From positions 1 through 64,000 of the forward strand of contig CAMCBV010000013.1 of the NCBI GenBank assembly GCA_945873125.1: 64,000 nt of DNA. The letters are read 5' to 3'. The DNA is from Prosthecobacter debontii. Lineage in GTDB: Bacteria; Verrucomicrobiota; Verrucomicrobiia; Verrucomicrobiales; Akkermansiaceae. The translations under genes and the position numbers were made by a program. The notes below the pieces were generated by a model. It saw only the letters and a program-made list of their open reading frames with translations, did no database searches and had not been told where the DNA came from. Position 1 is the stretch's first letter; every line of letters starts with the position of its first letter. This document shows, piece after piece, positions 1 through 64,000 of the stretch.

Positions 1-559
1 CCTCCGAATGGTTATTGCAGATTTGCACCATCCTTCCATCATAGAGAATCGTTGTTTTCTTCTCACCCTCCACGCCACCGCCCTGAAGACGGAGATGCTT
101 GCACCCTTCCAGCAGGATGCCAACCGGCATTGGGTCATTTGAATCCATGGTGTTCGAAACGATCAGCGGGACGCGTGTCACGTTCCTGATGTTGATGGTG
201 TGGATGCCCGGGAGAAACTGGATCACAACGGGGTTGTCCGCTGTCCCTCCGCCCATTGGCTTGAGGGATTCTTCTTGCTGGCCTGGCGCAATGACAACCT
301 TATCTCCAGGCGCCAACTTGAGAGCGTTTAGTTTTCCGAACGTCTTCCAGGGCTTGCCGGCAGGGTTGGCGTCATCACCCTTGACCGGATCAATCACGTA
401 TGTGGTGTTGCCAGGAGACAGAGTCCGTTTCTCTTTGTCCAGATACCGGTCAGGGCTTGAATCCGCCGCCATGGCAGACCAGGCCATCAGCGAAACTGCA
501 ATAGAACTTCGGAATATCTTTTTCATGTCGGTTTGCTTGTTTTTCGTATTGTGCTTCAT
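1..559 (-). CDS. secreted pectin-lyase-fold protein, GH110-like (partial, C-terminus outside window)
   Basis: This is the N-terminal part of a gene that runs off the left edge. The start is ATG at 559 or, more likely, ATG at 526, which opens directly into a signal peptide (MKKIFRSSIAVSLMAWSAMA). The mature part begins with a 'DPVKGDDANPAGKPWKTFGK' segment, common at the start of right-handed beta-helix carbohydrate enzymes. It then reads QFLPGIHTI, PVGILLEGCKHLRLQGGG and ILYDGRMVQICNNHSE, which resembles the early coils of GH110 alpha-1,3-galactosidases (a 'hydrophobic-G-hydrophobic, DGxG, hGRM' pattern). The fold call is fairly safe; the GH110 call is a recollection of the family pattern, and the catalytic residues lie outside the window. 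It is the last gene of the island in transcription order, 128 bp downstream of the DUF6288 gene. Confidence 0.6.
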   Translation of the reverse strand, partial: MKHNTKNKQTDMKKIFRSSIAVSLMAWSAMAADSSPDRYLDKEKRTLSPGNTTYVIDPVKGDDANPAGKPWKTFGKLNALKLAPGDKVVIAPGQQEESLKPMGGGTADNPVVIQFLPGIHTINIRNVTRVPLIVSNTMDSNDPMPVGILLEGCKHLRLQGGGVEGEKKTTILYDGRMVQICNNHSE

Positions 560-687
560 GGATTATTTTCCTTCCATCAGGTCTATCAAGGCGTCGTGTC
601 AACCCACGGGCTTCAGTTTGAATTTCTTGATACTGAGACCCTTGATGCGTTGGGAATTTTGATTACGTGAACCAAGAAGGGTGGCTT

Positions 688-3600
688 TCACTCCAAGTCC
701 GAGTGCTTCAAGCCCTCGAAGAAGCAATCCACCTGGCCGAAGGGAACTTTCGTCGTCTCGTCGTATTCCACGTTGGTATAGAAAGCGATGACGTTGGTGC
801 CCTTTTTCAAATGTGCGACCTCACCGGGGCCCAGGGGCCAAGGCGCATAGTGGGGTTTGTTCTGCCACCATCCGTAGCCCACGATCGGGTGCCCGTTGAG
901 GTAAACCCTGAAGCCTTGCGGGTTCAGGATGCTCAGTCGGTAGGAGTCGTAGTCGAGTTTTTCCACCTCGAAGGTCGTGCGCGCGACGATAAACTCCCCT
1001 TTGCCCCAATCAGACTTATTGGTAAATGTATCATCGCCTTGTTTGTAAAGACCGGTGCCGATGGGCGCGTGCCCCTTGCTCCACTTGCTGTCGTCAAAAT
1101 CGGGCTTGAACCAATCTTTCATATCCTCCGCCATCTGGATGTCGCGATGGCGGGTCTTCTCACGGGTTGGGACTTGGTCTTTTTCCACGATGGGATCGAA
1201 AGATTTGAAGCGCCAGACAAGCTCTGACTTTGGCACTTTGCCAATCGGTTTCCAACCAGCGGTGGGGTTCCGGAGTTTCGCGAGGTCGATGATGGTGCTC
1301 ACGATACCCGGCCTATGGGCCTCTTCATAGTCCTTCGCGTTAAGCCGCTTGGCGATTTCCGGGCGGTAAACCGTATAGAGGATCTCCTCGAGCTCCTTGC
1401 GTTGATTGGAATCCAGTTTTTCCAGAACGGCGAAAAATCCGAATGATTCTCCGGCTGGATTTGCGCTTGGCGCGGCCACGATGCCGACGAGATCACCGGT
1501 TTTCAATGCGCTGAATCGCGATTGCAGGGCAGTGGCGAGTGCCACGGCAAGGTTGGGGTCATTGCGTAGGCAAATCTTCAGGGTTTCTATGACATTGTGA
1601 GCGCCCTCGGGGGCATGGTCACCGGGCTTGATCATGCCCGTGTCCACGCCTTTCCGCAGCGCTGCCAGGATAAGCTTGCCCGCTTCGCTGTCCGGTTTGT
1701 TTTGCTGCAGGACCGCGTTGAAGTGCTGCATCATCCACTCGCGGGGCATGGTGTGGTATTCACTAGTCGCCATCTCCAGGAGTGTCGGAAGGATTTTGAG
1801 GTATAGGGCATCATCTTTTTGAAGTCCTGAGAGCGCCGCGAAGGAGCAGTCACGAAGCCACCAATCGGAATGCTTGGTCCATGGCATGATGAGCGGCAGG
1901 CGTGTCTGGATTTCATTCGCCGGAGCGAACTTGAGCGCCATCAATGCACCGTTGACCACCCACAACGACTCCTTGGGGTCGGTCAGCATTTTCGTGATGC
2001 TTTTCAGCATCGCTGGGGTGAACTTATCCGTGGGGATGGGGCTATTTCCGATGCCAAACCAGTAGTTCCAGTCGATCATACCGTCCAGCGCGGCGCGGCG
2101 CACGCGCGGGTCCGGGTCTTCCAGGAGTTTTTCGATTTCATCGTAGGCATCTGTCGCCCGGAGCGCCTTGCCCGCCTGGGTGCGGATCATGTCGTTCCGG
2201 TGATAGACGTTCTTGAGAAACACTTCACGCGGCAGCGTTTTGATGTCCTTCTCTGGTTGGTGATAGCCTCCACCCAAAGCATAATAAGGAATATGCGTGG
2301 GTTGCTCGGGACCGTATTTCAAGTAGTTAGGGTTGTGTTCGAGGGAGAAGAACGCCAGATCGGCCTTGGTGCCCCAGAGGTTTTCGGGCAGGGTGTATTT
2401 TTGGGAGAACTTCGTTTTCGGCGCACCGGTGATGCGCAGCGTGCGCAAGGGCGCGGTGAAGGAGAATCCCATGCCGGGACCAGAGTGGCCGACTGCACTG
2501 CCGTAGAAGTCTAGCGTCGCGATGCCGATACTGCCGCCCGGTTCGCGGCTCAGATCGTGCCACCAGGTCAGGCGGTCCATCGACTCACGGAAAAGCGCAG
2601 GTTTTTCCTTCATCAGGTAGGAGGTGGTGATGCCGCGCCAGATGCCATCGCCGCGTCCATTATCAGCATGACCACATATCATCGACGAGTAGCTTTCGAT
2701 CGTCGACAAGGCCAGATATTTGCTGGCTTTCTGATAGGCGGTGGTGTCTCCGCTGGCACCTGCAGCGATCTGCATGGCGGCGGCGATCATACCGTCCTTG
2801 CCGTTGGAGCCGAGGCCGCCTTCTCCACGCTGATCACCGTAGGGAACCGTGCCGTGGCCGGCGAAGCGATAGAAGAAGCGCAGCGAGTTCAGCAAGGTCT
2901 TCTCATCGACATTCACGCCGCATTCCTTGCCCAGCAGCAATGTGGTGAGCACCTGTGCGCCTGCCGGGTTCATCAGGCCACCCGCCACATATGCCGGCCA
3001 GACTCCGCGGCCCCAGTGGGTCCAGCCGCTGTCGAACATCTGGCGCTCCTTCGCGTCGTCGCAGTAATATTGCAGGATGGGCAATACCGACTTGTCGCCG
3101 GTGCGCAGGTAGTATTCACCGCAGGCAATCCCGTTGTAGCCATTGTTCCAGGTGTGGTCGCCGATTGCTTTCACATCCTTCGGAAAGGCATCGAAGTAGG
3201 CTTTCACCCGAGGCAGGTATTTGTCATCGCCGGTGGAAAGCAGGAACAGGCAGGCGAGGGCACCCGGTATGCCGCCATCTTTGAATTTCTGCGGATCGGC
3301 ATAAAAGGCGGCGGCCTCATCGATGATGCGTTTTGACTTCGGGCAATTCAGCGGCCAGGTCTTGCTGTAAGCGCCGAGCACGGGAATCGTGACGGTTTCC
3401 TTGCGCTGGGTCTTGCCGTCAGCGGAGGTCACGTCAAAAACCATTTTGCCATCCGTGGCCTCTGCCTTGGTGAGGGCATTGCCCATCGCGACGAACGGAT
3501 CGAGCCCTTTGAGGGAGGTGCCATTGATTCCTGTTAGAAGCTCTTGCTTGGCGAATTTACCCTCGCACGGGGAGCCGGGCATCATTTCCTCCACTTTGAG

Positions 3601-3801
3601 GATCACGCCCGGATAGACCCGTGCCTTGATCCCGGTGGTGCCGATGACTCCGAAAAATCTCTCGCTGGCCGGATCCGGGCGGGTCTGGTATCTGAGATCG
3701 TCGGCGTTGTAATATCCCTTGCCGTCGCCTCCCCCGCCTGCGGCATGGAGTTGGTTGGCGAACAGGGACAAGATGAGGATGATGGATGATGATCGTTTCA
3801 T
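688..3801 (-). CDS. DUF6288-type PDZ/HEAT-repeat secreted protein with galactose-binding-like tail (copy 1)
   Basis: 1037 aa with a signal peptide ending at FANQLHA|AGGGG. Regions in order: a PDZ-like domain (about 50-135; GVILKVEEMMPGSPCEGKFA, then a GINGTSLKGLDP loop); an alpha/alpha-toroid-like region (about 150-500) with repeated HW/YYLRTGD helices and a WWHDLSREPGG segment; HEAT-like repeats (about 520-840; 'LLEDPDPRVRRAALDGM'). A beta-sandwich tail starts near residue 849 (GWKPIGKVPKSE ... DWFKPDFDDSKW ... FRVYLNGH) and closely matches a domain inserted in the esterase at 32069-33853. It is a paralogue of 10313-13777; the two agree closely to about residue 845 and then have unrelated C-termini. 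I recognise the core as DUF6288-like; its biochemical role is unknown. Carbohydrate binding or processing is inferred from neighbours. Confidence 0.72.
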   Translation of the reverse strand: MKRSSSIILILSLFANQLHAAGGGGDGKGYYNADDLRYQTRPDPASERFFGVIGTTGIKARVYPGVILKVEEMMPGSPCEGKFAKQELLTGINGTSLKGLDPFVAMGNALTKAEATDGKMVFDVTSADGKTQRKETVTIPVLGAYSKTWPLNCPKSKRIIDEAAAFYADPQKFKDGGIPGALACLFLLSTGDDKYLPRVKAYFDAFPKDVKAIGDHTWNNGYNGIACGEYYLRTGDKSVLPILQYYCDDAKERQMFDSGWTHWGRGVWPAYVAGGLMNPAGAQVLTTLLLGKECGVNVDEKTLLNSLRFFYRFAGHGTVPYGDQRGEGGLGSNGKDGMIAAAMQIAAGASGDTTAYQKASKYLALSTIESYSSMICGHADNGRGDGIWRGITTSYLMKEKPALFRESMDRLTWWHDLSREPGGSIGIATLDFYGSAVGHSGPGMGFSFTAPLRTLRITGAPKTKFSQKYTLPENLWGTKADLAFFSLEHNPNYLKYGPEQPTHIPYYALGGGYHQPEKDIKTLPREVFLKNVYHRNDMIRTQAGKALRATDAYDEIEKLLEDPDPRVRRAALDGMIDWNYWFGIGNSPIPTDKFTPAMLKSITKMLTDPKESLWVVNGALMALKFAPANEIQTRLPLIMPWTKHSDWWLRDCSFAALSGLQKDDALYLKILPTLLEMATSEYHTMPREWMMQHFNAVLQQNKPDSEAGKLILAALRKGVDTGMIKPGDHAPEGAHNVIETLKICLRNDPNLAVALATALQSRFSALKTGDLVGIVAAPSANPAGESFGFFAVLEKLDSNQRKELEEILYTVYRPEIAKRLNAKDYEEAHRPGIVSTIIDLAKLRNPTAGWKPIGKVPKSELVWRFKSFDPIVEKDQVPTREKTRHRDIQMAEDMKDWFKPDFDDSKWSKGHAPIGTGLYKQGDDTFTNKSDWGKGEFIVARTTFEVEKLDYDSYRLSILNPQGFRVYLNGHPIVGYGWWQNKPHYAPWPLGPGEVAHLKKGTNVIAFYTNVEYDETTKVPFGQVDCFFEGLKHSDLE

Positions 3802-3879
3802 AAAATTGGTTTGGAATACTTGGATGGGTTGGTTACGAGAATCTCAGTCTTAATCTCTAACAAATTCTCTTTGGTTGCT

Positions 3880-5724
3880 TTATTTTTTCTGCTCATCAAG
3901 GAGCGCTTGGGCTTCGAAAATCCGCCGTTCGAGGTCGGCTGCCTTCAGCGCCTTTTTGAGTTCTTCGGTTTCTCCGCCATGCACTTGCCCTGGAACTGCG
4001 GATTTTTTTCCAGTGTAGTTTTCGTACATGTCAGCGACTGTCCAGTTGTCACTGCGCTGCGTCGCAAAAGGAATATCTTTGATGTGCACCATACGGAGAT
4101 TTCCCATGGGATTGCGCCCCCAAGCAAAACGGTAGTGAATGGGATTGGGCACGAGGGGATGACTCAAAACAAGAGCCTTCCAGGTGATTTGCGGCTGACC
4201 ATTCTCGTCTTTACCGGTTACCAAGTATTCGGCTTTCGCAGGCTGGAATTTTCCATCTTTCCCCGCAATCGAGAACCCTACGATTGCCTCACTGTTCACG
4301 GATGCCATATCGGAGTCGAAACTCAGGATGAGGGTATTGTCCTTTGGCTCCACTTTCGTAATCATGGGCGGCTTCCAATTCACGTTGAAGCCGTACTGGG
4401 TGGCCATGGCCCAACGCGCGATGCGCTCGGCGGCAGGTATCTTCAGCTCCGGGTGCCACCACGCCCTGCGGTGGTCATAACTGCTGGCATACCCGATGTT
4501 CTTGTCGCCTGCCTTGTAGAAGTCGAGAAAGGTTTTGTAATGGGCTTCGCGGACATAAATCCCGAAGTCCATCATGCATTCCAGGTAATTATTCAAAGTC
4601 TGCGGCGCAGTGTCAGTACACAGGGAGATGATGCCGAAGGGCATGTTGGCATCATGGAAAGCGGCCCGCCACGAGGCGATCATCTTCGGGAAAACCTGAT
4701 GGTAGAAAGTCTCCGCATCAGGTCGCGCATTGTTGTAACCCTGATGCCAAACCGCACCTTTTACCGCCAGTCCCGCAATGGGTGCAATCATGCTGGCATA
4801 ACAGTTTCCGGGATAATTCTGGTTATCGATGGGGGCACCTGCCGGTTTGGATGGAGGCGGCTCATTGGATGCTTGCCCCTGCTTCTTCAGCTCCTCCATG
4901 TTTTGCTCATGCTGTTTGATCTGATTTTCCAACTCCTTCTTTGGATCCCACGCTGCAACCTGTCTGTCCCAGTCGGATACCAACGCCCGAACAACCTCGC
5001 CATCCATCGATCTGACGACTGAGAGTGGCAACCATCCTTCGACAGGTGTTCCCCAAAAAGAGGCGTCGATCACGCCAATCGGAATTTGCGATGCCATATG
5101 AATCCGCCGTGCGAAGACGTATCCGATTCCGGAAAATTCAGGAACGCTTTGGGGCGAACAAATGTCCCACTCGCCATCGGGCTGTTTATCTTTTTGGCGG
5201 CGCGGGAAGTTCTTCTTCTCTTGGTTATCAACAAGGGAGGGAACGGTTAGAAGCCTGATCTTGGGAAAGTTCGCACTGGCGATTTCCACATCGCCTCCTT
5301 CAAGATTCATAAGGGGCTCCTGCATGTTGCTCTGACCGCCCATCACCCAGACATCACCCACGAGGATGTTGTCGAGCGTAAGGGTCGCAGCCTTTCCCTT
5401 GATCCTCATCTGCATGGGTTCTCCCGATGCTGGCATCGCTGGAAAAATGACCTTCCACGACCGGTCTGTGCCAGCCTTTGTGGTCTGGATCTTTCCAGCA
5501 AATGATACCGAAACCTCTTCGCCTGCAACTGCCCAACCCCAAATGGTGATAGGCTTCTCACGCTGAAGCACCATATTGGATTGAAACAGGTTGTGCACAC
5601 TGAGCCCTTCGGCAATCGCAGGCGCAACTGTTAGATTGCTTGCGGGCTCCTGCTGCGCCATTGCTGACGATAATGTTAGCAACGCAGATAGCGAGGCTAT
5701 CAGTGAGATTGTGAACTTTTTCAT
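3880..5724 (-). CDS. sialate O-acetylesterase (SASA family, SGNH fold)
   Basis: 614 aa, exported (signal peptide MKKFTISLIASLSALLTLSS). The order of parts is canonical for the family: an N-terminal beta domain (LFQSNMVLQREKPITIWGWA), then the SGNH esterase domain with GQSNM at 130-134 (nucleophile Ser132), the GVIDASFWGTPVEGWLP block, GAVWHQGYNNARPDA, and a YDHRRAWWHPE segment where the catalytic Asp/His are expected. A C-terminal beta domain and a charged, probably coiled-coil end (ETEELKKALKAADLERR) follow. Expected activity is removal of O-acetyl groups from sugars; the real substrate is likely an acetylated glycan rather than sialic acid. The signal-peptide DNA is shared with the PSD1 gene at 7211. 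It lies 64 bp downstream of the DUF1501 gene. Confidence 0.85.
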   Translation of the reverse strand: MKKFTISLIASLSALLTLSSAMAQQEPASNLTVAPAIAEGLSVHNLFQSNMVLQREKPITIWGWAVAGEEVSVSFAGKIQTTKAGTDRSWKVIFPAMPASGEPMQMRIKGKAATLTLDNILVGDVWVMGGQSNMQEPLMNLEGGDVEIASANFPKIRLLTVPSLVDNQEKKNFPRRQKDKQPDGEWDICSPQSVPEFSGIGYVFARRIHMASQIPIGVIDASFWGTPVEGWLPLSVVRSMDGEVVRALVSDWDRQVAAWDPKKELENQIKQHEQNMEELKKQGQASNEPPPSKPAGAPIDNQNYPGNCYASMIAPIAGLAVKGAVWHQGYNNARPDAETFYHQVFPKMIASWRAAFHDANMPFGIISLCTDTAPQTLNNYLECMMDFGIYVREAHYKTFLDFYKAGDKNIGYASSYDHRRAWWHPELKIPAAERIARWAMATQYGFNVNWKPPMITKVEPKDNTLILSFDSDMASVNSEAIVGFSIAGKDGKFQPAKAEYLVTGKDENGQPQITWKALVLSHPLVPNPIHYRFAWGRNPMGNLRMVHIKDIPFATQRSDNWTVADMYENYTGKKSAVPGQVHGGETEELKKALKAADLERRIFEAQALLDEQKK

Positions 5725-5726
5725 AG
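5663..5726 (-). repeat. leader cassette B, copy 1 (signal-peptide DNA shared with 10215-10278)
   Basis: About 64 bp covering the start codon and signal peptide (ISLIASLSALLTLSSA) of the esterase gene is nearly the same as the DNA at the start of the PSD1 gene 4.5 kb upstream. The two mature proteins are unrelated. Confidence 0.75.
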
Positions 5727-5788
5727 GTGAAAACCGCTTGTTTGGTTATTGTTAGTTCTTGATGTTTCGGATGATGGTGAATGAAAAT

Positions 5789-7207
5789 CTACGAGAGGAT
5801 CTCCTTCACAATTTTCGATGGTTCTACACCCGTTAGACGCTGGTCGAGGCCGGAGTAGCGGAAGGTGAGCTTCTCGTGATCGACGCCCATCAGGTGCAGA
5901 AGTGTGGCGTGAAAATCATGCACGCTCACCCGATCGACAACCGCCTTGAAACCCACATCGTCCGTCGCGCCGTGATGCACGCCAGGTTTGATTCCCGCGC
6001 CCGCGAGCCATGCGGTGAATGCATGGGGATTGTGATCGCGACCCGGCTTCTCACCTTTTTGTGAAATGGGCAATCGGCCGAATTCACCCGCGCACACGAC
6101 GAGAGTGTCTTTCAACAACCCACGCTGCTCAAGGTCTGCGAGCAACGCCGCAAATGGCTGATCCACCTCCGCAGCAAAGCCGGTGTGGTTGCCGACGAGA
6201 TCAGCGTGACCGTCCCATGATTGCTGGTTCTCCATCCCGCCGCTGTAAATCTGCACAAAGCGCACGCCGCGCTCTACGAGTCGTCGCGCGGTGAGACATT
6301 GCAGCGCCATGTGCGAACAGTGCGGCTGATCGAGTCCGTATTGCTTGCGAATGTATTCCGGTTCGCGGTTCACGTCGAAGGCATCGGGCGCGGCAGTCTG
6401 CATGCGATACGCGAGTTCGAAACTGTTGATGCGCGCGGCGAGCTCGTTTTCCACTGCGGAACCAGCCATCTGCTCTCGATTGAGAGTTGCCAAAAAGTCG
6501 AGCTGTTCGCGCTGGCGCTTATCCGTAACCTCCGCCGGACGCTTGAGATTTGCAATTGGCTCGCCCTGCGGCTTGAGCCATGTGCCTTGATACACACCCG
6601 GCAAAAACCCTGCAGTCCAGTTGGACGCATTGCCTTTGGGAAGGCCGCGGTTCTTCGGATCCGACATCACAATGAAGCTCGGCAAATCCTCGCTCTCCGA
6701 GCCAAGTCCATACGTCACCCACGAGCCGACACTTGGGTGTCCCATGCGAGTCGTCCCCGTGTTCATCATGAAGAGCGCCGGCGAGTGATTGTTCGAATCC
6801 GTGAAGCACGAGTGAATGAACGCCATCTTGTCCACCTGCTGCGCGAGTTTCGGGAAAAGGCTACTTCCCCACGTGCCCGACTGCCCATACTGCGCAAAAG
6901 TGAACGGCGACTTCATCAGCCCACCCGCCGCATCGGGGAAAAAGCCCGTCTTCGGATCGAATCCCGGCATCGCCTGTCCATCGCGCTTTTGCAGCTCCGG
7001 CTTGTAGTCCCATGTATCCACATGACTCGGTCCACCATTCATAAACAGCCAGATCACCGATTTTGCCTTCCCTGGAAAATGCCCTGCGCGCGGCGCAAGC
7101 GGATTCATCTGCGGAGCTGCAAATCCGGCGCGGGAAAGCATGGATTGTAGGGCTATCCAGCCGAATCCGGCTCCGGCACGGTGTAAAATATGGCGTCGTG
7201 TGATCAT
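5789..7207 (-). CDS. DUF1501 family protein (copy 1)
   Basis: 472 aa, the same length as the second copy at 19237-20655. The N-terminus MITRRHILHRAGAGFGWIAL has a twin-arginine-like start, as is usual for the family. It has the alkaline-phosphatase/sulfatase-like fold signature: SVIWLFMNGGPSHVDTWDYK near residue 50, a GQSGTWGSSLFPKLA region, SWVTYGLGS, VCAGEFGRLP near 355, DHNPHAFTAWLAGAG, and a C-terminal 'VHDFHATLLHLMGVDHEKLTFRYSGLDQRLTGVEP' type ending. The gene begins three bases after the stop of the PSD1 gene (TGA-CCT-ATG), so the two are surely co-translated. The function of DUF1501 proteins is not established; the domain resembles metal-dependent phosphatases/sulfatases. Confidence 0.9.
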   Translation of the reverse strand: MITRRHILHRAGAGFGWIALQSMLSRAGFAAPQMNPLAPRAGHFPGKAKSVIWLFMNGGPSHVDTWDYKPELQKRDGQAMPGFDPKTGFFPDAAGGLMKSPFTFAQYGQSGTWGSSLFPKLAQQVDKMAFIHSCFTDSNNHSPALFMMNTGTTRMGHPSVGSWVTYGLGSESEDLPSFIVMSDPKNRGLPKGNASNWTAGFLPGVYQGTWLKPQGEPIANLKRPAEVTDKRQREQLDFLATLNREQMAGSAVENELAARINSFELAYRMQTAAPDAFDVNREPEYIRKQYGLDQPHCSHMALQCLTARRLVERGVRFVQIYSGGMENQQSWDGHADLVGNHTGFAAEVDQPFAALLADLEQRGLLKDTLVVCAGEFGRLPISQKGEKPGRDHNPHAFTAWLAGAGIKPGVHHGATDDVGFKAVVDRVSVHDFHATLLHLMGVDHEKLTFRYSGLDQRLTGVEPSKIVKEILS

Positions 7208-7210
7208 AGG

Positions 7211-10200
7211 TCAGTTGAGGTAGGCAAATTCATTGGTGGAAATCAGCACCTGGCAGAAATCAGCCAGCGCTTGCTCAGGGCCCGCCGCAAGTCCGCTGTT
7301 GATAAATGCCTTCGCGGCATGGATCTCGGTGGCGCTGGGTGCACGGCAAAGTGCGATGGCATAAGCACGCGAAATCAGACTTGAGAAATCATCCTTGGCT
7401 GCAGCTGCGGGATCATGCTGCAAACGCCGCGCAAATGCCATCGACCACGCGCGGATGTGCTGGCTATTCATCAGCAACAGCGCCTGCGGAGAGACTGTCG
7501 TAGTCGGTCTACTGCCCTGACTCACCAACGGCTCCGGGGCATCGAAAACTACCATCGAGTTCACGAGCTGGCTGCGCTTTACGGTGAAGTAAATACTACG
7601 ACGCTTGCTGTTCTCATCCAGCGTGCCCGCGCCAAACATCGTCGTGTCGAGTTCGCCGGCAACAGCAAGAGCCGAATCGCGAATGACCTCGGCATCCAGC
7701 CTGCGCGGAAGACGGCGCATAAACAACGTATTCTCCGGGTCTGCGGCAGCTTTCTTTGCGTCGGCAACGCTGCTCTGGCGATACGCCGCGCTCGTGAGCA
7801 GAAGTCGATGAATCGACTTCGTCTTCCAGCCGCCTCGGATCAACTCACCAGACAGCCATTCGAGCAATTCCGCGTGTGTCGGCAGTGCGCCTGTTTTTCC
7901 AAAGTCATTCGAGGTGGCTACGATTCCTCGACCGAAATGCTGCTGCCAGATGCGATTTACTGTGACCCGCGCCATAAGCATTCCTCCACCCTTATCCGTA
8001 TCCGTCATCCAGTTTGCAAAAGTGCGGCGCTGGCCTGTGTATTTCGCGCCCTCTGGCGGAGTCCATTTCCAACGCTCAATCCCAGACTCGCCACCGAGTA
8101 CTTGCAGAAATCCCTGTGTCGCCTCGGCCTGCTTTTGATTCGGATCGCCACGCTTCAAAATGTGCGTCTTTTCCAGAAACGGTGGGCCTTGGGAATGCAT
8201 CACCAACGGGTTGTAACCCTCGGCGCAAACCAGCACCGGAGTCTTACTTTTGGTCGATTTCTTGTCATACTCGGCCAGGCGGCTGTTGCGCTCGCTCCAA
8301 CCGGCATCGCGCAGTTTCCACCAATCGAACAAGGTCTGGCGTTCTGCCTCGCTTAGCACCGCGTGTTCGCGCAGCTTGGAATCGAGCGAAGCGATCGCGG
8401 CCGGAGTAGCGTCGCCTTTCAACTTCGGCGGGCCATCGGTGCTCAGGCTCAATCTCGGCCGGCCGATGCAATGTGCGGTGTTCACGTGAAACTCCAGCTT
8501 CACGATCAACTTCACGCCACCTTCGACATCGAGCGGTTCCGCAAATGTGAAGGCCGCCGCCTGATCCTTGCCAATGCCGCCGGAGTCCACCGCCCAGCCC
8601 GTCTTCGCGTCTTCATCGATCGACGAGGCGACGGAAAGTTCAGCTTTGTTCTGTTCGTGGGTGGCCTCGGCGCTGGCGAGTTTTAATTCGCGTTCTGGCC
8701 CGCCCTTGAGCGGAACCGCACTGACCTTGATCCGGCTCAGCGCGAAGTTGCCATTGTCCGCGCGGCCCGGCCCTTTATGTGGGAAAGATCCATGGCTCAA
8801 CGCTTCCAATTTCAAGCCTGTGATGTGCCGCGCCGTCGTGCTTGCGATCAGCGTGTGGACGTCGTCGCCGGGATTCTCACCACTGGCGAGCCATGATCCG
8901 TCGTCCTGCTTCGTGAAGGTCGCGCCGCCTTTCGAAGTGATGTCCGTCACGTCGAGCAATTGCCACGCGGAACGGGGGACGCCCGCTTCATCCGACGCCA
9001 GCCATTTGTCAAAGATCTGCTTCAAGTCGTCGGCCTCGTAAGACTTCAGCTCGGCATTTAATTTCTTCTTCCCCTCCTCGCGATCAGCTAGTTCCCGGGC
9101 CGCCTTGGCGGGATCGAGTTCCAGCTCCACATTACTGCGGACCGTATTTGTGAACGTCGTAAGCATCTGGTAATAGTCCTTCGCGGGAATTGGATCAAAC
9201 TTGTGATCGTGGCACCGTGCGCAGCCCACAGTCAGACCAAGAAACGCGCTGCTGGTCGTCGCGAGCATATCATCCATCGCATCGTAGCGTGTGCGCTCCA
9301 CTTCATTTGCCGTGATTTGCGTGGGAAAAACACCCGCACCAAGAAAGCCAGTCGCCATCAACGCCTCGGTGTTTCCCGGCGCGAATTCGTCACCCGCAAT
9401 CTGCCACTTCGCAAACTCATCAAACGGCATGTCTGCGTTTGCTGCGCGGATGACGAAATCGCGGTAGTGAAAGGCGTGCGGGCGATCGTAGTCGTGCTCA
9501 AAGCCGCTGCTCTCGGCGAAGCGCGCAACGTCCAGCCAGTGCCGCGCCCAGCGTTCGCCGTAGCGAGGTGAAGCGAGCAGAGCGTCCACGACCTTTTCCC
9601 ATGCGTCCGGCGATTGATCCGCAAGAAATGCCTCCACCTGTTCCGGTGTTGGCGGAAGTCCCGTGAGGTCTAGTGCAGCGCGGCGTATGAGAGTGCGGCG
9701 GTCTGCCTCTGGCGAAAACGTGAGCTTCTTTTCCGCTGCTTTCGCATTCAGAAACGAGTCCACAGGATGGCCTCCTGTCGGCGGCGCGGGCTTCGCAAGC
9801 GGGACGAAAGCCCACCATTTACGGTCCTCGTCCGTAACCTGCGATTTGTCTTTTACCACCTTGCCCGCGACGAGTGGAGCATCATACGGCGCACCGAGAT
9901 CAATCCACGCAGCAACCTTCGCGATCTGGTTATCGGCTAGCTTCGGCTTTCTCTCCGGCATATGTGGTTCCACTTCATGCCGAATCATTTTCAACATCAT
10001 GCTCTCCGACGCGACGAACGGCTTCAGCGCTGCCCCCTCCGAGCCGCCGAGCAGCAGACCCTCGCGCGTCGCGAGGTCAAAGTCCCCCTTCACTTTATCC
10101 CCACCGTGGCACTTCAAGCAGTTCTCCTTCAAAATGCCCGCCACATCGCTGCGAAACAACTCGAGCCCTTTTGTCATGCGCTCCGCGTGGTCTGGGGGCA

Positions 10201-10276
10201 GGGCAAACACCGTAGCTGACGATAATGTCAGCAACGCAGACAGTGAGGCTATCAGTGAGATTGTGTAATTCTTCAT
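7211..10276 (-). CDS. PSD1 family protein: planctomycete cytochrome c / DUF1549 / DUF1553 (copy 1)
   Basis: Exported protein of 1021 aa. I prefer ATG at 10276 to the upstream ATG at 10297 because it has ACGGAG seven bases upstream and starts exactly at the shared signal peptide (MKNYTISLIASLS). Domains in order: PSCyt1 heme domain with CLKCH at 53-57 and the 'HMPERKPKLADNQIAKVAAWI' methionine region; DUF1549 (RRAALDLTGLPPTPEQVEAFL ... RYGERWARHWLDVARFAES ... second CxxCH, CARCHDHKFDPI); a middle beta-rich insertion; and DUF1553 (ANWMTDTDKGG ... VNRIWQQHFGRGIV ... RRLPRRLDAEVIRDS). It is presumably a periplasmic di-heme protein working with the DUF1501 partner; substrate unknown. Confidence 0.9.
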   Translation of the reverse strand: MKNYTISLIASLSALLTLSSATVFALPPDHAERMTKGLELFRSDVAGILKENCLKCHGGDKVKGDFDLATREGLLLGGSEGAALKPFVASESMMLKMIRHEVEPHMPERKPKLADNQIAKVAAWIDLGAPYDAPLVAGKVVKDKSQVTDEDRKWWAFVPLAKPAPPTGGHPVDSFLNAKAAEKKLTFSPEADRRTLIRRAALDLTGLPPTPEQVEAFLADQSPDAWEKVVDALLASPRYGERWARHWLDVARFAESSGFEHDYDRPHAFHYRDFVIRAANADMPFDEFAKWQIAGDEFAPGNTEALMATGFLGAGVFPTQITANEVERTRYDAMDDMLATTSSAFLGLTVGCARCHDHKFDPIPAKDYYQMLTTFTNTVRSNVELELDPAKAARELADREEGKKKLNAELKSYEADDLKQIFDKWLASDEAGVPRSAWQLLDVTDITSKGGATFTKQDDGSWLASGENPGDDVHTLIASTTARHITGLKLEALSHGSFPHKGPGRADNGNFALSRIKVSAVPLKGGPERELKLASAEATHEQNKAELSVASSIDEDAKTGWAVDSGGIGKDQAAAFTFAEPLDVEGGVKLIVKLEFHVNTAHCIGRPRLSLSTDGPPKLKGDATPAAIASLDSKLREHAVLSEAERQTLFDWWKLRDAGWSERNSRLAEYDKKSTKSKTPVLVCAEGYNPLVMHSQGPPFLEKTHILKRGDPNQKQAEATQGFLQVLGGESGIERWKWTPPEGAKYTGQRRTFANWMTDTDKGGGMLMARVTVNRIWQQHFGRGIVATSNDFGKTGALPTHAELLEWLSGELIRGGWKTKSIHRLLLTSAAYRQSSVADAKKAAADPENTLFMRRLPRRLDAEVIRDSALAVAGELDTTMFGAGTLDENSKRRSIYFTVKRSQLVNSMVVFDAPEPLVSQGSRPTTTVSPQALLLMNSQHIRAWSMAFARRLQHDPAAAAKDDFSSLISRAYAIALCRAPSATEIHAAKAFINSGLAAGPEQALADFCQVLISTNEFAYLN

Positions 10277-10278
10277 AG
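10215..10278 (-). repeat. leader cassette B, copy 2
   Basis: This is the signal-peptide DNA of the PSD1 gene and matches 5663-5726 with only scattered differences. The similarity stops shortly after the signal peptide. Confidence 0.75.
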
Positions 10279-10312
10279 TTGAACTCCGTTTATTCATTTC
10301 TGCAAACTCACC

Positions 10313-13300
10313 TCATGGGACGATGAAGTATCTGAGTGATAAGTTGTCGATGGAGCCCTGGGTTCCTTTGGCGTCACGGCCCAGCCCGCAGACGATGGTG
10401 ATCTCCTTACCGACGTGTTTGGCGAGGTCCGCAGGGGCATAGGTCCTGGAGAATTTCTGCCATCCGCCGGTTAGTTGCGGATCGGTCGCTGATGTTGGTG
10501 TGACCTCCACGCCGTCTGCCAACAGCTTGAACACGATGGGAGTCACGGCGCCGGCGCCGTATCCCACAAGAACGTAGGTTACGTTGCCTTGAATTTTTCC
10601 GATCGGAGCGGCCGAAACGATCAGTCCGCCCTCTCGGCAAGCCCAGCCCGCACCGTTGCAACTGAAGGCATTGCCGCCATCCTTCATCCCCCCGGCCGCT
10701 AGGAACCCCTGCAAGTTCCAGTTTTGCGTGCCCCATGGGCCGGTGCCGCCATATTTGATCCAGCCGTCCCGGTCGTAGCCGATCCAGCCCGGGACGTCTG
10801 CAAGGATGCCCGATGTATTGTCGGAGAAGTTGAACTTTCCTCCGCTGGATAGTGTGGTGGCCGGCCCTACGCCTTTCGTGTAGCCCGAGATAGTCCCAGT
10901 GATGGTGGTCTGGCCCGGTTTGTAGATTGTGTCGAAACCACCATTCGGTATTTGCACCTGCACGAAGTCTGCAGCAGGGGTCGTCACACTGAAGGGAAGT
11001 GATGCGTTGCCCTCTTGACCCAGAGCATTGCGCATCTTCACCGTGTAGGTGTAGCTCGTGCCGGGCTCCAGGCTTGTGTCCGTGTAGACGGGATGGGTTG
11101 TCCATCCGCTGTCCGCTCCTCCCGGATTACCCGAGGTCTCATCGAAAAAGTATTCGATCGGCTCAAAGTCGCCGCGGCCCGGGGTCGCCCTCATGTCAAT
11201 ATCCAGAGCGCCACTGATCGACGGAGGTGAGGCAAACGTTGCTGGATCCGGCCCTGGGACGGCTACCTTCTCCTTGAGATTCGTCAGGTTCACGATGGCG
11301 CTAATTACGCCCGGCTTATGGCCCTCTTCATAGTCGTTGCTTTTAAGCCGCTTGATGATTTCCGGGCGGTAAGCCTTAAAGAGGATGTCCTTGAGCTCCT
11401 CGCGTTGTTTGGCATCGAGTTTTTCCAGAACGGCGGAAAATCCGCCAGGAGATGCCACAATGTCGACTATGTCTGAAGTTCTCAAGTCATTGAATCGCAG
11501 TTGCAGGGCAGTTGCGAGTACAGGAGCAAGGGCGGGGTCGTTCTGCAGGCAAAGTTTCAGGGTTTCTATGACGTTCCAAGCACTCACGCCGAGGTCACTG
11601 CGTTTGATCTCGTTTGTGTCCACGCCTTTACGCAGGGCGGCAACAATGAGTTTGCCTATGTCGCTCTCCGGTTTCTTTTTCTGCAGGACTCCGTTGAGGT
11701 GCTGCATCATCGTCTCGCGGGGCATGGCGTGATATTCACTGGTCGCCATTTTTAGGAGTGTGGGAAGGATTTTGACGTAGAGGGAATCATCTTTCTCAAG
11801 TCCGGAGAGCGCCCTGAAGGCCGCCTCGCGCAGCCACCAGTCGGAGTGTTTGGTCCAGGGCTCGATGAGCTTGTAGTTCTGCTGGATGTCCTTGGCCGGA
11901 GCGAACTTGAGTGCCAGCAGCGCGCCGTCGACCACCCACCATGCCTCCTTGGGATCGGAGAGCATTTTCGTGATGCTTTTCACCATCGCGGGGGTGAACT
12001 TGTCCGTGGGGATCGGGTTATTTCCTATGCAAAAAAAGTAGTTGTAATCGATCATACCGTCGAGTGCGGCGCGGCGCACGCGCGGGTCGGGGTCTTCTAG
12101 GAGTTTTTCGAGTTCATCGAAGGCATCGTTCGCGCGGAGAGCCTTGCACGCTTGGGTGCGGATCATGAATTGCCGGTGATAGACGTTCTTGAGAATTACT
12201 TCCCGGGGCAGGGTTTTGAGGTCGTTCTTGGGTTGGTGATACGCGCCGCCCAAAGCCCAATAGGGAACATGGGCGGGTTCCTCCGGGCCGTATTCCAGGT
12301 ATTTAGGGTTATGTTCGAGGGAGAGGAATGCGAGGTCGGCCTCGGTGCCCCATAGCTTTGTGGGCAGTGTGTAATCCTTGGAGAACTTCGTTTTCGGCGC
12401 ACCGGTGATGCGCAGCGTGCGCAGGGGCGCGGTGTAGGATAGCCCCATGCCGGGACCGGAGTGGCCGACTGGGCTGTCATGCAAAAAATTCAGTGTCGCG
12501 ATACCGATGCTGCCGCCCGGTTCACGGCTCAGATCGTGCCACCAGGTGAGGCGGTCCATCGACTCACGGAAGAGATCAGGCTTGTCCTTCATCAGATACG
12601 AGGTGGTGATGCTACGCCAGATGCCGTCGCTGCGCCCATCGTCACCATGGCCCATCACCATCGTCGAGTAGCTGTCGATCATCTCCAAGGCCAGATAGTT
12701 ACGGGCTTTTTCGTAAATGGTCACATCGCCGCTGGCACCTGCGGCGATCTGCATGGCGGCGGCGACCATGCCGTCCTTGCCATTGGAGCCGAGGCCGCCT
12801 TCACCACGGTGATTGCCGTAGGGGACCGAGCCGCGGCCGGCGAAGCGGTAGACGTGGAGGAGCGCGCCGAGCAAGGTCTTGTCATCGACATTCACGCCGC
12901 ATTCCTTGCCCAGCAACAGCGTGGTGAGCACTTGTACGCTTGCCGCGTGCAACACTCCACCCATATACCCGGGGTGGACACTCTTGGTCCCATAATGCGA
13001 CCACCCGCAGCCGTAGATCTGGTGTTCCTTCGCGTCGTCGCAGTAATATTGCAGAATGGGCAAGACCGACTTGTCCCCCGTACGCAGGTAGTATTCACCG
13101 CAAGCAATTCCGTTGTAACCATTGCTCCAGGTGCTCACGCCGATGTCTTTCACATCCTTCGGAAAGGCATCGAAGTAGGCTTTCACCCGGGGCAGATATT
13201 TGTCGTCGCCGGTGGAAAGCAGGAACAGGCAGCCGAGGGCGCCCGGAATGTCGCTCGAGTTGAATTTCTGCGGATCTGCATAAAAGGCGGCGGCCTCGTC

Positions 13301-13777
13301 GATGATGCGTTTTGACTTCGGGCAATCCAGCGGCCAGGTCTTGCTGTAGGAGCCGAGCACGGGAATCGTGACGGTTTCCTTGCGCTGGGTCTTACCGTCG
13401 GCGGAGGTCACATCGAAAACCATTCTGCCATCCGTGGCCTCGGCCTTGGTGAGGGCGTTGCCCATCGCGACGAACGGGTCTAGCCCTTTCAGGTCGGTGC
13501 CATTGATTCCTGTTAGAATCTCCCCCTTGGCGAATTTTCCTTCGGACGGGGAGCCGGGCATCATTGACTCGACCTTGAGGACTACGCCCGGATAGATCCG
13601 TGCCTTGAGCCCGGTGGTGCCGATGATGCCGAAAAAACTCTCGCCGGCCGGATTCGGGCGGGTTTGGTAGATGTGTTCTTCGGTATAATATGCTTGGTCG
13701 TTGCCGCCCCCGCCTGCGGCATGGAGTTGGCCAGCGAACAGGGACATGCTGAGGAGGATGATAGATGATCGTTTCAT
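10313..13777 (-). CDS. DUF6288-type PDZ/HEAT-repeat secreted protein (copy 2) with Fn3-like and jelly-roll tail
   Basis: Start chosen at ATG 13777 (MKRSSIILLSMSLFAGQLHA) by analogy with copy 1; the in-frame ATG at 13807 only adds ten residues (MKPTSFLIKH) that come from a leader cassette belonging to the SASA genes. Residues 1 to about 845 parallel copy 1: signal peptide, PDZ-like domain, toroid-like region and HEAT repeats. The tail is different: a CHB_HEX_C/Fn3-like domain ('ATFASPPSISGALDIDMRAT ... SYTYTVKMRNALGQEG'), then a last domain of about 200 aa starting 'VQIPNGGFDTIYKPGQ' with aromatic and glycine-rich strands, probably a galactose-binding-like beta sandwich. The whole looks like a scaffold or glycan-binding protein; no catalytic motif was recognised. 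Confidence 0.7.
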   Translation of the reverse strand: MKRSSIILLSMSLFAGQLHAAGGGGNDQAYYTEEHIYQTRPNPAGESFFGIIGTTGLKARIYPGVVLKVESMMPGSPSEGKFAKGEILTGINGTDLKGLDPFVAMGNALTKAEATDGRMVFDVTSADGKTQRKETVTIPVLGSYSKTWPLDCPKSKRIIDEAAAFYADPQKFNSSDIPGALGCLFLLSTGDDKYLPRVKAYFDAFPKDVKDIGVSTWSNGYNGIACGEYYLRTGDKSVLPILQYYCDDAKEHQIYGCGWSHYGTKSVHPGYMGGVLHAASVQVLTTLLLGKECGVNVDDKTLLGALLHVYRFAGRGSVPYGNHRGEGGLGSNGKDGMVAAAMQIAAGASGDVTIYEKARNYLALEMIDSYSTMVMGHGDDGRSDGIWRSITTSYLMKDKPDLFRESMDRLTWWHDLSREPGGSIGIATLNFLHDSPVGHSGPGMGLSYTAPLRTLRITGAPKTKFSKDYTLPTKLWGTEADLAFLSLEHNPKYLEYGPEEPAHVPYWALGGAYHQPKNDLKTLPREVILKNVYHRQFMIRTQACKALRANDAFDELEKLLEDPDPRVRRAALDGMIDYNYFFCIGNNPIPTDKFTPAMVKSITKMLSDPKEAWWVVDGALLALKFAPAKDIQQNYKLIEPWTKHSDWWLREAAFRALSGLEKDDSLYVKILPTLLKMATSEYHAMPRETMMQHLNGVLQKKKPESDIGKLIVAALRKGVDTNEIKRSDLGVSAWNVIETLKLCLQNDPALAPVLATALQLRFNDLRTSDIVDIVASPGGFSAVLEKLDAKQREELKDILFKAYRPEIIKRLKSNDYEEGHKPGVISAIVNLTNLKEKVAVPGPDPATFASPPSISGALDIDMRATPGRGDFEPIEYFFDETSGNPGGADSGWTTHPVYTDTSLEPGTSYTYTVKMRNALGQEGNASLPFSVTTPAADFVQVQIPNGGFDTIYKPGQTTITGTISGYTKGVGPATTLSSGGKFNFSDNTSGILADVPGWIGYDRDGWIKYGGTGPWGTQNWNLQGFLAAGGMKDGGNAFSCNGAGWACREGGLIVSAAPIGKIQGNVTYVLVGYGAGAVTPIVFKLLADGVEVTPTSATDPQLTGGWQKFSRTYAPADLAKHVGKEITIVCGLGRDAKGTQGSIDNLSLRYFIVP

Positions 13778-13790
13778 ATGCTTTATTAGA

Positions 13791-13835
13791 AAGGAAGTTG
13801 GTTTCATTGTTATTGATTCGTTGGAAATTATCGTG
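13791..13835 (-). repeat. leader cassette A, copy 4 (leader only, no signal peptide)
   Basis: The DNA just upstream of the DUF6288 copy-2 start carries the leader (CGAATCAAT) and first codons (MKPTS) of the SASA leader cassette, then diverges before the signal peptide core. It matches 33762-33873, 34751-34862 and 37312-37428. Confidence 0.7.
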
Positions 13836-13846
13836 GCCGACCTCGA

Positions 13847-16800
13847 TCAGCGGGACGCCGCGCCGGACTGAAGCGGCACTTCACAGAAGGTCAGGGCAGC
13901 GAGACCGTTTTCACCGATAAGCAGAGTTTCCTGTTTCCAGTTCACCTCTTTGAGGTAGGTGATGTTTTTGGCGGTGGATGGCGATTTAAGTTTCAGTGTT
14001 AGAATATTTCCAGTAGAGCTACCGCTGACGATGTGGTCAGGCTCACCGTCGAGATAGAATTGGTTGGCGAGTAAATCTAACCACATCACGGGTTGATCGA
14101 ACTCGAGTGTGATCGTGTCTTTTGTCGCATCAGCAAAAGCGGCACGTTTCAGGTTTGGCGCTGTTAGAATCTTGGTTGGCTTCATGCCATAGTGGTCGCG
14201 TTCGATGATCGGTTGAACCATGCGCGCGAACTCCGCCCAACCCTCCAACGGATAGTGGCAGCCGCCCGGAGGTTTCACACCCAGCGTGGAGAGAATGCTC
14301 ATGTTCGAAAAGAGATAGGGCAAGGTGCGCTGTTTTTCGCGCAACATATCGCCGGATCCTATGCTTCCGCCCATCCCGCATGAGTCCGGGTAGATTTGGA
14401 ACACATAATAATTTTTCACATTCGGAAAGTCTGTTTTCCAAGCCGCGGCCATTTCCTTGAACAATTCATGGTAGGTCTCCCATCCGTAACCGCCGGTAGG
14501 TCCATCAGAGCCCTGATCATTTTCACCCTGATGCCACAGAATCCCGCGGATGCCGTGCGTCAACTTCGCCCCTTCCACTCGCGTCAATAAACTGCCGTAA
14601 AGCTTATAGGGATTCGTCCATGGATTGTCACCGCTGGTATCACGACGATTTTGCGGGTTAGGCAAGTGCTGATCGATGCGTGTTCCACCCGCTGCGGCAT
14701 TGAGGATGAAAATAGGCACCTTTTGACTAGCCACCAAACGCTTGGCTAGTTCCATACCCCACCAGCCCAACTCGGCTTTCTCGCCCTTTTGTGCTTTCCA
14801 CACCGGATAACACCACAGGTTTACAGGGGCGGCTGTTTTATCATCTGAAGGACGGCCATAACTGCGGATCCATTGATTCGTCTCCGGCGGAGATTGTTCG
14901 GCGGTATCGGTCGCCAATGCATTGGATTGACCATCGATGATGTAGGCGTCGCCGCAGACCAGATCATTCACCGTTTGTAGAACGGTTTCCTTACCGCCGA
15001 CCTTCGTGCCAAACTCCACTTTGTATTGGATCAGACCCGGCTTGAGCTGCGTTGAGAGCGCGTAGGATTTGTCCGCTGCGGGTTTGGCCGTCTCGGTCTT
15101 GATGAGTTTGTCTTTTGCGTAGAGCTTGAGGAAAACGGAATCGGCGGCGTCGGTCAGCGTTCCATTGTAATAAAGCGTGCCCAGCCCCTTGTCGTCGCGT
15201 GCGTAGAACTGACCGTCCTCGGGCTTCTCATCCTTTGCAGGTGTGCGCTGCACCCAGGCGTCCTTCTTCGGCTCGGTCACCATGATATCCACGCTGTGTG
15301 AGACCGGCGTGCCGCCATTGCTAACTTTCGCCGTCACCGTCAGCTTGCCACTGTTTTGCGAGCGCAGCAGCCGCAGCTTGCCGGGCGCCACTTCCTTGAT
15401 GACGGCGAAGGGCCCGGCGCTCCATTCATATTTCAAATCCGCTACGTTCGCAGCCTGCATCGCGGCGAGATTCGCGATTTTCGATTCCACCTCGATGGTC
15501 GATCGACCATCCCATTTTGTCGGGGCCTTGAGTGTGAAGACTGGCTCGGGAATGGTTTCTTTGATCGTGATGGCGATGTCCTTGGTCTTCACACCGTCGG
15601 CATAGACGGCCTTGAATCGCAGTATATAGAACAAGTTGGCGGTCACCCGTTCGGCGGTGAAGGCAAAGGTGAACTGATCGACCGCGAGCATGGTCTCGAG
15701 GCCATTGTCGATGCGTGACCAAGAGAACTTCTGGGCACCGCCGGCCTGCCCGGTGAGCATGGTGGTGGCGCCTTCGTTCATGGTCACCGAAGCAGGCGTC
15801 ACGGCAAAGGTGGAGCCGGATGGCACCAGGGTGCCGACCAGGGTCTGCAGGGACTTCTGATTCTCGTATTCCAGCTTGACCCAATCAGCCGAACGAGCCG
15901 TTTGGGAAACCCGCACCTCGTCGATATCCCCGATGAAATTGTAACTGTTCAGCCAGCCGCCAACCCACAACTTGGATTTGATTGGCAGATTCATGACGAC
16001 GTCGGAAGATGCGTCCAATTTCCCGTCCACGTAAATGCGCGCCTCTTGGTGGGGGGTGCCCGGCGTGCTGGTATACACCACCTGATGCCATTGCGACTGA
16101 CTCAATCTTGTATTGCCTGCGGTGCTGGCAAAATTGCCATCGATAGAGATGCACGGAGGGCTGGCAATTTTGATTTGCACTTTATTGAAACCTCCTTCGA
16201 CGCCCCAATCGACCACGTCTCTATTGACCTCACTGGTCCGGAACCAGGCCTGGGTGGAATGTGCCGAAACCCCTTTTGGAAAACTGGTGATGCCGTCATT
16301 GCCCAGTTGATTATAAGGATGCTCTGTCTCGGCTGGGGGATTCCCTTTTATGGGCTCTCCGCACACGATACCTTTGTCGCCGGGGAAATACCGGCTTTTG
16401 GCTATCATGCCGTTACTCACGGTGGTGCCGGTATCTTTCGCCGTGACAGCTCCGGTCGCATCCTGAACGGTTTCGTTCATGTGCAGCACGGCGACATAGC
16501 CGTTTGCGGGATTAAAGACCGCAGGGCCGCTGGATTCGCTGACCGCCGCAGTGTTGCCCCAATACATTTTAATTTCTTGCCGGGCATTGCCAGTGATGGT
16601 CGGGATCTTCACCCATATGGCGGCAAGTCCGTTGACGGCATCCCATTGCTCGATTTCGTACGCCAGTGGGGCACCATCGCTCGAACTGAAGCGTATATCC
16701 TCGCCATTGGCCTTGGCTTTGCTGAAGTCGAAGGAGTCTTTGTGCAGTCTTACTAACAGCGGAAAATCCTTCTCGGTCGCAGTAGCTGCTAGGTCGGCTC

Positions 16801-16930
16801 CTTCCGGTGTGGTGAGGATGAACATCGATCCCGAGTGCTGCCAGCCCGGGTATTGCGCAGCCGCCCCCGTCGGCCACAGCGCAAGCCATAATACAAGGAG
16901 AGACAAGGGTTTGAGGAGATGGTGTTTCAT
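13847..16930 (-). CDS. multidomain secreted esterase: DUF2341 + LamG + Ig-like + SASA
   Basis: 1027 aa from ATG 16930 (MKHHLLKPLSLLVLWLALWP, signal peptide; upstream in-frame ATGs add only a polar extension). Parts in order: DUF2341 (about 40-130; 'DFPLLVRLHKDSFDFSKAK ... IRFSSSDGAPLAYEIEQWD'), a LamG/concanavalin-like lectin domain (about 145-365; WFRTSEVNRD ... HQVVYTSTPG ... IDEVRVSQTARSADW), Ig-like segments (about 370-560), and an SGNH esterase of the SASA group with GQSN at 667-670 (Ser669), FILNAAAGGTRI, GILWHQGENDQGSDG and GCHYPLEGWAEF. It ends in a beta domain. Likely an outer or periplasmic deacetylase held on its glycan by the lectin domain. It has the most elaborate domain structure of the esterases here. 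Confidence 0.82.
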   Translation of the reverse strand: MKHHLLKPLSLLVLWLALWPTGAAAQYPGWQHSGSMFILTTPEGADLAATATEKDFPLLVRLHKDSFDFSKAKANGEDIRFSSSDGAPLAYEIEQWDAVNGLAAIWVKIPTITGNARQEIKMYWGNTAAVSESSGPAVFNPANGYVAVLHMNETVQDATGAVTAKDTGTTVSNGMIAKSRYFPGDKGIVCGEPIKGNPPAETEHPYNQLGNDGITSFPKGVSAHSTQAWFRTSEVNRDVVDWGVEGGFNKVQIKIASPPCISIDGNFASTAGNTRLSQSQWHQVVYTSTPGTPHQEARIYVDGKLDASSDVVMNLPIKSKLWVGGWLNSYNFIGDIDEVRVSQTARSADWVKLEYENQKSLQTLVGTLVPSGSTFAVTPASVTMNEGATTMLTGQAGGAQKFSWSRIDNGLETMLAVDQFTFAFTAERVTANLFYILRFKAVYADGVKTKDIAITIKETIPEPVFTLKAPTKWDGRSTIEVESKIANLAAMQAANVADLKYEWSAGPFAVIKEVAPGKLRLLRSQNSGKLTVTAKVSNGGTPVSHSVDIMVTEPKKDAWVQRTPAKDEKPEDGQFYARDDKGLGTLYYNGTLTDAADSVFLKLYAKDKLIKTETAKPAADKSYALSTQLKPGLIQYKVEFGTKVGGKETVLQTVNDLVCGDAYIIDGQSNALATDTAEQSPPETNQWIRSYGRPSDDKTAAPVNLWCYPVWKAQKGEKAELGWWGMELAKRLVASQKVPIFILNAAAGGTRIDQHLPNPQNRRDTSGDNPWTNPYKLYGSLLTRVEGAKLTHGIRGILWHQGENDQGSDGPTGGYGWETYHELFKEMAAAWKTDFPNVKNYYVFQIYPDSCGMGGSIGSGDMLREKQRTLPYLFSNMSILSTLGVKPPGGCHYPLEGWAEFARMVQPIIERDHYGMKPTKILTAPNLKRAAFADATKDTITLEFDQPVMWLDLLANQFYLDGEPDHIVSGSSTGNILTLKLKSPSTAKNITYLKEVNWKQETLLIGENGLAALTFCEVPLQSGAASR

Positions 16931-16973
16931 GTGTGTATTCTTCAATTGCATATTTTCATTTTTCACGGGTTAG

Positions 16974-19193
16974 TCACTTCACCTCGCCGCTTTCGTTGAT
17001 CCAAATCGTCATCGGTCCCTTCTCGCGGTTCGCCCAGGCATACCAGGGGATGGCGGTCAACTTGACCGGCGTCTTGTTTGCGTCGAGACCTTGAGGGTGG
17101 ATCACGGTGACTCCACCCAGAAGCGTGCCACGATGTTCGGTTTTCAGTTCGGCATACGGTGGCAGGCTGAACTTGAAAAGATCGACATCCTTGTTGTCGA
17201 CTCCCTCGAGGCAGTAAACGATTGGCCCGCGCATCAGGGCCACCTTGCCTTTGTCCGCCTCGACTTTCTCATGGGCGTGGACGCGGCGGACCGGCATCGG
17301 CAGGTCGAGCGCCACTTCGTCACCAGCCTTCCATGAACGCGTGAGGTGGACGTATCCGTCCTTCCCGGGCTTTGCCTCCACTGTTTCGCCGTTGATCTTC
17401 AGGGATACGGGGGCCGCTTCCGAGGACGCAAACCGGTAGAGATCGCTGGGAAACGGTTTCCCGAGCGCCCAGCCCGGAATCCGCACGCAGAGGTCAAATT
17501 CGGACGGCTTATCCGGCGCGATCTTCAGCTTGATCCTGCCATCCCACGGGTAGTCCGTTTCCTGGCTGATCTTCACCACCCTACCCTCCCCGATGCCTAT
17601 GGTGGCTTCACCGGCTGCGTAGAGGTTGACGAAAATTTTCCCGGCCTTGCGTGCATAGACCATGCCGCCGACCTGCGGGGTGAAGCGGGAGTGCGAGGTC
17701 GGGCAGCAGGCCAGACCAATCCAGTCGGGACGCTCCGCTCCATCCCGTGACTCCAGCGGGTTCTGGTAGAAGAAACCTTTACCGGAAAGCGCGAGTCCGG
17801 CGATCGCAGAGTTGTAGAGCGTGAGCTCCATGACGTCGGCGTATTTGGCGTCGCCGTCCATCAGGTTCATGCGATGCTGCCACAGCACGTTGGCCATGTT
17901 GGCGCAGGACTCACAGTAGGTGCTATTCGGCAGCAGGTAGGGATCGCCGAAGCCTTCGTCGTCGTATTGGGCGGTGCCGACGCCGCCGGTGAGATAGATT
18001 TTGCTACGCAACACGTCGTCCCACAGCGTGCGGACAGCCTTGGCGTATTCCGGAGCCTCGCTGAATCGGGCGAGGTCCGTCATGGCGGCATACATGTAGC
18101 CGGCGCGCACGGCGTGCCCGACCGCCTCGGTCTGCTCAAGAACCGGCTTGTGGTCCTGCATCTTGCCGTCGCGCAAGCTCCATTTCCGCTTCATCCATTC
18201 CGGATTGGTCTCGCCGGGCTTCCGTTTCGGATTCCCTCGGGGTAATACCTCGGTGAACCGCTTTCGCTCGGTGCCGTGGACGTGGCCACGTTCCTCCAGG
18301 AAAAACCTGCAGAGGTCGAGGTAACGCTTCTCGCCGGTGGCACGGTAGAGTTTCACCAGGGCCAGCTCAACCTCCTGGTGGCCATCCACGTCATAGCGCT
18401 TGTTAGGACCAAAGGTGCGGTCCATGTGGTCGGCGAAGCGCTTCGCCGCATCAAGGGCATTGGTTTTGTCGGTGAGCTGGTGATGCGCCACGGCAAACTC
18501 GAAGAAGTGGCCGGCGTTATACATCTCATGGTTGAGCCTCAGGTTGGCCCACTTATTTTCCGGTTCCTTGGCGGTGAAATAACTGACCAGATACCCATCC
18601 TTCTCCTGCGCGGCGAGGATGCGGTCGAGGATGCCCTCGATGCGCTGGCTCAGAGCTGGGTCGTCCCGGTGGCCGAGCGTGTAACAGGCACCTTCGAGCG
18701 CCTTGTGGATGTCGGAGTCGAAGGCGCTGTGGCCGACGATCTCCCCCTCCGTGGCACCCTTGGGGTCGTTGGGGCCGGGGCCGTGATTTCCGGAGTCGCC
18801 CGCCAGCGCCTGGCCGGCCGGGTCGGAGTCCGTCCCGCCCTGTTTCACGGCAGCGCCTTTCAACACCTTGGCGGCAACGTCGAAGTTGGCAATGTGTTTG
18901 CGCTCATCGAGTTTGGCGATCACGTGAGGGATGGTCTCCTTGTGATGGATGTCGAGGCGCGGTCCCCAGAAGCCGCCGCGCAGATTCACATCCTGCCAGC
19001 CGACCTCTTCGAGTCCGTGCAAGGGAGGCTTGAGCTGTGGCGGCGTGGCGGCCAGCGATCGGTCCACCGCCTGCGTGTCCTTGGTGAGATCAGGGACTTG
19101 TGAGAAAAGCGGGCTGGTGAGGCCCACCGCGAGTGCGGCAAACAAGGGTTTGATGAGATCATTCTTCATGGAACGCAGATTTGATAGATTCAT
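16974..19193 (-). CDS. GH127 (DUF1680) beta-L-arabinofuranosidase
   Basis: Start set at ATG 19193 (or 19169, MKNDLIKPLFAALAVGL); the open frame continues to 19487, but that part is the antisense frame of the neighbouring DUF1501 gene. The N-terminus is a signal peptide, followed by the family opening (VNLRGGFWGPRLDIHHKETIPHVIAKLDE). An (alpha/alpha)6 barrel follows. The zinc-thiolate site of the family is complete: Glu428 and Cys430 in CESCANMANVLW, and Cys496-Cys497 in GLACCPTSHSR; in GH127 one cysteine of the CC pair is the nucleophile. A C-terminal beta domain ends in NREKGPMTIWINESGEVK. The product should release L-arabinofuranose, pointing to an arabinose-containing polymer or glycoprotein as substrate. 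Confidence 0.9.
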   Translation of the reverse strand: MNLSNLRSMKNDLIKPLFAALAVGLTSPLFSQVPDLTKDTQAVDRSLAATPPQLKPPLHGLEEVGWQDVNLRGGFWGPRLDIHHKETIPHVIAKLDERKHIANFDVAAKVLKGAAVKQGGTDSDPAGQALAGDSGNHGPGPNDPKGATEGEIVGHSAFDSDIHKALEGACYTLGHRDDPALSQRIEGILDRILAAQEKDGYLVSYFTAKEPENKWANLRLNHEMYNAGHFFEFAVAHHQLTDKTNALDAAKRFADHMDRTFGPNKRYDVDGHQEVELALVKLYRATGEKRYLDLCRFFLEERGHVHGTERKRFTEVLPRGNPKRKPGETNPEWMKRKWSLRDGKMQDHKPVLEQTEAVGHAVRAGYMYAAMTDLARFSEAPEYAKAVRTLWDDVLRSKIYLTGGVGTAQYDDEGFGDPYLLPNSTYCESCANMANVLWQHRMNLMDGDAKYADVMELTLYNSAIAGLALSGKGFFYQNPLESRDGAERPDWIGLACCPTSHSRFTPQVGGMVYARKAGKIFVNLYAAGEATIGIGEGRVVKISQETDYPWDGRIKLKIAPDKPSEFDLCVRIPGWALGKPFPSDLYRFASSEAAPVSLKINGETVEAKPGKDGYVHLTRSWKAGDEVALDLPMPVRRVHAHEKVEADKGKVALMRGPIVYCLEGVDNKDVDLFKFSLPPYAELKTEHRGTLLGGVTVIHPQGLDANKTPVKLTAIPWYAWANREKGPMTIWINESGEVK

Positions 19194-19236
19194 TTCGCGG
19201 GTGGTGACGTGATGCTGCGGAGCGGGGGATGATTTT

Positions 19237-20655
19237 TCACGCAAGGATGTCCTTGATGACTTTTCCTCCTGTGACGCCGGTGAGTTTGGCGTCGAGACCT
19301 TGGAATTTGAAGGTGAATGCCTCGTGCTGGATGCCGAGCTGGTGGAGCATCGTGGCGTGCAAATCGTGGACGGTGGTGACGTTTTCCACGGCGGCATAGC
19401 CGAGGTCGTCGGTGGAGCCGTAAACCATGCCGCGTTTGATGCCGGCGCCTGCGAGCCAGATGGACATGGCTTTGTTATGATGGTCACGGCCGTTGCCGCC
19501 CTGGGACATGGGGGTTCGCCCGAATTCGCCGGCCCAGACGACGAGCGTGTCGTCTAACATGCCGCGCTGTTTGAGATCGGTGATGAGAGCCATGCAGGCG
19601 CGATCGACTTCCTGTGCCTTGAATGCGATGCCTTCCTTCACGCCGCCGTGGTGATCCCAGTCCTTGTGATAGAGCTGAATGAAACGCGTGCCACGTTCGG
19701 CAAGGCGGCGGGCGAGCAGGCAGTTAGAAGCAAAGGACCCGTCTCCAGGTGTGCAGCCGTAGAGTTCGAACGTCTTTGCGCCCTCCTTCGAGAGATCCAT
19801 GAGATCGGGCACGCTGGTCTGCATTTTGAAGGCCAGTTCGTATTGGGCGATGCGGGTGGCGATCTCGGGGTCATGCACCAGCGCGTCGCGTTGCTGATTC
19901 ATCGCGTTGATGGCGGCGATGTCGCCTTGCTGCATGGCAGACGAGATGCCGGGAGGATTGGTGAGGTAGAGAACAGGGTCGCCCTTGGCGCGGAGTTGCA
20001 CGCCCTGATGCTTGGATGGGAGAAACCCGCTGCTCCATTGGCGTGCGGCGATGGGCTGGTTTTGACCGCCTTTGCCCAGAGAGGTGAGGACGACGAAACC
20101 CGGCAGGTTTTCCGCGACGCTGCCGAGACCATAGGTGATCCATGCTCCCATGCTCGGCCTGCCGGCGATCTGCGAGCCGGTGTTCATGAACATGTGCGCG
20201 GGGTCGTGATTGATCGCGTCGGTTGTCATCGAGCGGACGAGGCAGATGTCATCCATGATCGAGCCGATGTGCGGAAAGAGGGAGCAGATTTCGGTCTGGT
20301 TTTTGCCGTATTTCGCGAAGGGATGCTGCGGGCCGAAGCACATCAGCGGCTGGCCTTGGAGTTGTGCGAGCTGTTGGCCTTTGGTGAAGCTCTCGGGCAT
20401 TGGCTTGCCGTTCATTTCACCGAGTTTTGGCTTGGGATCGAAGGTCTCCAAATGCGACGGGCCGCCTGCCATGGAGAGCCAGATGACTCGTTTGGCTTTC
20501 TGCGGCAGCGGCAGGTTTTTCAGAACGCCATGAGATGTTGCCGCGTGAAGCGATTGGGGATTTAGCAGCGATCCAAGAGCCGCAGCGCCAAGTCCTTGGG
20601 CAGTGCGTGAAAGAAAGGCGCGGCGGGAAATTTCAGAAGGTGTTAGAAAATTCAT
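19237..20655 (-). CDS. DUF1501 family protein (copy 2)
   Basis: 472 aa with a Tat-like start (SRRAFLSRTAQGLGAAALG). Family blocks: RVIWLSMAGGPSHLETFDPK near residue 58, QTEICSLFPHIGSIMDD, MGAWITYGLGS, RGTRFIQLYHKDWDHHGGV, VWAGEFGRTPMSQ, DHHNKAMSIWLAGAG, and the C-terminal TTVHDLHATMLHQLGIQHEAFTF. It begins three bases after the stop of the PSD1 gene (TGA-CTC-ATG), the same arrangement as in copy 1. The two DUF1501 copies are clearly diverged in sequence, so the pairs are either an old duplication or separate acquisitions. Confidence 0.92.
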   Translation of the reverse strand: MNFLTPSEISRRAFLSRTAQGLGAAALGSLLNPQSLHAATSHGVLKNLPLPQKAKRVIWLSMAGGPSHLETFDPKPKLGEMNGKPMPESFTKGQQLAQLQGQPLMCFGPQHPFAKYGKNQTEICSLFPHIGSIMDDICLVRSMTTDAINHDPAHMFMNTGSQIAGRPSMGAWITYGLGSVAENLPGFVVLTSLGKGGQNQPIAARQWSSGFLPSKHQGVQLRAKGDPVLYLTNPPGISSAMQQGDIAAINAMNQQRDALVHDPEIATRIAQYELAFKMQTSVPDLMDLSKEGAKTFELYGCTPGDGSFASNCLLARRLAERGTRFIQLYHKDWDHHGGVKEGIAFKAQEVDRACMALITDLKQRGMLDDTLVVWAGEFGRTPMSQGGNGRDHHNKAMSIWLAGAGIKRGMVYGSTDDLGYAAVENVTTVHDLHATMLHQLGIQHEAFTFKFQGLDAKLTGVTGGKVIKDILA

Positions 20656-20658
20656 GAG

Positions 20659-23600
20659 TCAAGAGCGGGTGATGGTTTCGTGAAGATTTAGCAACACACG
20701 GGCAACATGCGTCCATGCGGCGAGTTCGGCTTTGTCCAATGTGGCTGGCGCGGACAACAGGCCGACTTTGAGAAGCGCCTCGGCTGAAGCGCTATCAGCG
20801 CGATAGGCGGCGAGACGTTCACCGAGCAGCGGCGAGATGGTTTTTAACTCAGCTTCCGAGGGCGCGCGTTGCAACACCTGCTGCCACGCCCACTGAAGGC
20901 GTGTGGCGGTATCGCCCGGGCACTCGGTCAGAATGCGTGCGGCAAAGGCACGCGAGGCTTCGACATAACTCGGATCGTTCAACAGCGCGAGCGCTTGTTG
21001 CGGGATGTTAGATCGATTGCGCTCAGCGGCGCATTCCTCGCGGCTAGGCGCATCGAAGGCGAGCATGCTGGGATGGAGGAAACTGCGCTGCCACCAGACG
21101 TAAAGGCCGCGTCGGTACTGGTTCTCGCCTTGATCAGCATCGTAGCCGCGTTGGGGGAAGTTCAGGTTTTCCCAATAGCCGTCGGGTTGATAGGGCTTCA
21201 CGCTCGGGCCACCGATTTTATGAACGAGCAGACCAGCAGTGGCCAACGCATTATCGCGGACGAGTTCGGCATCGAGGCGGAAGGGACTTTGCCGAGCGAC
21301 ATGCCGGTTGAGCGGATCGGCGGCGAGTTGCTCGGGTGTGGCATTGGAAACTTGTTTGTATGTTGAGCTGGTGACGATAGTGCGAACCATGTGCTTCATG
21401 TCCCAGCCGGAGTCGATGAACTCGCAGGCGAGCCAGTCGAGCAACGCTTGGTTCGGTGGCTGTTCACCTTGCGCGCCGAGATCGTCTAGCACCTTGCTGA
21501 GGCCGATTCCGAAAAACTGTTTCCACAGACGATTCATCACGGTGCGTGCCGTAAGCGGGTTCTCTTTGGAAACGAGCCACTGGGCGAGGTCGAGGCGGTT
21601 CGGGATTTTATCACCGAAGTCGGGGCCGGGCAGATAGTGTGGAAGTGCCGCCTTCACGATCTCGCCCGTCTCGTTCATCCAATCACCTCGCGGGAGGATG
21701 CGAACGACGCGATGGTTTTCCTGACTGACGGTGACGAGGCATTTCGGTGCGGATGCATCGAAGTCTGCTTTTGTTTTTTCCGCCGCCGCGATTTCAGTGC
21801 GGAGAGCGGCCAGCTCTGGAGCGATCAGGCGATAGGCATCGGCGAGTTGGGCGATCTGCTCGGGTGTGCGCTGATTCGGCGCAGTTTGCATGATGGCGAG
21901 GATGTTCGGCGCGGGGAGATCCTTCGGCAAAGCGGCGGGTGCAGGTCTGGTGGTGAAGTCGATGCGTGGGTTCGCGATTTGGTGATTCGATCCATAAGCG
22001 AAGGTGAGGGTGAAGGTGAGACTTTCCGTCTCGCCATCGAATGGAGCAGCGAGTTCGAGGTGGAGAGACTGATCCGAGGCAGCGCCTTCCTGTATTGCCC
22101 AGCCGTTGTCTTGGCCTGTGGAAATGCCGTCGATGGCTGTGGTAGCGGCGTAGTTCGGTTGCTCGTAGGTGGCTGTGGCTTTCGCGATGTCCAGTTTCCT
22201 GTCGTTGCCATCGGTGACGGTGATTTCTGTTAGAACAAAATTTCCGTTAGGTGCGAGTCCGATGCCTGGTGACTTGTCCTTCACTGCTGTGAGTCGAAAT
22301 CCGGTAATACCTTTCGCAGGTGCCTTCGCTGTTAGTTTGTAGGCATCGTGGGCATCGGGTGAATTGGCGTCGGTCGCAGCCCGGGCGAGGCCATTCTTTT
22401 CAATTTTGATAGAAACGTCACTCCTTGCGACGGTGGCGCTCGCGAGTGTGACTGCGGTCCATTTGGCTTTGGTGATTTCGGCGAGGGTAGATTTTTCCCA
22501 TGCGCTTTGTCCTGCGGCGAGTTCGGGTCTTGGTTTGGCGTGGTCGGCTTTCAGATCGGTGATCTTTTGCGTCATCGCTGTGAGGCTTTGTTGAGCCTGG
22601 TCGTCAAGGATCATCATGCCCGGTTCACGGGGACCGAGGATGGGTTCCTCGATGTCGGCAAAGAACGCGCCTAGCGTGTAGAAGTCACGTGAGGTGATGG
22701 GGTCGAACTTGTGATCGTGGCACTGAGCGCATCCGATTGTCTGGCCCATCCATGCCGCGCTAACAGCGCGGACGCGATCTGTGAGCATCCGCTGCTCGTA
22801 GTCTTTCGCCTGGGCACCGCCTTCCTCCGTGGTGAGCAGCAGGTGATTGAAGGCGGAGCCGATACGCGTCTCCTGATTCGCATCCGGCATCAAGTCGCCT
22901 GCGATCTGTTCGATGGTGAAACGATCGAACCGTTTGTTGTCATTGAAGCTCTTGATCACCCAATCGCGATAAGGCCAGACGTTGCGCGAATTGTCGCTGT
23001 GATAGCCGATGGTATCGGCAAAGCGCACCACATCAAGCCAGCCAATGGCCATGCGCTCGCCGTAGTGTGGGCTTTTGAGCACACGCTCGACGAGCTTCTC
23101 GTAGGCATCCGGCGCGGTATCATTGATGAAGGCGGCGACTTCTTCCGGCTTCGGCGGCAAGCCCAGCAGATCCGAGTAAAGGCGGCGGATCAAAGTGCGG
23201 CGATCCGCTTCGGGAGATGGTTTCAAACCAAGCTCAGTGATGCGTTGTTTCACCAAAGTATCCACCGCGTTTTTCCCAGCGGGAATCGTTGCCTTCTGCG
23301 GCATGTTATACGACCAATGCTGCTGATACTCCGCGCCCTGGGCGATCCAGCGTTTGAGTATTTCTTTTTGCTGAGCGGTGAGTTTTTTGTGCGAATCAGG
23401 CGGCGGCATCAGCTCTTCTTCATCGGTGCTGAAGATCCGCTCGATCAGATCGCTTTCATCTGGCTTGCCCGGCACGAAGGCGTCCTTCTTCAGGGCGGCC
23501 TCACGCACATCGAGCCGCAGTTTCGCCTTGCGATGGCCTGAGTCATTGCCGTGGCAGTAGAAACAGTTGTCCGAGAGAATAGGCCGCACATCACGGTTGA

Positions 23601-23703
23601 ACTCGACCTTCTCAGGCAGCGGCGGCTCGGCGGCACCTAGCGGCAGGGATAGGAGGAGAAGTTGGTGCAATATTTGACGCATATGATTAGATGATGAATT
23701 CAT
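20659..23703 (-). CDS. PSD1 family protein: planctomycete cytochrome c / DUF1549 / DUF1553 (copy 2)
   Basis: 1014 aa (start ATG 23703, or 23682). Signal peptide, then PSCyt1 with CFYCH at 47-51 and LMPPPDSHKKLTAQQKEIL; DUF1549 (RRLYSDLLGLPPKPEEVAAF ... HYGERMAIGWLDVVRFADT ... CAQCHDHKFDPI, a second heme-type motif); a concanavalin-like middle region; DUF1553 (LAQWLVSKENPLTARTVMNR ... RQSPFRLDAELVRDNALATA ... FDAPSREECAAERNRSNIPQ). It is partner of the DUF1501 gene just downstream. Presumed exported redox protein; its exact reaction is not known. Confidence 0.92.
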   Translation of the reverse strand: MNSSSNHMRQILHQLLLLSLPLGAAEPPLPEKVEFNRDVRPILSDNCFYCHGNDSGHRKAKLRLDVREAALKKDAFVPGKPDESDLIERIFSTDEEELMPPPDSHKKLTAQQKEILKRWIAQGAEYQQHWSYNMPQKATIPAGKNAVDTLVKQRITELGLKPSPEADRRTLIRRLYSDLLGLPPKPEEVAAFINDTAPDAYEKLVERVLKSPHYGERMAIGWLDVVRFADTIGYHSDNSRNVWPYRDWVIKSFNDNKRFDRFTIEQIAGDLMPDANQETRIGSAFNHLLLTTEEGGAQAKDYEQRMLTDRVRAVSAAWMGQTIGCAQCHDHKFDPITSRDFYTLGAFFADIEEPILGPREPGMMILDDQAQQSLTAMTQKITDLKADHAKPRPELAAGQSAWEKSTLAEITKAKWTAVTLASATVARSDVSIKIEKNGLARAATDANSPDAHDAYKLTAKAPAKGITGFRLTAVKDKSPGIGLAPNGNFVLTEITVTDGNDRKLDIAKATATYEQPNYAATTAIDGISTGQDNGWAIQEGAASDQSLHLELAAPFDGETESLTFTLTFAYGSNHQIANPRIDFTTRPAPAALPKDLPAPNILAIMQTAPNQRTPEQIAQLADAYRLIAPELAALRTEIAAAEKTKADFDASAPKCLVTVSQENHRVVRILPRGDWMNETGEIVKAALPHYLPGPDFGDKIPNRLDLAQWLVSKENPLTARTVMNRLWKQFFGIGLSKVLDDLGAQGEQPPNQALLDWLACEFIDSGWDMKHMVRTIVTSSTYKQVSNATPEQLAADPLNRHVARQSPFRLDAELVRDNALATAGLLVHKIGGPSVKPYQPDGYWENLNFPQRGYDADQGENQYRRGLYVWWQRSFLHPSMLAFDAPSREECAAERNRSNIPQQALALLNDPSYVEASRAFAARILTECPGDTATRLQWAWQQVLQRAPSEAELKTISPLLGERLAAYRADSASAEALLKVGLLSAPATLDKAELAAWTHVARVLLNLHETITRS

Positions 23704-23799
23704 TTTTCACGCCGGAGCTGTTCCGTGGCGCAAGTGTTTGTGGGATCGAGGTCGATGTTTTCGTGATATAAGTTCTAACGAATTCCTGAAATTCACTGC

Positions 23800-24609
23800 T
23801 CATTTTCCCAGCAACGTGGTCAGCTTAGGCTCCATTGCCTTCGCCCACTCACGGTAGCCCTCGACGTTGGGATGAAGTGCGTCGGGCATAAGATCCTTTC
23901 GCAACATGCCGTCTGTCGCGAGAAACGTTTCTTTAAGATCCAGCCAATAGACGGTTTTGTTGTCAGCGTATGTCTTCAGAATCCCGTTGACCTGGTCGTT
24001 GCGGACTCTGCCTTCATCCGTCGGCTTCCAATCACGGGGAAAGATGGCCAGGAGCAGGATTTTCGAATCGGGCAATCTGTGATGGACTTCTTTGAGTATG
24101 GCCAAAACGCCTTGGGCCGTATCCCGCCCTTCGTTCACCGGCTCGCCGCGATTATTGGTTCCGATCATGATGACCACGACTGCAGGATTACGGTCTTTCA
24201 TGCCGTCCAGTCCGCCGTCCTGAATATGCCACAACATATGGGAGGTTCTATCACCACTGGAGCCGATGTTGACCGCGTTGCGGTTGCCATAATGTTCGTT
24301 CCACACCTCGTGTCCCTCGCGGCTCCACCCGAACACGATGGAATCACCGATCATGAGAATATCCACTTTCTTTTCGGTCACCCACCTCTTGCGGTCTTCG
24401 TGGTGTCTTATGAACTCTGTCCATCCGCCTTTTGCCCGTTCTTCGGCTCGCGAATCAGCCTGGGTCGCAGAAATATCCTTTGCATAATTCGGATCTTCCC
24501 ACGGCATTTTCTGGCTAACGTCGGTCGCACAAACCGCTAAGCCAGATCCCGCTATGAATAGCACGCCTGCAAAAATGTTTTTCAATGATGAAGTTGATTT
24601 GTTATTCAT
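23800..24609 (-). CDS. SGNH/GDSL hydrolase (PAF-acetylhydrolase-like esterase)
   Basis: 269 aa with an N-terminal signal peptide. All SGNH blocks are present: GDSIVFGW (Ser, block I), GSSGDRTSHMLWHIQDG (Gly, block II), MIGTNNRGE (Asn, block III) and DALHPNVEGY (Asp/His, block V). An AIFPRD segment typical of the PAF-AH subunit group lies between. The start overlaps the stop of the GH32-like gene as ATGA (24606-24609), so the pair is translationally coupled. Likely an exported carbohydrate esterase acting on the same glycan as its neighbour. Confidence 0.88.
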   Translation of the reverse strand: MNNKSTSSLKNIFAGVLFIAGSGLAVCATDVSQKMPWEDPNYAKDISATQADSRAEERAKGGWTEFIRHHEDRKRWVTEKKVDILMIGDSIVFGWSREGHEVWNEHYGNRNAVNIGSSGDRTSHMLWHIQDGGLDGMKDRNPAVVVIMIGTNNRGEPVNEGRDTAQGVLAILKEVHHRLPDSKILLLAIFPRDWKPTDEGRVRNDQVNGILKTYADNKTVYWLDLKETFLATDGMLRKDLMPDALHPNVEGYREWAKAMEPKLTTLLGK

Positions 24610-26705
24610 TTTACGGGTTCCTCCGTCGCTTGGTTGCTTTCCTCCGGCTTTCCCGCAGAATAGATCGACTTCATCTTCCAGCTCCGGACCCGGGTCACCA
24701 CGGTATCCCCGCCTTTGCTGAAAAGCGTGACGCCCGTTTTCGCCTGGACATATTCACCTGAGGCGGCGACTGCGGCCTGGCGGTCATTTGCAAACACTTC
24801 GACAAAATTCTTGTCGATGAAGACCCGCAATACCAGGTCTTCACCTTTCTTCAGCTCGAACGGAGCTTCAACTTTCCCAACTTTCAGCAGCTTACTTTCG
24901 CCGGCAACAGCAATCCTCAAGCCGTTCCTGCCATCCTTGTCACAGAGAACATCGAGGCCGAACTCCGCTGCAAGCGGCGCCTTGACGGTCAATTCGAGTT
25001 CAAGTGCATCACCATTGACCTCCTTGAGTGCATAAGCAGCATCGCTCTTCACCGTGATGTCTTTCTCCTCTTGCTTGGCGTAGCGCAGGTCTTCCAGCTC
25101 TTTCAGCGGCCTTATCCTCAAGGCTCCGTCTTTCGGAAGCTCAAGCTCGCGGGGCAGTGACTGTACGCCAGTCGGGCTGATGGGCAGGCCCATGATCCAG
25201 GCCCACATGACGCGGCGCCCGTCCTTGGTCAGAACAGATTCAGGAGCAAAGTAGTTATTGCCGTTCCAGCTCATCATCGTGTAGAAATCAGGCAGATACT
25301 TCTCGTCCTTGAAATCACCGAGATAGTAGCCACAGCCACGTCCGTGGTTGATACAAAGAAGCATCCACTTGTTGCCGAGTTTGAACATGTTGGCACACGA
25401 GACATCATCGTCCTTGTTGACCCCCAGGGTCGCCGGCATGTCATCGTGCATCAGGAGGCCGAGGTTCACCCAATTCTTCAGGTCCCCGGATTTCATCAGG
25501 TGCGGCGGGCCGCCGCCGGAGATGCCATAATAGGTATCTCCATTGAGCCAGCAATCGGGATCCCATTGGCGTACTTTGGTGTCCTCACCCGAAGGTTCCT
25601 TGGGCATAATCGCCAGTGGTTTTGTCCATTTTTCCAAATTGTCATCCAGCGCGAATGCCAGCTGGTTCCTTCCTGACCACCACCCATGATAAATGATAGC
25701 AGGTTTGCCCTCCTTGGTGATGAACCCGGTGCCGCTGAACATGCCGTGCCCGGTGGACTTGGGCGTCAGCGTTGTCGGATGCCACTTCCAATGCACCATA
25801 TCGGTGCTGGAAACATGGGCGAAAGCCGGCCCGCCATCCTGGCCATAGATGTAGAACAAATGATACCGCCCCTTCCAGTAGAAGGCACAGTTCGGATCGC
25901 CGGGCTCGGCTCTGCCGGGACCGGGATGGATCAGGTGATAGGTCAACCAGTTCGCGGGCGGATTCTCCGGCATACCTGGAGTGACCAGACCATCCGGTGA
26001 CACGGTATGGGCTGCTTTCCCTGCGGCAATCAGCGTGGCGCCATCTGACGCAAGAACAAGTCGCCCGCCTTCTATTTTAGCGCCGCCGCTGAGCGCGTTG
26101 ACCGGGAACCGTCCCATCCTGTCGGTTTCCATGCCTGTCTCAAACGTCCACCATGCATAAGGTTTGATTTCGGATTCCTTGTTGGTTTCCAGCTTCCTGA
26201 TCTCCTCCGCCGACAGAGCCTTGTCATAGATCCTCGCCTCTTCAATCGATCCCCTCAGCGTCTGGGTAGGCCCTGCTCCTTCATGCCGCAGTCCAAAGAC
26301 GGCTTGATTCTGGGTTTTCAGCAAGTCTTGATTGCTTGCTTCGTATGACGCATACGGCTCGCCATTGCGGTAGATGGCTATCTGGCTGCCTTTGTAGACA
26401 ATGGCCATCTGGACCAGGGTCTTGTCATCGGCGTTCTCAACAGCGTTTGCCTGCTGGTCGCCTTGCGTTCGGGCGAAGCCTTCGCTTCCCGCCATCCACT
26501 TGCCGGCCACTCTTTCGCCAAAGACGATCCCGTCAAAGCGATCGCCTGACTGGATCGTGAGGGCGCTGCCGCCCTGCTGGGTCGTGTTTGCGAGACACAC
26601 CCAGGAGACGAGCGTCTTGTCGGTGCCTGCCGCCGCCTCGGCAACAGCCATACTGCACATGAACCCCGCGACTCCGATAACGATACTTGCCATTTTCATA
26701 CTCAT
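24606..26705 (-). CDS. LamG + GH32-like five-bladed propeller protein
   Basis: 699 aa from ATG 26705 (MSMKMASIVIGVAGFMCSMA, signal peptide); the longer open frame to 26867 is not supported, because the paralogue at 28011 starts at the same point. A LamG lectin domain (about 28-190) precedes a GH32-type catalytic domain. The nucleophile region is GDPNC (Asp270 in place of the usual WMNDPNG) and the stabiliser region is WDPDC (Asp382). The third motif, normally EC with the acid/base Glu, reads VSCANMF (Ser436-Cys437). The C-terminal GH32 beta sandwich is canonical (LRVFIDKNFVEVFANDRQA). Fold call is solid; fructan hydrolysis is uncertain because of the third motif. Confidence 0.8.
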   Translation of the reverse strand: MSMKMASIVIGVAGFMCSMAVAEAAAGTDKTLVSWVCLANTTQQGGSALTIQSGDRFDGIVFGERVAGKWMAGSEGFARTQGDQQANAVENADDKTLVQMAIVYKGSQIAIYRNGEPYASYEASNQDLLKTQNQAVFGLRHEGAGPTQTLRGSIEEARIYDKALSAEEIRKLETNKESEIKPYAWWTFETGMETDRMGRFPVNALSGGAKIEGGRLVLASDGATLIAAGKAAHTVSPDGLVTPGMPENPPANWLTYHLIHPGPGRAEPGDPNCAFYWKGRYHLFYIYGQDGGPAFAHVSSTDMVHWKWHPTTLTPKSTGHGMFSGTGFITKEGKPAIIYHGWWSGRNQLAFALDDNLEKWTKPLAIMPKEPSGEDTKVRQWDPDCWLNGDTYYGISGGGPPHLMKSGDLKNWVNLGLLMHDDMPATLGVNKDDDVSCANMFKLGNKWMLLCINHGRGCGYYLGDFKDEKYLPDFYTMMSWNGNNYFAPESVLTKDGRRVMWAWIMGLPISPTGVQSLPRELELPKDGALRIRPLKELEDLRYAKQEEKDITVKSDAAYALKEVNGDALELELTVKAPLAAEFGLDVLCDKDGRNGLRIAVAGESKLLKVGKVEAPFELKKGEDLVLRVFIDKNFVEVFANDRQAAVAASGEYVQAKTGVTLFSKGGDTVVTRVRSWKMKSIYSAGKPEESNQATEEPVK

Positions 26706-26708
26706 TTT
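26491..26708 (-). repeat. leader cassette C, copy 1
   Basis: 218 bp covering start codon, signal peptide and about the first 70 codons; it matches 31837-32054 with about five differences. Upstream of 26491 (towards the 3' end of the gene) the paralogues diverge abruptly. Confidence 0.85.
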
Positions 26709-26733
26709 TCTATCCCTTTCATTGCTCTTGTTC

Positions 26734-27915
26734 CTACAACAACGGTTTGATCGCCTCGGCCAGGCTGTAACCAACCATGCAGTAGACCCGGGCGCTGCCT
26801 TGATAATGACAACCCCAGTTGCAAACGTGTTTGTCGGATTCCTTCTTGGCTTGCTGGTATGCCGCATCCTCTGTCAGGGCTTTATCCTCGGCTTCCTTGA
26901 TGAGTTGCTCCATCTTCTTGGGGTCCGCGCTCTCCGGCTTGCCTTTCATCTGTTCATTGAGTTTAGCCGCAACCGCCGTCCTCACCCGCTGTCCTTCCGC
27001 CTCCATTTTCGCAGGCAACTCATCCAGCTCGGGATACCAGAAGGGCGCCGTGCGCACATAACCGACAGTGCCTTTCAATTCAGGGGCCGTCGCGATTTTC
27101 GCTTGGGCGGCTCTGAAATCGAGCAGATTTTTGTCGGTGGCTTTTTCACCGCCGACTCCGAGTTCACCCGCAACGGCAGGCATATTCGGAACCTTGAACT
27201 CTGCGCGCAGGTCCTGGACCATGTGGACAAAATTCGGGCAATATTCATCGTACACCTGCTGTCTGACATTGTCAGGCGCGCACAAATCGTTCCAGCCCTG
27301 GAACCAGACGAAGCCGCAGATCTCCGTCTTCAGCCCCTTCAACTGCGGAAAATCCGTATCCATATTGGCCAGGCACTCACGCACCTCTTTCACCATCTTG
27401 TGATAAGACGCGCCGACGTCCTCGGGCTTTGGCCAGTCGCCAATCTCGTAGGCCGCCTTGCCGGCGCTCGGCGGACGGAAACAACCGAACAGGTTGTGAC
27501 CGCCCCAGCAGGTCTTGATCAGCAGAACCGGTTCTTTTAAATGATCGCCCATCTCGATGCCGAACATCAGCTCCGGCCCGAACCAATCAGCTCCCCATGC
27601 GCCCATGCCTACGGACAGGGGCCGCTTGATGTGTTCGTTTTCTTTTTTGTAAGAGACAAACACATCGTCGCGCACGACGTACGAGCCGTCGGCGTTCTTG
27701 ATCTTCTTCAACAGATGGCCATGCGTCGGGTGCTTGCCCAGTTGGTCGAGCGTTTGCACACCGGCATGCCCTTCCATGTTGGATTGCCCGGCGAGGATAA
27801 ACACCTTCACAGGTCCTTTCAATTTCGCCTGGGGCTTACCAGCGTTGGCGTCTTCCGCGATTACTGCATTCGCCATTAACGACATCGCAACCATGCATAA
27901 TAGTGTGTTTTTCAT
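26734..27915 (-). CDS. SASA-type sialate O-acetylesterase homologue
   Basis: 393 aa from ATG 27915, which has AAGG at a good distance and opens into a signal peptide (MKNTLLCMVAMSLMANAVIA); the ATG at 27954 adds a basic, unlikely extension. SGNH esterase domain: KVFILAGQSNMEGHAG (nucleophile Ser), GPELMFGIEMGD, VLLIKTCWGGHNLFGCFRPP, GFVWFQGWNDLC, and the C-terminal WGCHYQGSARVYCMVGYSLA carrying the catalytic His. An Ala/Lys/Glu-rich helical hairpin (about 290-345) is inserted before the last block. It lies between two GH32-like genes. Confidence 0.85.
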   Translation of the reverse strand: MKNTLLCMVAMSLMANAVIAEDANAGKPQAKLKGPVKVFILAGQSNMEGHAGVQTLDQLGKHPTHGHLLKKIKNADGSYVVRDDVFVSYKKENEHIKRPLSVGMGAWGADWFGPELMFGIEMGDHLKEPVLLIKTCWGGHNLFGCFRPPSAGKAAYEIGDWPKPEDVGASYHKMVKEVRECLANMDTDFPQLKGLKTEICGFVWFQGWNDLCAPDNVRQQVYDEYCPNFVHMVQDLRAEFKVPNMPAVAGELGVGGEKATDKNLLDFRAAQAKIATAPELKGTVGYVRTAPFWYPELDELPAKMEAEGQRVRTAVAAKLNEQMKGKPESADPKKMEQLIKEAEDKALTEDAAYQQAKKESDKHVCNWGCHYQGSARVYCMVGYSLAEAIKPLL

Positions 27916-28010
27916 AGTAGCCTTTTTCCTTTTCTTTATACCTTCATTAACCATTCGTTACTTGAACATGAACCAAAATGTTACCATGCTCTCCTGCCAA
28001 AACGGTCCCC

Positions 28011-31000
28011 CTATTTGCTCTGCCACACGCTGATATCCTTGAACGCGCCCTGCCGGTCATCAGCCATGAACCCAATCCGGCCATTATAAGAAATCCGTTT
28101 AAGGTTCATCAGGTAATCATTCACATACAGCTCGAGCATGTCCTCCCTGATGAGAAGGCGAAACCTGGCCTCCGCCCCGAATTCCATGCCGCGAGCAGAC
28201 GTCTGTTCCGACTTGAAGTTACCGCCGTCAGCATTGATGTTTCCGAACGCCACCTCATCTTTGGAAAAGACAAGACCCTGGCCTTTTCCTCCACCCTGGT
28301 CAAAGAAGATCCGGGGACTGATCTGATCACCTGTCCCGGCTGCCGCCCCTACAATCGTCCCCTCGATGACGGTCGTCCTGGCGGGATCAGGTTTCCAATC
28401 CAGCATCTTCAGCGACGGAAAATATCCCTCGCCGGCAGGAACCAGGCTGATCTTGACGGGATTTGCCTTCAGCCCGTCATTGTTCTCCCACCACTTCAAA
28501 CGGAGAATGCCTTCGCGATCGATTTCGACGTCCTTAAACGGAGCGGCGAAGACTGCGCCGCCTGTGTAAAAATGATTGACCAGCGGGCCGCCGGGCGCGC
28601 TGTGGAAGAACCGGGGGAAATAGATGTCGCAGCCTGCGCCGAAGACATTGGAGTTTTTCTTCTGCGCGAGGAATGGCCCCTCGGGCTTGTCGCCGACCGC
28701 GACGCGCCCTTCACTGACGATGATGTAATACTTCTCGCCAATCTTCTGGATCCCGCCAAACTCGCCGCTGATATCCCCCTCGATTGGCGGAAGCGCGGTC
28801 CAGGTGATGCCGTCCTTGCTCTCGGCGAAACCGAACCCGCAGTGACGGTACGTCACCTTGGCGGGATCGGGATCAGCCGTGAAATACCCGTACAAGCTGC
28901 CGTCGGGACGCACGACCGTATCGATGCAATCCCAGCGCCCCTTCTCCTTGTACCAGCGCGTGTCCTGGACGAACCTGTGCTTCTCGTCAACCTTGGTCCA
29001 GTCGAGCAGATTCGTGGACGTTGCGAACATGATATCCTGCTTGTCCCCAAACCACTCGGAGTAGTTGATCACCCAGGTGTGGTTCCGGCCAAAGTCAGGA
29101 GACTTCCAGATATGGCCGGTTCCCATCCACGTCACGCCCCCGCGGGGCTTGATCAGCACGCCTTGCTCTTTCCAGTGGACGCCGTCCTCGGAGAGCGCCA
29201 GCTCGTGACCATCCCATTTGTTAAAATGTCCGGCGAGGTAATAGAGGTAATACCTGCCCTCGTGGAAATACGCCCAGGTATCCCAAATCTGACCCTTCCG
29301 GGAGGGAGTAAAGAAACCCGCGTGCACCGCGGGCGGCCGGTGTGAGACGTGTGCATAACCTTGGCCATCGAGAACCAGCGCGCCGTCCTTGATCTTGGCC
29401 GTGCCGATGAGTCGCGCGTCCGGATAATGGCCCATCCCATCCTTGACGCTTCCGCCGTCAAAGGTCCACCATCCGAGCGGTTTGGGCACAGTGGGGACGC
29501 CGAGCTTGAGCTGCGCGAGGGCCTCGCCATCCAGAGCCGTGTCATAGATGCGCGCCTCATCGATCGCGCCTTTGAGATATCCGTGCTGCTGGCCAACCAA
29601 GCACCGCAGCCCGAGATAGAGATCGCTCTTGGCCGGATAGGTTTGCTGGTTGGCGGCTTCGTAGGCGGCGTAGCGGTGCCCGTCGCGCCAGATTTCTATC
29701 TGTTTGTCACGATACACCACGGCGAGTTGCAGCCACTGTTCGGGGGTGGCGGCTTCCTGAGCCAGCGACTGCTGTTCTGTGGGACTTTGGGTGCGGCTGA
29801 AATTATGGCTGCCGGCCATCCAGCGGGCGGCGGCCCGTTCGCCAAAGGTGATGGCGTCGAATTCATCGCCATCCTGAATTGCGAGCACTCCGGAGCCGGT
29901 TTGGACCAGGTCGGCGAGGCGCACCCAGGCGACCAAGGTCTTATCGCGCAGCATTGTTCCAGCTGCAGAAGACGTGCATTTCACGGGATCCTCCCTCGCC
30001 TGGTTCTTTTCCTCCGGCTTTCCCTCAGGATAGATCGACTTCATTTTCCAGCTTCTCACATTTTTCACCGCGACATCCCCGCCCTTGCTGAAGAGGCTGA
30101 CGCCGACATCGTCCGCGTTGTGCGGCTGCATATAGACGACCGCCTGCCGGTCGTTGGCAAACACCTCGACCATGTCCTTATCGAGGAAGACGCGCAGATT
30201 GAGCGCTTCACCCGGCTTGAGCTCGAACGGGGCGGCGATCTTGCCGATGGCCAGCTTCTTGCTTTCGGCCTGGATGGTAATGGGGAAACCCGTGCCATCC
30301 GCGGTGCAAAACACGTTGACTCCGAATTCCTTGGCGCTGCCGGGCTCGATCGTGAGATTCAACTCGATGGTGTCGCCGGCGATCTTCTTGAACAAATGCG
30401 TGCTATCGCCCTTGACGGTGATGTTAGGTTCCACGGTTTCGGCGGCACGGAGTGTCTCGAGTTCCCGCAGCGGCTTGATTCGCAGCACGCCATCCTCGGG
30501 CAGGCTCAACTCGCGCGGCAGCGATTGGATGCCGCTCTGGACGCCGGGCAGATTGCACCACGACCACATGACACGCCGTCCGTCCGGGGTCAGCACGCTT
30601 TCCGGCGCGAAGAAATCCCAGCCCTGCCAGTTCATCATGGCGTGGAAATCCGGCAGATATTTCTCATCCTTGAAATCGCCCAGGTAATAGCGGCAGCCCA
30701 GGTTGTGGCTGATGCAGAGCAGCATCCACTTGTTGCCGAGTTTGAACATGTTGGCGCACGAGACATCCTCGCCCTTGTTGACCCCTAGGGACGCCGGCAT
30801 ATCATCGTGCATCAGTAGGCCGAGGTTCACCCAATCCTTCAGGTCCTTGGATTTCATCAGGTGCGGCGGGCCGCCGCCGGAGATGCCATAATAGGTATCA
30901 CCATTGAGCCAGCAATCGGGATCCCATTGGCGCACCTTAGATTCCTCACCCGAAGGCTCCCTGGGCATGATGGCCACCGGTTTGGTCCACTGTTCCAGTT

Positions 31001-32051
31001 GGTCATCGAGGGCGAAAGCCAACTGGTTCCTGTCGGAGCCCTCGCCATGATAGATGATGGCCGGCCTGCCATCCTTGGTGATGAATCCGGTGCCGCTATA
31101 CATGCCGTGCCCGGTCATTTTCGGGGTCAGCGTGGTCGGGTGCCATGTCCAGCGCACCATGTCCTTGCTGGAGACATGGGCGAACTTGATCCCGTTGTTG
31201 TTGTAGATGTAGTGCAGATGATAGCGGCCCTTCCAATAGAACGCGCAATTCGGATCGCCGGGAAAGGCCCCGCCGGGACCGGGGTGGGCAAGGTGATAGG
31301 TCAACCAGTTCGCCGGCGGATTGGCGGGCATCGCCGGGGTTTCGACCATATCCGCCAACTTCTTCGCGGCGGCGATCAACTCGCCGTTTTGCGTGAGGAT
31401 CAGGCGACCCCCTTCGATTTTGGCTCCGCCGTCCAGGTTGTTGACGGGAAAGCGTCCCATCCTGTCGGTTTCCATGCCCTTCTCAAAAGTCCACCAGGCG
31501 TAGGGCTTGATGGCGGACTCCTTGTTAGGTTCCAGTTTGCGGATTTCGTCGGCGGTGAGCGCGCGGTCGTAGATGCGCGCGTCGTCGATGGATCCCTGGA
31601 GGTTGTTGCCGGACCCTATCCCCTGGTGACGCAGGCCGAAGACGGCGATGGTGTCCTTGGTGCCGAGCAGGTCGATGTTGTTGGCCTCGTAGGACGCGCA
31701 GGGTTCGCCATTCCGATAGATGGTGATTCGGTTGCCCTGGTAAGCAAGCGCCATCTGGACCAGCGTCTTGTCATCCGCTTTCTCAACGGGGCTGGCCTGC
31801 TGGTCGGCCTGGGTGCGGGCATACATTTCGCTGCCGGCCATCCACTTGCCGGCCACTTTTTCGCCAAAGACGATCCCGTCAAATCGATCGCCTGACTGGA
31901 TCGTGAGGGCGCTGCCGCCCTGCTGGGTCGTGTTTGCGAGACACACCCAGGACACCAGCGTTTTGTCGGTGCCTGCCGCCGCCTCGGCAACAGCCATACT
32001 GCACATGAACCCCGCGACTCCGATAACGATACTTGCCATTTTCATACTCAT
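28011..32051 (-). CDS. fused two-enzyme protein: LamG-GH32-like followed by LamG-GH43/32-like module
   Basis: 1346 aa. Residues 1-691 parallel the whole protein at 24606-26705 (signal peptide, LamG, GH32-like propeller with GDPNC, WDPDC and VSCANMF, GH32 C-terminal sandwich ending QAREDPVK). At Cys692 (TGC, 29976-29978) the paralogue has its TGA stop. The frame then continues into a second LamG domain (DKTLVAWVRLADLVQTGSGV) and a second five-bladed propeller (about 920-1230; WAYFHEGRYYLYYLAGHFNK, GEFGGIQKIGEKYYIIV) of GH43/GH32 type, with a last beta sandwich (ELYVNDYLMNLKRI). The second half has no signal peptide of its own. A chimeric secreted glycosidase; substrates unproven. Confidence 0.78.
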   Translation of the reverse strand: MSMKMASIVIGVAGFMCSMAVAEAAAGTDKTLVSWVCLANTTQQGGSALTIQSGDRFDGIVFGEKVAGKWMAGSEMYARTQADQQASPVEKADDKTLVQMALAYQGNRITIYRNGEPCASYEANNIDLLGTKDTIAVFGLRHQGIGSGNNLQGSIDDARIYDRALTADEIRKLEPNKESAIKPYAWWTFEKGMETDRMGRFPVNNLDGGAKIEGGRLILTQNGELIAAAKKLADMVETPAMPANPPANWLTYHLAHPGPGGAFPGDPNCAFYWKGRYHLHYIYNNNGIKFAHVSSKDMVRWTWHPTTLTPKMTGHGMYSGTGFITKDGRPAIIYHGEGSDRNQLAFALDDQLEQWTKPVAIMPREPSGEESKVRQWDPDCWLNGDTYYGISGGGPPHLMKSKDLKDWVNLGLLMHDDMPASLGVNKGEDVSCANMFKLGNKWMLLCISHNLGCRYYLGDFKDEKYLPDFHAMMNWQGWDFFAPESVLTPDGRRVMWSWCNLPGVQSGIQSLPRELSLPEDGVLRIKPLRELETLRAAETVEPNITVKGDSTHLFKKIAGDTIELNLTIEPGSAKEFGVNVFCTADGTGFPITIQAESKKLAIGKIAAPFELKPGEALNLRVFLDKDMVEVFANDRQAVVYMQPHNADDVGVSLFSKGGDVAVKNVRSWKMKSIYPEGKPEEKNQAREDPVKCTSSAAGTMLRDKTLVAWVRLADLVQTGSGVLAIQDGDEFDAITFGERAAARWMAGSHNFSRTQSPTEQQSLAQEAATPEQWLQLAVVYRDKQIEIWRDGHRYAAYEAANQQTYPAKSDLYLGLRCLVGQQHGYLKGAIDEARIYDTALDGEALAQLKLGVPTVPKPLGWWTFDGGSVKDGMGHYPDARLIGTAKIKDGALVLDGQGYAHVSHRPPAVHAGFFTPSRKGQIWDTWAYFHEGRYYLYYLAGHFNKWDGHELALSEDGVHWKEQGVLIKPRGGVTWMGTGHIWKSPDFGRNHTWVINYSEWFGDKQDIMFATSTNLLDWTKVDEKHRFVQDTRWYKEKGRWDCIDTVVRPDGSLYGYFTADPDPAKVTYRHCGFGFAESKDGITWTALPPIEGDISGEFGGIQKIGEKYYIIVSEGRVAVGDKPEGPFLAQKKNSNVFGAGCDIYFPRFFHSAPGGPLVNHFYTGGAVFAAPFKDVEIDREGILRLKWWENNDGLKANPVKISLVPAGEGYFPSLKMLDWKPDPARTTVIEGTIVGAAAGTGDQISPRIFFDQGGGKGQGLVFSKDEVAFGNINADGGNFKSEQTSARGMEFGAEARFRLLIREDMLELYVNDYLMNLKRISYNGRIGFMADDRQGAFKDISVWQSK

Positions 32052-32054
32052 TTC
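31837..32054 (-). repeat. leader cassette C, copy 2
   Basis: 5' end of the fused GH32-like gene, about 98% identical to 26491-26708 over 218 bp. Confidence 0.85.
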
Positions 32055-32068
32055 TCTTGTTCCCTTTT

Positions 32069-33853
32069 CTATTTCTGTAAAGCCAGCAGGGCCTCGGCAA
32101 ACGCCTTGCCAATCTGGGATAAGATCTTCGCGCTGCCGAAATAGTGGTAGCCGCCATTGGAGGCGCCTTTGAGAGCCTCCATGTCTTTGGGCGAAAAGAC
32201 TTCCTCCAAGGCTAGATCGAGTTTCTTCTGGTCAGCTTTGGTGATTCCCTCAATCCGCACATCGATCCCGGCAAAGCTTTCCGAGGATGTGCCCCCACCG
32301 TTATATATTTCATTGGAATAGGCCGCCAATACGTTCTTTCCCTTCTTTAATAATTTATCCTGGTCCTTGTTGAGGACGATGGAAGCATAACGCACATGGC
32401 CCGGTGAGCGGTTGGTGGTGTGAATCTTTTGTCCGTTCAAATAGATATGGAATCCTTGGTGACCTATTACCATAGCCGCAATGCGATAGGATTCGCAGTT
32501 GAGTTCTTCGACTTCAAACGTTGAACGCATCAGCAGGAATTCTCCCGCTCCCCACCTTGAGGGGAACTTATCAAAGTTGAGTTCGTGGAGGGTGTGTCCC
32601 CAGTTCTCAAAAAAGCCCTTTCCAATAGGGGCCTTGCCGGATGTCCATTTGCTGTCATCGAAGTCGGGCATGAACCAATTCTCCATCCCGGCTGGCAGTG
32701 TGATGTCACGGAACTGTCTGGCACTTTTTTCCATCTGGTCCTTCTTCTCTGTGGCATCCACCGTAGTGAAGCGCCAGATCTGCTCTTCTGGCAGGGACTT
32801 ACCAATCGGCTTCCAGTAGTTATTCCATTTCCCTTCCGTGTCTAAAGTCGCATCTTTTTTCAATGAGTATGCCGTGGCGAGGATGTTGTTATACGCGTCC
32901 TGATTCTCTAATGCGGCGGCAATGTCATGATCCCAGAAGGGCGCGGTATCTACAGCCACCACATTGCCCTTGAACTCGGGCATGTCGGCCGGTGCGGCCA
33001 TGGCCTTGCGGAAATTCACGTTTTTCTCACCGTCGACACCCAGCACGCCGATCACGAAGGGCATCTTCGGAGCTGACAGGTCTTTGCGAACATCGCGAAT
33101 GAAGTGTGACATCAAGCGCGAGTATTCATCATAATTCCCATGGGGGTAGGTCTGCCCATCGACCAGATCGTTAAAACCCTGAAACCAGACAAATCCGGCC
33201 AACTCATAGCCCGCCTTCTCGTCATACTCCGGACAAACCTGCTTGATGTCCTTGGTGACTTTCCTGACATGCTCAATCATCGCTCGGTACATCACACCTG
33301 AGGCGGCATCCTTTTCTTCCTGCCATTGTTTCCGGTCCTCGAGTTTAGGAACTCCGTGAGCACCCTGGGGATACTGATCCCACTCATCTTGAACCACCTT
33401 GGGCAGCTTATACTGCCCGGCACTGGGCGGACGGAAATCGGTGTGCAGGCTCCGGCCGCCCCAAGAGGTCTTGATGATCAGGACAGGCTCCTTGAGCATC
33501 TTCTCAGTATAAATGCCGAAGGTAAACTCCGGTCCGATCTTACCGTCCGACGCACCGAATCCGGCTGTCAGTTTGCCCGTCTTCACAAGCATGTCAGAGT
33601 ACTGGTTGCCGCCGCAACCGAGCGACGTAATCCAGACTTTCTCGCAGACCCTTGGCTTGCCCTCGGCATCACGCATCTCCTTGAGGATAGGCGCCGTCAA
33701 CGGGTCTTTACCGACGTAATCGAAGGTCGAAATGTCCGCATGCCCCTGCATATTCGACTGGCCGGCGAGGATGAACACCTTGAGCGGCTTGGCGAAGGAG
33801 ATGGATGAGAGGGCGCACAGCAGCGCCGCGGTTAGGATTGAAGTTGGTTTCAT
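32069..33853 (-). CDS. SASA-type esterase with an inserted galactose-binding-like domain
   Basis: 594 aa; signal peptide MKPTSILTAALLCALSSISFA, then KPLKVFILAGQSNMQGHAD (GQSNM at 31-35, Ser33). GPEFTFGIYTEKML, VLIIKTSWGGRSLHTDFRPP and GFVWFQGFNDLVDG complete the first part of the SGNH fold. At about residue 345 the fold is interrupted by a beta-sandwich domain of roughly 190 aa (WKPIGKSLPEEQIWRF ... MPDFDDSKWTSGKAP ... FHIYLNGQK). The esterase then resumes with GASNGGYHYFGSAKILSQIG (catalytic His570) at the end. The inserted domain matches the tail of the DUF6288 protein at 688. Expected to deacetylate a glycan in the periplasm or outside the cell. Confidence 0.82.
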   Translation of the reverse strand: MKPTSILTAALLCALSSISFAKPLKVFILAGQSNMQGHADISTFDYVGKDPLTAPILKEMRDAEGKPRVCEKVWITSLGCGGNQYSDMLVKTGKLTAGFGASDGKIGPEFTFGIYTEKMLKEPVLIIKTSWGGRSLHTDFRPPSAGQYKLPKVVQDEWDQYPQGAHGVPKLEDRKQWQEEKDAASGVMYRAMIEHVRKVTKDIKQVCPEYDEKAGYELAGFVWFQGFNDLVDGQTYPHGNYDEYSRLMSHFIRDVRKDLSAPKMPFVIGVLGVDGEKNVNFRKAMAAPADMPEFKGNVVAVDTAPFWDHDIAAALENQDAYNNILATAYSLKKDATLDTEGKWNNYWKPIGKSLPEEQIWRFTTVDATEKKDQMEKSARQFRDITLPAGMENWFMPDFDDSKWTSGKAPIGKGFFENWGHTLHELNFDKFPSRWGAGEFLLMRSTFEVEELNCESYRIAAMVIGHQGFHIYLNGQKIHTTNRSPGHVRYASIVLNKDQDKLLKKGKNVLAAYSNEIYNGGGTSSESFAGIDVRIEGITKADQKKLDLALEEVFSPKDMEALKGASNGGYHYFGSAKILSQIGKAFAEALLALQK

Positions 33854-33873
33854 GGTGATAGTTTTGTTGGAAA
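33762..33873 (-). repeat. leader cassette A, copy 1
   Basis: Leader, start codon, signal peptide and the KVFILAG strand of the 32069-33853 esterase. Same cassette as 34751-34862 and 37312-37428; the leader part alone occurs at 13791-13835. Confidence 0.8.
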
Positions 33874-33888
33874 TTTGGTGGACGTGGA

Positions 33889-34851
33889 TTACTTCAACAG
33901 GCTCTTCATCCCCTCACCCGCTGCTTCGCCGATCAGAAAGTAGCTCTCCGCATTGGCATACCAGTGATGTCCATGTTCGGGACAGGGCGAGAGTTCTGGC
34001 GGCCGGGCGAAATCGGTGGTGTGAACAAACAGCGCATTCTTGATCCGCTTGGTTCCTTCTTCCTGCGCTTTTCTGAATTCAAACATCGCGCCCTCAGTCA
34101 CGGGACCGCCATTGCCAAGCTCGCCGACCACCACCGGCATGTTCGGCACCTTGAATTCCTTGCGGAGATCGCTGACCAGGTTGACGAGAAGCTGCGCATA
34201 TTCGGGGATCGCCTGTGGGGTGACCATGTCGTTATAGCCCTGCTGCCAGTAAAAACCCGCGATTTCGTAATCCTGCCCGCCAAGCTCAGCCAAGGCGGCA
34301 CGGACTTCTTTCACCATATTGCGATAAGACTGCCCAATGTCCTCGGGTTTTGGCCATTCGCCAGTATCATAGGCCGGCTTGCCGGAACTTGGCGAACGGA
34401 AATGCCCGTGCAGGCTGTGCCCGCCCCACGCGGTTTTGATCAAAAGTACCGGCTCCTCAAAGTAGTCGCCAAGGACAAACCCGAACCCAAGCTCGGGTCC
34501 CATGTGCCGTCTCGAACCGTCTGCGGCATAACCTGTGTAGCCCACCGAGAGGCCACCTTTCAGGATCTTGTCACCGCCAACTTTGAATGAGATCTGCACA
34601 TCATCCCGGACGACCCATTCCCCTTTTTCATTCTTGAGCTTTTTCATCTTCTCGGCGCTCTTCGAGTGTTTCATCGACCAGACCAAGTTGCCCTTGTCTC
34701 CGTTGACGCCGTCATCATGATCCACCGAGCCCTGCCCTTCCATGTTGGACTGGCCTGCAAGGATGAAGACCTTGATAGGCTTGGCGAAGGAGATCGGTGA
34801 GAGGGCACATAGTAGCCCTGCGGTTAGGATTGCCGTTGGTTTCATGGTCAT
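33889..34851 (-). CDS. SASA-type sialate O-acetylesterase homologue
   Basis: 320 aa (start ATG 34851; ATG 34845 is equally possible and matches the start of the gene at 33853). Signal peptide (ILTAGLLCALSPISFA), then KPIKVFILAGQSNMEGQGS (nucleophile Ser35), GPELGFGFVLGDYFEEPVLL, KTAWGGHSLHGHFRSPSSGK, GFYWQQGYNDMVTPQ, and the ending HGHHWYANAESYFLIGEAAG with the catalytic His. It is the minimal form of the esterase, without additional domains. 35 bp separate it from the next gene. Confidence 0.88.
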   Translation of the reverse strand: MTMKPTAILTAGLLCALSPISFAKPIKVFILAGQSNMEGQGSVDHDDGVNGDKGNLVWSMKHSKSAEKMKKLKNEKGEWVVRDDVQISFKVGGDKILKGGLSVGYTGYAADGSRRHMGPELGFGFVLGDYFEEPVLLIKTAWGGHSLHGHFRSPSSGKPAYDTGEWPKPEDIGQSYRNMVKEVRAALAELGGQDYEIAGFYWQQGYNDMVTPQAIPEYAQLLVNLVSDLRKEFKVPNMPVVVGELGNGGPVTEGAMFEFRKAQEEGTKRIKNALFVHTTDFARPPELSPCPEHGHHWYANAESYFLIGEAAGEGMKSLLK

Positions 34852-34862
34852 TGATTCGTTAA
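34751..34862 (-). repeat. leader cassette A, copy 2
   Basis: Leader, signal peptide and KVFILAGQSNM strand at the 5' end of the 33889-34851 gene. Here the cassette sits on a genuine SASA gene. Confidence 0.8.
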
Positions 34863-34874
34863 TTATTTAATTTT

Positions 34875-37409
34875 TTAATTTTTAGGACTCTTAACCGGTT
34901 GATAGAACTCAATCTCCCACAGGCGCGAGAGATTATGGGGTGTCCGCGTGATTACGAATCGCAGGTGTTTGGTATTTACCGGCGCGAAGGTGGCCGACCA
35001 GACCGGATTCTTGTTCATCTCAACCGCCGGGAGCACATCCTTCCAAGTTTCTCCGTCGTAGTGCTGGATCTTGAATTCACTGACAGGGTCGAGTACTCGA
35101 GCACCGTTGAATCTGCCGGAGATCGTTCTAACCGCGCCAAGTTTGACTGGCTTCTCCCATTGGAAATCGATGACGTGGGGCAATGCGCCCTCTCCGATCC
35201 AATGGCTGTCTTCTTCGATCTTTCCGTTGCCATCGTTGAGAAGCACGACGCGGTCAACGCCGGATTTCGCGGGGCGGTTGGTGCTCACCTTGGCAGTGCG
35301 TGCGAGGTTTTCACCGGCGTCTGCGAGCCACTTGGGCTGGGTGAGGTTGACTTCGCGCATGGATGATCCGTGCTCCCCTTGGTTGGAATACGGGAGGGTC
35401 GAGCCATCAACTTTCCCGACGCCCTTGCGCATCCGTTTCTGAAGATCTTCGAGGTGATTTTGGTAAACGCCACGGGGGTTGGCATCGAACTCCTTGCAGA
35501 CGCTTGCGGCCATTCCGACAATTTCACCCTGGGTGCCACAACTGCGCATCACCCGCACCGCGCCGAGCGCATCGTGGGTCACGCTGATGCAGCGGCCCGC
35601 CATGAAGAGGTTGTCGATGTTCCGGGAATACAGGCAGCGGTAGGGAACCCAGAAGGGGCGGTTCTCCTTGAAGGCCGGGAAGTAACCATGCTTGGCATCG
35701 GAGATGAAGGCGTCACCTTCGAAACCTTTGTCGTATTCGGGGTTGGCGACGTGAAGATCATTGTCCCAACCGGTGGGAGCCACACCGTCCGGAAATTGCG
35801 TGTCTTCGTCGAGATGTTTGACGGTGAGAATTACATCTCCCATGAGACGGCGGGACTCACGTTTGCCGAGGATGTAGGCGGACCAGTTGAGTTGGTGGTT
35901 AGGCAGTACCTTGTCAACATTCTTGAGTGCATCCCAAGCACCATACATGGCGCGGAAATTCCAGTCGCGCACGTATTCCATCTCGTTGATCGGGTCGCGG
36001 TCGAAACCGCTCTCCCAATACCAGCCGCCGAGTTTGTCTGGGTCGGGCTTGATTTTACTCCGACCAGGGAAGGGTTTGTCGGAGAGGTCGAGCGCCCAAG
36101 GGCAGCGTGGGAATGGCACGACCTCGGTGGATTTTGTGGTTCCGGTGTTGATCGGGTTGGTGTCCTTGCACTCGCAGACGTTCCACAGGTTACACGGTCC
36201 CATCTTGTTCTTTTCCTGTAGATCAAAATCGGCCCCGGCGAGCGCTCCGATGCAGGCGTCTCCGGTGCAATCGGCGAACCATCGCCCGCCAATGCGGACA
36301 CGCCTGCCGCTGCGGATTTCCGTGGCGAGCACGGCCCGGATTCGTTTTCCCTCCATCTCGACGCCATTGCCCCGGTGTTCAAGGAAAAGAGTGATATTGG
36401 GCTCGCCCTTTGCGACGGCCAATTTTTTATCGTCTTCGTAGAGCTTGGCAGTGTTGGTCGGGCCGTAGTGGGCGCGGTTGTCGGCTTCCAGTTCGGCGAC
36501 CACATCGCCGACGCGCGGCCAGGGTTCCTTGCTGCGACCGCCTTGGAGCCAGACGCGGACCTCCGAGCTGTTGTTGCCACCGAGGACGGGTCGGTCTTGG
36601 ATGAGGGCGACTTTTAATCCGAGTCGGGCCGCAGTGACCGCCGCGCAGGTGCCGCCGATCCCGCCACCGGTAACCACGAGGTCATACTCGCCGGCCGGCT
36701 CCGGCTTCTGGGGATGCCCAAGACACTCGCTGCGGAAAGCACTCATCTCCGGGTCTTTGTTCGGAGGGCTGAACGAGGGGTCATTTGAGAAAACGATGGC
36801 GTCACAGCGCCCCTCGAAGCCGGTGAGGTCGTGCAGCGTGAGTTTGAGTTTTCCTTGGGGTAAGTCGATTTTTCCACCGTCCTGCCAGTGCCACTGGTCA
36901 CCGACGGTTCCGAAGGTTGTTTTGAGAGGAGTTCCGTTGATGGTGATCTGAAAACGACCCGGAGTGCCGGGAGCCTTCCATTGTGCCACCCAGTCTTTTG
37001 TCCGCACCCAGACCCGGTAGCTACCTGCCTTCGGGATGGTCACCTCGGTTTTCGCGTCTTTCACCGGCACCCCGAGACCGTGGGCGAGCAGGTAAGGCGA
37101 ACCCATGAGATCCATAAACTGAGGATCAACGACCCAGCCCCCGGAGTCGGCAAAGCCCTCGGCCTCGACCAGAATCGGGAGATCCACTTTGGAATCAGCA
37201 GCGGAAACGACGGCGGAAAAATATCCGGTGACCGTGCATGAAAAGATCACGCTTGCGCAGATGCGGGTGATCGACCGTTCGATGGCAAAGAGCACACGCA
37301 GCGAGGCCCATCCGGCGAGGATGAACACCTTGAGCGGCTTTGCGAAGCAGACCGGCGAGAGGACGCACAGCAGTGCTGCGGTTAGGATGATAGTTGGTTT
37401 CTTTGTCAT
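34875..37409 (-). CDS. FAD-dependent oxidoreductase with captured SASA leader and discoidin-like tail
   Basis: 844 aa from ATG 37409 (ATG 37430 adds seven residues). Numbering below is from 37430. Residues 9-40 are the SASA leader: signal peptide plus KPLKVFILAG, but the next residues are WASLR instead of QSNM. A second signal-peptide-like stretch follows (about 52-78, ending VVSA|ADSK), which is probably the original export signal. Then comes a beta-sandwich, carbohydrate-binding-like domain (82-220), a FAD_oxidored domain with the Rossmann loop VVTGGGIGGTCAAVTAARLG (255-260) and GGNNSSEVRVW, and a C-terminal F5/8-type (discoidin-like) domain. Relatives are annotated as FAD-dependent oxidoreductases in polysaccharide loci. 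Substrate unknown. Confidence 0.82.
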   Translation of the reverse strand: MTKKPTIILTAALLCVLSPVCFAKPLKVFILAGWASLRVLFAIERSITRICASVIFSCTVTGYFSAVVSAADSKVDLPILVEAEGFADSGGWVVDPQFMDLMGSPYLLAHGLGVPVKDAKTEVTIPKAGSYRVWVRTKDWVAQWKAPGTPGRFQITINGTPLKTTFGTVGDQWHWQDGGKIDLPQGKLKLTLHDLTGFEGRCDAIVFSNDPSFSPPNKDPEMSAFRSECLGHPQKPEPAGEYDLVVTGGGIGGTCAAVTAARLGLKVALIQDRPVLGGNNSSEVRVWLQGGRSKEPWPRVGDVVAELEADNRAHYGPTNTAKLYEDDKKLAVAKGEPNITLFLEHRGNGVEMEGKRIRAVLATEIRSGRRVRIGGRWFADCTGDACIGALAGADFDLQEKNKMGPCNLWNVCECKDTNPINTGTTKSTEVVPFPRCPWALDLSDKPFPGRSKIKPDPDKLGGWYWESGFDRDPINEMEYVRDWNFRAMYGAWDALKNVDKVLPNHQLNWSAYILGKRESRRLMGDVILTVKHLDEDTQFPDGVAPTGWDNDLHVANPEYDKGFEGDAFISDAKHGYFPAFKENRPFWVPYRCLYSRNIDNLFMAGRCISVTHDALGAVRVMRSCGTQGEIVGMAASVCKEFDANPRGVYQNHLEDLQKRMRKGVGKVDGSTLPYSNQGEHGSSMREVNLTQPKWLADAGENLARTAKVSTNRPAKSGVDRVVLLNDGNGKIEEDSHWIGEGALPHVIDFQWEKPVKLGAVRTISGRFNGARVLDPVSEFKIQHYDGETWKDVLPAVEMNKNPVWSATFAPVNTKHLRFVITRTPHNLSRLWEIEFYQPVKSPKN

Positions 37410-37428
37410 TGATTCATTGGAATTCTCC
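37312..37428 (-). repeat. leader cassette A, copy 3 (fused to the oxidoreductase)
   Basis: Matches 33762-33873 over the leader, signal peptide and first beta strand. Similarity ends inside the codon after FILAG (near 37312). The MKPT start codon has become AAG, and an ATG six bases upstream takes its place. Confidence 0.8.
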
Positions 37429-38895
37429 ATCTATTCCACTGCTAGGAGTTTGCTTTCTGCGGGAGGCCCCTGAAAGAGCCAATGGGTCGGCCCGGAGGGC
37501 GGGGAAATGGGGGTTGTTCTCATCATTCTGATTCGGGCTGTCGAAGAAGAGGGCGGTGTGGGATTTCGGCGGCCAGGTTTCGTAGAGCCCGGCATCGACT
37601 TCGACATAGTCGATCTCCAGATTCACCGGCTTTCCTTCTCCTCTTTGTCCGGTGGCGGAAATGTTGTGGATTTCAAGATACTCCGTGCAATTGGGGGAGT
37701 CTCCGACTTCGTGCACTTTCCGGTAGGGGTTCCGCGGCAGCCCATCGAGCGGAACCTCAAAGGTGACAAACTCCGGATCCTTGGTGGAAGCGGTCACTTC
37801 AACGTCCCGGTCACCGATCCTTTCTGACATTTTTCCCTCGTTGTTGGTTTGAAACCCGAAAACCACTCTGAGGTTCGCAGACTGACCGGGTTGGCGTTCA
37901 CTTGCACCGACGCGAATCCGGACCCGGAGGATGCCTTCATCCGGAACCGAGTTTCCGAGGTCGAGGTGGAATTGTCGGGACGGCGGGAGGACTGCAACGA
38001 CGCTCGAGACCGGCGGGGGAGCGGAGATGGTCTTGTCGGGTTTGAGATTCCAAATCCCGTGGTGAGCCTCATCATCAAGGATCACGTAGTAGGCCCATTG
38101 ATAAGAGAAACCATCGCCGGTGTCCTTGTTGAAAACGTGGGTGTGCCAGATCTGTCCGGCATCAACGGGATACTCGCGATGGACGGGTTTCTGTTTCAAT
38201 GCTGCGGCCTTGTCCATCGCCTCCTGCATCGGGATCTGCCAGGTCACCGCCTTCGGGCGGTCTCCTTCCACGGTTGCTTTCTGCAGGGCCCCGATGGCAA
38301 TCTCGCGATAGGTATCGAGCTGAGTCGCCGACATCTGGAGATACTTTGAGCTGTTCTTGAAACCGTCTTCGGAGGTGTTTTCGGGCGGGAGTTCCTCGGT
38401 AAACTGTAGGTTGAGATCCAGCAAGTCCTGCAGGGCGTGGTTGTATTCGTAGTTCGCCATCCGGCGAAAGGAGCTGTGACCTCCGGCACTTTTCCTGACC
38501 TGGCTGGCCTTATGCATTTCATTCCCCAACCATTCGACGATTCGAGCCCGGTCTTCGTCCTTGAGATGATAGTCCGGTTCGTCATCCGGCGGCATCTCGT
38601 GTTGGCTGAGGACGTCGTAAATCTCGACCCACCGATCGATATCCCCACCGCTGAGAAGATTGGGATCCAGTTCATCAACCCGGAGTCCTGCCTTGGACTT
38701 TTCCGGGCCATGACAATCGACGCAGGATTTTGCGAAAAGCGGCGCTACGGAATTCTGAAAGTCGTCAAGATTCGCCGCTGGCACGGGTTCCGCCGCGCCG
38801 ACGGGGTGGAACCATCCTGCCAGCGCCATGACCGGCAGAATACTGACAAGTTTTGCTCGAAAGTGGGGAGGCATGATTGAGTTTCCGTGCGTCAT
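37414..38895 (-). CDS. planctomycete cytochrome c / DUF1587 protein, C-terminally truncated
   Basis: 493 aa from ATG 38895, which has GGAG seven bases upstream and overlaps the preceding stop as ATGA. Signal peptide, then a PSCyt1 heme domain (CVDCH at 58-62; HEMPPDDEPDYHLKDEDRAR) and DUF1587 (HSSFRRMANYEYNHALQDLL ... PPENTSEDGFKNSS), then a beta-rich domain ending near WPPKSHTALFFDSPN. Full-length members go on into DUF1592, DUF1588 and DUF1585 domains; here the frame ends about 40 residues later in an unrelated-looking tail at the edge of leader cassette A. A truncated, perhaps non-functional relative. Confidence 0.75.
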   Translation of the reverse strand: MTHGNSIMPPHFRAKLVSILPVMALAGWFHPVGAAEPVPAANLDDFQNSVAPLFAKSCVDCHGPEKSKAGLRVDELDPNLLSGGDIDRWVEIYDVLSQHEMPPDDEPDYHLKDEDRARIVEWLGNEMHKASQVRKSAGGHSSFRRMANYEYNHALQDLLDLNLQFTEELPPENTSEDGFKNSSKYLQMSATQLDTYREIAIGALQKATVEGDRPKAVTWQIPMQEAMDKAAALKQKPVHREYPVDAGQIWHTHVFNKDTGDGFSYQWAYYVILDDEAHHGIWNLKPDKTISAPPPVSSVVAVLPPSRQFHLDLGNSVPDEGILRVRIRVGASERQPGQSANLRVVFGFQTNNEGKMSERIGDRDVEVTASTKDPEFVTFEVPLDGLPRNPYRKVHEVGDSPNCTEYLEIHNISATGQRGEGKPVNLEIDYVEVDAGLYETWPPKSHTALFFDSPNQNDENNPHFPALRADPLALSGASRRKQTPSSGIDGEFQ

Positions 38896-39671
38896 TTTTT
38901 CACTCCCCAAATCTCTTCCAGAAGATCATGAAGGACCGGATCATGTTCCTTGAGCTCGGCGCGGACGAAGGGGTAGAAGTCGTTGCGATCAAAGTAGGCT
39001 TCGGTTCCTTCGGCAAAGTATTCCATCGGAGTGGAGGCGGCATAGGCGCGGACTTTGCGACCGGTGTGGTCGAGAACCTCGTCGTAAATCCCGGCTTTCA
39101 TGGCCTTCTCGTAAGCGGCGAGGATGCGGGGTTCCTCGTAGCCGCCCAGAATCTGGTCGTGAAAGGCATGGCTCAATTCGTGGAGAATGACCGAAGGGTG
39201 TTTTGCCAGTTGTTGGCGCTCCAGTAACGAGGCCGCCCGGGTGATGTGGACTTTCTTGGCGAGACGCGGGTCGTATCCCCGCTCAACAAGCCAGTCGGCC
39301 CCCGGGTGATAGGGGCCGGGTTCCACGTTGATCTCCGGGTGATCGTGTTCGATCCAAATTCCCACTGTCTGCAATTGCTTCAGACGGTCTTGGGGAATCA
39401 TGATCGCGATGCGCAGCAGGTGGCTTGCCAACATCGTCAGGGCTTGGGCTCCTTCCGCCGAATGTTCTCCCTCAAGCATTTTTGGATCGATATGGACTTT
39501 CCAGCCTTCGACCTCCCGAACGACCGGATCGAAGTGTTTGTTCGCGCTAGTGTCGCCGGAAGCCGCGGGGTCCGCCTTTGCCAACAATAGCGCGATCAGC
39601 AAAGTCGCTGCGCTTGTGATGAACAACTGGATTCCGACAAGGATGCGTGGTGTTTTGATGGCGGGGCGCAT
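38892..39671 (-). CDS. secreted HExxH zinc-peptidase-like protein (ATLF-type)
   Basis: 259 aa; N-terminal hydrophobic segment (about 8-32) as signal or anchor. The zinc motif is HELSHAF (His164, Glu165, His168), with a downstream acidic helix YFAEGTEAYF (Glu217/Glu221) that can give the third ligand. The layout, with a WIEHDHP segment and the YHPGADWLVERGYDPRLAKKV region, resembles anthrax-lethal-factor-like (ATLF) metallopeptidase domains found in Planctomycetes and Verrucomicrobia. The gene is translationally coupled (ATGA) to the cytochrome/DUF1587 gene. Whether it cleaves peptides here is unknown. Confidence 0.72.
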   Translation of the reverse strand: MRPAIKTPRILVGIQLFITSAATLLIALLLAKADPAASGDTSANKHFDPVVREVEGWKVHIDPKMLEGEHSAEGAQALTMLASHLLRIAIMIPQDRLKQLQTVGIWIEHDHPEINVEPGPYHPGADWLVERGYDPRLAKKVHITRAASLLERQQLAKHPSVILHELSHAFHDQILGGYEEPRILAAYEKAMKAGIYDEVLDHTGRKVRAYAASTPMEYFAEGTEAYFDRNDFYPFVRAELKEHDPVLHDLLEEIWGVKK

Positions 39672-39726
39672 GGGAAAAATTCGCTTTGATTGAGAGATGG
39701 ATTAAGATATCAGGGGTGGCCTGCCG

Positions 39727-40899
39727 TCATTTTTCTATCAAGAGCCTCAAGAACTTTTGTGGGGTGTCAGTGGCCGCAGAGGCCGTGCGGCGGCCCAATG
39801 CGTCGGGTGGAGAAATCGTGATGCCCTCAGTGGACCAGGTCTGCAAGTCGGTGCTGCTCTCGACCTTGTAGGTAATGTCAGGCCGTCCGGCGAAGTAGGT
39901 CATGGCCATGCGATTTGGCAGGAGACCGCCCGCAGGCAGCCCGCTGGCCGGATTTTTGAACGGATCAAGATCAAGAGCGTAACTAGTGAGGAGGCTGACA
40001 CCGGTGCCATCGGGCTCCTGCTGAAGGGGCGTCTGCATGGGAAGATCATGCTCCAGCAGCCATTTTTGCGATGGGCTTGGTGCTGCACTGATTACTTGTG
40101 CCGGGAATCCCGTCGATTTGGGAGTCCAGACGGGCGCGGTGAAGCCGGTTTTTCCACTGATGAAAAACACACTGAATTCCGGATCGGTTTTTCGGAAAAG
40201 GTTTCCACTTACCGTCGGGGCATTCCCAAGGAATACGGCAGAACTCAGCGGGCAATTTATGAAGCAATTGTTTCCCAGAAAGGTGACGCTTGCCGGGAGG
40301 GTTACGGACTTTAGACTTAAGCAATCTAGAAAAGCGCGCTCTCCAATGGTTGTGAGTCCTTCACTGAAAACGACACTGCGCAATTCAGTGCATAATTCAA
40401 AGGCCCGGGGAGAAATGGAGGTGATGCTGGGGGGCAAGACAAGGGAGGTGAGGGCACGGCACCCAAAGAAAGATAAAGGACCGAGGGAAGTCACATTTGA
40501 GCCAAAGCTGACAGACTCCATGTTTAAAGATTGATAAAATGCAGAGTCCCCGATGGTCGTCACACTGTCCGGGATGACGACAGATTGCAGATTGAAACAG
40601 ATCGCAAATGCCGTGGTGCCAATCAAGGTCACTGTAGGTGGAATCGTGACAGAGGTCAAGTTTGAGCCAAAGAAGGCCCCTGTTAGCCCGACCCCTGTAA
40701 TGGCGGTCACAGGCTTGCCTTCTATCTCCGCAGGGATTTCCACATGTCCGGTGATGTTGTCTGGATAGTCGGTGATATGAACTCCGCCATTCACCACCTC
40801 ATAAGTAAATAGGCCGCTGACTCCTGCCTGAAGGTTGCCAGGCATGATCATGAGGAATGGGATGCATAGTAGTATTCTTTTTTGGATGATTCTTTTCAT
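39727..40899 (-). CDS. BspA-type leucine-rich-repeat secreted protein
   Basis: 390 aa with a signal peptide (ILLCIPFLMIMPGNLQA). After a short GLFTYEVVNGGVHITDY opening it has about seven LRR_5 repeats of 23 residues (for example LTSVTIPPTVTLIGTTAF, LQSVVIPDSVTTIGDSAF, LKSVTLPASVTFLGNNCF) over about 50-230. The last 130 residues contain the 'YKVESSTDLQTWS' type module with a C-terminal LRLLIEK, common at the ends of secreted verrucomicrobial proteins. Probably a cell-surface adhesion or binding protein. Confidence 0.85.
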   Translation of the reverse strand: MKRIIQKRILLCIPFLMIMPGNLQAGVSGLFTYEVVNGGVHITDYPDNITGHVEIPAEIEGKPVTAITGVGLTGAFFGSNLTSVTIPPTVTLIGTTAFAICFNLQSVVIPDSVTTIGDSAFYQSLNMESVSFGSNVTSLGPLSFFGCRALTSLVLPPSITSISPRAFELCTELRSVVFSEGLTTIGERAFLDCLSLKSVTLPASVTFLGNNCFINCPLSSAVFLGNAPTVSGNLFRKTDPEFSVFFISGKTGFTAPVWTPKSTGFPAQVISAAPSPSQKWLLEHDLPMQTPLQQEPDGTGVSLLTSYALDLDPFKNPASGLPAGGLLPNRMAMTYFAGRPDITYKVESSTDLQTWSTEGITISPPDALGRRTASAATDTPQKFLRLLIEK

Positions 40900-40942
40900 G
40901 GTTATTTAATTTGTTGGTATTCATATTTTTGGGGAATGCGGC

Positions 40943-41449
40943 TTAGGGTGAATCGCTCTTGGGATGTAAAGACTCGAACCTACCAGCTACCTTGTTTTTT
41001 CGGACGTTGTCCCACGGGAACACGTGACCGTTCATGGCAACGTAGACACCTGAGGGTAGAGACTGCACAAACGCGAGGGCGGCACCCAGATTGAAGAGCC
41101 CGTCCGAGCTGCCGAATTTGTAGGGGACCATGGCTCCCGTCAGGACGATGGTTTTATCCAAGCCACTGCGTCCAAGTACAGCAGCGGTATCCGTCATGGT
41201 ATCGGTTCCGTGTGTGATCACGATACGATCTGCCGCGGCCGTCCGGCAGCATTCGACAATACGCACACGGTCATCAGGAGTCATCTGCAAGCTATCGACC
41301 ATCATCAGGGTCTGGATCTCCGTCTTCAGGCCGCTGCGGCCTAAGCTCAACATCTCCGGCACATGCGTGTTCTTAAAATACAATTCACCATTCAGCTCGT
41401 TGTATTCCTTATCAAAGGTGCCGCCGGTGACGATGATGTGAATGTTCAT
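40943..41449 (-). CDS. stand-alone asparaginase N-domain protein
   Basis: 168 aa, cytoplasmic (no signal peptide). It has the two active-site threonine motifs of L-asparaginases, IIVTGGTFDK (near residue 10) and ITHGTDTM (near 80), and the GAMVPYKFGSSDGLFNLG loop, but stops after the first domain; classical enzymes are about 330 aa with a second domain. Single-domain homologues exist in other bacteria, so this is probably a complete protein. Activity on asparagine is not assured. It is the only clearly cytoplasmic product in the island and looks out of place there. Confidence 0.78.
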   Translation of the reverse strand: MNIHIIVTGGTFDKEYNELNGELYFKNTHVPEMLSLGRSGLKTEIQTLMMVDSLQMTPDDRVRIVECCRTAAADRIVITHGTDTMTDTAAVLGRSGLDKTIVLTGAMVPYKFGSSDGLFNLGAALAFVQSLPSGVYVAMNGHVFPWDNVRKNKVAGRFESLHPKSDSP

Positions 41450-41654
41450 GTGAGAAATTTACGATAGTTGTTGATGAAATTTATTAATGAGCGCATGCCG
41501 TGAATGTTTTTACCCAACGGAAAAATACGGAGTTTATTTTTTGTTAGTTTGTTAGATGTTAAGTAAAAATAGAGAATAATGTGTTAGAAAAACGTTTTTG
41601 AAATGAGGTATCCTGAGTCCGATTACAGCAAGTTATCCTTACCGCTGAATGCAG

Positions 41655-41705
41655 CAAACATTTTTCCCATTGAAACTTGTCCTGATTTCCGATAGTTTTC
41701 TGGGC
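41655..41705 (+). repeat. 51-bp direct repeat, copy 1 (leader of a lost GntR-type regulator?)
   Basis: It differs from 46161-46211 at only two of 51 positions. Copy 2 ends exactly at the GTG start of the regulator gene; here the sequence after the repeat does not encode a regulator. Confidence 0.8.
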
Positions 41706-41738
41706 TGGGAAAAGTGGTGTGCTGCTGACGGCCCGACA

Positions 41739-41789
41739 TCAACCAACCAACCCATCAAGAGGCCACAAGAAGATAATTCCTTCTTTCAT
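41739..41789 (-). pseudogene. 16-codon orphan frame with strong RBS (remnant 5' end of a gene)
   Basis: ATG at 41789 follows AAGGAGG with seven bases between, the best Shine-Dalgarno in the island; the site lies inside the last codons of the upstream gene (stop at 41792). The frame reads MKEGIIFLWPLDGLVG and then stops. Its position suggests a third gene once translated with its upstream neighbour and now deleted. A leader peptide is an alternative. Confidence 0.4.
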
Positions 41790-41791
41790 AG

Positions 41792-42481
41792 TTACTCCTC
41801 CTTTTTATTTTCGGCTATGCGAAAATCGGAGAATGACCTGATCTTGGGAGCGCGGCGCTTTCCCTCGTCGAAGACAAACACGATGCTGCGGGAGCGCGGA
41901 TCGTGGCGCCACTGGCTTTCGATCAGCGGGTGGGTGCGCTCGTCGCCGGGGACGCGGAAGTAAATTTCGACCGGGTAATTCTCAAGCTTGCTGGCGGGCT
42001 CATTCACTAACGCCGAACTGTTAGGCGCGAGCTTGAGAGAGGATTTACCTACCGTGCCTGCGAGATGCTTCGGGGTGAGGTTAAACCACAGCATTTCCCC
42101 AAGGCGAAACTTGTCATAATTTGCATTTACCACCTGCATGCGCAACGGCATCAATCTATTAGATGGGTCATTGATGATCAGCAGGTAAAAATCTATAGTA
42201 GCGGCTGGCACCGTGACCTCGGGAGATCCCGGCGGAATTTCTTCGAGCTTTCCAACTGGCGAGGCAAGCAACCATATCTTGATGTCGCCGGGACGGAGCT
42301 TATAGACGGGTGAAAAGCTGAGCCGCGGCAAGGTAACTTCCTGGGAACTCCGGCCATCGAAAAGGTAGTATTTACCTTGAGCTTGCTCTGGACCGTTGAG
42401 GAAAAGTGTCCGGCAGGTGTGTCCGCCCTCCTGTGCGTTGAGAAGGCCGGTGAGGAAAAGGAGCAGTGTGATGATTCTCAT
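41792..42481 (-). CDS. secreted protein of unknown function, partner of the Verru_Chthon-type gene
   Basis: 229 aa from ATG 42481, which opens into a signal peptide (MRIITLLLFLTGLLNA); the upstream ATG at 42538 gives a basic extension overlapping the previous gene. The mature part looks all-beta: TLFLNGPEQAQGKYYLFDGR, a PVYKLRPGDIKIWLLAS strand pair, LLIINDPSNRLMPLRMQVVN and NYPVEIYFRVPGDERTHPL. No catalytic motif was recognised. It lies 46 bp downstream of the prepilin-like gene and is probably its partner, perhaps a surface or assembly component. Confidence 0.65.
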   Translation of the reverse strand: MRIITLLLFLTGLLNAQEGGHTCRTLFLNGPEQAQGKYYLFDGRSSQEVTLPRLSFSPVYKLRPGDIKIWLLASPVGKLEEIPPGSPEVTVPAATIDFYLLIINDPSNRLMPLRMQVVNANYDKFRLGEMLWFNLTPKHLAGTVGKSSLKLAPNSSALVNEPASKLENYPVEIYFRVPGDERTHPLIESQWRHDPRSRSIVFVFDEGKRRAPKIRSFSDFRIAENKKEE

Positions 42482-42527
42482 TTTTTTTACCAAGGTGTAT
42501 TTGTTTATGATTACGCACCTCCGGAAA

Positions 42528-45500
42528 CTACACCTCATTATGGTTTAACCAGCGGAAGGAAATGATCTCGAACTTGCGCCCGTGGGTGAGATTCATCTGG
42601 CTGACGGGCTGGGTGATGATATCCGGCTTATCCGCAGGATCGATGAAATCTCTGGTGCGCCTGACGGTGGCCTCGCACCATGCCCGCGCCAGCACCTTGC
42701 CATCGGAACTACGGGAATCCCCGTAGGTGCGGATGGTGAAGGTGTCATCGCGGGCAGTGAGGATAGGAGCAAGAGGACGGAGCACATCCGCCTGCCGGGT
42801 CCAACCGGGCAGGCCATAGGTGTTATGGCCGACTGCGGCTTCCGGAAACACATATCCCGTGTCACGGAGGGTGGTGGCACCGAAGGGCAAGGCCACCGAT
42901 GCTACGGATTCATTTTGAATCACCTGGAAAGGATTGAGGTCGGCATCTGCAGTCAGGGCATTCAGAGCTGCCTGAATCGCTCCGGCAAGGGCGAGATTGG
43001 TGTCATTGGAAAGCTGCCGGTTTACAAACTCCGAAAGCGATAAAAACGGGCCGCGCAGTCGGACTTGTTCGACGATTTTCTCGGCAAGCAGATCCAGCAT
43101 TTCGTCATCCAGGACGCGGTAGCCGGTGAATTCCGTGGTGTCGGCATACTCCCCAGCAACTTGGGGCGCCTCTCCCGCGGCCCTGTCCCCAGCCACACTG
43201 GTGCGACTGAAAGCGTAATCGGTCGTAGCGGAGAGATTGATGGCTCCGGTGGGCTGAGTGTAGGGAATCTTCTGGTTCCTTGCATGACCCAGAAGCGCGC
43301 GCCACGCTTTCACCGATGTGGAGTTGACATTGAACATCCCCTCCACCTCTAGGCGGGAGGCGATCCGTTTCCATGAATCAGCGGGTGCCACCTGATCGGT
43401 GTAGGTTTTGTCGGCAGCGGTGGCGTCTGTCGTTGCATCACCAAAAATGGGGCGGTAGGCCCGGTTGACCAGAGGGTCCTTGCCGGTTAGAAAATCGAGA
43501 TAGTTCTGACGCAGGTCGGCGCCGCCCGCAGGGCCGAAAGCGAGAGGCTCTGGGGCAATGGAAGAGAAAAACCAGTCATCGAACAAAACATGGTTCGCGC
43601 AGTAGGAATCGTCCTGCTGTTCATTGCTGCGGGAATTGGCGCGGGTGTTTGCTGGGCTGTTCACGACCGAATTTTTCGGGATGAGAGGAGTTGCGTCCGA
43701 GTTGGCCACCACATTGCCGGTGTAAGGAGGGGTCGGGTTCAGCGCCCGCATCTGCATGTGAGTCAATTCGGCCAGCGAAGCCAGCGGACGAGTGGGAAGT
43801 TCTGCGGCAACGATCCGTGAGACGCCTTCAGCCTTGCGCACACCGGTGACGATATAACCGCTGTTTGTCGTGTTATCAACATTGGGGATCATGTCATCCC
43901 CTCCGGACGAATGTTCGACCACACTGAAGTCCCATGGGCAATTGAGGAGATTCACATTACCAGGATAAAGATCCGTAAATCTAGGCTCACCATTGGAGGA
44001 AAAGAAGTCCACGACAGGTTCGGCCTGAACCACTCCCTTCGTGGCTGTGGCATTGTGATTGGCAATGCGGGAACCCAAGGTCATGGAGAGGATGGGAATC
44101 GGATTCGCCGAGCATTCGGCCAGAGTGGCGGATGCCAGCCCGATTTTTGGAGGATATATGTTATCTGCATCCGCCATATCATAAAAAATCTGAAACCAGC
44201 TGTGCGAACGGCCGGAGCCGGCACTGTCGACGAACCATTGATAAGCGCTTCCGCATACAGGGCGTCCGAGATAGGATCGTGAGGGAACATCAAATTTAGC
44301 ATCGACCTGCATGCTCACCGATCCGGGCAATGAGACCACATTGGGATCGAAAGGTGCGACAGAACCGGAGCCGATGATTCTTCTGTCCAAAACCCAGAAC
44401 ATGCCGACCCCGGTCCGGATCCCCGGTGACAGGCTGATCGACGTGCGGGTTGCTGCCGTAGAATTTTGCAAGGAGCCAGCGGCAGGGCTGAAAACGCGCG
44501 TTTCTCCGGGCTCCAGAACCAGCGGTCTCTGGTTAATAACTATGGCGAAATCCTGGATTCCTTGGTTTGTTCCTAGACTCTTGTTCCTATAGTCGAGGAA
44601 GCTGCTGCCTCCCTGGACCGCCCAGTATTCCGGGGCAAGGCTTGGCGCACCCGCCCCGGTCAGATTGTGCCTAAGAGCCAGTGGCCATGTATAGGCCGGA
44701 CTGATCATGAGTGTACCATTGAGAGTCAGCTTCGTGCTGTAAGGGTTCCATACGGTGACGATGGGAGTGTAGAGCACCGCCGGACGATACTTGCCGGATG
44801 TAGCACCCGTGGTCGTGGCGTAGTGGGAAACAATCATCTGCACCCTGGCCATCTGGGGCATGAGCCGGATATCGTGGAATGTGAGGGTGGCATTCGGTTG
44901 CGTCGTATCGGCCCCGATATCCTGCCAGCTCTGGTGGTTGATGTTCGGTGCGTTGGTGGACGTCGATGACATTTTCTTATAAAGTGTCGCGTAACTCTTG
45001 ATTTTCGCCCAACTGGCGATGGGTCCCCGCCTCGCCCAAAACTCCCGCAGGGTGGAAGCGCGGTAGTCTGACCAATGATAGAGCATGCTGTTGGGCGGCC
45101 TGGGATCAAGGTTGGAGGCCGGACGGGTGTATTGGAGATGCGCGGTCGGACTTAGCTTAAAAAACTCCAAACCGGTAGTCGGCTGCTCATCCCACTTCTC
45201 CGTGAGCAGGGAAAAATCCTTCCTCCAGCCGCCGGTGGCGGTGTTGGTGAGCAGGCCGACCGACGTAGCGGAAAGGTCGTGAAAAGATTGCTTGGGTGTG
45301 GGGCTTGCACCGACTTTTGCATACAGATCGGCGGTGGAGAGCGTGTAGGTCTTTTCTGCTGGCGAGGCGTCCGCGAGTAGAGACTCAAGCCCGAAGACTT
45401 CGGGATCGGCCGTGCTATGACTACGGACGAGATCCGACCAACCGGCGGCATCGTCGTTTTTGGGTTTGAAGGGTTTTGGGACGTGGGCCTTCTGATTATC

Positions 45501-46091
45501 ACCACTCACCCACCATGCGTATTTGCCATTGTTGTTTACGGCGACGGGTTCCACGTGGACCTGGCGATCGTCGCCGGTGGCGAGGCTGCCCGCGGATACG
45601 AGAGGAATGGATGTCCCTGATGGGGTTTTTCGCACCAGACTGGGAGCGTCGGTGACGGACGTCGCAGTATTCGTTCCCGAAACGAGCCAGGAGAGGAAAC
45701 GTCCGCCACTCGCAGCCGCTTGCTCTTTCTGGCTGTAGGTAGGAGCTTTTGGACGTCCCGTCAAAATGCCTGAGGCTTCGTGGTCACTTCCCTCCCAACT
45801 CTTCCAAACGCCAGTGAGAGGCGGGTTGCTGGAGTCAATCACATCGGCCGGCGCTGTGACCCGCATGTCAGGTCCGCCATGTTTTTGCAACTCGCCGATG
45901 GCGATCATCAGTGCCATGCGCGCGTTTGCCTTCGCCACTGCCTGAGCCGCTCCCTGCGCTGAACTGCGCAACGAAACGGCAGAAAGGCTTAACAAGCCCA
46001 CGGCAATGATGGTGAGCAGGACCATCAGAAACAATGTAGCTACCAGTGCGAAGCCCCTATCATATGGATCTTTCGGAACGGGTTTATTCAT
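42528..46091 (-). CDS. Verru_Chthon cassette protein A-like giant prepilin-like protein
   Basis: 1187 aa. The N-terminus has a prepilin/type II secretion-like hydrophobic helix after a charged leader (DRGFALVATLFLMVLLTIIA, then VGLLSLSAVSLR), and the next block (AKANARMALMIAIGELQKHG, then GPDMRVTAPADVID) is what I remember of TIGR02600, Verru_Chthon cassette protein A. The large C-terminal region contains long beta-rich stretches, GDNQKAHVPKPFKPKNDD near 210, and an ending with FLSLSEFVNRQLSN and ARAWCEATVRRTRDFIDP. In Verrucomicrobium and Chthoniobacter these proteins occur in four-gene cassettes with three small prepilin-like partners; none of those is present here. Family assignment is from memory. 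Confidence 0.7.
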   Translation of the reverse strand: MNKPVPKDPYDRGFALVATLFLMVLLTIIAVGLLSLSAVSLRSSAQGAAQAVAKANARMALMIAIGELQKHGGPDMRVTAPADVIDSSNPPLTGVWKSWEGSDHEASGILTGRPKAPTYSQKEQAAASGGRFLSWLVSGTNTATSVTDAPSLVRKTPSGTSIPLVSAGSLATGDDRQVHVEPVAVNNNGKYAWWVSGDNQKAHVPKPFKPKNDDAAGWSDLVRSHSTADPEVFGLESLLADASPAEKTYTLSTADLYAKVGASPTPKQSFHDLSATSVGLLTNTATGGWRKDFSLLTEKWDEQPTTGLEFFKLSPTAHLQYTRPASNLDPRPPNSMLYHWSDYRASTLREFWARRGPIASWAKIKSYATLYKKMSSTSTNAPNINHQSWQDIGADTTQPNATLTFHDIRLMPQMARVQMIVSHYATTTGATSGKYRPAVLYTPIVTVWNPYSTKLTLNGTLMISPAYTWPLALRHNLTGAGAPSLAPEYWAVQGGSSFLDYRNKSLGTNQGIQDFAIVINQRPLVLEPGETRVFSPAAGSLQNSTAATRTSISLSPGIRTGVGMFWVLDRRIIGSGSVAPFDPNVVSLPGSVSMQVDAKFDVPSRSYLGRPVCGSAYQWFVDSAGSGRSHSWFQIFYDMADADNIYPPKIGLASATLAECSANPIPILSMTLGSRIANHNATATKGVVQAEPVVDFFSSNGEPRFTDLYPGNVNLLNCPWDFSVVEHSSGGDDMIPNVDNTTNSGYIVTGVRKAEGVSRIVAAELPTRPLASLAELTHMQMRALNPTPPYTGNVVANSDATPLIPKNSVVNSPANTRANSRSNEQQDDSYCANHVLFDDWFFSSIAPEPLAFGPAGGADLRQNYLDFLTGKDPLVNRAYRPIFGDATTDATAADKTYTDQVAPADSWKRIASRLEVEGMFNVNSTSVKAWRALLGHARNQKIPYTQPTGAINLSATTDYAFSRTSVAGDRAAGEAPQVAGEYADTTEFTGYRVLDDEMLDLLAEKIVEQVRLRGPFLSLSEFVNRQLSNDTNLALAGAIQAALNALTADADLNPFQVIQNESVASVALPFGATTLRDTGYVFPEAAVGHNTYGLPGWTRQADVLRPLAPILTARDDTFTIRTYGDSRSSDGKVLARAWCEATVRRTRDFIDPADKPDIITQPVSQMNLTHGRKFEIISFRWLNHNEV

Positions 46092-46160
46092 GCAGATGAG
46101 AATTTTTTGCGCCTGTGATAAATGTTAACTTTAAGATGACACTCTACCACCACAAAATGA

Positions 46161-46211
46161 CAAACATTTTTCCCATTGAAACTTGTCCTAATTTCCGATA
46201 GTTATCTGGGC
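46161..46211 (+). repeat. 51-bp direct repeat, copy 2, at the regulator start
   Basis: It occupies most of the divergent intergenic region between the prepilin-like gene and the regulator, so it includes the likely promoter/operator of both. It ends at base 46211, next to the GTG start. See copy 1 at 41655-41705. Confidence 0.8.
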
Positions 46212-47273
46212 GTGAAAACATTTCATGTATTAACTGCCGCTGAGCAAGTCGGAGAATACCTGCGGGATGAACTTTGCCGCGGGGCCTGGGGCGGGCGGAT
46301 GCCCGGGGGCTCGCGTCTGGCGACTGAATTGGGGGTCGGGCGCGACACGGTGGAGGCGGCGCTGCAGATTCTGGAGCGTGATGGGTTGCTGGTGCCTCAG
46401 GGTGCGGGCCGAAGACGGCGGATCGAGCTGCCCGAGGGCGGAGTGGCGCGTCCGATGCGGGTGGCGATCCTGGTGACTGATCGTTTGAGTGAGGGACACA
46501 TCATCGAATTGTTCCACTTGCTCGTGGAGGCAGGTCATCAACCCTTCCACGCCACGAAGACGCTCCTCGAGCTTGGCATGGATCTGGGGCGCGTCGCCCG
46601 CTTGGTCAATCGGACCGAGGCGGATGCGTGGATCGTAGCGGCTGGCTCGCGTGAGATCTTGGAATGGTTTTCCCGGCAACCCAAGCCAGCCTTCGCGCTG
46701 TTCGGACGTCGGGGGCAGGTTTCAATCGCCGCCGCAGGACCGGACAAGGAGCCTCTCTTCGCAGCTGCCACTGACCGCTTGATCAAGCTCGGTCATCGGC
46801 GTATCTCGCTGGTGTGTCGAAGCCAGAGACGCTTGCCGCAACCGGGTCCCCCCGAGCGAGCGTTTCTGGATAAGTTGGCGGCCCACGGCATTACAACGGG
46901 TGACTTCAACCTACCGGACTGGGAAGAGAGTAAGGAGGGGTTTCTGACCCTGCTTGATGCGCTATTCAGCACCACGCCGCCAACCGCACTGATTCTCGAA
47001 GAAGCGTATCTCTACAACGCGGCGTTCCACTATCTGGCTAAGCGGGGTCTGCGGGTACCAGAAGACGTTTCGCTGATCTGCACCGATTACAATCCGGACT
47101 TCGCTTGGTGCGAGCCGTCGGTCGCCCAAATCCACTGGGACTACCGTCCGGTGGTGCGGCGCGTGGTGAGATGGGCGGCGAACGTGAGCCAAGGCAAGGA
47201 CGACCGGCGCCAGACGCTGACCAAGGCGGAGTTCATCTCAGGCGGGACAATCGGACCAGCGAAAATTAAGTAG
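46212..47273 (+). CDS. GntR-type DNA-binding / LacI-type ligand-binding transcriptional regulator
   Basis: 353 aa from GTG 46212 (MKTFHVLTAAEQVGEYLRDE). A TTG at 46176 in frame would add 12 residues (MKLVLISDSYLG) encoded by the repeat, and is less likely. N-terminal winged helix of the GntR family: MPGGSRLATELGVGRDTVEA and ALQILERDGLLVPQGAGRRR. Residues about 85-350 form a LacI/PBP1-like sugar-binding domain (VAILVTDRLSEGHII ... TDRLIKLGHRRISLVCRSQR ... GLRVPEDVSLICTDYNPDFAW). This AraR-like architecture is typical of sugar-responsive repressors. It is divergent from the whole island and its most plausible local regulator. Confidence 0.87.
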   Translation: MKTFHVLTAAEQVGEYLRDELCRGAWGGRMPGGSRLATELGVGRDTVEAALQILERDGLLVPQGAGRRRRIELPEGGVARPMRVAILVTDRLSEGHIIELFHLLVEAGHQPFHATKTLLELGMDLGRVARLVNRTEADAWIVAAGSREILEWFSRQPKPAFALFGRRGQVSIAAAGPDKEPLFAAATDRLIKLGHRRISLVCRSQRRLPQPGPPERAFLDKLAAHGITTGDFNLPDWEESKEGFLTLLDALFSTTPPTALILEEAYLYNAAFHYLAKRGLRVPEDVSLICTDYNPDFAWCEPSVAQIHWDYRPVVRRVVRWAANVSQGKDDRRQTLTKAEFISGGTIGPAKIK

Positions 47274-47409
47274 AGAGGAAAGTTTTGGATACATGTCGCA
47301 TGCGCGGATTGGGATTCAAGAGTTCCGGCCGTTTTCGGCAAATCTTTCTAGCAATCGGTCTAACTCCATTGACAGCTCTTGGTAAGCTTATTTCAATCAA
47401 GTCACCGTT

Positions 47410-47949
47410 ATGCTCTCCGAACTTGAACTGCTTCTTGATGTCACTCGGCGACTTGAGGAGGCTGGACTCGAATATATGCTGACTGGATCGATGGCTCTGA
47501 ACCATTATGCACAGCCTCGCATGACTCGCGACATCGATATTGTGATCGCGCTTCTTTTTAAGGATCTTGAGTTGTTACCGCGGGTTTTCGGCGAAGATTT
47601 TTATTTCAGTGAAGAAGCGGCTCGCGGAGCCGTGCTCAATCAGTCGTCTTTCAATCTCATCCACAACGAGAGCTTGGTAAAGGTTGATTTCATGATTCGT
47701 AAACGCGAGGACTACCGTCTTGTAGAGTTTGAACGGCGCCAGAGGATCGAGGTAATGGGACAATCTCTATGGATTGTCAGCAAAGAAGACCTCATTCTTT
47801 CCAAGCTCGATTGGGCAAGGGAATCTCTAAGCCAAAGACAATTATCGGATGTGGAAAATCTCCTCGCCACCGGAGTCGATAAAAGCTACTTAGAAACATG
47901 GTCTCAAAAATTGAACCTGACCGATATGCTGATACGGGTTTCTCCATAG
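47410..47949 (+). CDS. nucleotidyltransferase-fold protein (AbiEii/MNT-like; possible toxin)
   Basis: 179 aa. The fold signature is clear: G26-S27 in YMLTGSMALNHYAQPRMT followed by D41-x-D43 (RDIDIVI), and a third acidic residue D93 in LVKVDFMI, the usual metal-binding triad of DNA-polymerase-beta-like nucleotidyltransferases. Then RQRIEVMGQSLWIVSKEDLI and LSKLDWARE, frequent in the DUF6036/AbiEii-type group. It overlaps a small downstream gene by 52 bp in another frame. A toxin-antitoxin or tRNA-nucleotidyl-transfer role is inferred from relatives, not shown. Confidence 0.75.
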   Translation: MLSELELLLDVTRRLEEAGLEYMLTGSMALNHYAQPRMTRDIDIVIALLFKDLELLPRVFGEDFYFSEEAARGAVLNQSSFNLIHNESLVKVDFMIRKREDYRLVEFERRQRIEVMGQSLWIVSKEDLILSKLDWARESLSQRQLSDVENLLATGVDKSYLETWSQKLNLTDMLIRVSP

Positions 47950-48152
47950 CGGATACACCGGCGCATTTGAACAACCTCCTCTTCCAGAAAATGATGGAGA
48001 AATCAGGAGCAGAGCGTCTCGTTATTGGTTGCCAGATGACCGATACGGCACGAGAACTTGTCTGGTCGGGGATTCCTAAGAATCTAACCGAACCAGAACG
48101 TCGCCAAGTATTTTTTCAGAGATTCTATGGTATTAGTCTCTCAATGATTTAG
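47898..48152 (+). CDS. small helical partner of the nucleotidyltransferase
   Basis: 84 aa, starting (ATG 47898) inside the previous gene. The sequence (TPAHLNNLLFQKMMEKSGAE, MTDTARELVWSGIPKNLTEP, FFQRFYGISLS) is alpha-helical and matches my memory of the short proteins often encoded next to DUF6036-like nucleotidyltransferases. Function unknown; antitoxin or regulatory partner is the simplest guess. The overlapping start is not strongly supported by an RBS, and a later start inside the frame cannot be excluded. Confidence 0.6.
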   Translation: MVSKIEPDRYADTGFSIADTPAHLNNLLFQKMMEKSGAERLVIGCQMTDTARELVWSGIPKNLTEPERRQVFFQRFYGISLSMI

Positions 48153-48359
48153 AGATAAAAAGTAAGCGTTGAGAGTTCCGCACCACCCCCTCACTTCCGC
48201 TCAGGAATCAACAAACTAGGTTCGGTGCCAACCAGATGGGATGCATTGGATTAAATCGCTAGGCAAGGAAGAGACAGAGGCATCTGCTAACTTTTTCTAA
48301 AATCTACAATCGGAAATCACCGTTTAGCCTGATGCCGTGAGACACGGCAGCTCTTACCA

Positions 48360-48483
48360 GACTGTTTCTCAAAAGTCCGTGCAGCAAAGGGATGTTTTAA
48401 AGGTTTGGATTTCGTGCCGCTTCGCGGAAATTATTTTCGGCGTTCCGGCCTGCGAAAGCCGATTTTTGCGTTGTTCTTCCGCC
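48360..48483 (+). repeat. relic of the MITE-like repeat (left part only)
   Basis: It starts GACTGTTTCTCAAAAGTCC and aligns with the left 125 bp of 49459-49671 (shared CAAAGGGA, AGGTTT, CGCGG and TGCGTTGTTCTTC blocks). No matching right terminal repeat was found, so it is truncated or strongly diverged. Confidence 0.6.
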
Positions 48484-48579
48484 GTCGCCCTGCGGGCTAT
48501 GGCGGACAAGTCGGTTGTGGATGTTTAAGAAATTGTTTGGTCGTAAAATGTGGCGGCGGTTAGACTGGATTTTCACTGA

Positions 48580-48636
48580 GGACCGCGTGAGTCCACTCGC
48601 GCAGTGGATCAGAGCGCGAGTGGACTCACGCGGTCC
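48580..48636. repeat. perfect 23-bp inverted repeat with 11-nt loop
   Basis: Arms 48580-48602 and 48614-48636 are fully complementary (GGACCGCGTGAGTCCACTCG at the left). The stem is GC-rich and is followed by ATTTTTCTTT on the plus strand, so it could act as a terminator for the upstream genes, but its length and perfect symmetry are more like a mobile-element or recombination site. Confidence 0.85.
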
Positions 48637-48690
48637 ATTTTTCTTTGGAGGAGGCAATGACATTTATGCCATTTATCAGATGAGCCGCAC

Positions 48691-49260
48691 CTACCTGCTT
48701 TGACAAACCCATTGCTGGCTCCACTTCTCCACCATGCGCATCATGGAGGGTTCGGTGGTGAGTGTTTTCACTCCATCCAATTTCACCCATCGCAGGTCGT
48801 GTGACTCTTCACTAACCGTAAAATCCAGGCAGCCGTTGGCTCGCAGAACGTAGCGAACATCATAGTGAAAATGCGCAGGATCTCCCTTGCGTTCCGGGAT
48901 GAGGTGGATATCGATATCGAAGATCCCATGACCCACGTGTGAGAAATCTGTTAGACCGGATTCTTCTTCCGCCTCTTTCATGGCGACGCCAAGCACATCA
49001 CTATCGCCATCGGCGTGACCACCTAACTGCAACCAGCGATCGAGTTTGCGGTGATGTGTGAGCAATACCTCGTTACCATCCGCATTCACCACCCATGCGG
49101 AACCGGTGATGTGACCGATCGCCAGCGAACGCTCAAAACAACGAGGTTCCGATTTTACGAAGCGGGTGAAATCACGGATCACATCGGACTCTTCCGGATG
49201 ACGCGATGCGTATTCTGAGAGTTGATCCAGTAGTGATTGGCGGTGCACGCGGCGGATCAT
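48691..49260 (-). CDS. NUDIX hydrolase
   Basis: 189 aa from ATG 49260 (MIRRVHRQSLLDQLSEYASR); the frame to 49332 adds a hydrophobic extension without support. NUDIX box: LGGHADGDSDVLGVAMKEAE followed by EESGL, the GGHADGD variant with the essential EExxG intact. Flanking strands (AIGHITGSAWVVNADGNEVL, HYDVRYVLRANG) fit the fold. Probably a house-cleaning or nucleotide-derivative pyrophosphatase; the substrate cannot be read from sequence. Confidence 0.85.
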   Translation of the reverse strand: MIRRVHRQSLLDQLSEYASRHPEESDVIRDFTRFVKSEPRCFERSLAIGHITGSAWVVNADGNEVLLTHHRKLDRWLQLGGHADGDSDVLGVAMKEAEEESGLTDFSHVGHGIFDIDIHLIPERKGDPAHFHYDVRYVLRANGCLDFTVSEESHDLRWVKLDGVKTLTTEPSMMRMVEKWSQQWVCQSR

Positions 49261-49351
49261 GTGCGGGTATCGTAAAAAAGCAAGCAGCCCTATGCACCAT
49301 GTAATCCAGTGAGATCTAGTTGGGAGAACCACAGATATTCTATGAAGATTA

Positions 49352-49459
49352 AACCACGAATTACGCGAATATCACGAATTCATAGAACCGAATACCTAAA
49401 GTCAGAAATTTAATTTCGAAATATTATCGTCATTCGAGAAATTCGGGAAATTCGTGGTT
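49352..49459. repeat. short dispersed-type repeat with ends AACCACGAATT / AATTCGTGGTT
   Basis: The ends are 11-bp inverted repeats and the interior has several ACGAATT/AATTCG-like units. Similar ACGAATT-rich repeats are common between genes in some Verrucomicrobia (recollection). Intergenic filler or a miniature element. Confidence 0.5.
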
Positions 49460-49671
49460 AGACTGGTTGCCAAAAGTCCTTACGCAAAAGGGAGATTTTT
49501 TAGGTTTTGAATTTTACCGCTCTCGCGGGAGTTTTGCTACAGTCCCGGCGATGGAGTCACGATTTCTGCGTTGTTCTTCAGTTGCGGATATTCATCCGCG
49601 CCCTCATCACGCCTTGAACTCGTGACTCCATCGCTCGGCCTTTTACGCAAGGAATTTTGGCAAACAGTCTA
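49459..49671. mobile_element. MITE-like element with 33-bp terminal inverted repeats at a TA target
   Basis: 213 bp including one flanking TA on each side. Left end 49459-49491 and right end 49639-49671 pair with a few mismatches (TAGACTGGTTGCCAAAAGTC against TAGACTGTTTGCCAAAATTC). An inner 15-bp inverted repeat (GCGATGGAGTCACGA; 49548-49562 and 49620-49634) is perfect. There is no transposase gene. The TA duplication suggests mobilisation by an IS630/Tc1-mariner-type transposase. Confidence 0.75.
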
Positions 49672-49741
49672 AAAAAAACTAGCGCGATCGCTCTAGAATT
49701 TCCGTATTTTCACAAAGATAGCGGTTTCAACTTTTCACCAC

Positions 49742-49777
49742 AAAAAAGCCGCCCCGGGAATGAACCCGAGGCGGCTT
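49742..49777 (-). terminator. intrinsic terminator of the pyruvate phosphate dikinase gene
   Basis: On the minus strand, AAGCCGCC and GGCGGCTT arms (49770-49777 with 49746-49753) plus an inner CGGG/CCCG pair, followed by TTTTTT. It lies about 95 bp after the dikinase stop. Confidence 0.85.
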
Positions 49778-49870
49778 GTGATGTTTTAAATGGCAGAGCG
49801 TTTAAAGATTGACGGATTGATTAGACTTTCCAGTCCGTCCATCTCCGCTGCCCTGCGATTGCAGCCAGGT

Positions 49871-52705
49871 TTACTTTTTCTTGGCGACTTTCTTCTTCGC
49901 TTTGACAGCTGGTTGCTTTGGAGTGGAGCCATCTGCAATCGCTGCCTGTGCAGCAGCAAGGCGGGCGACCGGCACGCGGTAAGGCGAGCAGGAAACATAA
50001 GCGAGACCGAGCTTGTGGCAGAAGTTCACGGAATCCGGATCACCTCCGTGCTCACCGCAGATACCAAGCTTGATGTTCTTCTTGGTGGAGCGGCCTTTGG
50101 CGACAGCGATTTCCATCAAATGGCCAACACCGGTGGTATCGAGTGAAGCGAACGGATTCTTCGGATAGATATCGTTTTCCTGGTAGCTATTGAGGAACGA
50201 GCCCATGTCGTCGCGGCTAACGCCGAGTGCGGTCTGGGTAAGGTCGTTCGTACCAAAGGAGAAGAACTCGGCATGTTTAGCGATTTCATCAGCGGTGACG
50301 CAACCGCGAGGAACTTCGATCATGGTGCCAACGAGGTAGTCGAACTTCACACCTTTGGCGGCTTTCACTTCTTTGGCAACGCGGTGGATGATTGCAACTT
50401 GGAGCTCGAGCTCACGGGCATAACCGACGAGTGGGACCATGACTTCCGGTTTTACAGGGATACCTTTTTTCACGCACTCAGCCGCAGCTTCGAAGATGGC
50501 TTGCGCCTGCATCTCGGCGATCTCCGGATAGGAGATGGCAAGACGGCAACCACGGTGACCGAGCATCGGGTTGAACTCGTGGAGGTCGTGAACACGCTGC
50601 ATGATGTCATCGACTTTCACACCGAGTTTCTTCGCGAGGTCAAGCTGCTGCTCTTTGCTATGTGGAAGGAATTCGTGAAGCGGTGGGTCCAGAAGACGAA
50701 TGGTCGCAGGCTTGCCCTCGAGCGCTTTGAAGATGCCTAAGAAATCTTTGCGCTGATGAGGAAGGAGTTTCTTGAGGGCTTTCTTGCGGTCAGCTTCGTT
50801 GGTGGCGAGGATCATCTCACGCATCGAATCGATACGATCACCTTCGAAGAACATATGCTCAGTACGGGTCAGGCCGATGCCTTCGGCACCGAACGCAACC
50901 GCGTTCTTAACTTGCTCGGGAGTATCCGCATTGGTGCGAACACCCATGCGGGTTGCCTGTGAGCACCAGTCCATCAGTTTGACGAAATTTTTGTATTTCT
51001 CGGTGCTTTGTGAAGCCTTCTTGTTGAAGATCAAACCTGTGATGATTTCAGAAGGTTCGGTAGCGAGTTCACCGGCGTAAACCGTTCCGGCCGTTCCGTC
51101 GATGGAGAGGTAGTCGCCTTCTTTGAAGGTCTTGCCACCCGCTTTGACGGTTTTCTTGTCGTAATCCACTTCAACGCCCGAAGCACCGCAGACGCAAACT
51201 TTGCCCATCTGGCGAGCTACAAGAGCGGCGTGTGAGGATACCCCACCCCGTGAAGTAAGAATACCCTCGGCAGCGATCATGCCGCGAAGGTCTTCTGGAG
51301 AAGTTTCCACACGAACGAGGAGGACTTTTTCACCTTTTTCAGCAGCGACGACGGCGCGCTCTGCGTTCAGGTAGATTTTTCCGGAAGCCGCGCCCGGTCC
51401 TGCTGGAAGGCCTTTGGCGATGACGGTAGCTTTTTTCGCTTCGTTGATGTCGAAGACCGGAGCAAGGAGTTGGTCGAGCTGATCGGCTGGGTTGCGCATG
51501 ACAGCGGTTTTCCAATCGATGAGTTTTTCTTTCACCATGTCGGCAGCGAACTTGAGACCGGCAGCGGCGGTGCGCTTGCCGTTACGGGTTTGAAGCATGA
51601 ACAGCTTGCCTTCCTGGATGGTGAACTCAACGTCCTGCACATCGCGGAAATGTTTTTCAAGAATCTGGCGAACCTTCATCAGCTCTTTGAATGCGGCTGG
51701 AAGAGCTTTCTGCATACCTGAAACCGGATCTGGAGTGCGGACACCGGCGACGACGTCTTCGCCTTGTGCGTTCACGAGGAACTCACCGTAGAGAACGTTT
51801 TCACCATTCGCAGGGTTACGTGTGAAGGCAACGCCAGAGCCAGAGTTGGAGCCGGTGTTTCCGAAGACCATTGCTTGCACGTTAACCGCGGTGCCCCATG
51901 CGGCAGGAATACCGTATTTGCGGCGATAAACGATCGCACGGTCATTCATCCATGAGCTGAACACAGCGCCGGCTGCTCCTTCGAGCTGTTCCCATGGATC
52001 TTCAGGGAAACCTTTTCCGGTGCGGTCTTTGACCAGTTTTTTAAACAAAGCAACGAGTGCCTTGTTGTCATCTGCCGTAAGATCGGAATCTACGATATCT
52101 TTTTTATAGGCCTTGTGTTTATAAGACTCGATGGCGTGTTCAAACGGCTCGTGATCTTCGTTTGGAAGTTTCTGCACACCAAGCACGACGTCGCCATACA
52201 TTTGAATGAAGCGGCGATAGCAGTCCCATGCGAAACGCTCGTTTTTCGTCGCCTTGGAGAGAGCTTCAACCGTATGGTCATTGAGGCCAAGGTTGAGTAC
52301 GGTGTCCATCATGCCCGGCATCGAGTCACGCGCACCGGAGCGAACGGCGAGAAGAAGAGGGAAACCTTTTGAGTCACCGAACTTGTAGCCCATGATTTTC
52401 TCCATGTTGGCAACACCTGCTTCCATCTGGGCACGGAGAACTTTCGGATAGGTTTTCTTGTGATCGTAATAGTAAGTGCAGACCTCGGTGGTGATCGTGA
52501 AGCCAGCTGGAACAGGAAGACCGATGAGGGTCATCTCGGCAAGGTTGGCACCCTTACCTCCGAGCAGTTCTTTCATTTTGCCGTGTCCATCGGCTTTACC
52601 TGCTCCCCAGGTGTAAACGTATTTGGTTTCTTTAACGGAGGAGTTCTTCGCGGCGGATTTCTTCGCGGCCGGTTTTTTGACTACGGTCTTCTTCTTAGTT
52701 GGCAT
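49871..52705 (-). CDS. ppdK: pyruvate, phosphate dikinase
   Basis: 944 aa; family members are usually about 880. It interconverts pyruvate and PEP with ATP and phosphate in the cytoplasm. Domains: ATP-grasp (about 30-360; [30 protein letters not shown]), the swivelling phosphohistidine domain with [19 protein letters not shown] (His492), and the PEP/pyruvate TIM barrel ([40 protein letters not shown] with catalytic Cys883). Unusual points are a Lys/Ala-rich N-terminal extension of about 27 aa ([20 protein letters not shown]) and a matching basic C-terminal tail ([11 protein letters not shown]). Single-gene unit with its own terminator. Confidence 0.97.
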
Positions 52706-52789
52706 CGTGGTTGTTATTGTCGGGTTGGATATCGCACCTTGGAAACATATCTGGACAGCAAGTCCTGAATGAAGTGGGCGCGGGGCGGC

Positions 52790-52817
52790 AGGCTATCAGC
52801 AGATGCCTTGCTGTCAA
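52790..52817 (-). promoter_or_regulatory. candidate sigma-70 promoter of ppdK
   Basis: TTGACA (minus strand, 52812-52817), 16 bp, TAGCCT (52790-52795), about 85 bp before the dikinase start. The -35 is perfect and the -10 weak. Confidence 0.4.
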
Positions 52818-52843
52818 TCGGCCAATTACCGATAATACGGAAT

Positions 52844-53677
52844 TCAAAGACTCATCTGGTAAGCCTGAAAAATCAGACCCGGCACCAGGAAACAGGCACT
52901 CGTAAGAATTTTGATATCGCAGATATGAAACCGATGAAACGTGCGGTTCAAAACCTGCAACAATGCCGCTGCCGTGAGGATGCAGTAGAAAAAAGGCCTT
53001 GGCGTCTGAGATTCCGCCTGAACCGCAAACACCAAGGCAAAAGCTCCAAGTAAAGTCAGCGGCAAAGAGATCTGCCATTCATCCGGATAGCCGCTTTCTT
53101 GATTTTTTTTACTCAGAGTCCAATGCTCCACAGCGGCCGAGGCGATCGTGGAGAGCAGAGCAAAGCAAATCCATTCCCGCGATAGGAGAAGATCAAGGAT
53201 CGTCAAGTTAGGCAGATAAACATGCGCCATGATGGAAATTCCAAACGCATAAGCCACCCCTGCTAAGAGGTGCTTGGGATAGGATATCTGTCCTTCCGGA
53301 GCTGGGGAGAAATTCGCAAGAGCGAAATAAGCAATAACCAAAACCGCCAAGAGCAGAAGTCGGATATAAATTGACATCGGGAACCCCCAGAGAATGAGCG
53401 CGAATGATAGAATCCCCGCACCAACGGCAGAGGGAGCCAGACGACTGCGCATTTTCTGAAGCGGATCTTTCGGATCCGCCATAAGCGCACTTTTTAGAAG
53501 TTTTAAAGCAATCCCCAGAGCCCATACCATGAGACCGAGTGCGACGTAAGCCTGCCATGGGTGATAGTTCACTCGCCATGTCTTAGCGAAAATAAACAGC
53601 CACAACACCGCGATCAGCGGGGCATCCAATCCCAGCAGATAAATCTGACGCCACCATGGCTTGCGTAGCATTTCCAC
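52844..53677 (-). CDS. polytopic membrane protein of unknown function
   Basis: 277 aa, rich in hydrophobic helices (about seven to nine segments: IYLLGLDAPLIAVLWLFIF, AYVALGLMVWALGIALKLL, LAPSAVGAGILSFALILWGF, LLLLAVLVIAYFALANF and others). A short charged loop (KSALMADPKDPLQKMRSRL) lies between the second and third. The arrangement recalls UbiA-type prenyltransferases, but the Asp-rich motifs of that family are not evident, so I leave it unassigned. It has no close operon partner. Confidence 0.7.
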   Translation of the reverse strand: MEMLRKPWWRQIYLLGLDAPLIAVLWLFIFAKTWRVNYHPWQAYVALGLMVWALGIALKLLKSALMADPKDPLQKMRSRLAPSAVGAGILSFALILWGFPMSIYIRLLLLAVLVIAYFALANFSPAPEGQISYPKHLLAGVAYAFGISIMAHVYLPNLTILDLLLSREWICFALLSTIASAAVEHWTLSKKNQESGYPDEWQISLPLTLLGAFALVFAVQAESQTPRPFFYCILTAAALLQVLNRTFHRFHICDIKILTSACFLVPGLIFQAYQMSL

Positions 53678-53745
53678 GGGGGCAAGTTTCCAGTGAAAGT
53701 GATGAAACGCAAGCGCCGACTATACCCCCAGATAAATCATCTCTG

Positions 53746-55650
53746 TTATGCGGCTAGACGAACCATAGGAGGTATCGGTGCACCAATGGCTTCCGCCGTG
53801 GCTCGTAGCAATTCCATCTCCAAATCATCGACCTTTCCATCGTCCATCACCACCAGCGCACAAAGCCGGAGAATCTGTTGTTTCACAAGGGGTGTGGAAG
53901 CATCCATTTTAGCCAAAGCTTTCGCCACTTTTTGCAGGTCAACCTCGGTTTGATATGGCTCGCGACCCGTATGTTCACGATATTCTTGGAAAGCTTTAGC
54001 CATCACCCCTTCCCCGCCGGAAACTTTTCCGAAAGCCGATAAAAGGTTCATCATCTCGTTTTCAATCTCAGCGAGATTGCGGAATTTGATCGACGGAACC
54101 GGAACCATGCCCGTCCCGATTTCTACATGCCTTCGGATCACTTGTTGAAGCATGAATTCGAACATCTCCACCTGTCCGTCCGCTTCGATGAGCTCTTGAG
54201 TCAAGCTAATGAAATCACGCGCCTCCCGGGCATCCATTTTCCGCAACCAAGCCAATGAGAGATCGACCATGGCCAATTTTTCAATCGATCTTTTTTGTGC
54301 CATTTTTTCACTCCAGCTCATCACCTCACGGGTATTCCTTTCATCAAAACCACGCGCCTTGAGGATATTCGCGGCAAACCGTGAACCGTCCGCATTCGCC
54401 GTCACGAGCAAACCTAACAACAATGCCTTTGCTTGATCTTTGGAAAATTCCTGCCCGTCCCGACCAAATTCAAGACCGCTTCGGATCGTTTCACCGACAT
54501 GACTGTCCATACGGGCATCGCTTCCGATAATCTCCGGACGAGCACTCGCGGCAATCGGTTCAACATGACCCGAGAAGCCCATCGCCCCGCTGAACTCCTC
54601 ATCGCTCTCCAGAGTCAGTGCCTCTGACATTTGTCCATCCCAATGCGGATCGATCGCCTTGATGCGCATCTCCAAAGGCGGATGTGTCGCCATGACCGAA
54701 TTCAAACTGCTGCCCGCAAAAAACATGTGCCGCGCCTCGGTGGCCGCGGGAGCCATGATGTGCCCGTGCTCGGAAAATCCGCCGATTTTTTTCAAAGCCC
54801 CCGCAATCCCATCCGGTAAGCGGGTGAATTGCACCGCCGAGGCGTCTGCCAAAAACTCACGTTGCCGGGAAATCGCCGCTTGAATCAGCCGCGCGAAAAG
54901 CACCCCCACCGAACCCACCAGCCAGATGACCAATCCGGCAACCAACAAAGCCATAATCAACCCCCCGCTGTTTTTGGAATCCCGAGAACCCCGGAAATGC
55001 CGGATCGATTCCATCAAAAACCGACCCACTACCGAAATCATCACCAAGCCAAAAATCCAACCCATCAAGCGGATGTTGAGCTTCATGTCTCCGTTGAGGA
55101 TATGGCTGAACTCATGGGCGACGACACCTTGAAGCTCCGCTCGATTCAACCGCTCCAGCGTGCCGCGTGTCACCCCTATCACCGCATTTGCAGGATCGGT
55201 TCCTGCCGCAAATGCATTGATTCCACTCTCTCTGTCCATGATCCAGACCTCTGGGATCGGAACGCCGGAAGCGATCGCCATTTCCTCCACCACATTCAAC
55301 AGACGTCGCTCATGCGGATCTCGGGTATCCGGCTCAATGGCCCGCCCACCCAAGTTTTCAGCAACCACTTTTCCACCCGCGGAGAGTTGTGTGAGTTTGA
55401 TCAGACTTCCGATCAAAATCAGACCGCCGACAATCACCGTCGTCCAAAGAAATAACTCGGGATTCCACCAGACCAGATCGCTGGTCTTTGTGACGACTTG
55501 AATTCCCTCGGAACTGCTACCGATGTATTGCCAGCCGATAGTGACACACAGATAAATCACCAGAATCACGCCGATCACAGCCAGAGCGAACCACCAAACC
55601 AGCAGGCGGGTCGATTTTCTAGCACGTTCCTGTGCTTCGAAAAAGTTCAT
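53746..55650 (-). CDS. M48 family (HtpX-like) membrane zinc metalloprotease
   Basis: 634 aa; typical HtpX is about 290, so about 300 residues are added at the C-terminus. Two N-terminal membrane helices (about 18-37 and 66-85). The zinc site is HEFSH (His179-Glu180-His183) and Glu265 in RQREFLADASAVQF. Two further membrane helices lie between (about 195-212 and 231-252). The C-terminal part (about 340-634) is helical and soluble and includes a segment (DFISLTQELIEADGQVEMFE) resembling TerB-like tellurite/stress domains. It lies 23 bp downstream of lemA, a frequent pairing. Envelope protein quality control is the likely role. Confidence 0.85.
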   Translation of the reverse strand: MNFFEAQERARKSTRLLVWWFALAVIGVILVIYLCVTIGWQYIGSSSEGIQVVTKTSDLVWWNPELFLWTTVIVGGLILIGSLIKLTQLSAGGKVVAENLGGRAIEPDTRDPHERRLLNVVEEMAIASGVPIPEVWIMDRESGINAFAAGTDPANAVIGVTRGTLERLNRAELQGVVAHEFSHILNGDMKLNIRLMGWIFGLVMISVVGRFLMESIRHFRGSRDSKNSGGLIMALLVAGLVIWLVGSVGVLFARLIQAAISRQREFLADASAVQFTRLPDGIAGALKKIGGFSEHGHIMAPAATEARHMFFAGSSLNSVMATHPPLEMRIKAIDPHWDGQMSEALTLESDEEFSGAMGFSGHVEPIAASARPEIIGSDARMDSHVGETIRSGLEFGRDGQEFSKDQAKALLLGLLVTANADGSRFAANILKARGFDERNTREVMSWSEKMAQKRSIEKLAMVDLSLAWLRKMDAREARDFISLTQELIEADGQVEMFEFMLQQVIRRHVEIGTGMVPVPSIKFRNLAEIENEMMNLLSAFGKVSGGEGVMAKAFQEYREHTGREPYQTEVDLQKVAKALAKMDASTPLVKQQILRLCALVVMDDGKVDDLEMELLRATAEAIGAPIPPMVRLAA

Positions 55651-55673
55651 CGGCGTGGAAGGGTTGGGAGAGT

Positions 55674-56273
55674 TCAGAATTGAACCTTAGGAGCCACACG
55701 CTCGGCCTCAGCTTCAACCTCGAACAACGCGGCTTCTTGGAAAGAAAAAATTCCCGCGACAAGGTTGTTGGGAAACACCTCACGTTTATTGTTAAACGCA
55801 AGCACCGAATCGTTGTAGGCTTGGCGGGAGAACGCCACTTTGTTCTCCGTGGTCGTCAGCTCCTCGGTCAGTTGCATCATGTTCTGATTTGCCTTGAGAT
55901 CTGGATAAGCCTCGGACACAGCGAACAGGCGCCCCATCACTCCGCCAAGTCCCGCCTCTGCATGGCTCAATTGACTCAGCGCTGCCGGATCTCCCGGATT
56001 TGCAGCGGCTGCGATACGCGCATCGGAAGCCACATTTCTTGCGGCAATGACTGCCTCAAGGGTTTGACGCTCATGACCCATGTAAGCCTTTGCTGTCTCA
56101 ACCAAATTCGGAATCAAATCATACCGGCGTTTCAACTGCACATCGATCTGCGAAAATGCATTTTTGTACATATTACGCAAACGGACGAGACCGTTGTAAA
56201 CGACCACGACATAAATTCCGATCAATGCAAGAATTCCGACAACAACAACTGTAAAAATCAAACCCGTATCCAT
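55674..56273 (-). CDS. lemA: LemA family protein
   Basis: 199 aa. One N-terminal membrane helix (FTVVVVGILALIGIYVVVVY), then the conserved coiled-coil LemA domain: YNGLVRLRNMYKNAFSQIDV, QLKRRYDLIPNLVETAKAYM, GHERQTLEAVIAARN, and LKANQNMMQLTEELTTTENK with VAFSRQAYND near the end. Membrane-anchored helical bundle facing outside; in many bacteria it is encoded with an M48 protease, as here. Confidence 0.95.
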   Translation of the reverse strand: MDTGLIFTVVVVGILALIGIYVVVVYNGLVRLRNMYKNAFSQIDVQLKRRYDLIPNLVETAKAYMGHERQTLEAVIAARNVASDARIAAAANPGDPAALSQLSHAEAGLGGVMGRLFAVSEAYPDLKANQNMMQLTEELTTTENKVAFSRQAYNDSVLAFNNKREVFPNNLVAGIFSFQEAALFEVEAEAERVAPKVQF

Positions 56274-56338
56274 GATGAAACGATTCTTAATGCATGAAGC
56301 AAAGAATGACCAATTTTAATTTCAACAAATCCGTCACT

Positions 56339-57709
56339 TTATCTACCCCGTCCACGTCCGCCACCTCCCCACATGGATTGGCCTTTCAAAAGACGCTCTT
56401 TCATATCGGCGGAAATCACATCCGTTGAATTGATATACTCTGTGGCTGCCGCCTTGTCCTCCTGCATCCAGCGGGCTGCAAGCACTCCCGTGGCGCGACT
56501 GCGTTCACCCTCATCCGAGATCATTGCCGCCACTTCAACGAGCTGCGCAGGAGGCGTGGAACGGTTACTCCAAATGTAGGTCTCCGCCGCACGATCCTTC
56601 ACCGCTGGTGAGGTCTGTGACTGAATAAAACTCAAGGCTGCCGCCGAATCGGAAGCGGCCCATATCGGCATCACCTCCCGCATCGAATCACTTTTCGCGG
56701 TGTCATCCAGGGTGTTCAACCAATTCATCGAGCCACGCACATCCGTCTTTGCGTAATTTTTCGCAACGACTGGCACTGCATCCGCACGGGCTTCCAAATC
56801 CGTCATTTTTCCCAACTCCGTGGCTGCCTGTGCGGGATTACTCTGTGCCAAACCCTCAATGGCGGCAGACATGGCATGCGCACGATCACTTTCGGGTAAA
56901 CCGGCCACCCAAGCGCTTGCCTGATTGAAATCTTTCTGTGCCCATTGCTTGGCGATGCTCTCGTATGCCCCGCCACGAGCGTCCTCGCTCATTACGCCAG
57001 CCATACTGACCGCCCTCATCGGATCGGATTTCGCAACCTCAGAAATCACCGTGCTCATGGCCGCTGCACTGTTGCTAGACAAACCTGAAGCCCAAGCCAT
57101 CGCCGCAGTGGGATCCTGCTTTGCCCATTCTCCCGCAATGATTTCGGAAGGTCCTTGAGCACCCATGCCTCCACGACCCCGTCCGCCCATCAGGTTCATC
57201 ATCGCAAACTGGGCTGGATTTTCCGAGTAATACTTCGCCGCATTCACCGGATCCGCACTCGCCCACCCCTGCAAGACGGTCGGTCTGACGAATGCCCCAC
57301 CAAAGCCCATGGTATCCGTGTAGGCCATCGCCGCGGTCGGATCAACTTCCGCCCATTTTCCAAAAAGCAACACACCCGCGAGGATACGCTCGTTAAACGG
57401 CAATGACTCCAATTTATCCGCCTCGGCCGAAAACTGAGCCGGTCCCAATTTGGAATAAAAATCCAATAAGGACTGCACTCGGTTGCTCTGACCCGGTTGT
57501 CGGTAAATTTCATCCAGGCTCCGCGTTTTCCTATCATTCTTGGAGGCTCGTGATCCATCCAGACTACTGCGATCTGAAACGCGAGTGCGCATGTGCGATT
57601 CCACCGATGCCGTCTCCTTTTCCGGTGAGTCTCCAGATTTTCCAATCCCAAAGCCCACACCCAAACCTATTGCCAGAGCCGCACCCGGCATGAAAAAAGT
57701 TGATTTCAT
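56339..57709 (-). CDS. secreted tandem-repeat protein (helical repeats, W-x-x-x-DP type) with RG-rich end
   Basis: 456 aa; N-terminal signal or anchor (FFMPGAALAIGLGVGFGIGK). From about residue 110 it has roughly nine repeats of about 33 aa around a motif like 'GEWAKQDPTAAMAWASGLSS' (also GWASADPVNAAKYYSE, KQWAQKDFNQASAWVAGLPE, ARWMQEDKAAATEYINS), which should make an alpha-solenoid. The C-terminus is GGGGRGRGR. Similar repeat proteins are frequent, uncharacterised, in Verrucomicrobia. It does not share an operon with rpsI: a terminator lies between. Confidence 0.75.
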   Translation of the reverse strand: MKSTFFMPGAALAIGLGVGFGIGKSGDSPEKETASVESHMRTRVSDRSSLDGSRASKNDRKTRSLDEIYRQPGQSNRVQSLLDFYSKLGPAQFSAEADKLESLPFNERILAGVLLFGKWAEVDPTAAMAYTDTMGFGGAFVRPTVLQGWASADPVNAAKYYSENPAQFAMMNLMGGRGRGGMGAQGPSEIIAGEWAKQDPTAAMAWASGLSSNSAAAMSTVISEVAKSDPMRAVSMAGVMSEDARGGAYESIAKQWAQKDFNQASAWVAGLPESDRAHAMSAAIEGLAQSNPAQAATELGKMTDLEARADAVPVVAKNYAKTDVRGSMNWLNTLDDTAKSDSMREVMPIWAASDSAAALSFIQSQTSPAVKDRAAETYIWSNRSTPPAQLVEVAAMISDEGERSRATGVLAARWMQEDKAAATEYINSTDVISADMKERLLKGQSMWGGGGRGRGR

Positions 57710-57770
57710 ATGATTTCGGTCGAAACCCCACCCAGAACGAATAGTTGCGCGCGGTTTTTATCAAATAAAC

Positions 57771-57802
57771 AAAAAAGCCGCATCGTGTGATGCGGCTTTT
57801 TG
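57771..57802 (-). terminator. intrinsic terminator of the rplM-rpsI operon (symmetric)
   Basis: Arms AAAAAGCCGCATC / GATGCGGCTTTTT (57772-57784 and 57789-57801) with a four-base loop. It is A/T-flanked on both sides and so works in either direction. Confidence 0.88.
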
Positions 57803-57822
57803 TAAAAAGAGACTGAGAAATA

Positions 57823-58218
57823 TTAACGTTTCGAGAACTGGAAGCGGGCGCGAGCACCTGGCTGACCTGGCTTCTTGCGCTCTTTCATACGCGGGTCACG
57901 GGTAAGGAACCCTTCCGGCTTCACCAAACCACGGTTGGCTGGATCAACCTTCGTGAGAGCACGTGAAATCGCATGACGGATTGCAATCGCTTGAGCATTT
58001 TTGCCACCGCCCTTGACGACGACCTGCACATCGAACTTGTTGACCATGTTAACCACTTGGAAAGGTGCGATGACGGCATTTTGAAGATCAATCGTCGGAA
58101 AGTATTCTTCAAAAGAGAGACCGTTGATGGTCATTTCTCCGGATCCTTCGGTGATTCTTGCGTGGGCAACAGCGGTTTTGCGGCGTCCGGTGGAACTATG
58201 AGTGACAGTAGCTGGCAT
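57823..58218 (-). CDS. rpsI: 30S ribosomal protein S9
   Basis: 131 aa from ATG 58218 (MPATVTHSSTGRRKTAVAHA); the open frame to 58356 is only read-through antisense. Canonical S9: GRRKTAVAHARI, INGLSFEEYF, VKGGGKNAQAIAIRHAISRA, and the C-terminal GARARFQFSKR tail that reaches the decoding site. It lies 20 bp after rplM, the usual pair. Confidence 0.98.
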   Translation of the reverse strand: MPATVTHSSTGRRKTAVAHARITEGSGEMTINGLSFEEYFPTIDLQNAVIAPFQVVNMVNKFDVQVVVKGGGKNAQAIAIRHAISRALTKVDPANRGLVKPEGFLTRDPRMKERKKPGQPGARARFQFSKR

Positions 58219-58238
58219 AATGTTTGGGAAAAGGTAAA

Positions 58239-58670
58239 TTAGCGAACTTCGTGAGCAACGGGTTGCTGCGCTTCGTGTGGATGTGACGCACCGGCGTAAA
58301 CTTTGAGTTTGCCGAATTGAGCACGACCGAGACGAGTTTTTGGAATCATTCCCCAAACTGCGCGTTCAACCAACATGGTCGGACGGCGCTCACGGAGTTT
58401 GTGAGGAGTTTCGACTTTCTTGCCGCCCACATAACCCGTGAAACGGGTGTAAATTTTTTCGGTCTCCTTGTTTCCACTCAGCACGCATTGGTCTGCATTG
58501 ATCACGATGACGAAATCGCCAGTGTCAACGTGGGTGGTGAAGATCGGCTTGTTCTTGCCACGAAGTAAACGTGCGGCTTCAACGGCAACTTGGCCGAGAA
58601 CTTTGCCTTTGGCGTCGATCACATACCATTTGCGTTCGACTTCGTGTGGCTTGGCGGAAAATGTTTTCAT
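58239..58670 (-). CDS. rplM: 50S ribosomal protein L13
   Basis: 143 aa from ATG 58670 ([20 protein letters not shown]); the frame to 58760 is not used. Canonical L13 blocks: [52 protein letters not shown] and [20 protein letters not shown]. First gene of the rplM-rpsI operon. Confidence 0.98.
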
Positions 58671-58731
58671 TTCGATGTAATAGAGGAAACTTCTTAAGAG
58701 CTTGAAATCGCTCCCAACTGAAGGGGCGCGA

Positions 58732-58760
58732 AAACTAGGCAGCTGCCTGCCACCTGTCAA
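58732..58760 (-). promoter_or_regulatory. candidate sigma-70 promoter of rplM-rpsI
   Basis: TTGACA (minus strand, 58755-58760), 17 bp, TAGTTT (58732-58737), about 60 bp before the rplM start. Same GATTGACAG context as the candidate promoter of ppdK. Confidence 0.5.
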
Positions 58761-58885
58761 TCGGGAAATCTTGAGAATTTTTCGATTTTTTTCGCACTAG
58801 CTTAAAGGCACCTATTTCAAAAGAATATGGCGTTTGTGAAATTTCTCTCGCCCAAGACCGCCAAGCCACCCAATCTCCGCCCCCT

Positions 58886-60001
58886 ATGCTCAAAGCAGGA
58901 ATCGTAGGTCTACCAAACGTCGGAAAATCAACCCTTTTTAACGCAGTCACGCGCACCCGCAAGGCTGAAGCGGCGAATTATCCATTCTGCACCATCGACC
59001 CCAATGTCGGCATCGTGATGGTTCCCGACGAACGTCTGGCGGTACTTTCCAAAATCTCTGGATCACAGAAACTCGTCCCAACCGCGATCGAATTTGTCGA
59101 TATCGCCGGTCTTGTCGCCGGTGCATCGGAAGGTGCCGGCCTTGGAAATAAATTTCTCGCCAACATCCGTGAGACGGATGCGATCGTTCAGGTTGTCCGT
59201 TGTTTCGTGAATGATGACATCATTCACGAGCTGGGCTCCGTCGATCCGATTCGTGATATTGAGATCATTAACGCCGAACTCATCCTCGCCGATATGTCGG
59301 CTCTCGAGAAACGCCGCCATAGCCGCGAGAAAAAGGCCAAAGGCGGCGATAAGGAATCGAAAAAAGAAGTCGAGCTTATCGATATCATTATGCCTCACCT
59401 CGATCAGGGTAAACCTGCGCTGACCCTCGATTTTTCGGAAGATGACCTCGAGATCGTCAAAGGGTTTTTCCTGCTTTCCTCAAAACGTACCATTTATGCC
59501 TGCAACGTTGCCGAGGACGAATTGGCATCCGCCGTTGAAAATCCGGACTCACATCCGGAAGTCGCGAAGGTTCGCAAATTTGCTGCCGAACACTCGGGTG
59601 CTCAAGCCGTGGTGATCTCGGCAAGGATCGAGGAAGAGCTCTCGGATTTATCACATGAGGAAGCTGCCGAATTTCTCGCCGACATGGGCGTGAAAGATTC
59701 CGGTGTTTCCAGCCTCATCCGCGGAGTTTACCACTTGCTCGGTCTGCGCACCTACCTCACCACTGGTGTTCAGGAGACCCGTGCGTGGACCATCACCCAG
59801 GGTGACAAGGCACCCGCTGCGGCAGGTGTCATTCATACCGATTTCGAGCGCGGTTTCATTGCCGCGGAAGTCGTGCACTATGACGATCTTGTTGCTGCCG
59901 GTTCCAAAGCCGTGGCGAAAACTGCAGGAAAAGTCCGCATCGAGGGCAAGGAATATGTGGTTAAAGACGGCGATGTGATCGAGTTCCGCTTCAACGTCTG
60001 A
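58886..60001 (+). CDS. ychF: ribosome-binding ATPase YchF (OLA1/EngD family)
   Basis: 371 aa, the usual length. P-loop GLPNVGKST at 8-16, switch region [20 protein letters not shown], and the family-specific NxxE motif (NVAEDE, in place of the NKxD of true GTPases), which makes it prefer ATP. Coiled-coil insert around 135-160 ([20 protein letters not shown]) and a C-terminal TGS domain ([20 protein letters not shown] ... [12 protein letters not shown]-type end). Divergent from rplM. Confidence 0.97.
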
Positions 60002-60013
60002 TCAGGAAATCAT

Positions 60014-60847
60014 TCAACGTGAATTGCCATCAGCCTTTTCTTGGGGCTCGGTCGGAGTCTCTTTTTTGATGTCCTCTTTGTTGACCACAGCTTTCAGCAA
60101 GCCCTCGCCGGTATCTTTTTCATGCCGCGCGTTTGCTCCATAGAAAAAAGCGCCAGCGATTGCGATGAGTGCGAACAGGATAAAGCCTGAACCTATAGTA
60201 ACCGCTTTGGATTCGAAATATTCATCTCTATCCGAATTTTTTTCAGCTCTTTCGGCTCTCTCGCGTTTTCTCGCTTTATCGGCCTGATTACGTTTTTCAG
60301 CCTTCTCAAGTTTTGCGGCTTGTTTGGCCTCCTCAAGCTTTGCAGCTTTTTCGCGCTTCTCGCGTTTGATGTCCTCTTTAGAATCCTCGAAGTCCTCATC
60401 CTTCTGGTTTTTTTGATTCTCGGACTTCTCATTTATAGCCGCTGGCAATTCAGGAAGTTTGTCCAAATCATCTTCATCCTCTTCGACTTGATACTCGTCG
60501 GCCGCTGGCAAGACGAGTCTTTCCGACTCAGATGACAACACGGCAAGCTCATCTTCATTGAGGGTGAATCCGAATTCAACATCACCAAGTTTTACGACCA
60601 TCCCCGTATGTAAATCAGCCTGTTGATGGCGGATGCCGTCGATCTTGATCCCGTTGGTCGACCCTACATCGATCAATTGATATCCACCCTCTACCCTGAG
60701 CATCTCTGCATGCTTGCCGGAAACCGAGCCAGAGCCGACCACAATATCGTTTTCAGGATTGCGGCCAATGGTGACGACCTCTCTTTTGAGATCGAAACGA
60801 TAAGGCTGCGGAGAATTTTCAGGGACGGTAAGGGTGACGCGTGGCAT
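60014..60847 (-). CDS. FHA-domain protein with charged linker and membrane helix
   Basis: 277 aa. N-terminal FHA domain (about 15-95): TIGRNPENDIVVGSGSVSGKH, with the phosphothreonine-binding Gly-Arg, Ser and His residues, and DVGSTNGIKIDG. A highly charged Lys/Glu/Arg-rich segment (about 140-215; KREKREKAAKLEEAKQAAKL) should form a long helix or coiled coil, followed by one membrane helix (about 225-247; SGFILFALIAIAGAFFYGAN). It looks like a membrane-tethered reader of phosphorylated proteins. Convergent with ychF; 12 bp between stops. Confidence 0.85.
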   Translation of the reverse strand: MPRVTLTVPENSPQPYRFDLKREVVTIGRNPENDIVVGSGSVSGKHAEMLRVEGGYQLIDVGSTNGIKIDGIRHQQADLHTGMVVKLGDVEFGFTLNEDELAVLSSESERLVLPAADEYQVEEDEDDLDKLPELPAAINEKSENQKNQKDEDFEDSKEDIKREKREKAAKLEEAKQAAKLEKAEKRNQADKARKRERAERAEKNSDRDEYFESKAVTIGSGFILFALIAIAGAFFYGANARHEKDTGEGLLKAVVNKEDIKKETPTEPQEKADGNSR

Positions 60848-60970
60848 GGAACTTCAGGTGATGAAGTCACTTCTAAGTTATAATTTCAGAATGTGCAGCA
60901 GTAAATTCCGCTTTGTTCACAATTCTTTCCAGTTGCCAGCCAACACGGTATCTGCTTGCTTCTCAGCACC

Positions 60971-61291
60971 ATGTCCAACGCCACCAACGTTCTCTCCACC
61001 GGAATTGAAATCATCGGTTCCATTCGTTTTTCCAATGACATGATCATCGATGGGAAGGTCGAAGGCGAAATCACTTCAGACAAAGGCAAGGTCACCATTG
61101 GTGAGAATGCCCAAATCAAAGGCGACATCACAGCTGGCGAGGTCAAGGTTTTCGGTAAAATCGAAGGTAAAATCACCTCACATCGCTGCGAACTCAAAGA
61201 CAAGTCCAAGATCACCGGGGATATCAAATCCAAGGTGTTCTCGATGGAGGAAGGCGCTCAACTCACGGGTCGTACGGAGATCGGTGGCTGA
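60971..61291 (+). CDS. bactofilin
   Basis: 106 aa from ATG 60971 (MSNATNVLSTGIEIIGSIRF); a TTG at 60956 would add five residues. The single DUF583/bactofilin beta-helix domain has the repeating pattern 'hxhxGxhxG': IIDGKVEGEITSDKGKVTIG, ENAQIKGDITAGEVKVFGKI, KITGDIKSKVFSMEEGAQLT. It self-assembles into cytoskeletal filaments involved in cell shape. Close to the minimal size for the family, with very short flanks. Confidence 0.95.
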   Translation: MSNATNVLSTGIEIIGSIRFSNDMIIDGKVEGEITSDKGKVTIGENAQIKGDITAGEVKVFGKIEGKITSHRCELKDKSKITGDIKSKVFSMEEGAQLTGRTEIGG

Positions 61292-61308
61292 TACGCCTGC
61301 CTTTCAGG

Positions 61309-62121
61309 TTAATTCACCGTCAAAGCAAATCTCTCGATCTCGAGGCACTTGCCGGTTGAAGGATCCGCCGCCACGATCACTCCGCAGAGTTTGACCGCAC
61401 CTTTTGCGATAGGAAAACGCGTGGGCATTCCCGTCCTGAATCTCCAGACCACGGATTCCACGCAGCGCCCTAACACAGATTCCTCTGGCCCGCACATCCC
61501 CGCATCGGTCAGGTATCCCGTGCCCCCGGGAAAAATCGTTTCATCCGCCGTTTGCACATGAGTATGGGTGCCGACCACCAAGGTCGCCTTGCCATCCAGC
61601 ATCCGTCCCATGGCAATTTTCTCGGAAGTTGTCTCGGCATGGAAATCCAAAACGATCACCTTCACACCTTGCTCGTTCAATCGGTCGATTTCATTTTCCA
61701 CGATGATGAACGGATTATCCAGAGGCGGTTGAATGAAGCTTCTGCCTTGGGCCTGGATCACGCCGACTTTGCATTTTTCCGTCCCCAAAACCACGCTGCC
61801 ATTTCCAGGAGTTCCATCCGGATAATTGATCGGCCGCAACAATCGCGGCTCGGTTGGAAAATAATTCACAATCTCTTGCTGATCCCAAACATGATCGCCA
61901 GTGGTAATCACCGCGGCACCGGCACGCAGCAGATCGATGCTAATTTTCGAGGTAATACCTTTTCCACCCGCCGAGTTCTCGCCATTCACGATCACAAAAT
62001 CGATCTGATGACGCGCGCGGATATCAGCCAAATTTTCAATCACCGCCTGACGACCCGGCTCGCCCACGATATCACCCAAAAACAAGATGCGGATCGGTTC
62101 TGCGTTTTTTGTCTCACTCAT
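61309..62121 (-). CDS. YmdB-type metallophosphoesterase (TIGR00282; cyclic-nucleotide phosphodiesterase family)
   Basis: 270 aa. Metal-binding blocks of the family: FLGDIVGEPGRQAV (N-terminus), FVIVNGENSAGGKGIT, ITTGDHVWDQQEIV, VLDFHAETTSEK, and VGTHTHVQTADETIFPGGTG ending in YLTDAGMCGP. Homologues (YmdB) hydrolyse 2',3'- or 3',5'-cAMP and influence biofilm and sporulation choices in Bacillus. Convergent with the bactofilin gene, 17 bp between them. Confidence 0.93.
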   Translation of the reverse strand: MSETKNAEPIRILFLGDIVGEPGRQAVIENLADIRARHQIDFVIVNGENSAGGKGITSKISIDLLRAGAAVITTGDHVWDQQEIVNYFPTEPRLLRPINYPDGTPGNGSVVLGTEKCKVGVIQAQGRSFIQPPLDNPFIIVENEIDRLNEQGVKVIVLDFHAETTSEKIAMGRMLDGKATLVVGTHTHVQTADETIFPGGTGYLTDAGMCGPEESVLGRCVESVVWRFRTGMPTRFPIAKGAVKLCGVIVAADPSTGKCLEIERFALTVN

Positions 62122-62187
62122 TTCAAATCAGTTGTTCGTGAAACAATCTCACAAACAACTCAAAACTCTCTTGAAACCGTCACAAAG

Positions 62188-64000
62188 TCAATTTTTCGGG
62201 AAAGGAGCGGCCAGGAATCGCTCATGTTGGGAACGGATAGCGTCCTCGAACGGGGCGAAGCCCAAGGATTGCAGAGACCATTTGAGAGCGGTTTTGCGGT
62301 CGCCTTGAGCAAATTTCAGCTCTGCCATGGTATCCAGATACGCCGCCTGCTCGGGCGACATCTCGATGGCTTCCGCGAGATATTTTTCCGCTTCCGAAAG
62401 TTTGATTCCGGCGCGCGAAGCAAGCCAAGCGGCAGTGTTGCGGGAATTATGGGATTTCGGATATTTCTGAATCACTTCGACCATCAACTTCCAAGAGTCC
62501 GCAAACCACGCTTCCAATTCCCTGTTCAACCCAGCCTCTCTGAGAGCTGGAAAAAAATCATCCGCCAGCACCCCGTCAGTTCTGAAATCCTCATGGATGG
62601 ATTTCAGAGTTTGCAGCGCCCTTTCTTTGTTTTCCTGCAACATGGACATCGCCCTGGAGAGATCCGCATACATTCTCGACTTTGCAAATTCAGTCAGAGA
62701 ATTTTCACGATATGATTCACAAGCTTGGATGTGTACGACCACCTCATGGCAAGAAGCCGCCAAGATCCAGTTCCTGTCTTGCACGTGTTTTTCTGCGCAT
62801 TTTTCTAGTGCGGTCAGAAAATCACCATCCGCAGGATCGGCCTCAAGCGCGGCTCGCTGAAGCCAGATGTCGGCTCGCTTTTTGTCACCTCCGTAGGCAT
62901 AGTATGCGGCGATGCGCATTGAACTGGCAGCCGATCCAAGACACAACTTTTCAGCCATCTCATCATGCTTCCGCGCTTCCTCCATCATCCCGGCACGGCG
63001 CAAAGTCGCCGCCAAATGAGCATGGACTTCGGGAGATGCGTGTTTTCTTTCCCCCGTCTGCTCCAGTAATATTTGAGCGGCTTCCTTCCAGCGCCCTGCG
63101 GCAGTGAGGTAAATGTCGATCGAGCCCCATTTGGCTGATTCCTTTTGTTCCTTCTCAAGCATATCCCATGCTTTGAGCGTGTTCCGCACATCTTGTTGCT
63201 GAATGCAAAGTGTCATGATCCGCCTCGTGTATTGCGACTTCAAATCTTTGTTGTTCTCGTCCTGAACGATCTTCCAGATCCGGTTCATCCATGTTTCACG
63301 TGACTTTCCGGGACTGCCATTCATTTTGAAAATCGACAACATGACCTCTAAAGCCTCTCTATCTTTCATCTTCGGATCGATTTCACGTATCCAACCCAAC
63401 CATTCCATCACGATATCCTCCTCACCCAGAGCGGATGTGAAAACCTCACCCCAGCGTTCCTGATCTTCACCTGCCCACTTCGCGAGGTGTTGAATGGTGA
63501 AATGCGGCGCTCCGATTTCACCCAAAAAGAGTCTCGATATCACTTCCCAATAAACCTCCTGATCGCTTTTTTGAAGTTCTGTCAGCGGCTCTCCAAACGC
63601 ATTCTCGAGTTCCCTATCCAAACCTCTTTTTTCCATAAACGCGGCCATCAGGGCCAAATTAAGAACGACCGTATCCGAGTATTCTCCCTTTTTGATTTGA
63701 ACAAATTGCTCCTGCACCCATTTTTCATAATCCGGCTCGGCCGGATCCAGTCCAAGAACTTCCAATGCCTTGCCAATCTCTTCTCGGGACAGGTAATAAA
63801 GATAGGCCATGGATGGATTTTCCTTATTACGGGACTTTTCTACCAATGAGAACTGGCCCAAGGATGCTAGGGAGCTCATCGCAAGATTTCTCTGTAATCG
63901 ACTATTCGCAGTCAGGGATTTTACCAGCGGATCAAAATCACTTTTATTCACTTCCTCGCCACGCCAGCGCTTCAAAGCAATATCAATGTATGCCTGTTGG
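62188..64000 (-). CDS. TPR-like helical-repeat protein (N-terminus outside window)
   Basis: The frame is open to the right edge (QQAYIDIALKRWRGEEVNKS precedes the first ATG-like start), so the gene most likely begins beyond 64000; at least 604 aa are visible. It is alpha-helical throughout, with Sel1/TPR-type repeats in the second half (VHAHLAATLRRAGMMEEARK, RIAAYYAYGGDKKRADIWLQ, AAYLDTMAELKFAQGDRKTA). No catalytic motif or membrane segment is visible here. Probably a protein-protein interaction or assembly factor. Confidence 0.75.
   Translation of the reverse strand, partial: QQAYIDIALKRWRGEEVNKSDFDPLVKSLTANSRLQRNLAMSSLASLGQFSLVEKSRNKENPSMAYLYYLSREEIGKALEVLGLDPAEPDYEKWVQEQFVQIKKGEYSDTVVLNLALMAAFMEKRGLDRELENAFGEPLTELQKSDQEVYWEVISRLFLGEIGAPHFTIQHLAKWAGEDQERWGEVFTSALGEEDIVMEWLGWIREIDPKMKDREALEVMLSIFKMNGSPGKSRETWMNRIWKIVQDENNKDLKSQYTRRIMTLCIQQQDVRNTLKAWDMLEKEQKESAKWGSIDIYLTAAGRWKEAAQILLEQTGERKHASPEVHAHLAATLRRAGMMEEARKHDEMAEKLCLGSAASSMRIAAYYAYGGDKKRADIWLQRAALEADPADGDFLTALEKCAEKHVQDRNWILAASCHEVVVHIQACESYRENSLTEFAKSRMYADLSRAMSMLQENKERALQTLKSIHEDFRTDGVLADDFFPALREAGLNRELEAWFADSWKLMVEVIQKYPKSHNSRNTAAWLASRAGIKLSEAEKYLAEAIEMSPEQAAYLDTMAELKFAQGDRKTALKWSLQSLGFAPFEDAIRSQHERFLAAPFPKN

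Follow-up and report, generated by a model that had tools for sequence, protein, structure and literature searches.

A predicted GH2-N-like domain inserted in SASA-family esterases of Verrucomicrobiota and Planctomycetota and shared with DUF6288 proteins

How did one domain come to lie inside an esterase and at the tail of a DUF6288 protein in a single locus of Prosthecobacter debontii, and what might it do in each? The stretch analysed (hereafter the window) comprises the first 64,000 nucleotides of contig CAMCBV010000013.1 (assembly GCA_945873125.1). An earlier note on this DNA had recognized a domain of about 190 amino acids interrupting an SGNH esterase ahead of its catalytic His block, the same domain at the end of a DUF6288 protein, and two sister esterases lacking it, and had concluded that a carbohydrate-binding unit is mobile within the locus, between tail and internal positions. 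The three observations were borne out, but movement as a recent event was not. SASA, GDSL, GH127 and GH32 genes are found near the esterase, and the GH127 and GH32 neighbours suggest a glycan-degradation locus. A GH127 protein and two GH32-type proteins with laminin-G-like domains adjoin the esterases (16974-32051), and an esterase resembling CE20 (PDB 9ega, E 6e-53) but lacking the ancillary domain of that family is encoded at 3880-5724. The features of the esterase and its sisters are:

32069..33853, minus strand: SASA-family SGNH esterase with an internal domain, 594 aa (Pfam PF03629)
33749..33763, minus strand: block I GQSNM, residues 31-35, with the nucleophile Ser33 (invariant across the homologue alignment)
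33167..33187, minus strand: block III WFQGFND, residues 223-229, upstream of the insert (near invariant across the homologue alignment)
32816..32929, minus strand: N-side arm of the hairpin bearing the insert, residues 309-346 (model helix 309-325; aligned with the hairpin of homologues without an insert)
32231..32815, minus strand: inserted domain, a predicted beta-sandwich, residues ~347-541 (identity to the DUF6288 tail and structural match to GH2 N-terminal domains)
32387..32419, minus strand: loop of residues 479-489, reading TTNRSPGHVRY; a WW motif (xWWxDxPxY) occupies this loop in the majority of internal copies and of subtype-A tail copies
32168..32230, minus strand: C-side arm of the hairpin, residues 542-562 (model helices 539-552 and 555-561)
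32144..32146, minus strand: catalytic His570 (GGYHYFGS), downstream of the insert (invariant across the homologue alignment)
26734..27954, minus strand: sister SASA esterase without the insert (aligns on either side of it)
33889..34851, minus strand: sister SASA esterase without the insert (aligns on either side of it)

The esterase matches PF03629 well above the Pfam cut-off (E 4.9e-18, 66 bits, cut-off 24.8), and its SGNH blocks are all conserved in the homologue alignment (S33, W223-D229 and H570). The SGNH part follows the signal and starts at about residue 22, and the His block extends to the C-terminus, with N- and C-terminal flanking beta-sandwiches both absent. Residues 568-570 of the His block (32144-32152) read GYH, not the usual DxH, as they do in close homologues. 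The insert, about three quarters of which falls within the range first given for it (32330-32830), aligns from residue 347 to 541 with residues 850-1035 of the DUF6288 protein (78/196 identical, 40%, 109 positives, E 4e-38; BLASTP). At the same position the sister at 26734 has a helix-rich stretch of ~60 aa and the sister at 33889 a short loop. Two further copies of the domain are present in the same genome, one in a 1209-aa DUF6288 protein (contig C11) and one at the C-terminus of another SASA esterase (C15).

An AlphaFold2 model of the esterase, built on 31 aligned sequences (pLDDT 74, and ~55 around His570), resembles SGNH esterases over residues 22..594 (Z 15.9-18.5), with 2apj and 9ega both at Z 18.5. 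Residues 346-539 of this model, compared alone, have a jelly-roll fold and match GH2 N-terminal sandwiches (2x05, Z 10.3; 5uj6, Z 10.1; LacZ, Z ~9.9), with Z 9.6-10.3 across about 137-161 residues. A PDB profile search with the inserted domain found the rhamnosidase 3w5m (E 6e-4), and the best sub-threshold Pfam matches of the domain are the sugar-enzyme sandwiches PF08531, PF13364 and PF02837; the Glyco_hydro_2_N and Bac_rhamnosid_N cut-offs are not reached, the window copy scoring, among the matches listed, 19.0 bits against a cut-off of 25 for PF08531. The N-terminal part of the domain is conserved in a pattern of its own (WKPxG ... LPxGMENW ... PDFDDSKW). The insert interrupts a helical hairpin, and homologues without it have a helix-rich hairpin at the same place. 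Since residues 346-539 match GH2 N-domains separately from the SGNH part, the model indicates an independently folding GH2-N-like (galactose-binding-like) beta-sandwich at the tip of the hairpin, between block III and the His block.

The second host of the domain belongs to a family on which our literature search found no paper. Its features in the window are:

688..3801, minus strand: DUF6288 protein, 1037 aa, with a PDZ-like region, an (alpha/alpha)6 barrel, HEAT repeats and a sandwich tail (PF19805 and model)
697..1254, minus strand: tail copy of the domain, residues 850-1035 (sequence match to the insert; tail pLDDT ~30 in the model)
10313..13807, minus strand: second DUF6288 protein, without the tail domain (PF19805, E 1e-117; no match to the domain)

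The tailed protein matches PF19805 with 394 bits (E 1e-117, cut-off 26.3). We read residues 58-137 as PDZ-like from sequence and strands; in the predicted model, residues 515-845 form HEAT repeats and the barrel (146-454) resembles GH76 mannanase (Z 22.6), sugar 2-epimerases (Z ~20) and GH88/GH105 enzymes (Z ~19). This predicted fold, of carbohydrate-enzyme type, makes DUF6288, including both window proteins, a candidate carbohydrate-active family. SASA and DUF6288 proteins are also linked where the domain is missing, being encoded by neighbouring genes or fused in a single frame (L031, L038, L051, L052, L054, L057 and others). One-frame DUF6288-SASA fusions, with or without the insert, are found in loci L021, L022, L025, L031, L038, L051, L052, L054, L057, L063, L071, L076 and L081.

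A contig search returned 23 more full-length homologues that contain the insert (61-84% identical), from Verrucomicrobiota and Planctomycetota, together with many homologues lacking it. What looked like a tail copy in locus L028 proved to be a gene with the internal copy and a broken reading frame. The 67 domain copies placed in a tree are split by a fully supported branch into subtype A, with 45 copies (30 internal to esterases and 15 at DUF6288-type tails), and subtype B, with 22 (10 at esterase C-termini and 12 in DUF6288-type proteins, there followed by ~146 aa); the copies of the truncated loci L096 and L124 were assigned to a subtype by tree position. Grouping of the domain by host enzyme is rejected, as forcing all esterase copies together costs a dlnL of 166 (p 1e-41), and the A-bearing and B-bearing esterases occupy different deep branches of the esterase-core tree. 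Each subtype is present on both enzymes, and the partner genes are usually neighbours: we verified six A pairs (L005, L006, L010, L012, L026 and L147, and probably also G024:C251) and 13 B pairs (L133, L134 and L136-L146), counting duplicate listings of loci L006, L009, L010, L012 and L017 once. All verified pairs are same-strand neighbours with gaps of up to about 9 kb, and none is mixed. Tentatively, the domain may be a new family that both paired enzymes acquired twice, with matched domains marking partners through a shared target or physical pairing, although we consider this doubtful.

The earlier note had left the age of the exchange to a DNA alignment of the two window copies. A recent transfer, in which recombination between neighbouring genes copied the DUF6288 tail into the esterase or the reverse, would suit the presence of both copies within 32 kb and the habit of SASA and DUF6288 genes of being neighbours or fused. 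However, the copies share 40% amino acid identity, their third codon positions are 33% identical against 28% expected, and only 2/21 fourfold sites agree, so that synonymous sites are near saturation. All 30 internal copies furthermore form one clade that spans phyla and is separate from the tails (support 99/98 and then 100/99), and the nearest homologue, L005, has the same insert at 77% identity. Clade structure and near-random third positions speak against recent exchange between the two copies, and a recent transfer within the locus is very improbable. The esterase-core tree, with the insert left out, also places the insert carriers together, save the poorly placed distant member L118. Near-random third positions, the single internal clade and the core tree therefore point to one old gain and no traffic within the locus, the insert having been gained once, long ago, and retained since. 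The domain did pass between the SASA and DUF6288 families anciently. Transfer from DUF6288 to esterase was not established as its direction: the domain tree nests the internal copies among A-type tails, yet tail monophyly is not rejected (p 0.18), so the nesting does not fix the direction. An origin of the insert as an extension of the SGNH fold itself, which structure prediction might have revealed, is less credible still. The hairpin is already present in homologues without the insert, but the predicted model of the esterase copy shows an independent sandwich that matches GH2 N-domains as a unit, and the occurrence of the same domain outside SGNH proteins, at the DUF6288 tail, contradicts such an origin, as does its place at the C-terminus of other esterases.

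The core and domain trees conflict for the window protein, L005, L006, L007 and L008 (AU p 9e-6 and 2e-6, for groups picked after the trees had been seen). The conflict is explained by a breakpoint near residue 220: the N-terminal part of the window protein and L005 resembles L006/L007, and the C-terminal part, including the domain, resembles L008. The domain thus travelled between esterase orthologues with the C-terminal half of the gene, not alone.

As to function, the explanation that we somewhat favour as a whole is that an old, once-gained GH2-N-like insert serves a SASA/CE6-like acetylesterase as a module for substrate recognition and as a lid. The hairpin would hold the sandwich beside the active site, where, like the ancillary domain of CE20, it may position a glycan chain that bears acyl groups; on DUF6288, the relative of the domain would target its host protein to this glycan or a related one. 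The name carbohydrate-binding, which the earlier note had used, is one that we infer from fold and genomic context. The WW loop is the best candidate for a binding loop. A caution for the lid reading is that the WW motif has been lost from loop 479-489 in the window esterase itself and in four relatives (L005, L008, L094 and L013); the ligand of these copies has possibly changed, or is absent. A structural spacer or solubility element without a ligand would fit with many of the most conserved residues of the domain being Trp, Gly and Pro, which may be fold-determining, but the internal copies listed retain 54-77% identity to the window copy and most keep the conserved aromatic loop, making a mere spacer improbable. 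We give about as little credence to the domain being a docking or pairing module, by which matched esterase and DUF6288 copies bind each other or a common scaffold. The sharing of each subtype by both partners, the rejected grouping by host and the unmixed neighbour pairs speak for docking. Against it, all ten Planctomycetota genomes sampled (G392-G401) have an internal copy and none has a copy in a frame of standalone DUF6288 length, their copies lying either in frames no longer than an esterase or in fusions of DUF6288 with an esterase; a tail copy is therefore not needed for keeping the internal one. The loop is also altered in the esterases of the window and L005 while their DUF6288 loop retained WW, and the fold is typical of accessory domains in sugar enzymes. 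The domain, which defines a family without a Pfam match above cut-off, links two enzyme families of Planctomycetota and Verrucomicrobiota that are widespread and poorly characterised, and offers a handle on the role of DUF6288. We regard the matched subtypes across these two partner families as the most interesting part.

Among known systems, the best sequence matches of the catalytic part of the esterase, which are also among its best structural matches, are 2APJ and 1ZMB, which we take to be CE6-type esterases; these are compact single domains without an insert, unlike the window esterase. The insert itself is alike in fold to the N-terminal sandwiches of GH2 enzymes and rhamnosidases (PF02837, PF13364 and PF08531), from which it differs in its weak sequence similarity, below Pfam cut-offs, and in its distinct conserved N-terminal part. 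Coronavirus haemagglutinin-esterases have a haemagglutinin (lectin-type) domain inserted in a related esterase fold (PMC9063846), but they are viral and differ in both insertion site and domain, the likeness being one of description only. In CE20 enzymes with an ancillary (X448) domain, such as XacXaeA (7KMM) and PpCE20_II (9EGA) (PMC8245568; PMC12313940), this domain is GH2-like (PF02837/PF13364), is joined in through a helical linker, makes up the cleft for the substrate and has an effect on kinetics (PMC12313940), and the sandwich lies over the SGNH active site (PMC12313940; PMC8245568). As in CE20, a SASA/SGNH esterase is here split, according to the predicted model, by a GH2-N-like beta-sandwich on a helical linker; the likeness is one of fold, no CE20 chain being among the matches listed in a PDB sequence search with the domain. 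CE20 enzymes also have flanking N- and C-terminal sandwiches, which the window esterase lacks. The CE20 insert enters before block III (XacXaeA 217-396), whereas that of the window esterase enters between block III (223-229) and the His block, and we therefore read it, by analogy, as a putative substrate-recognition lid acquired independently of CE20. This would be a second site of insertion of a GH2-like sandwich in an SGNH esterase, and the two sites raise the question of whether such inserts repeatedly act as a substrate lid.
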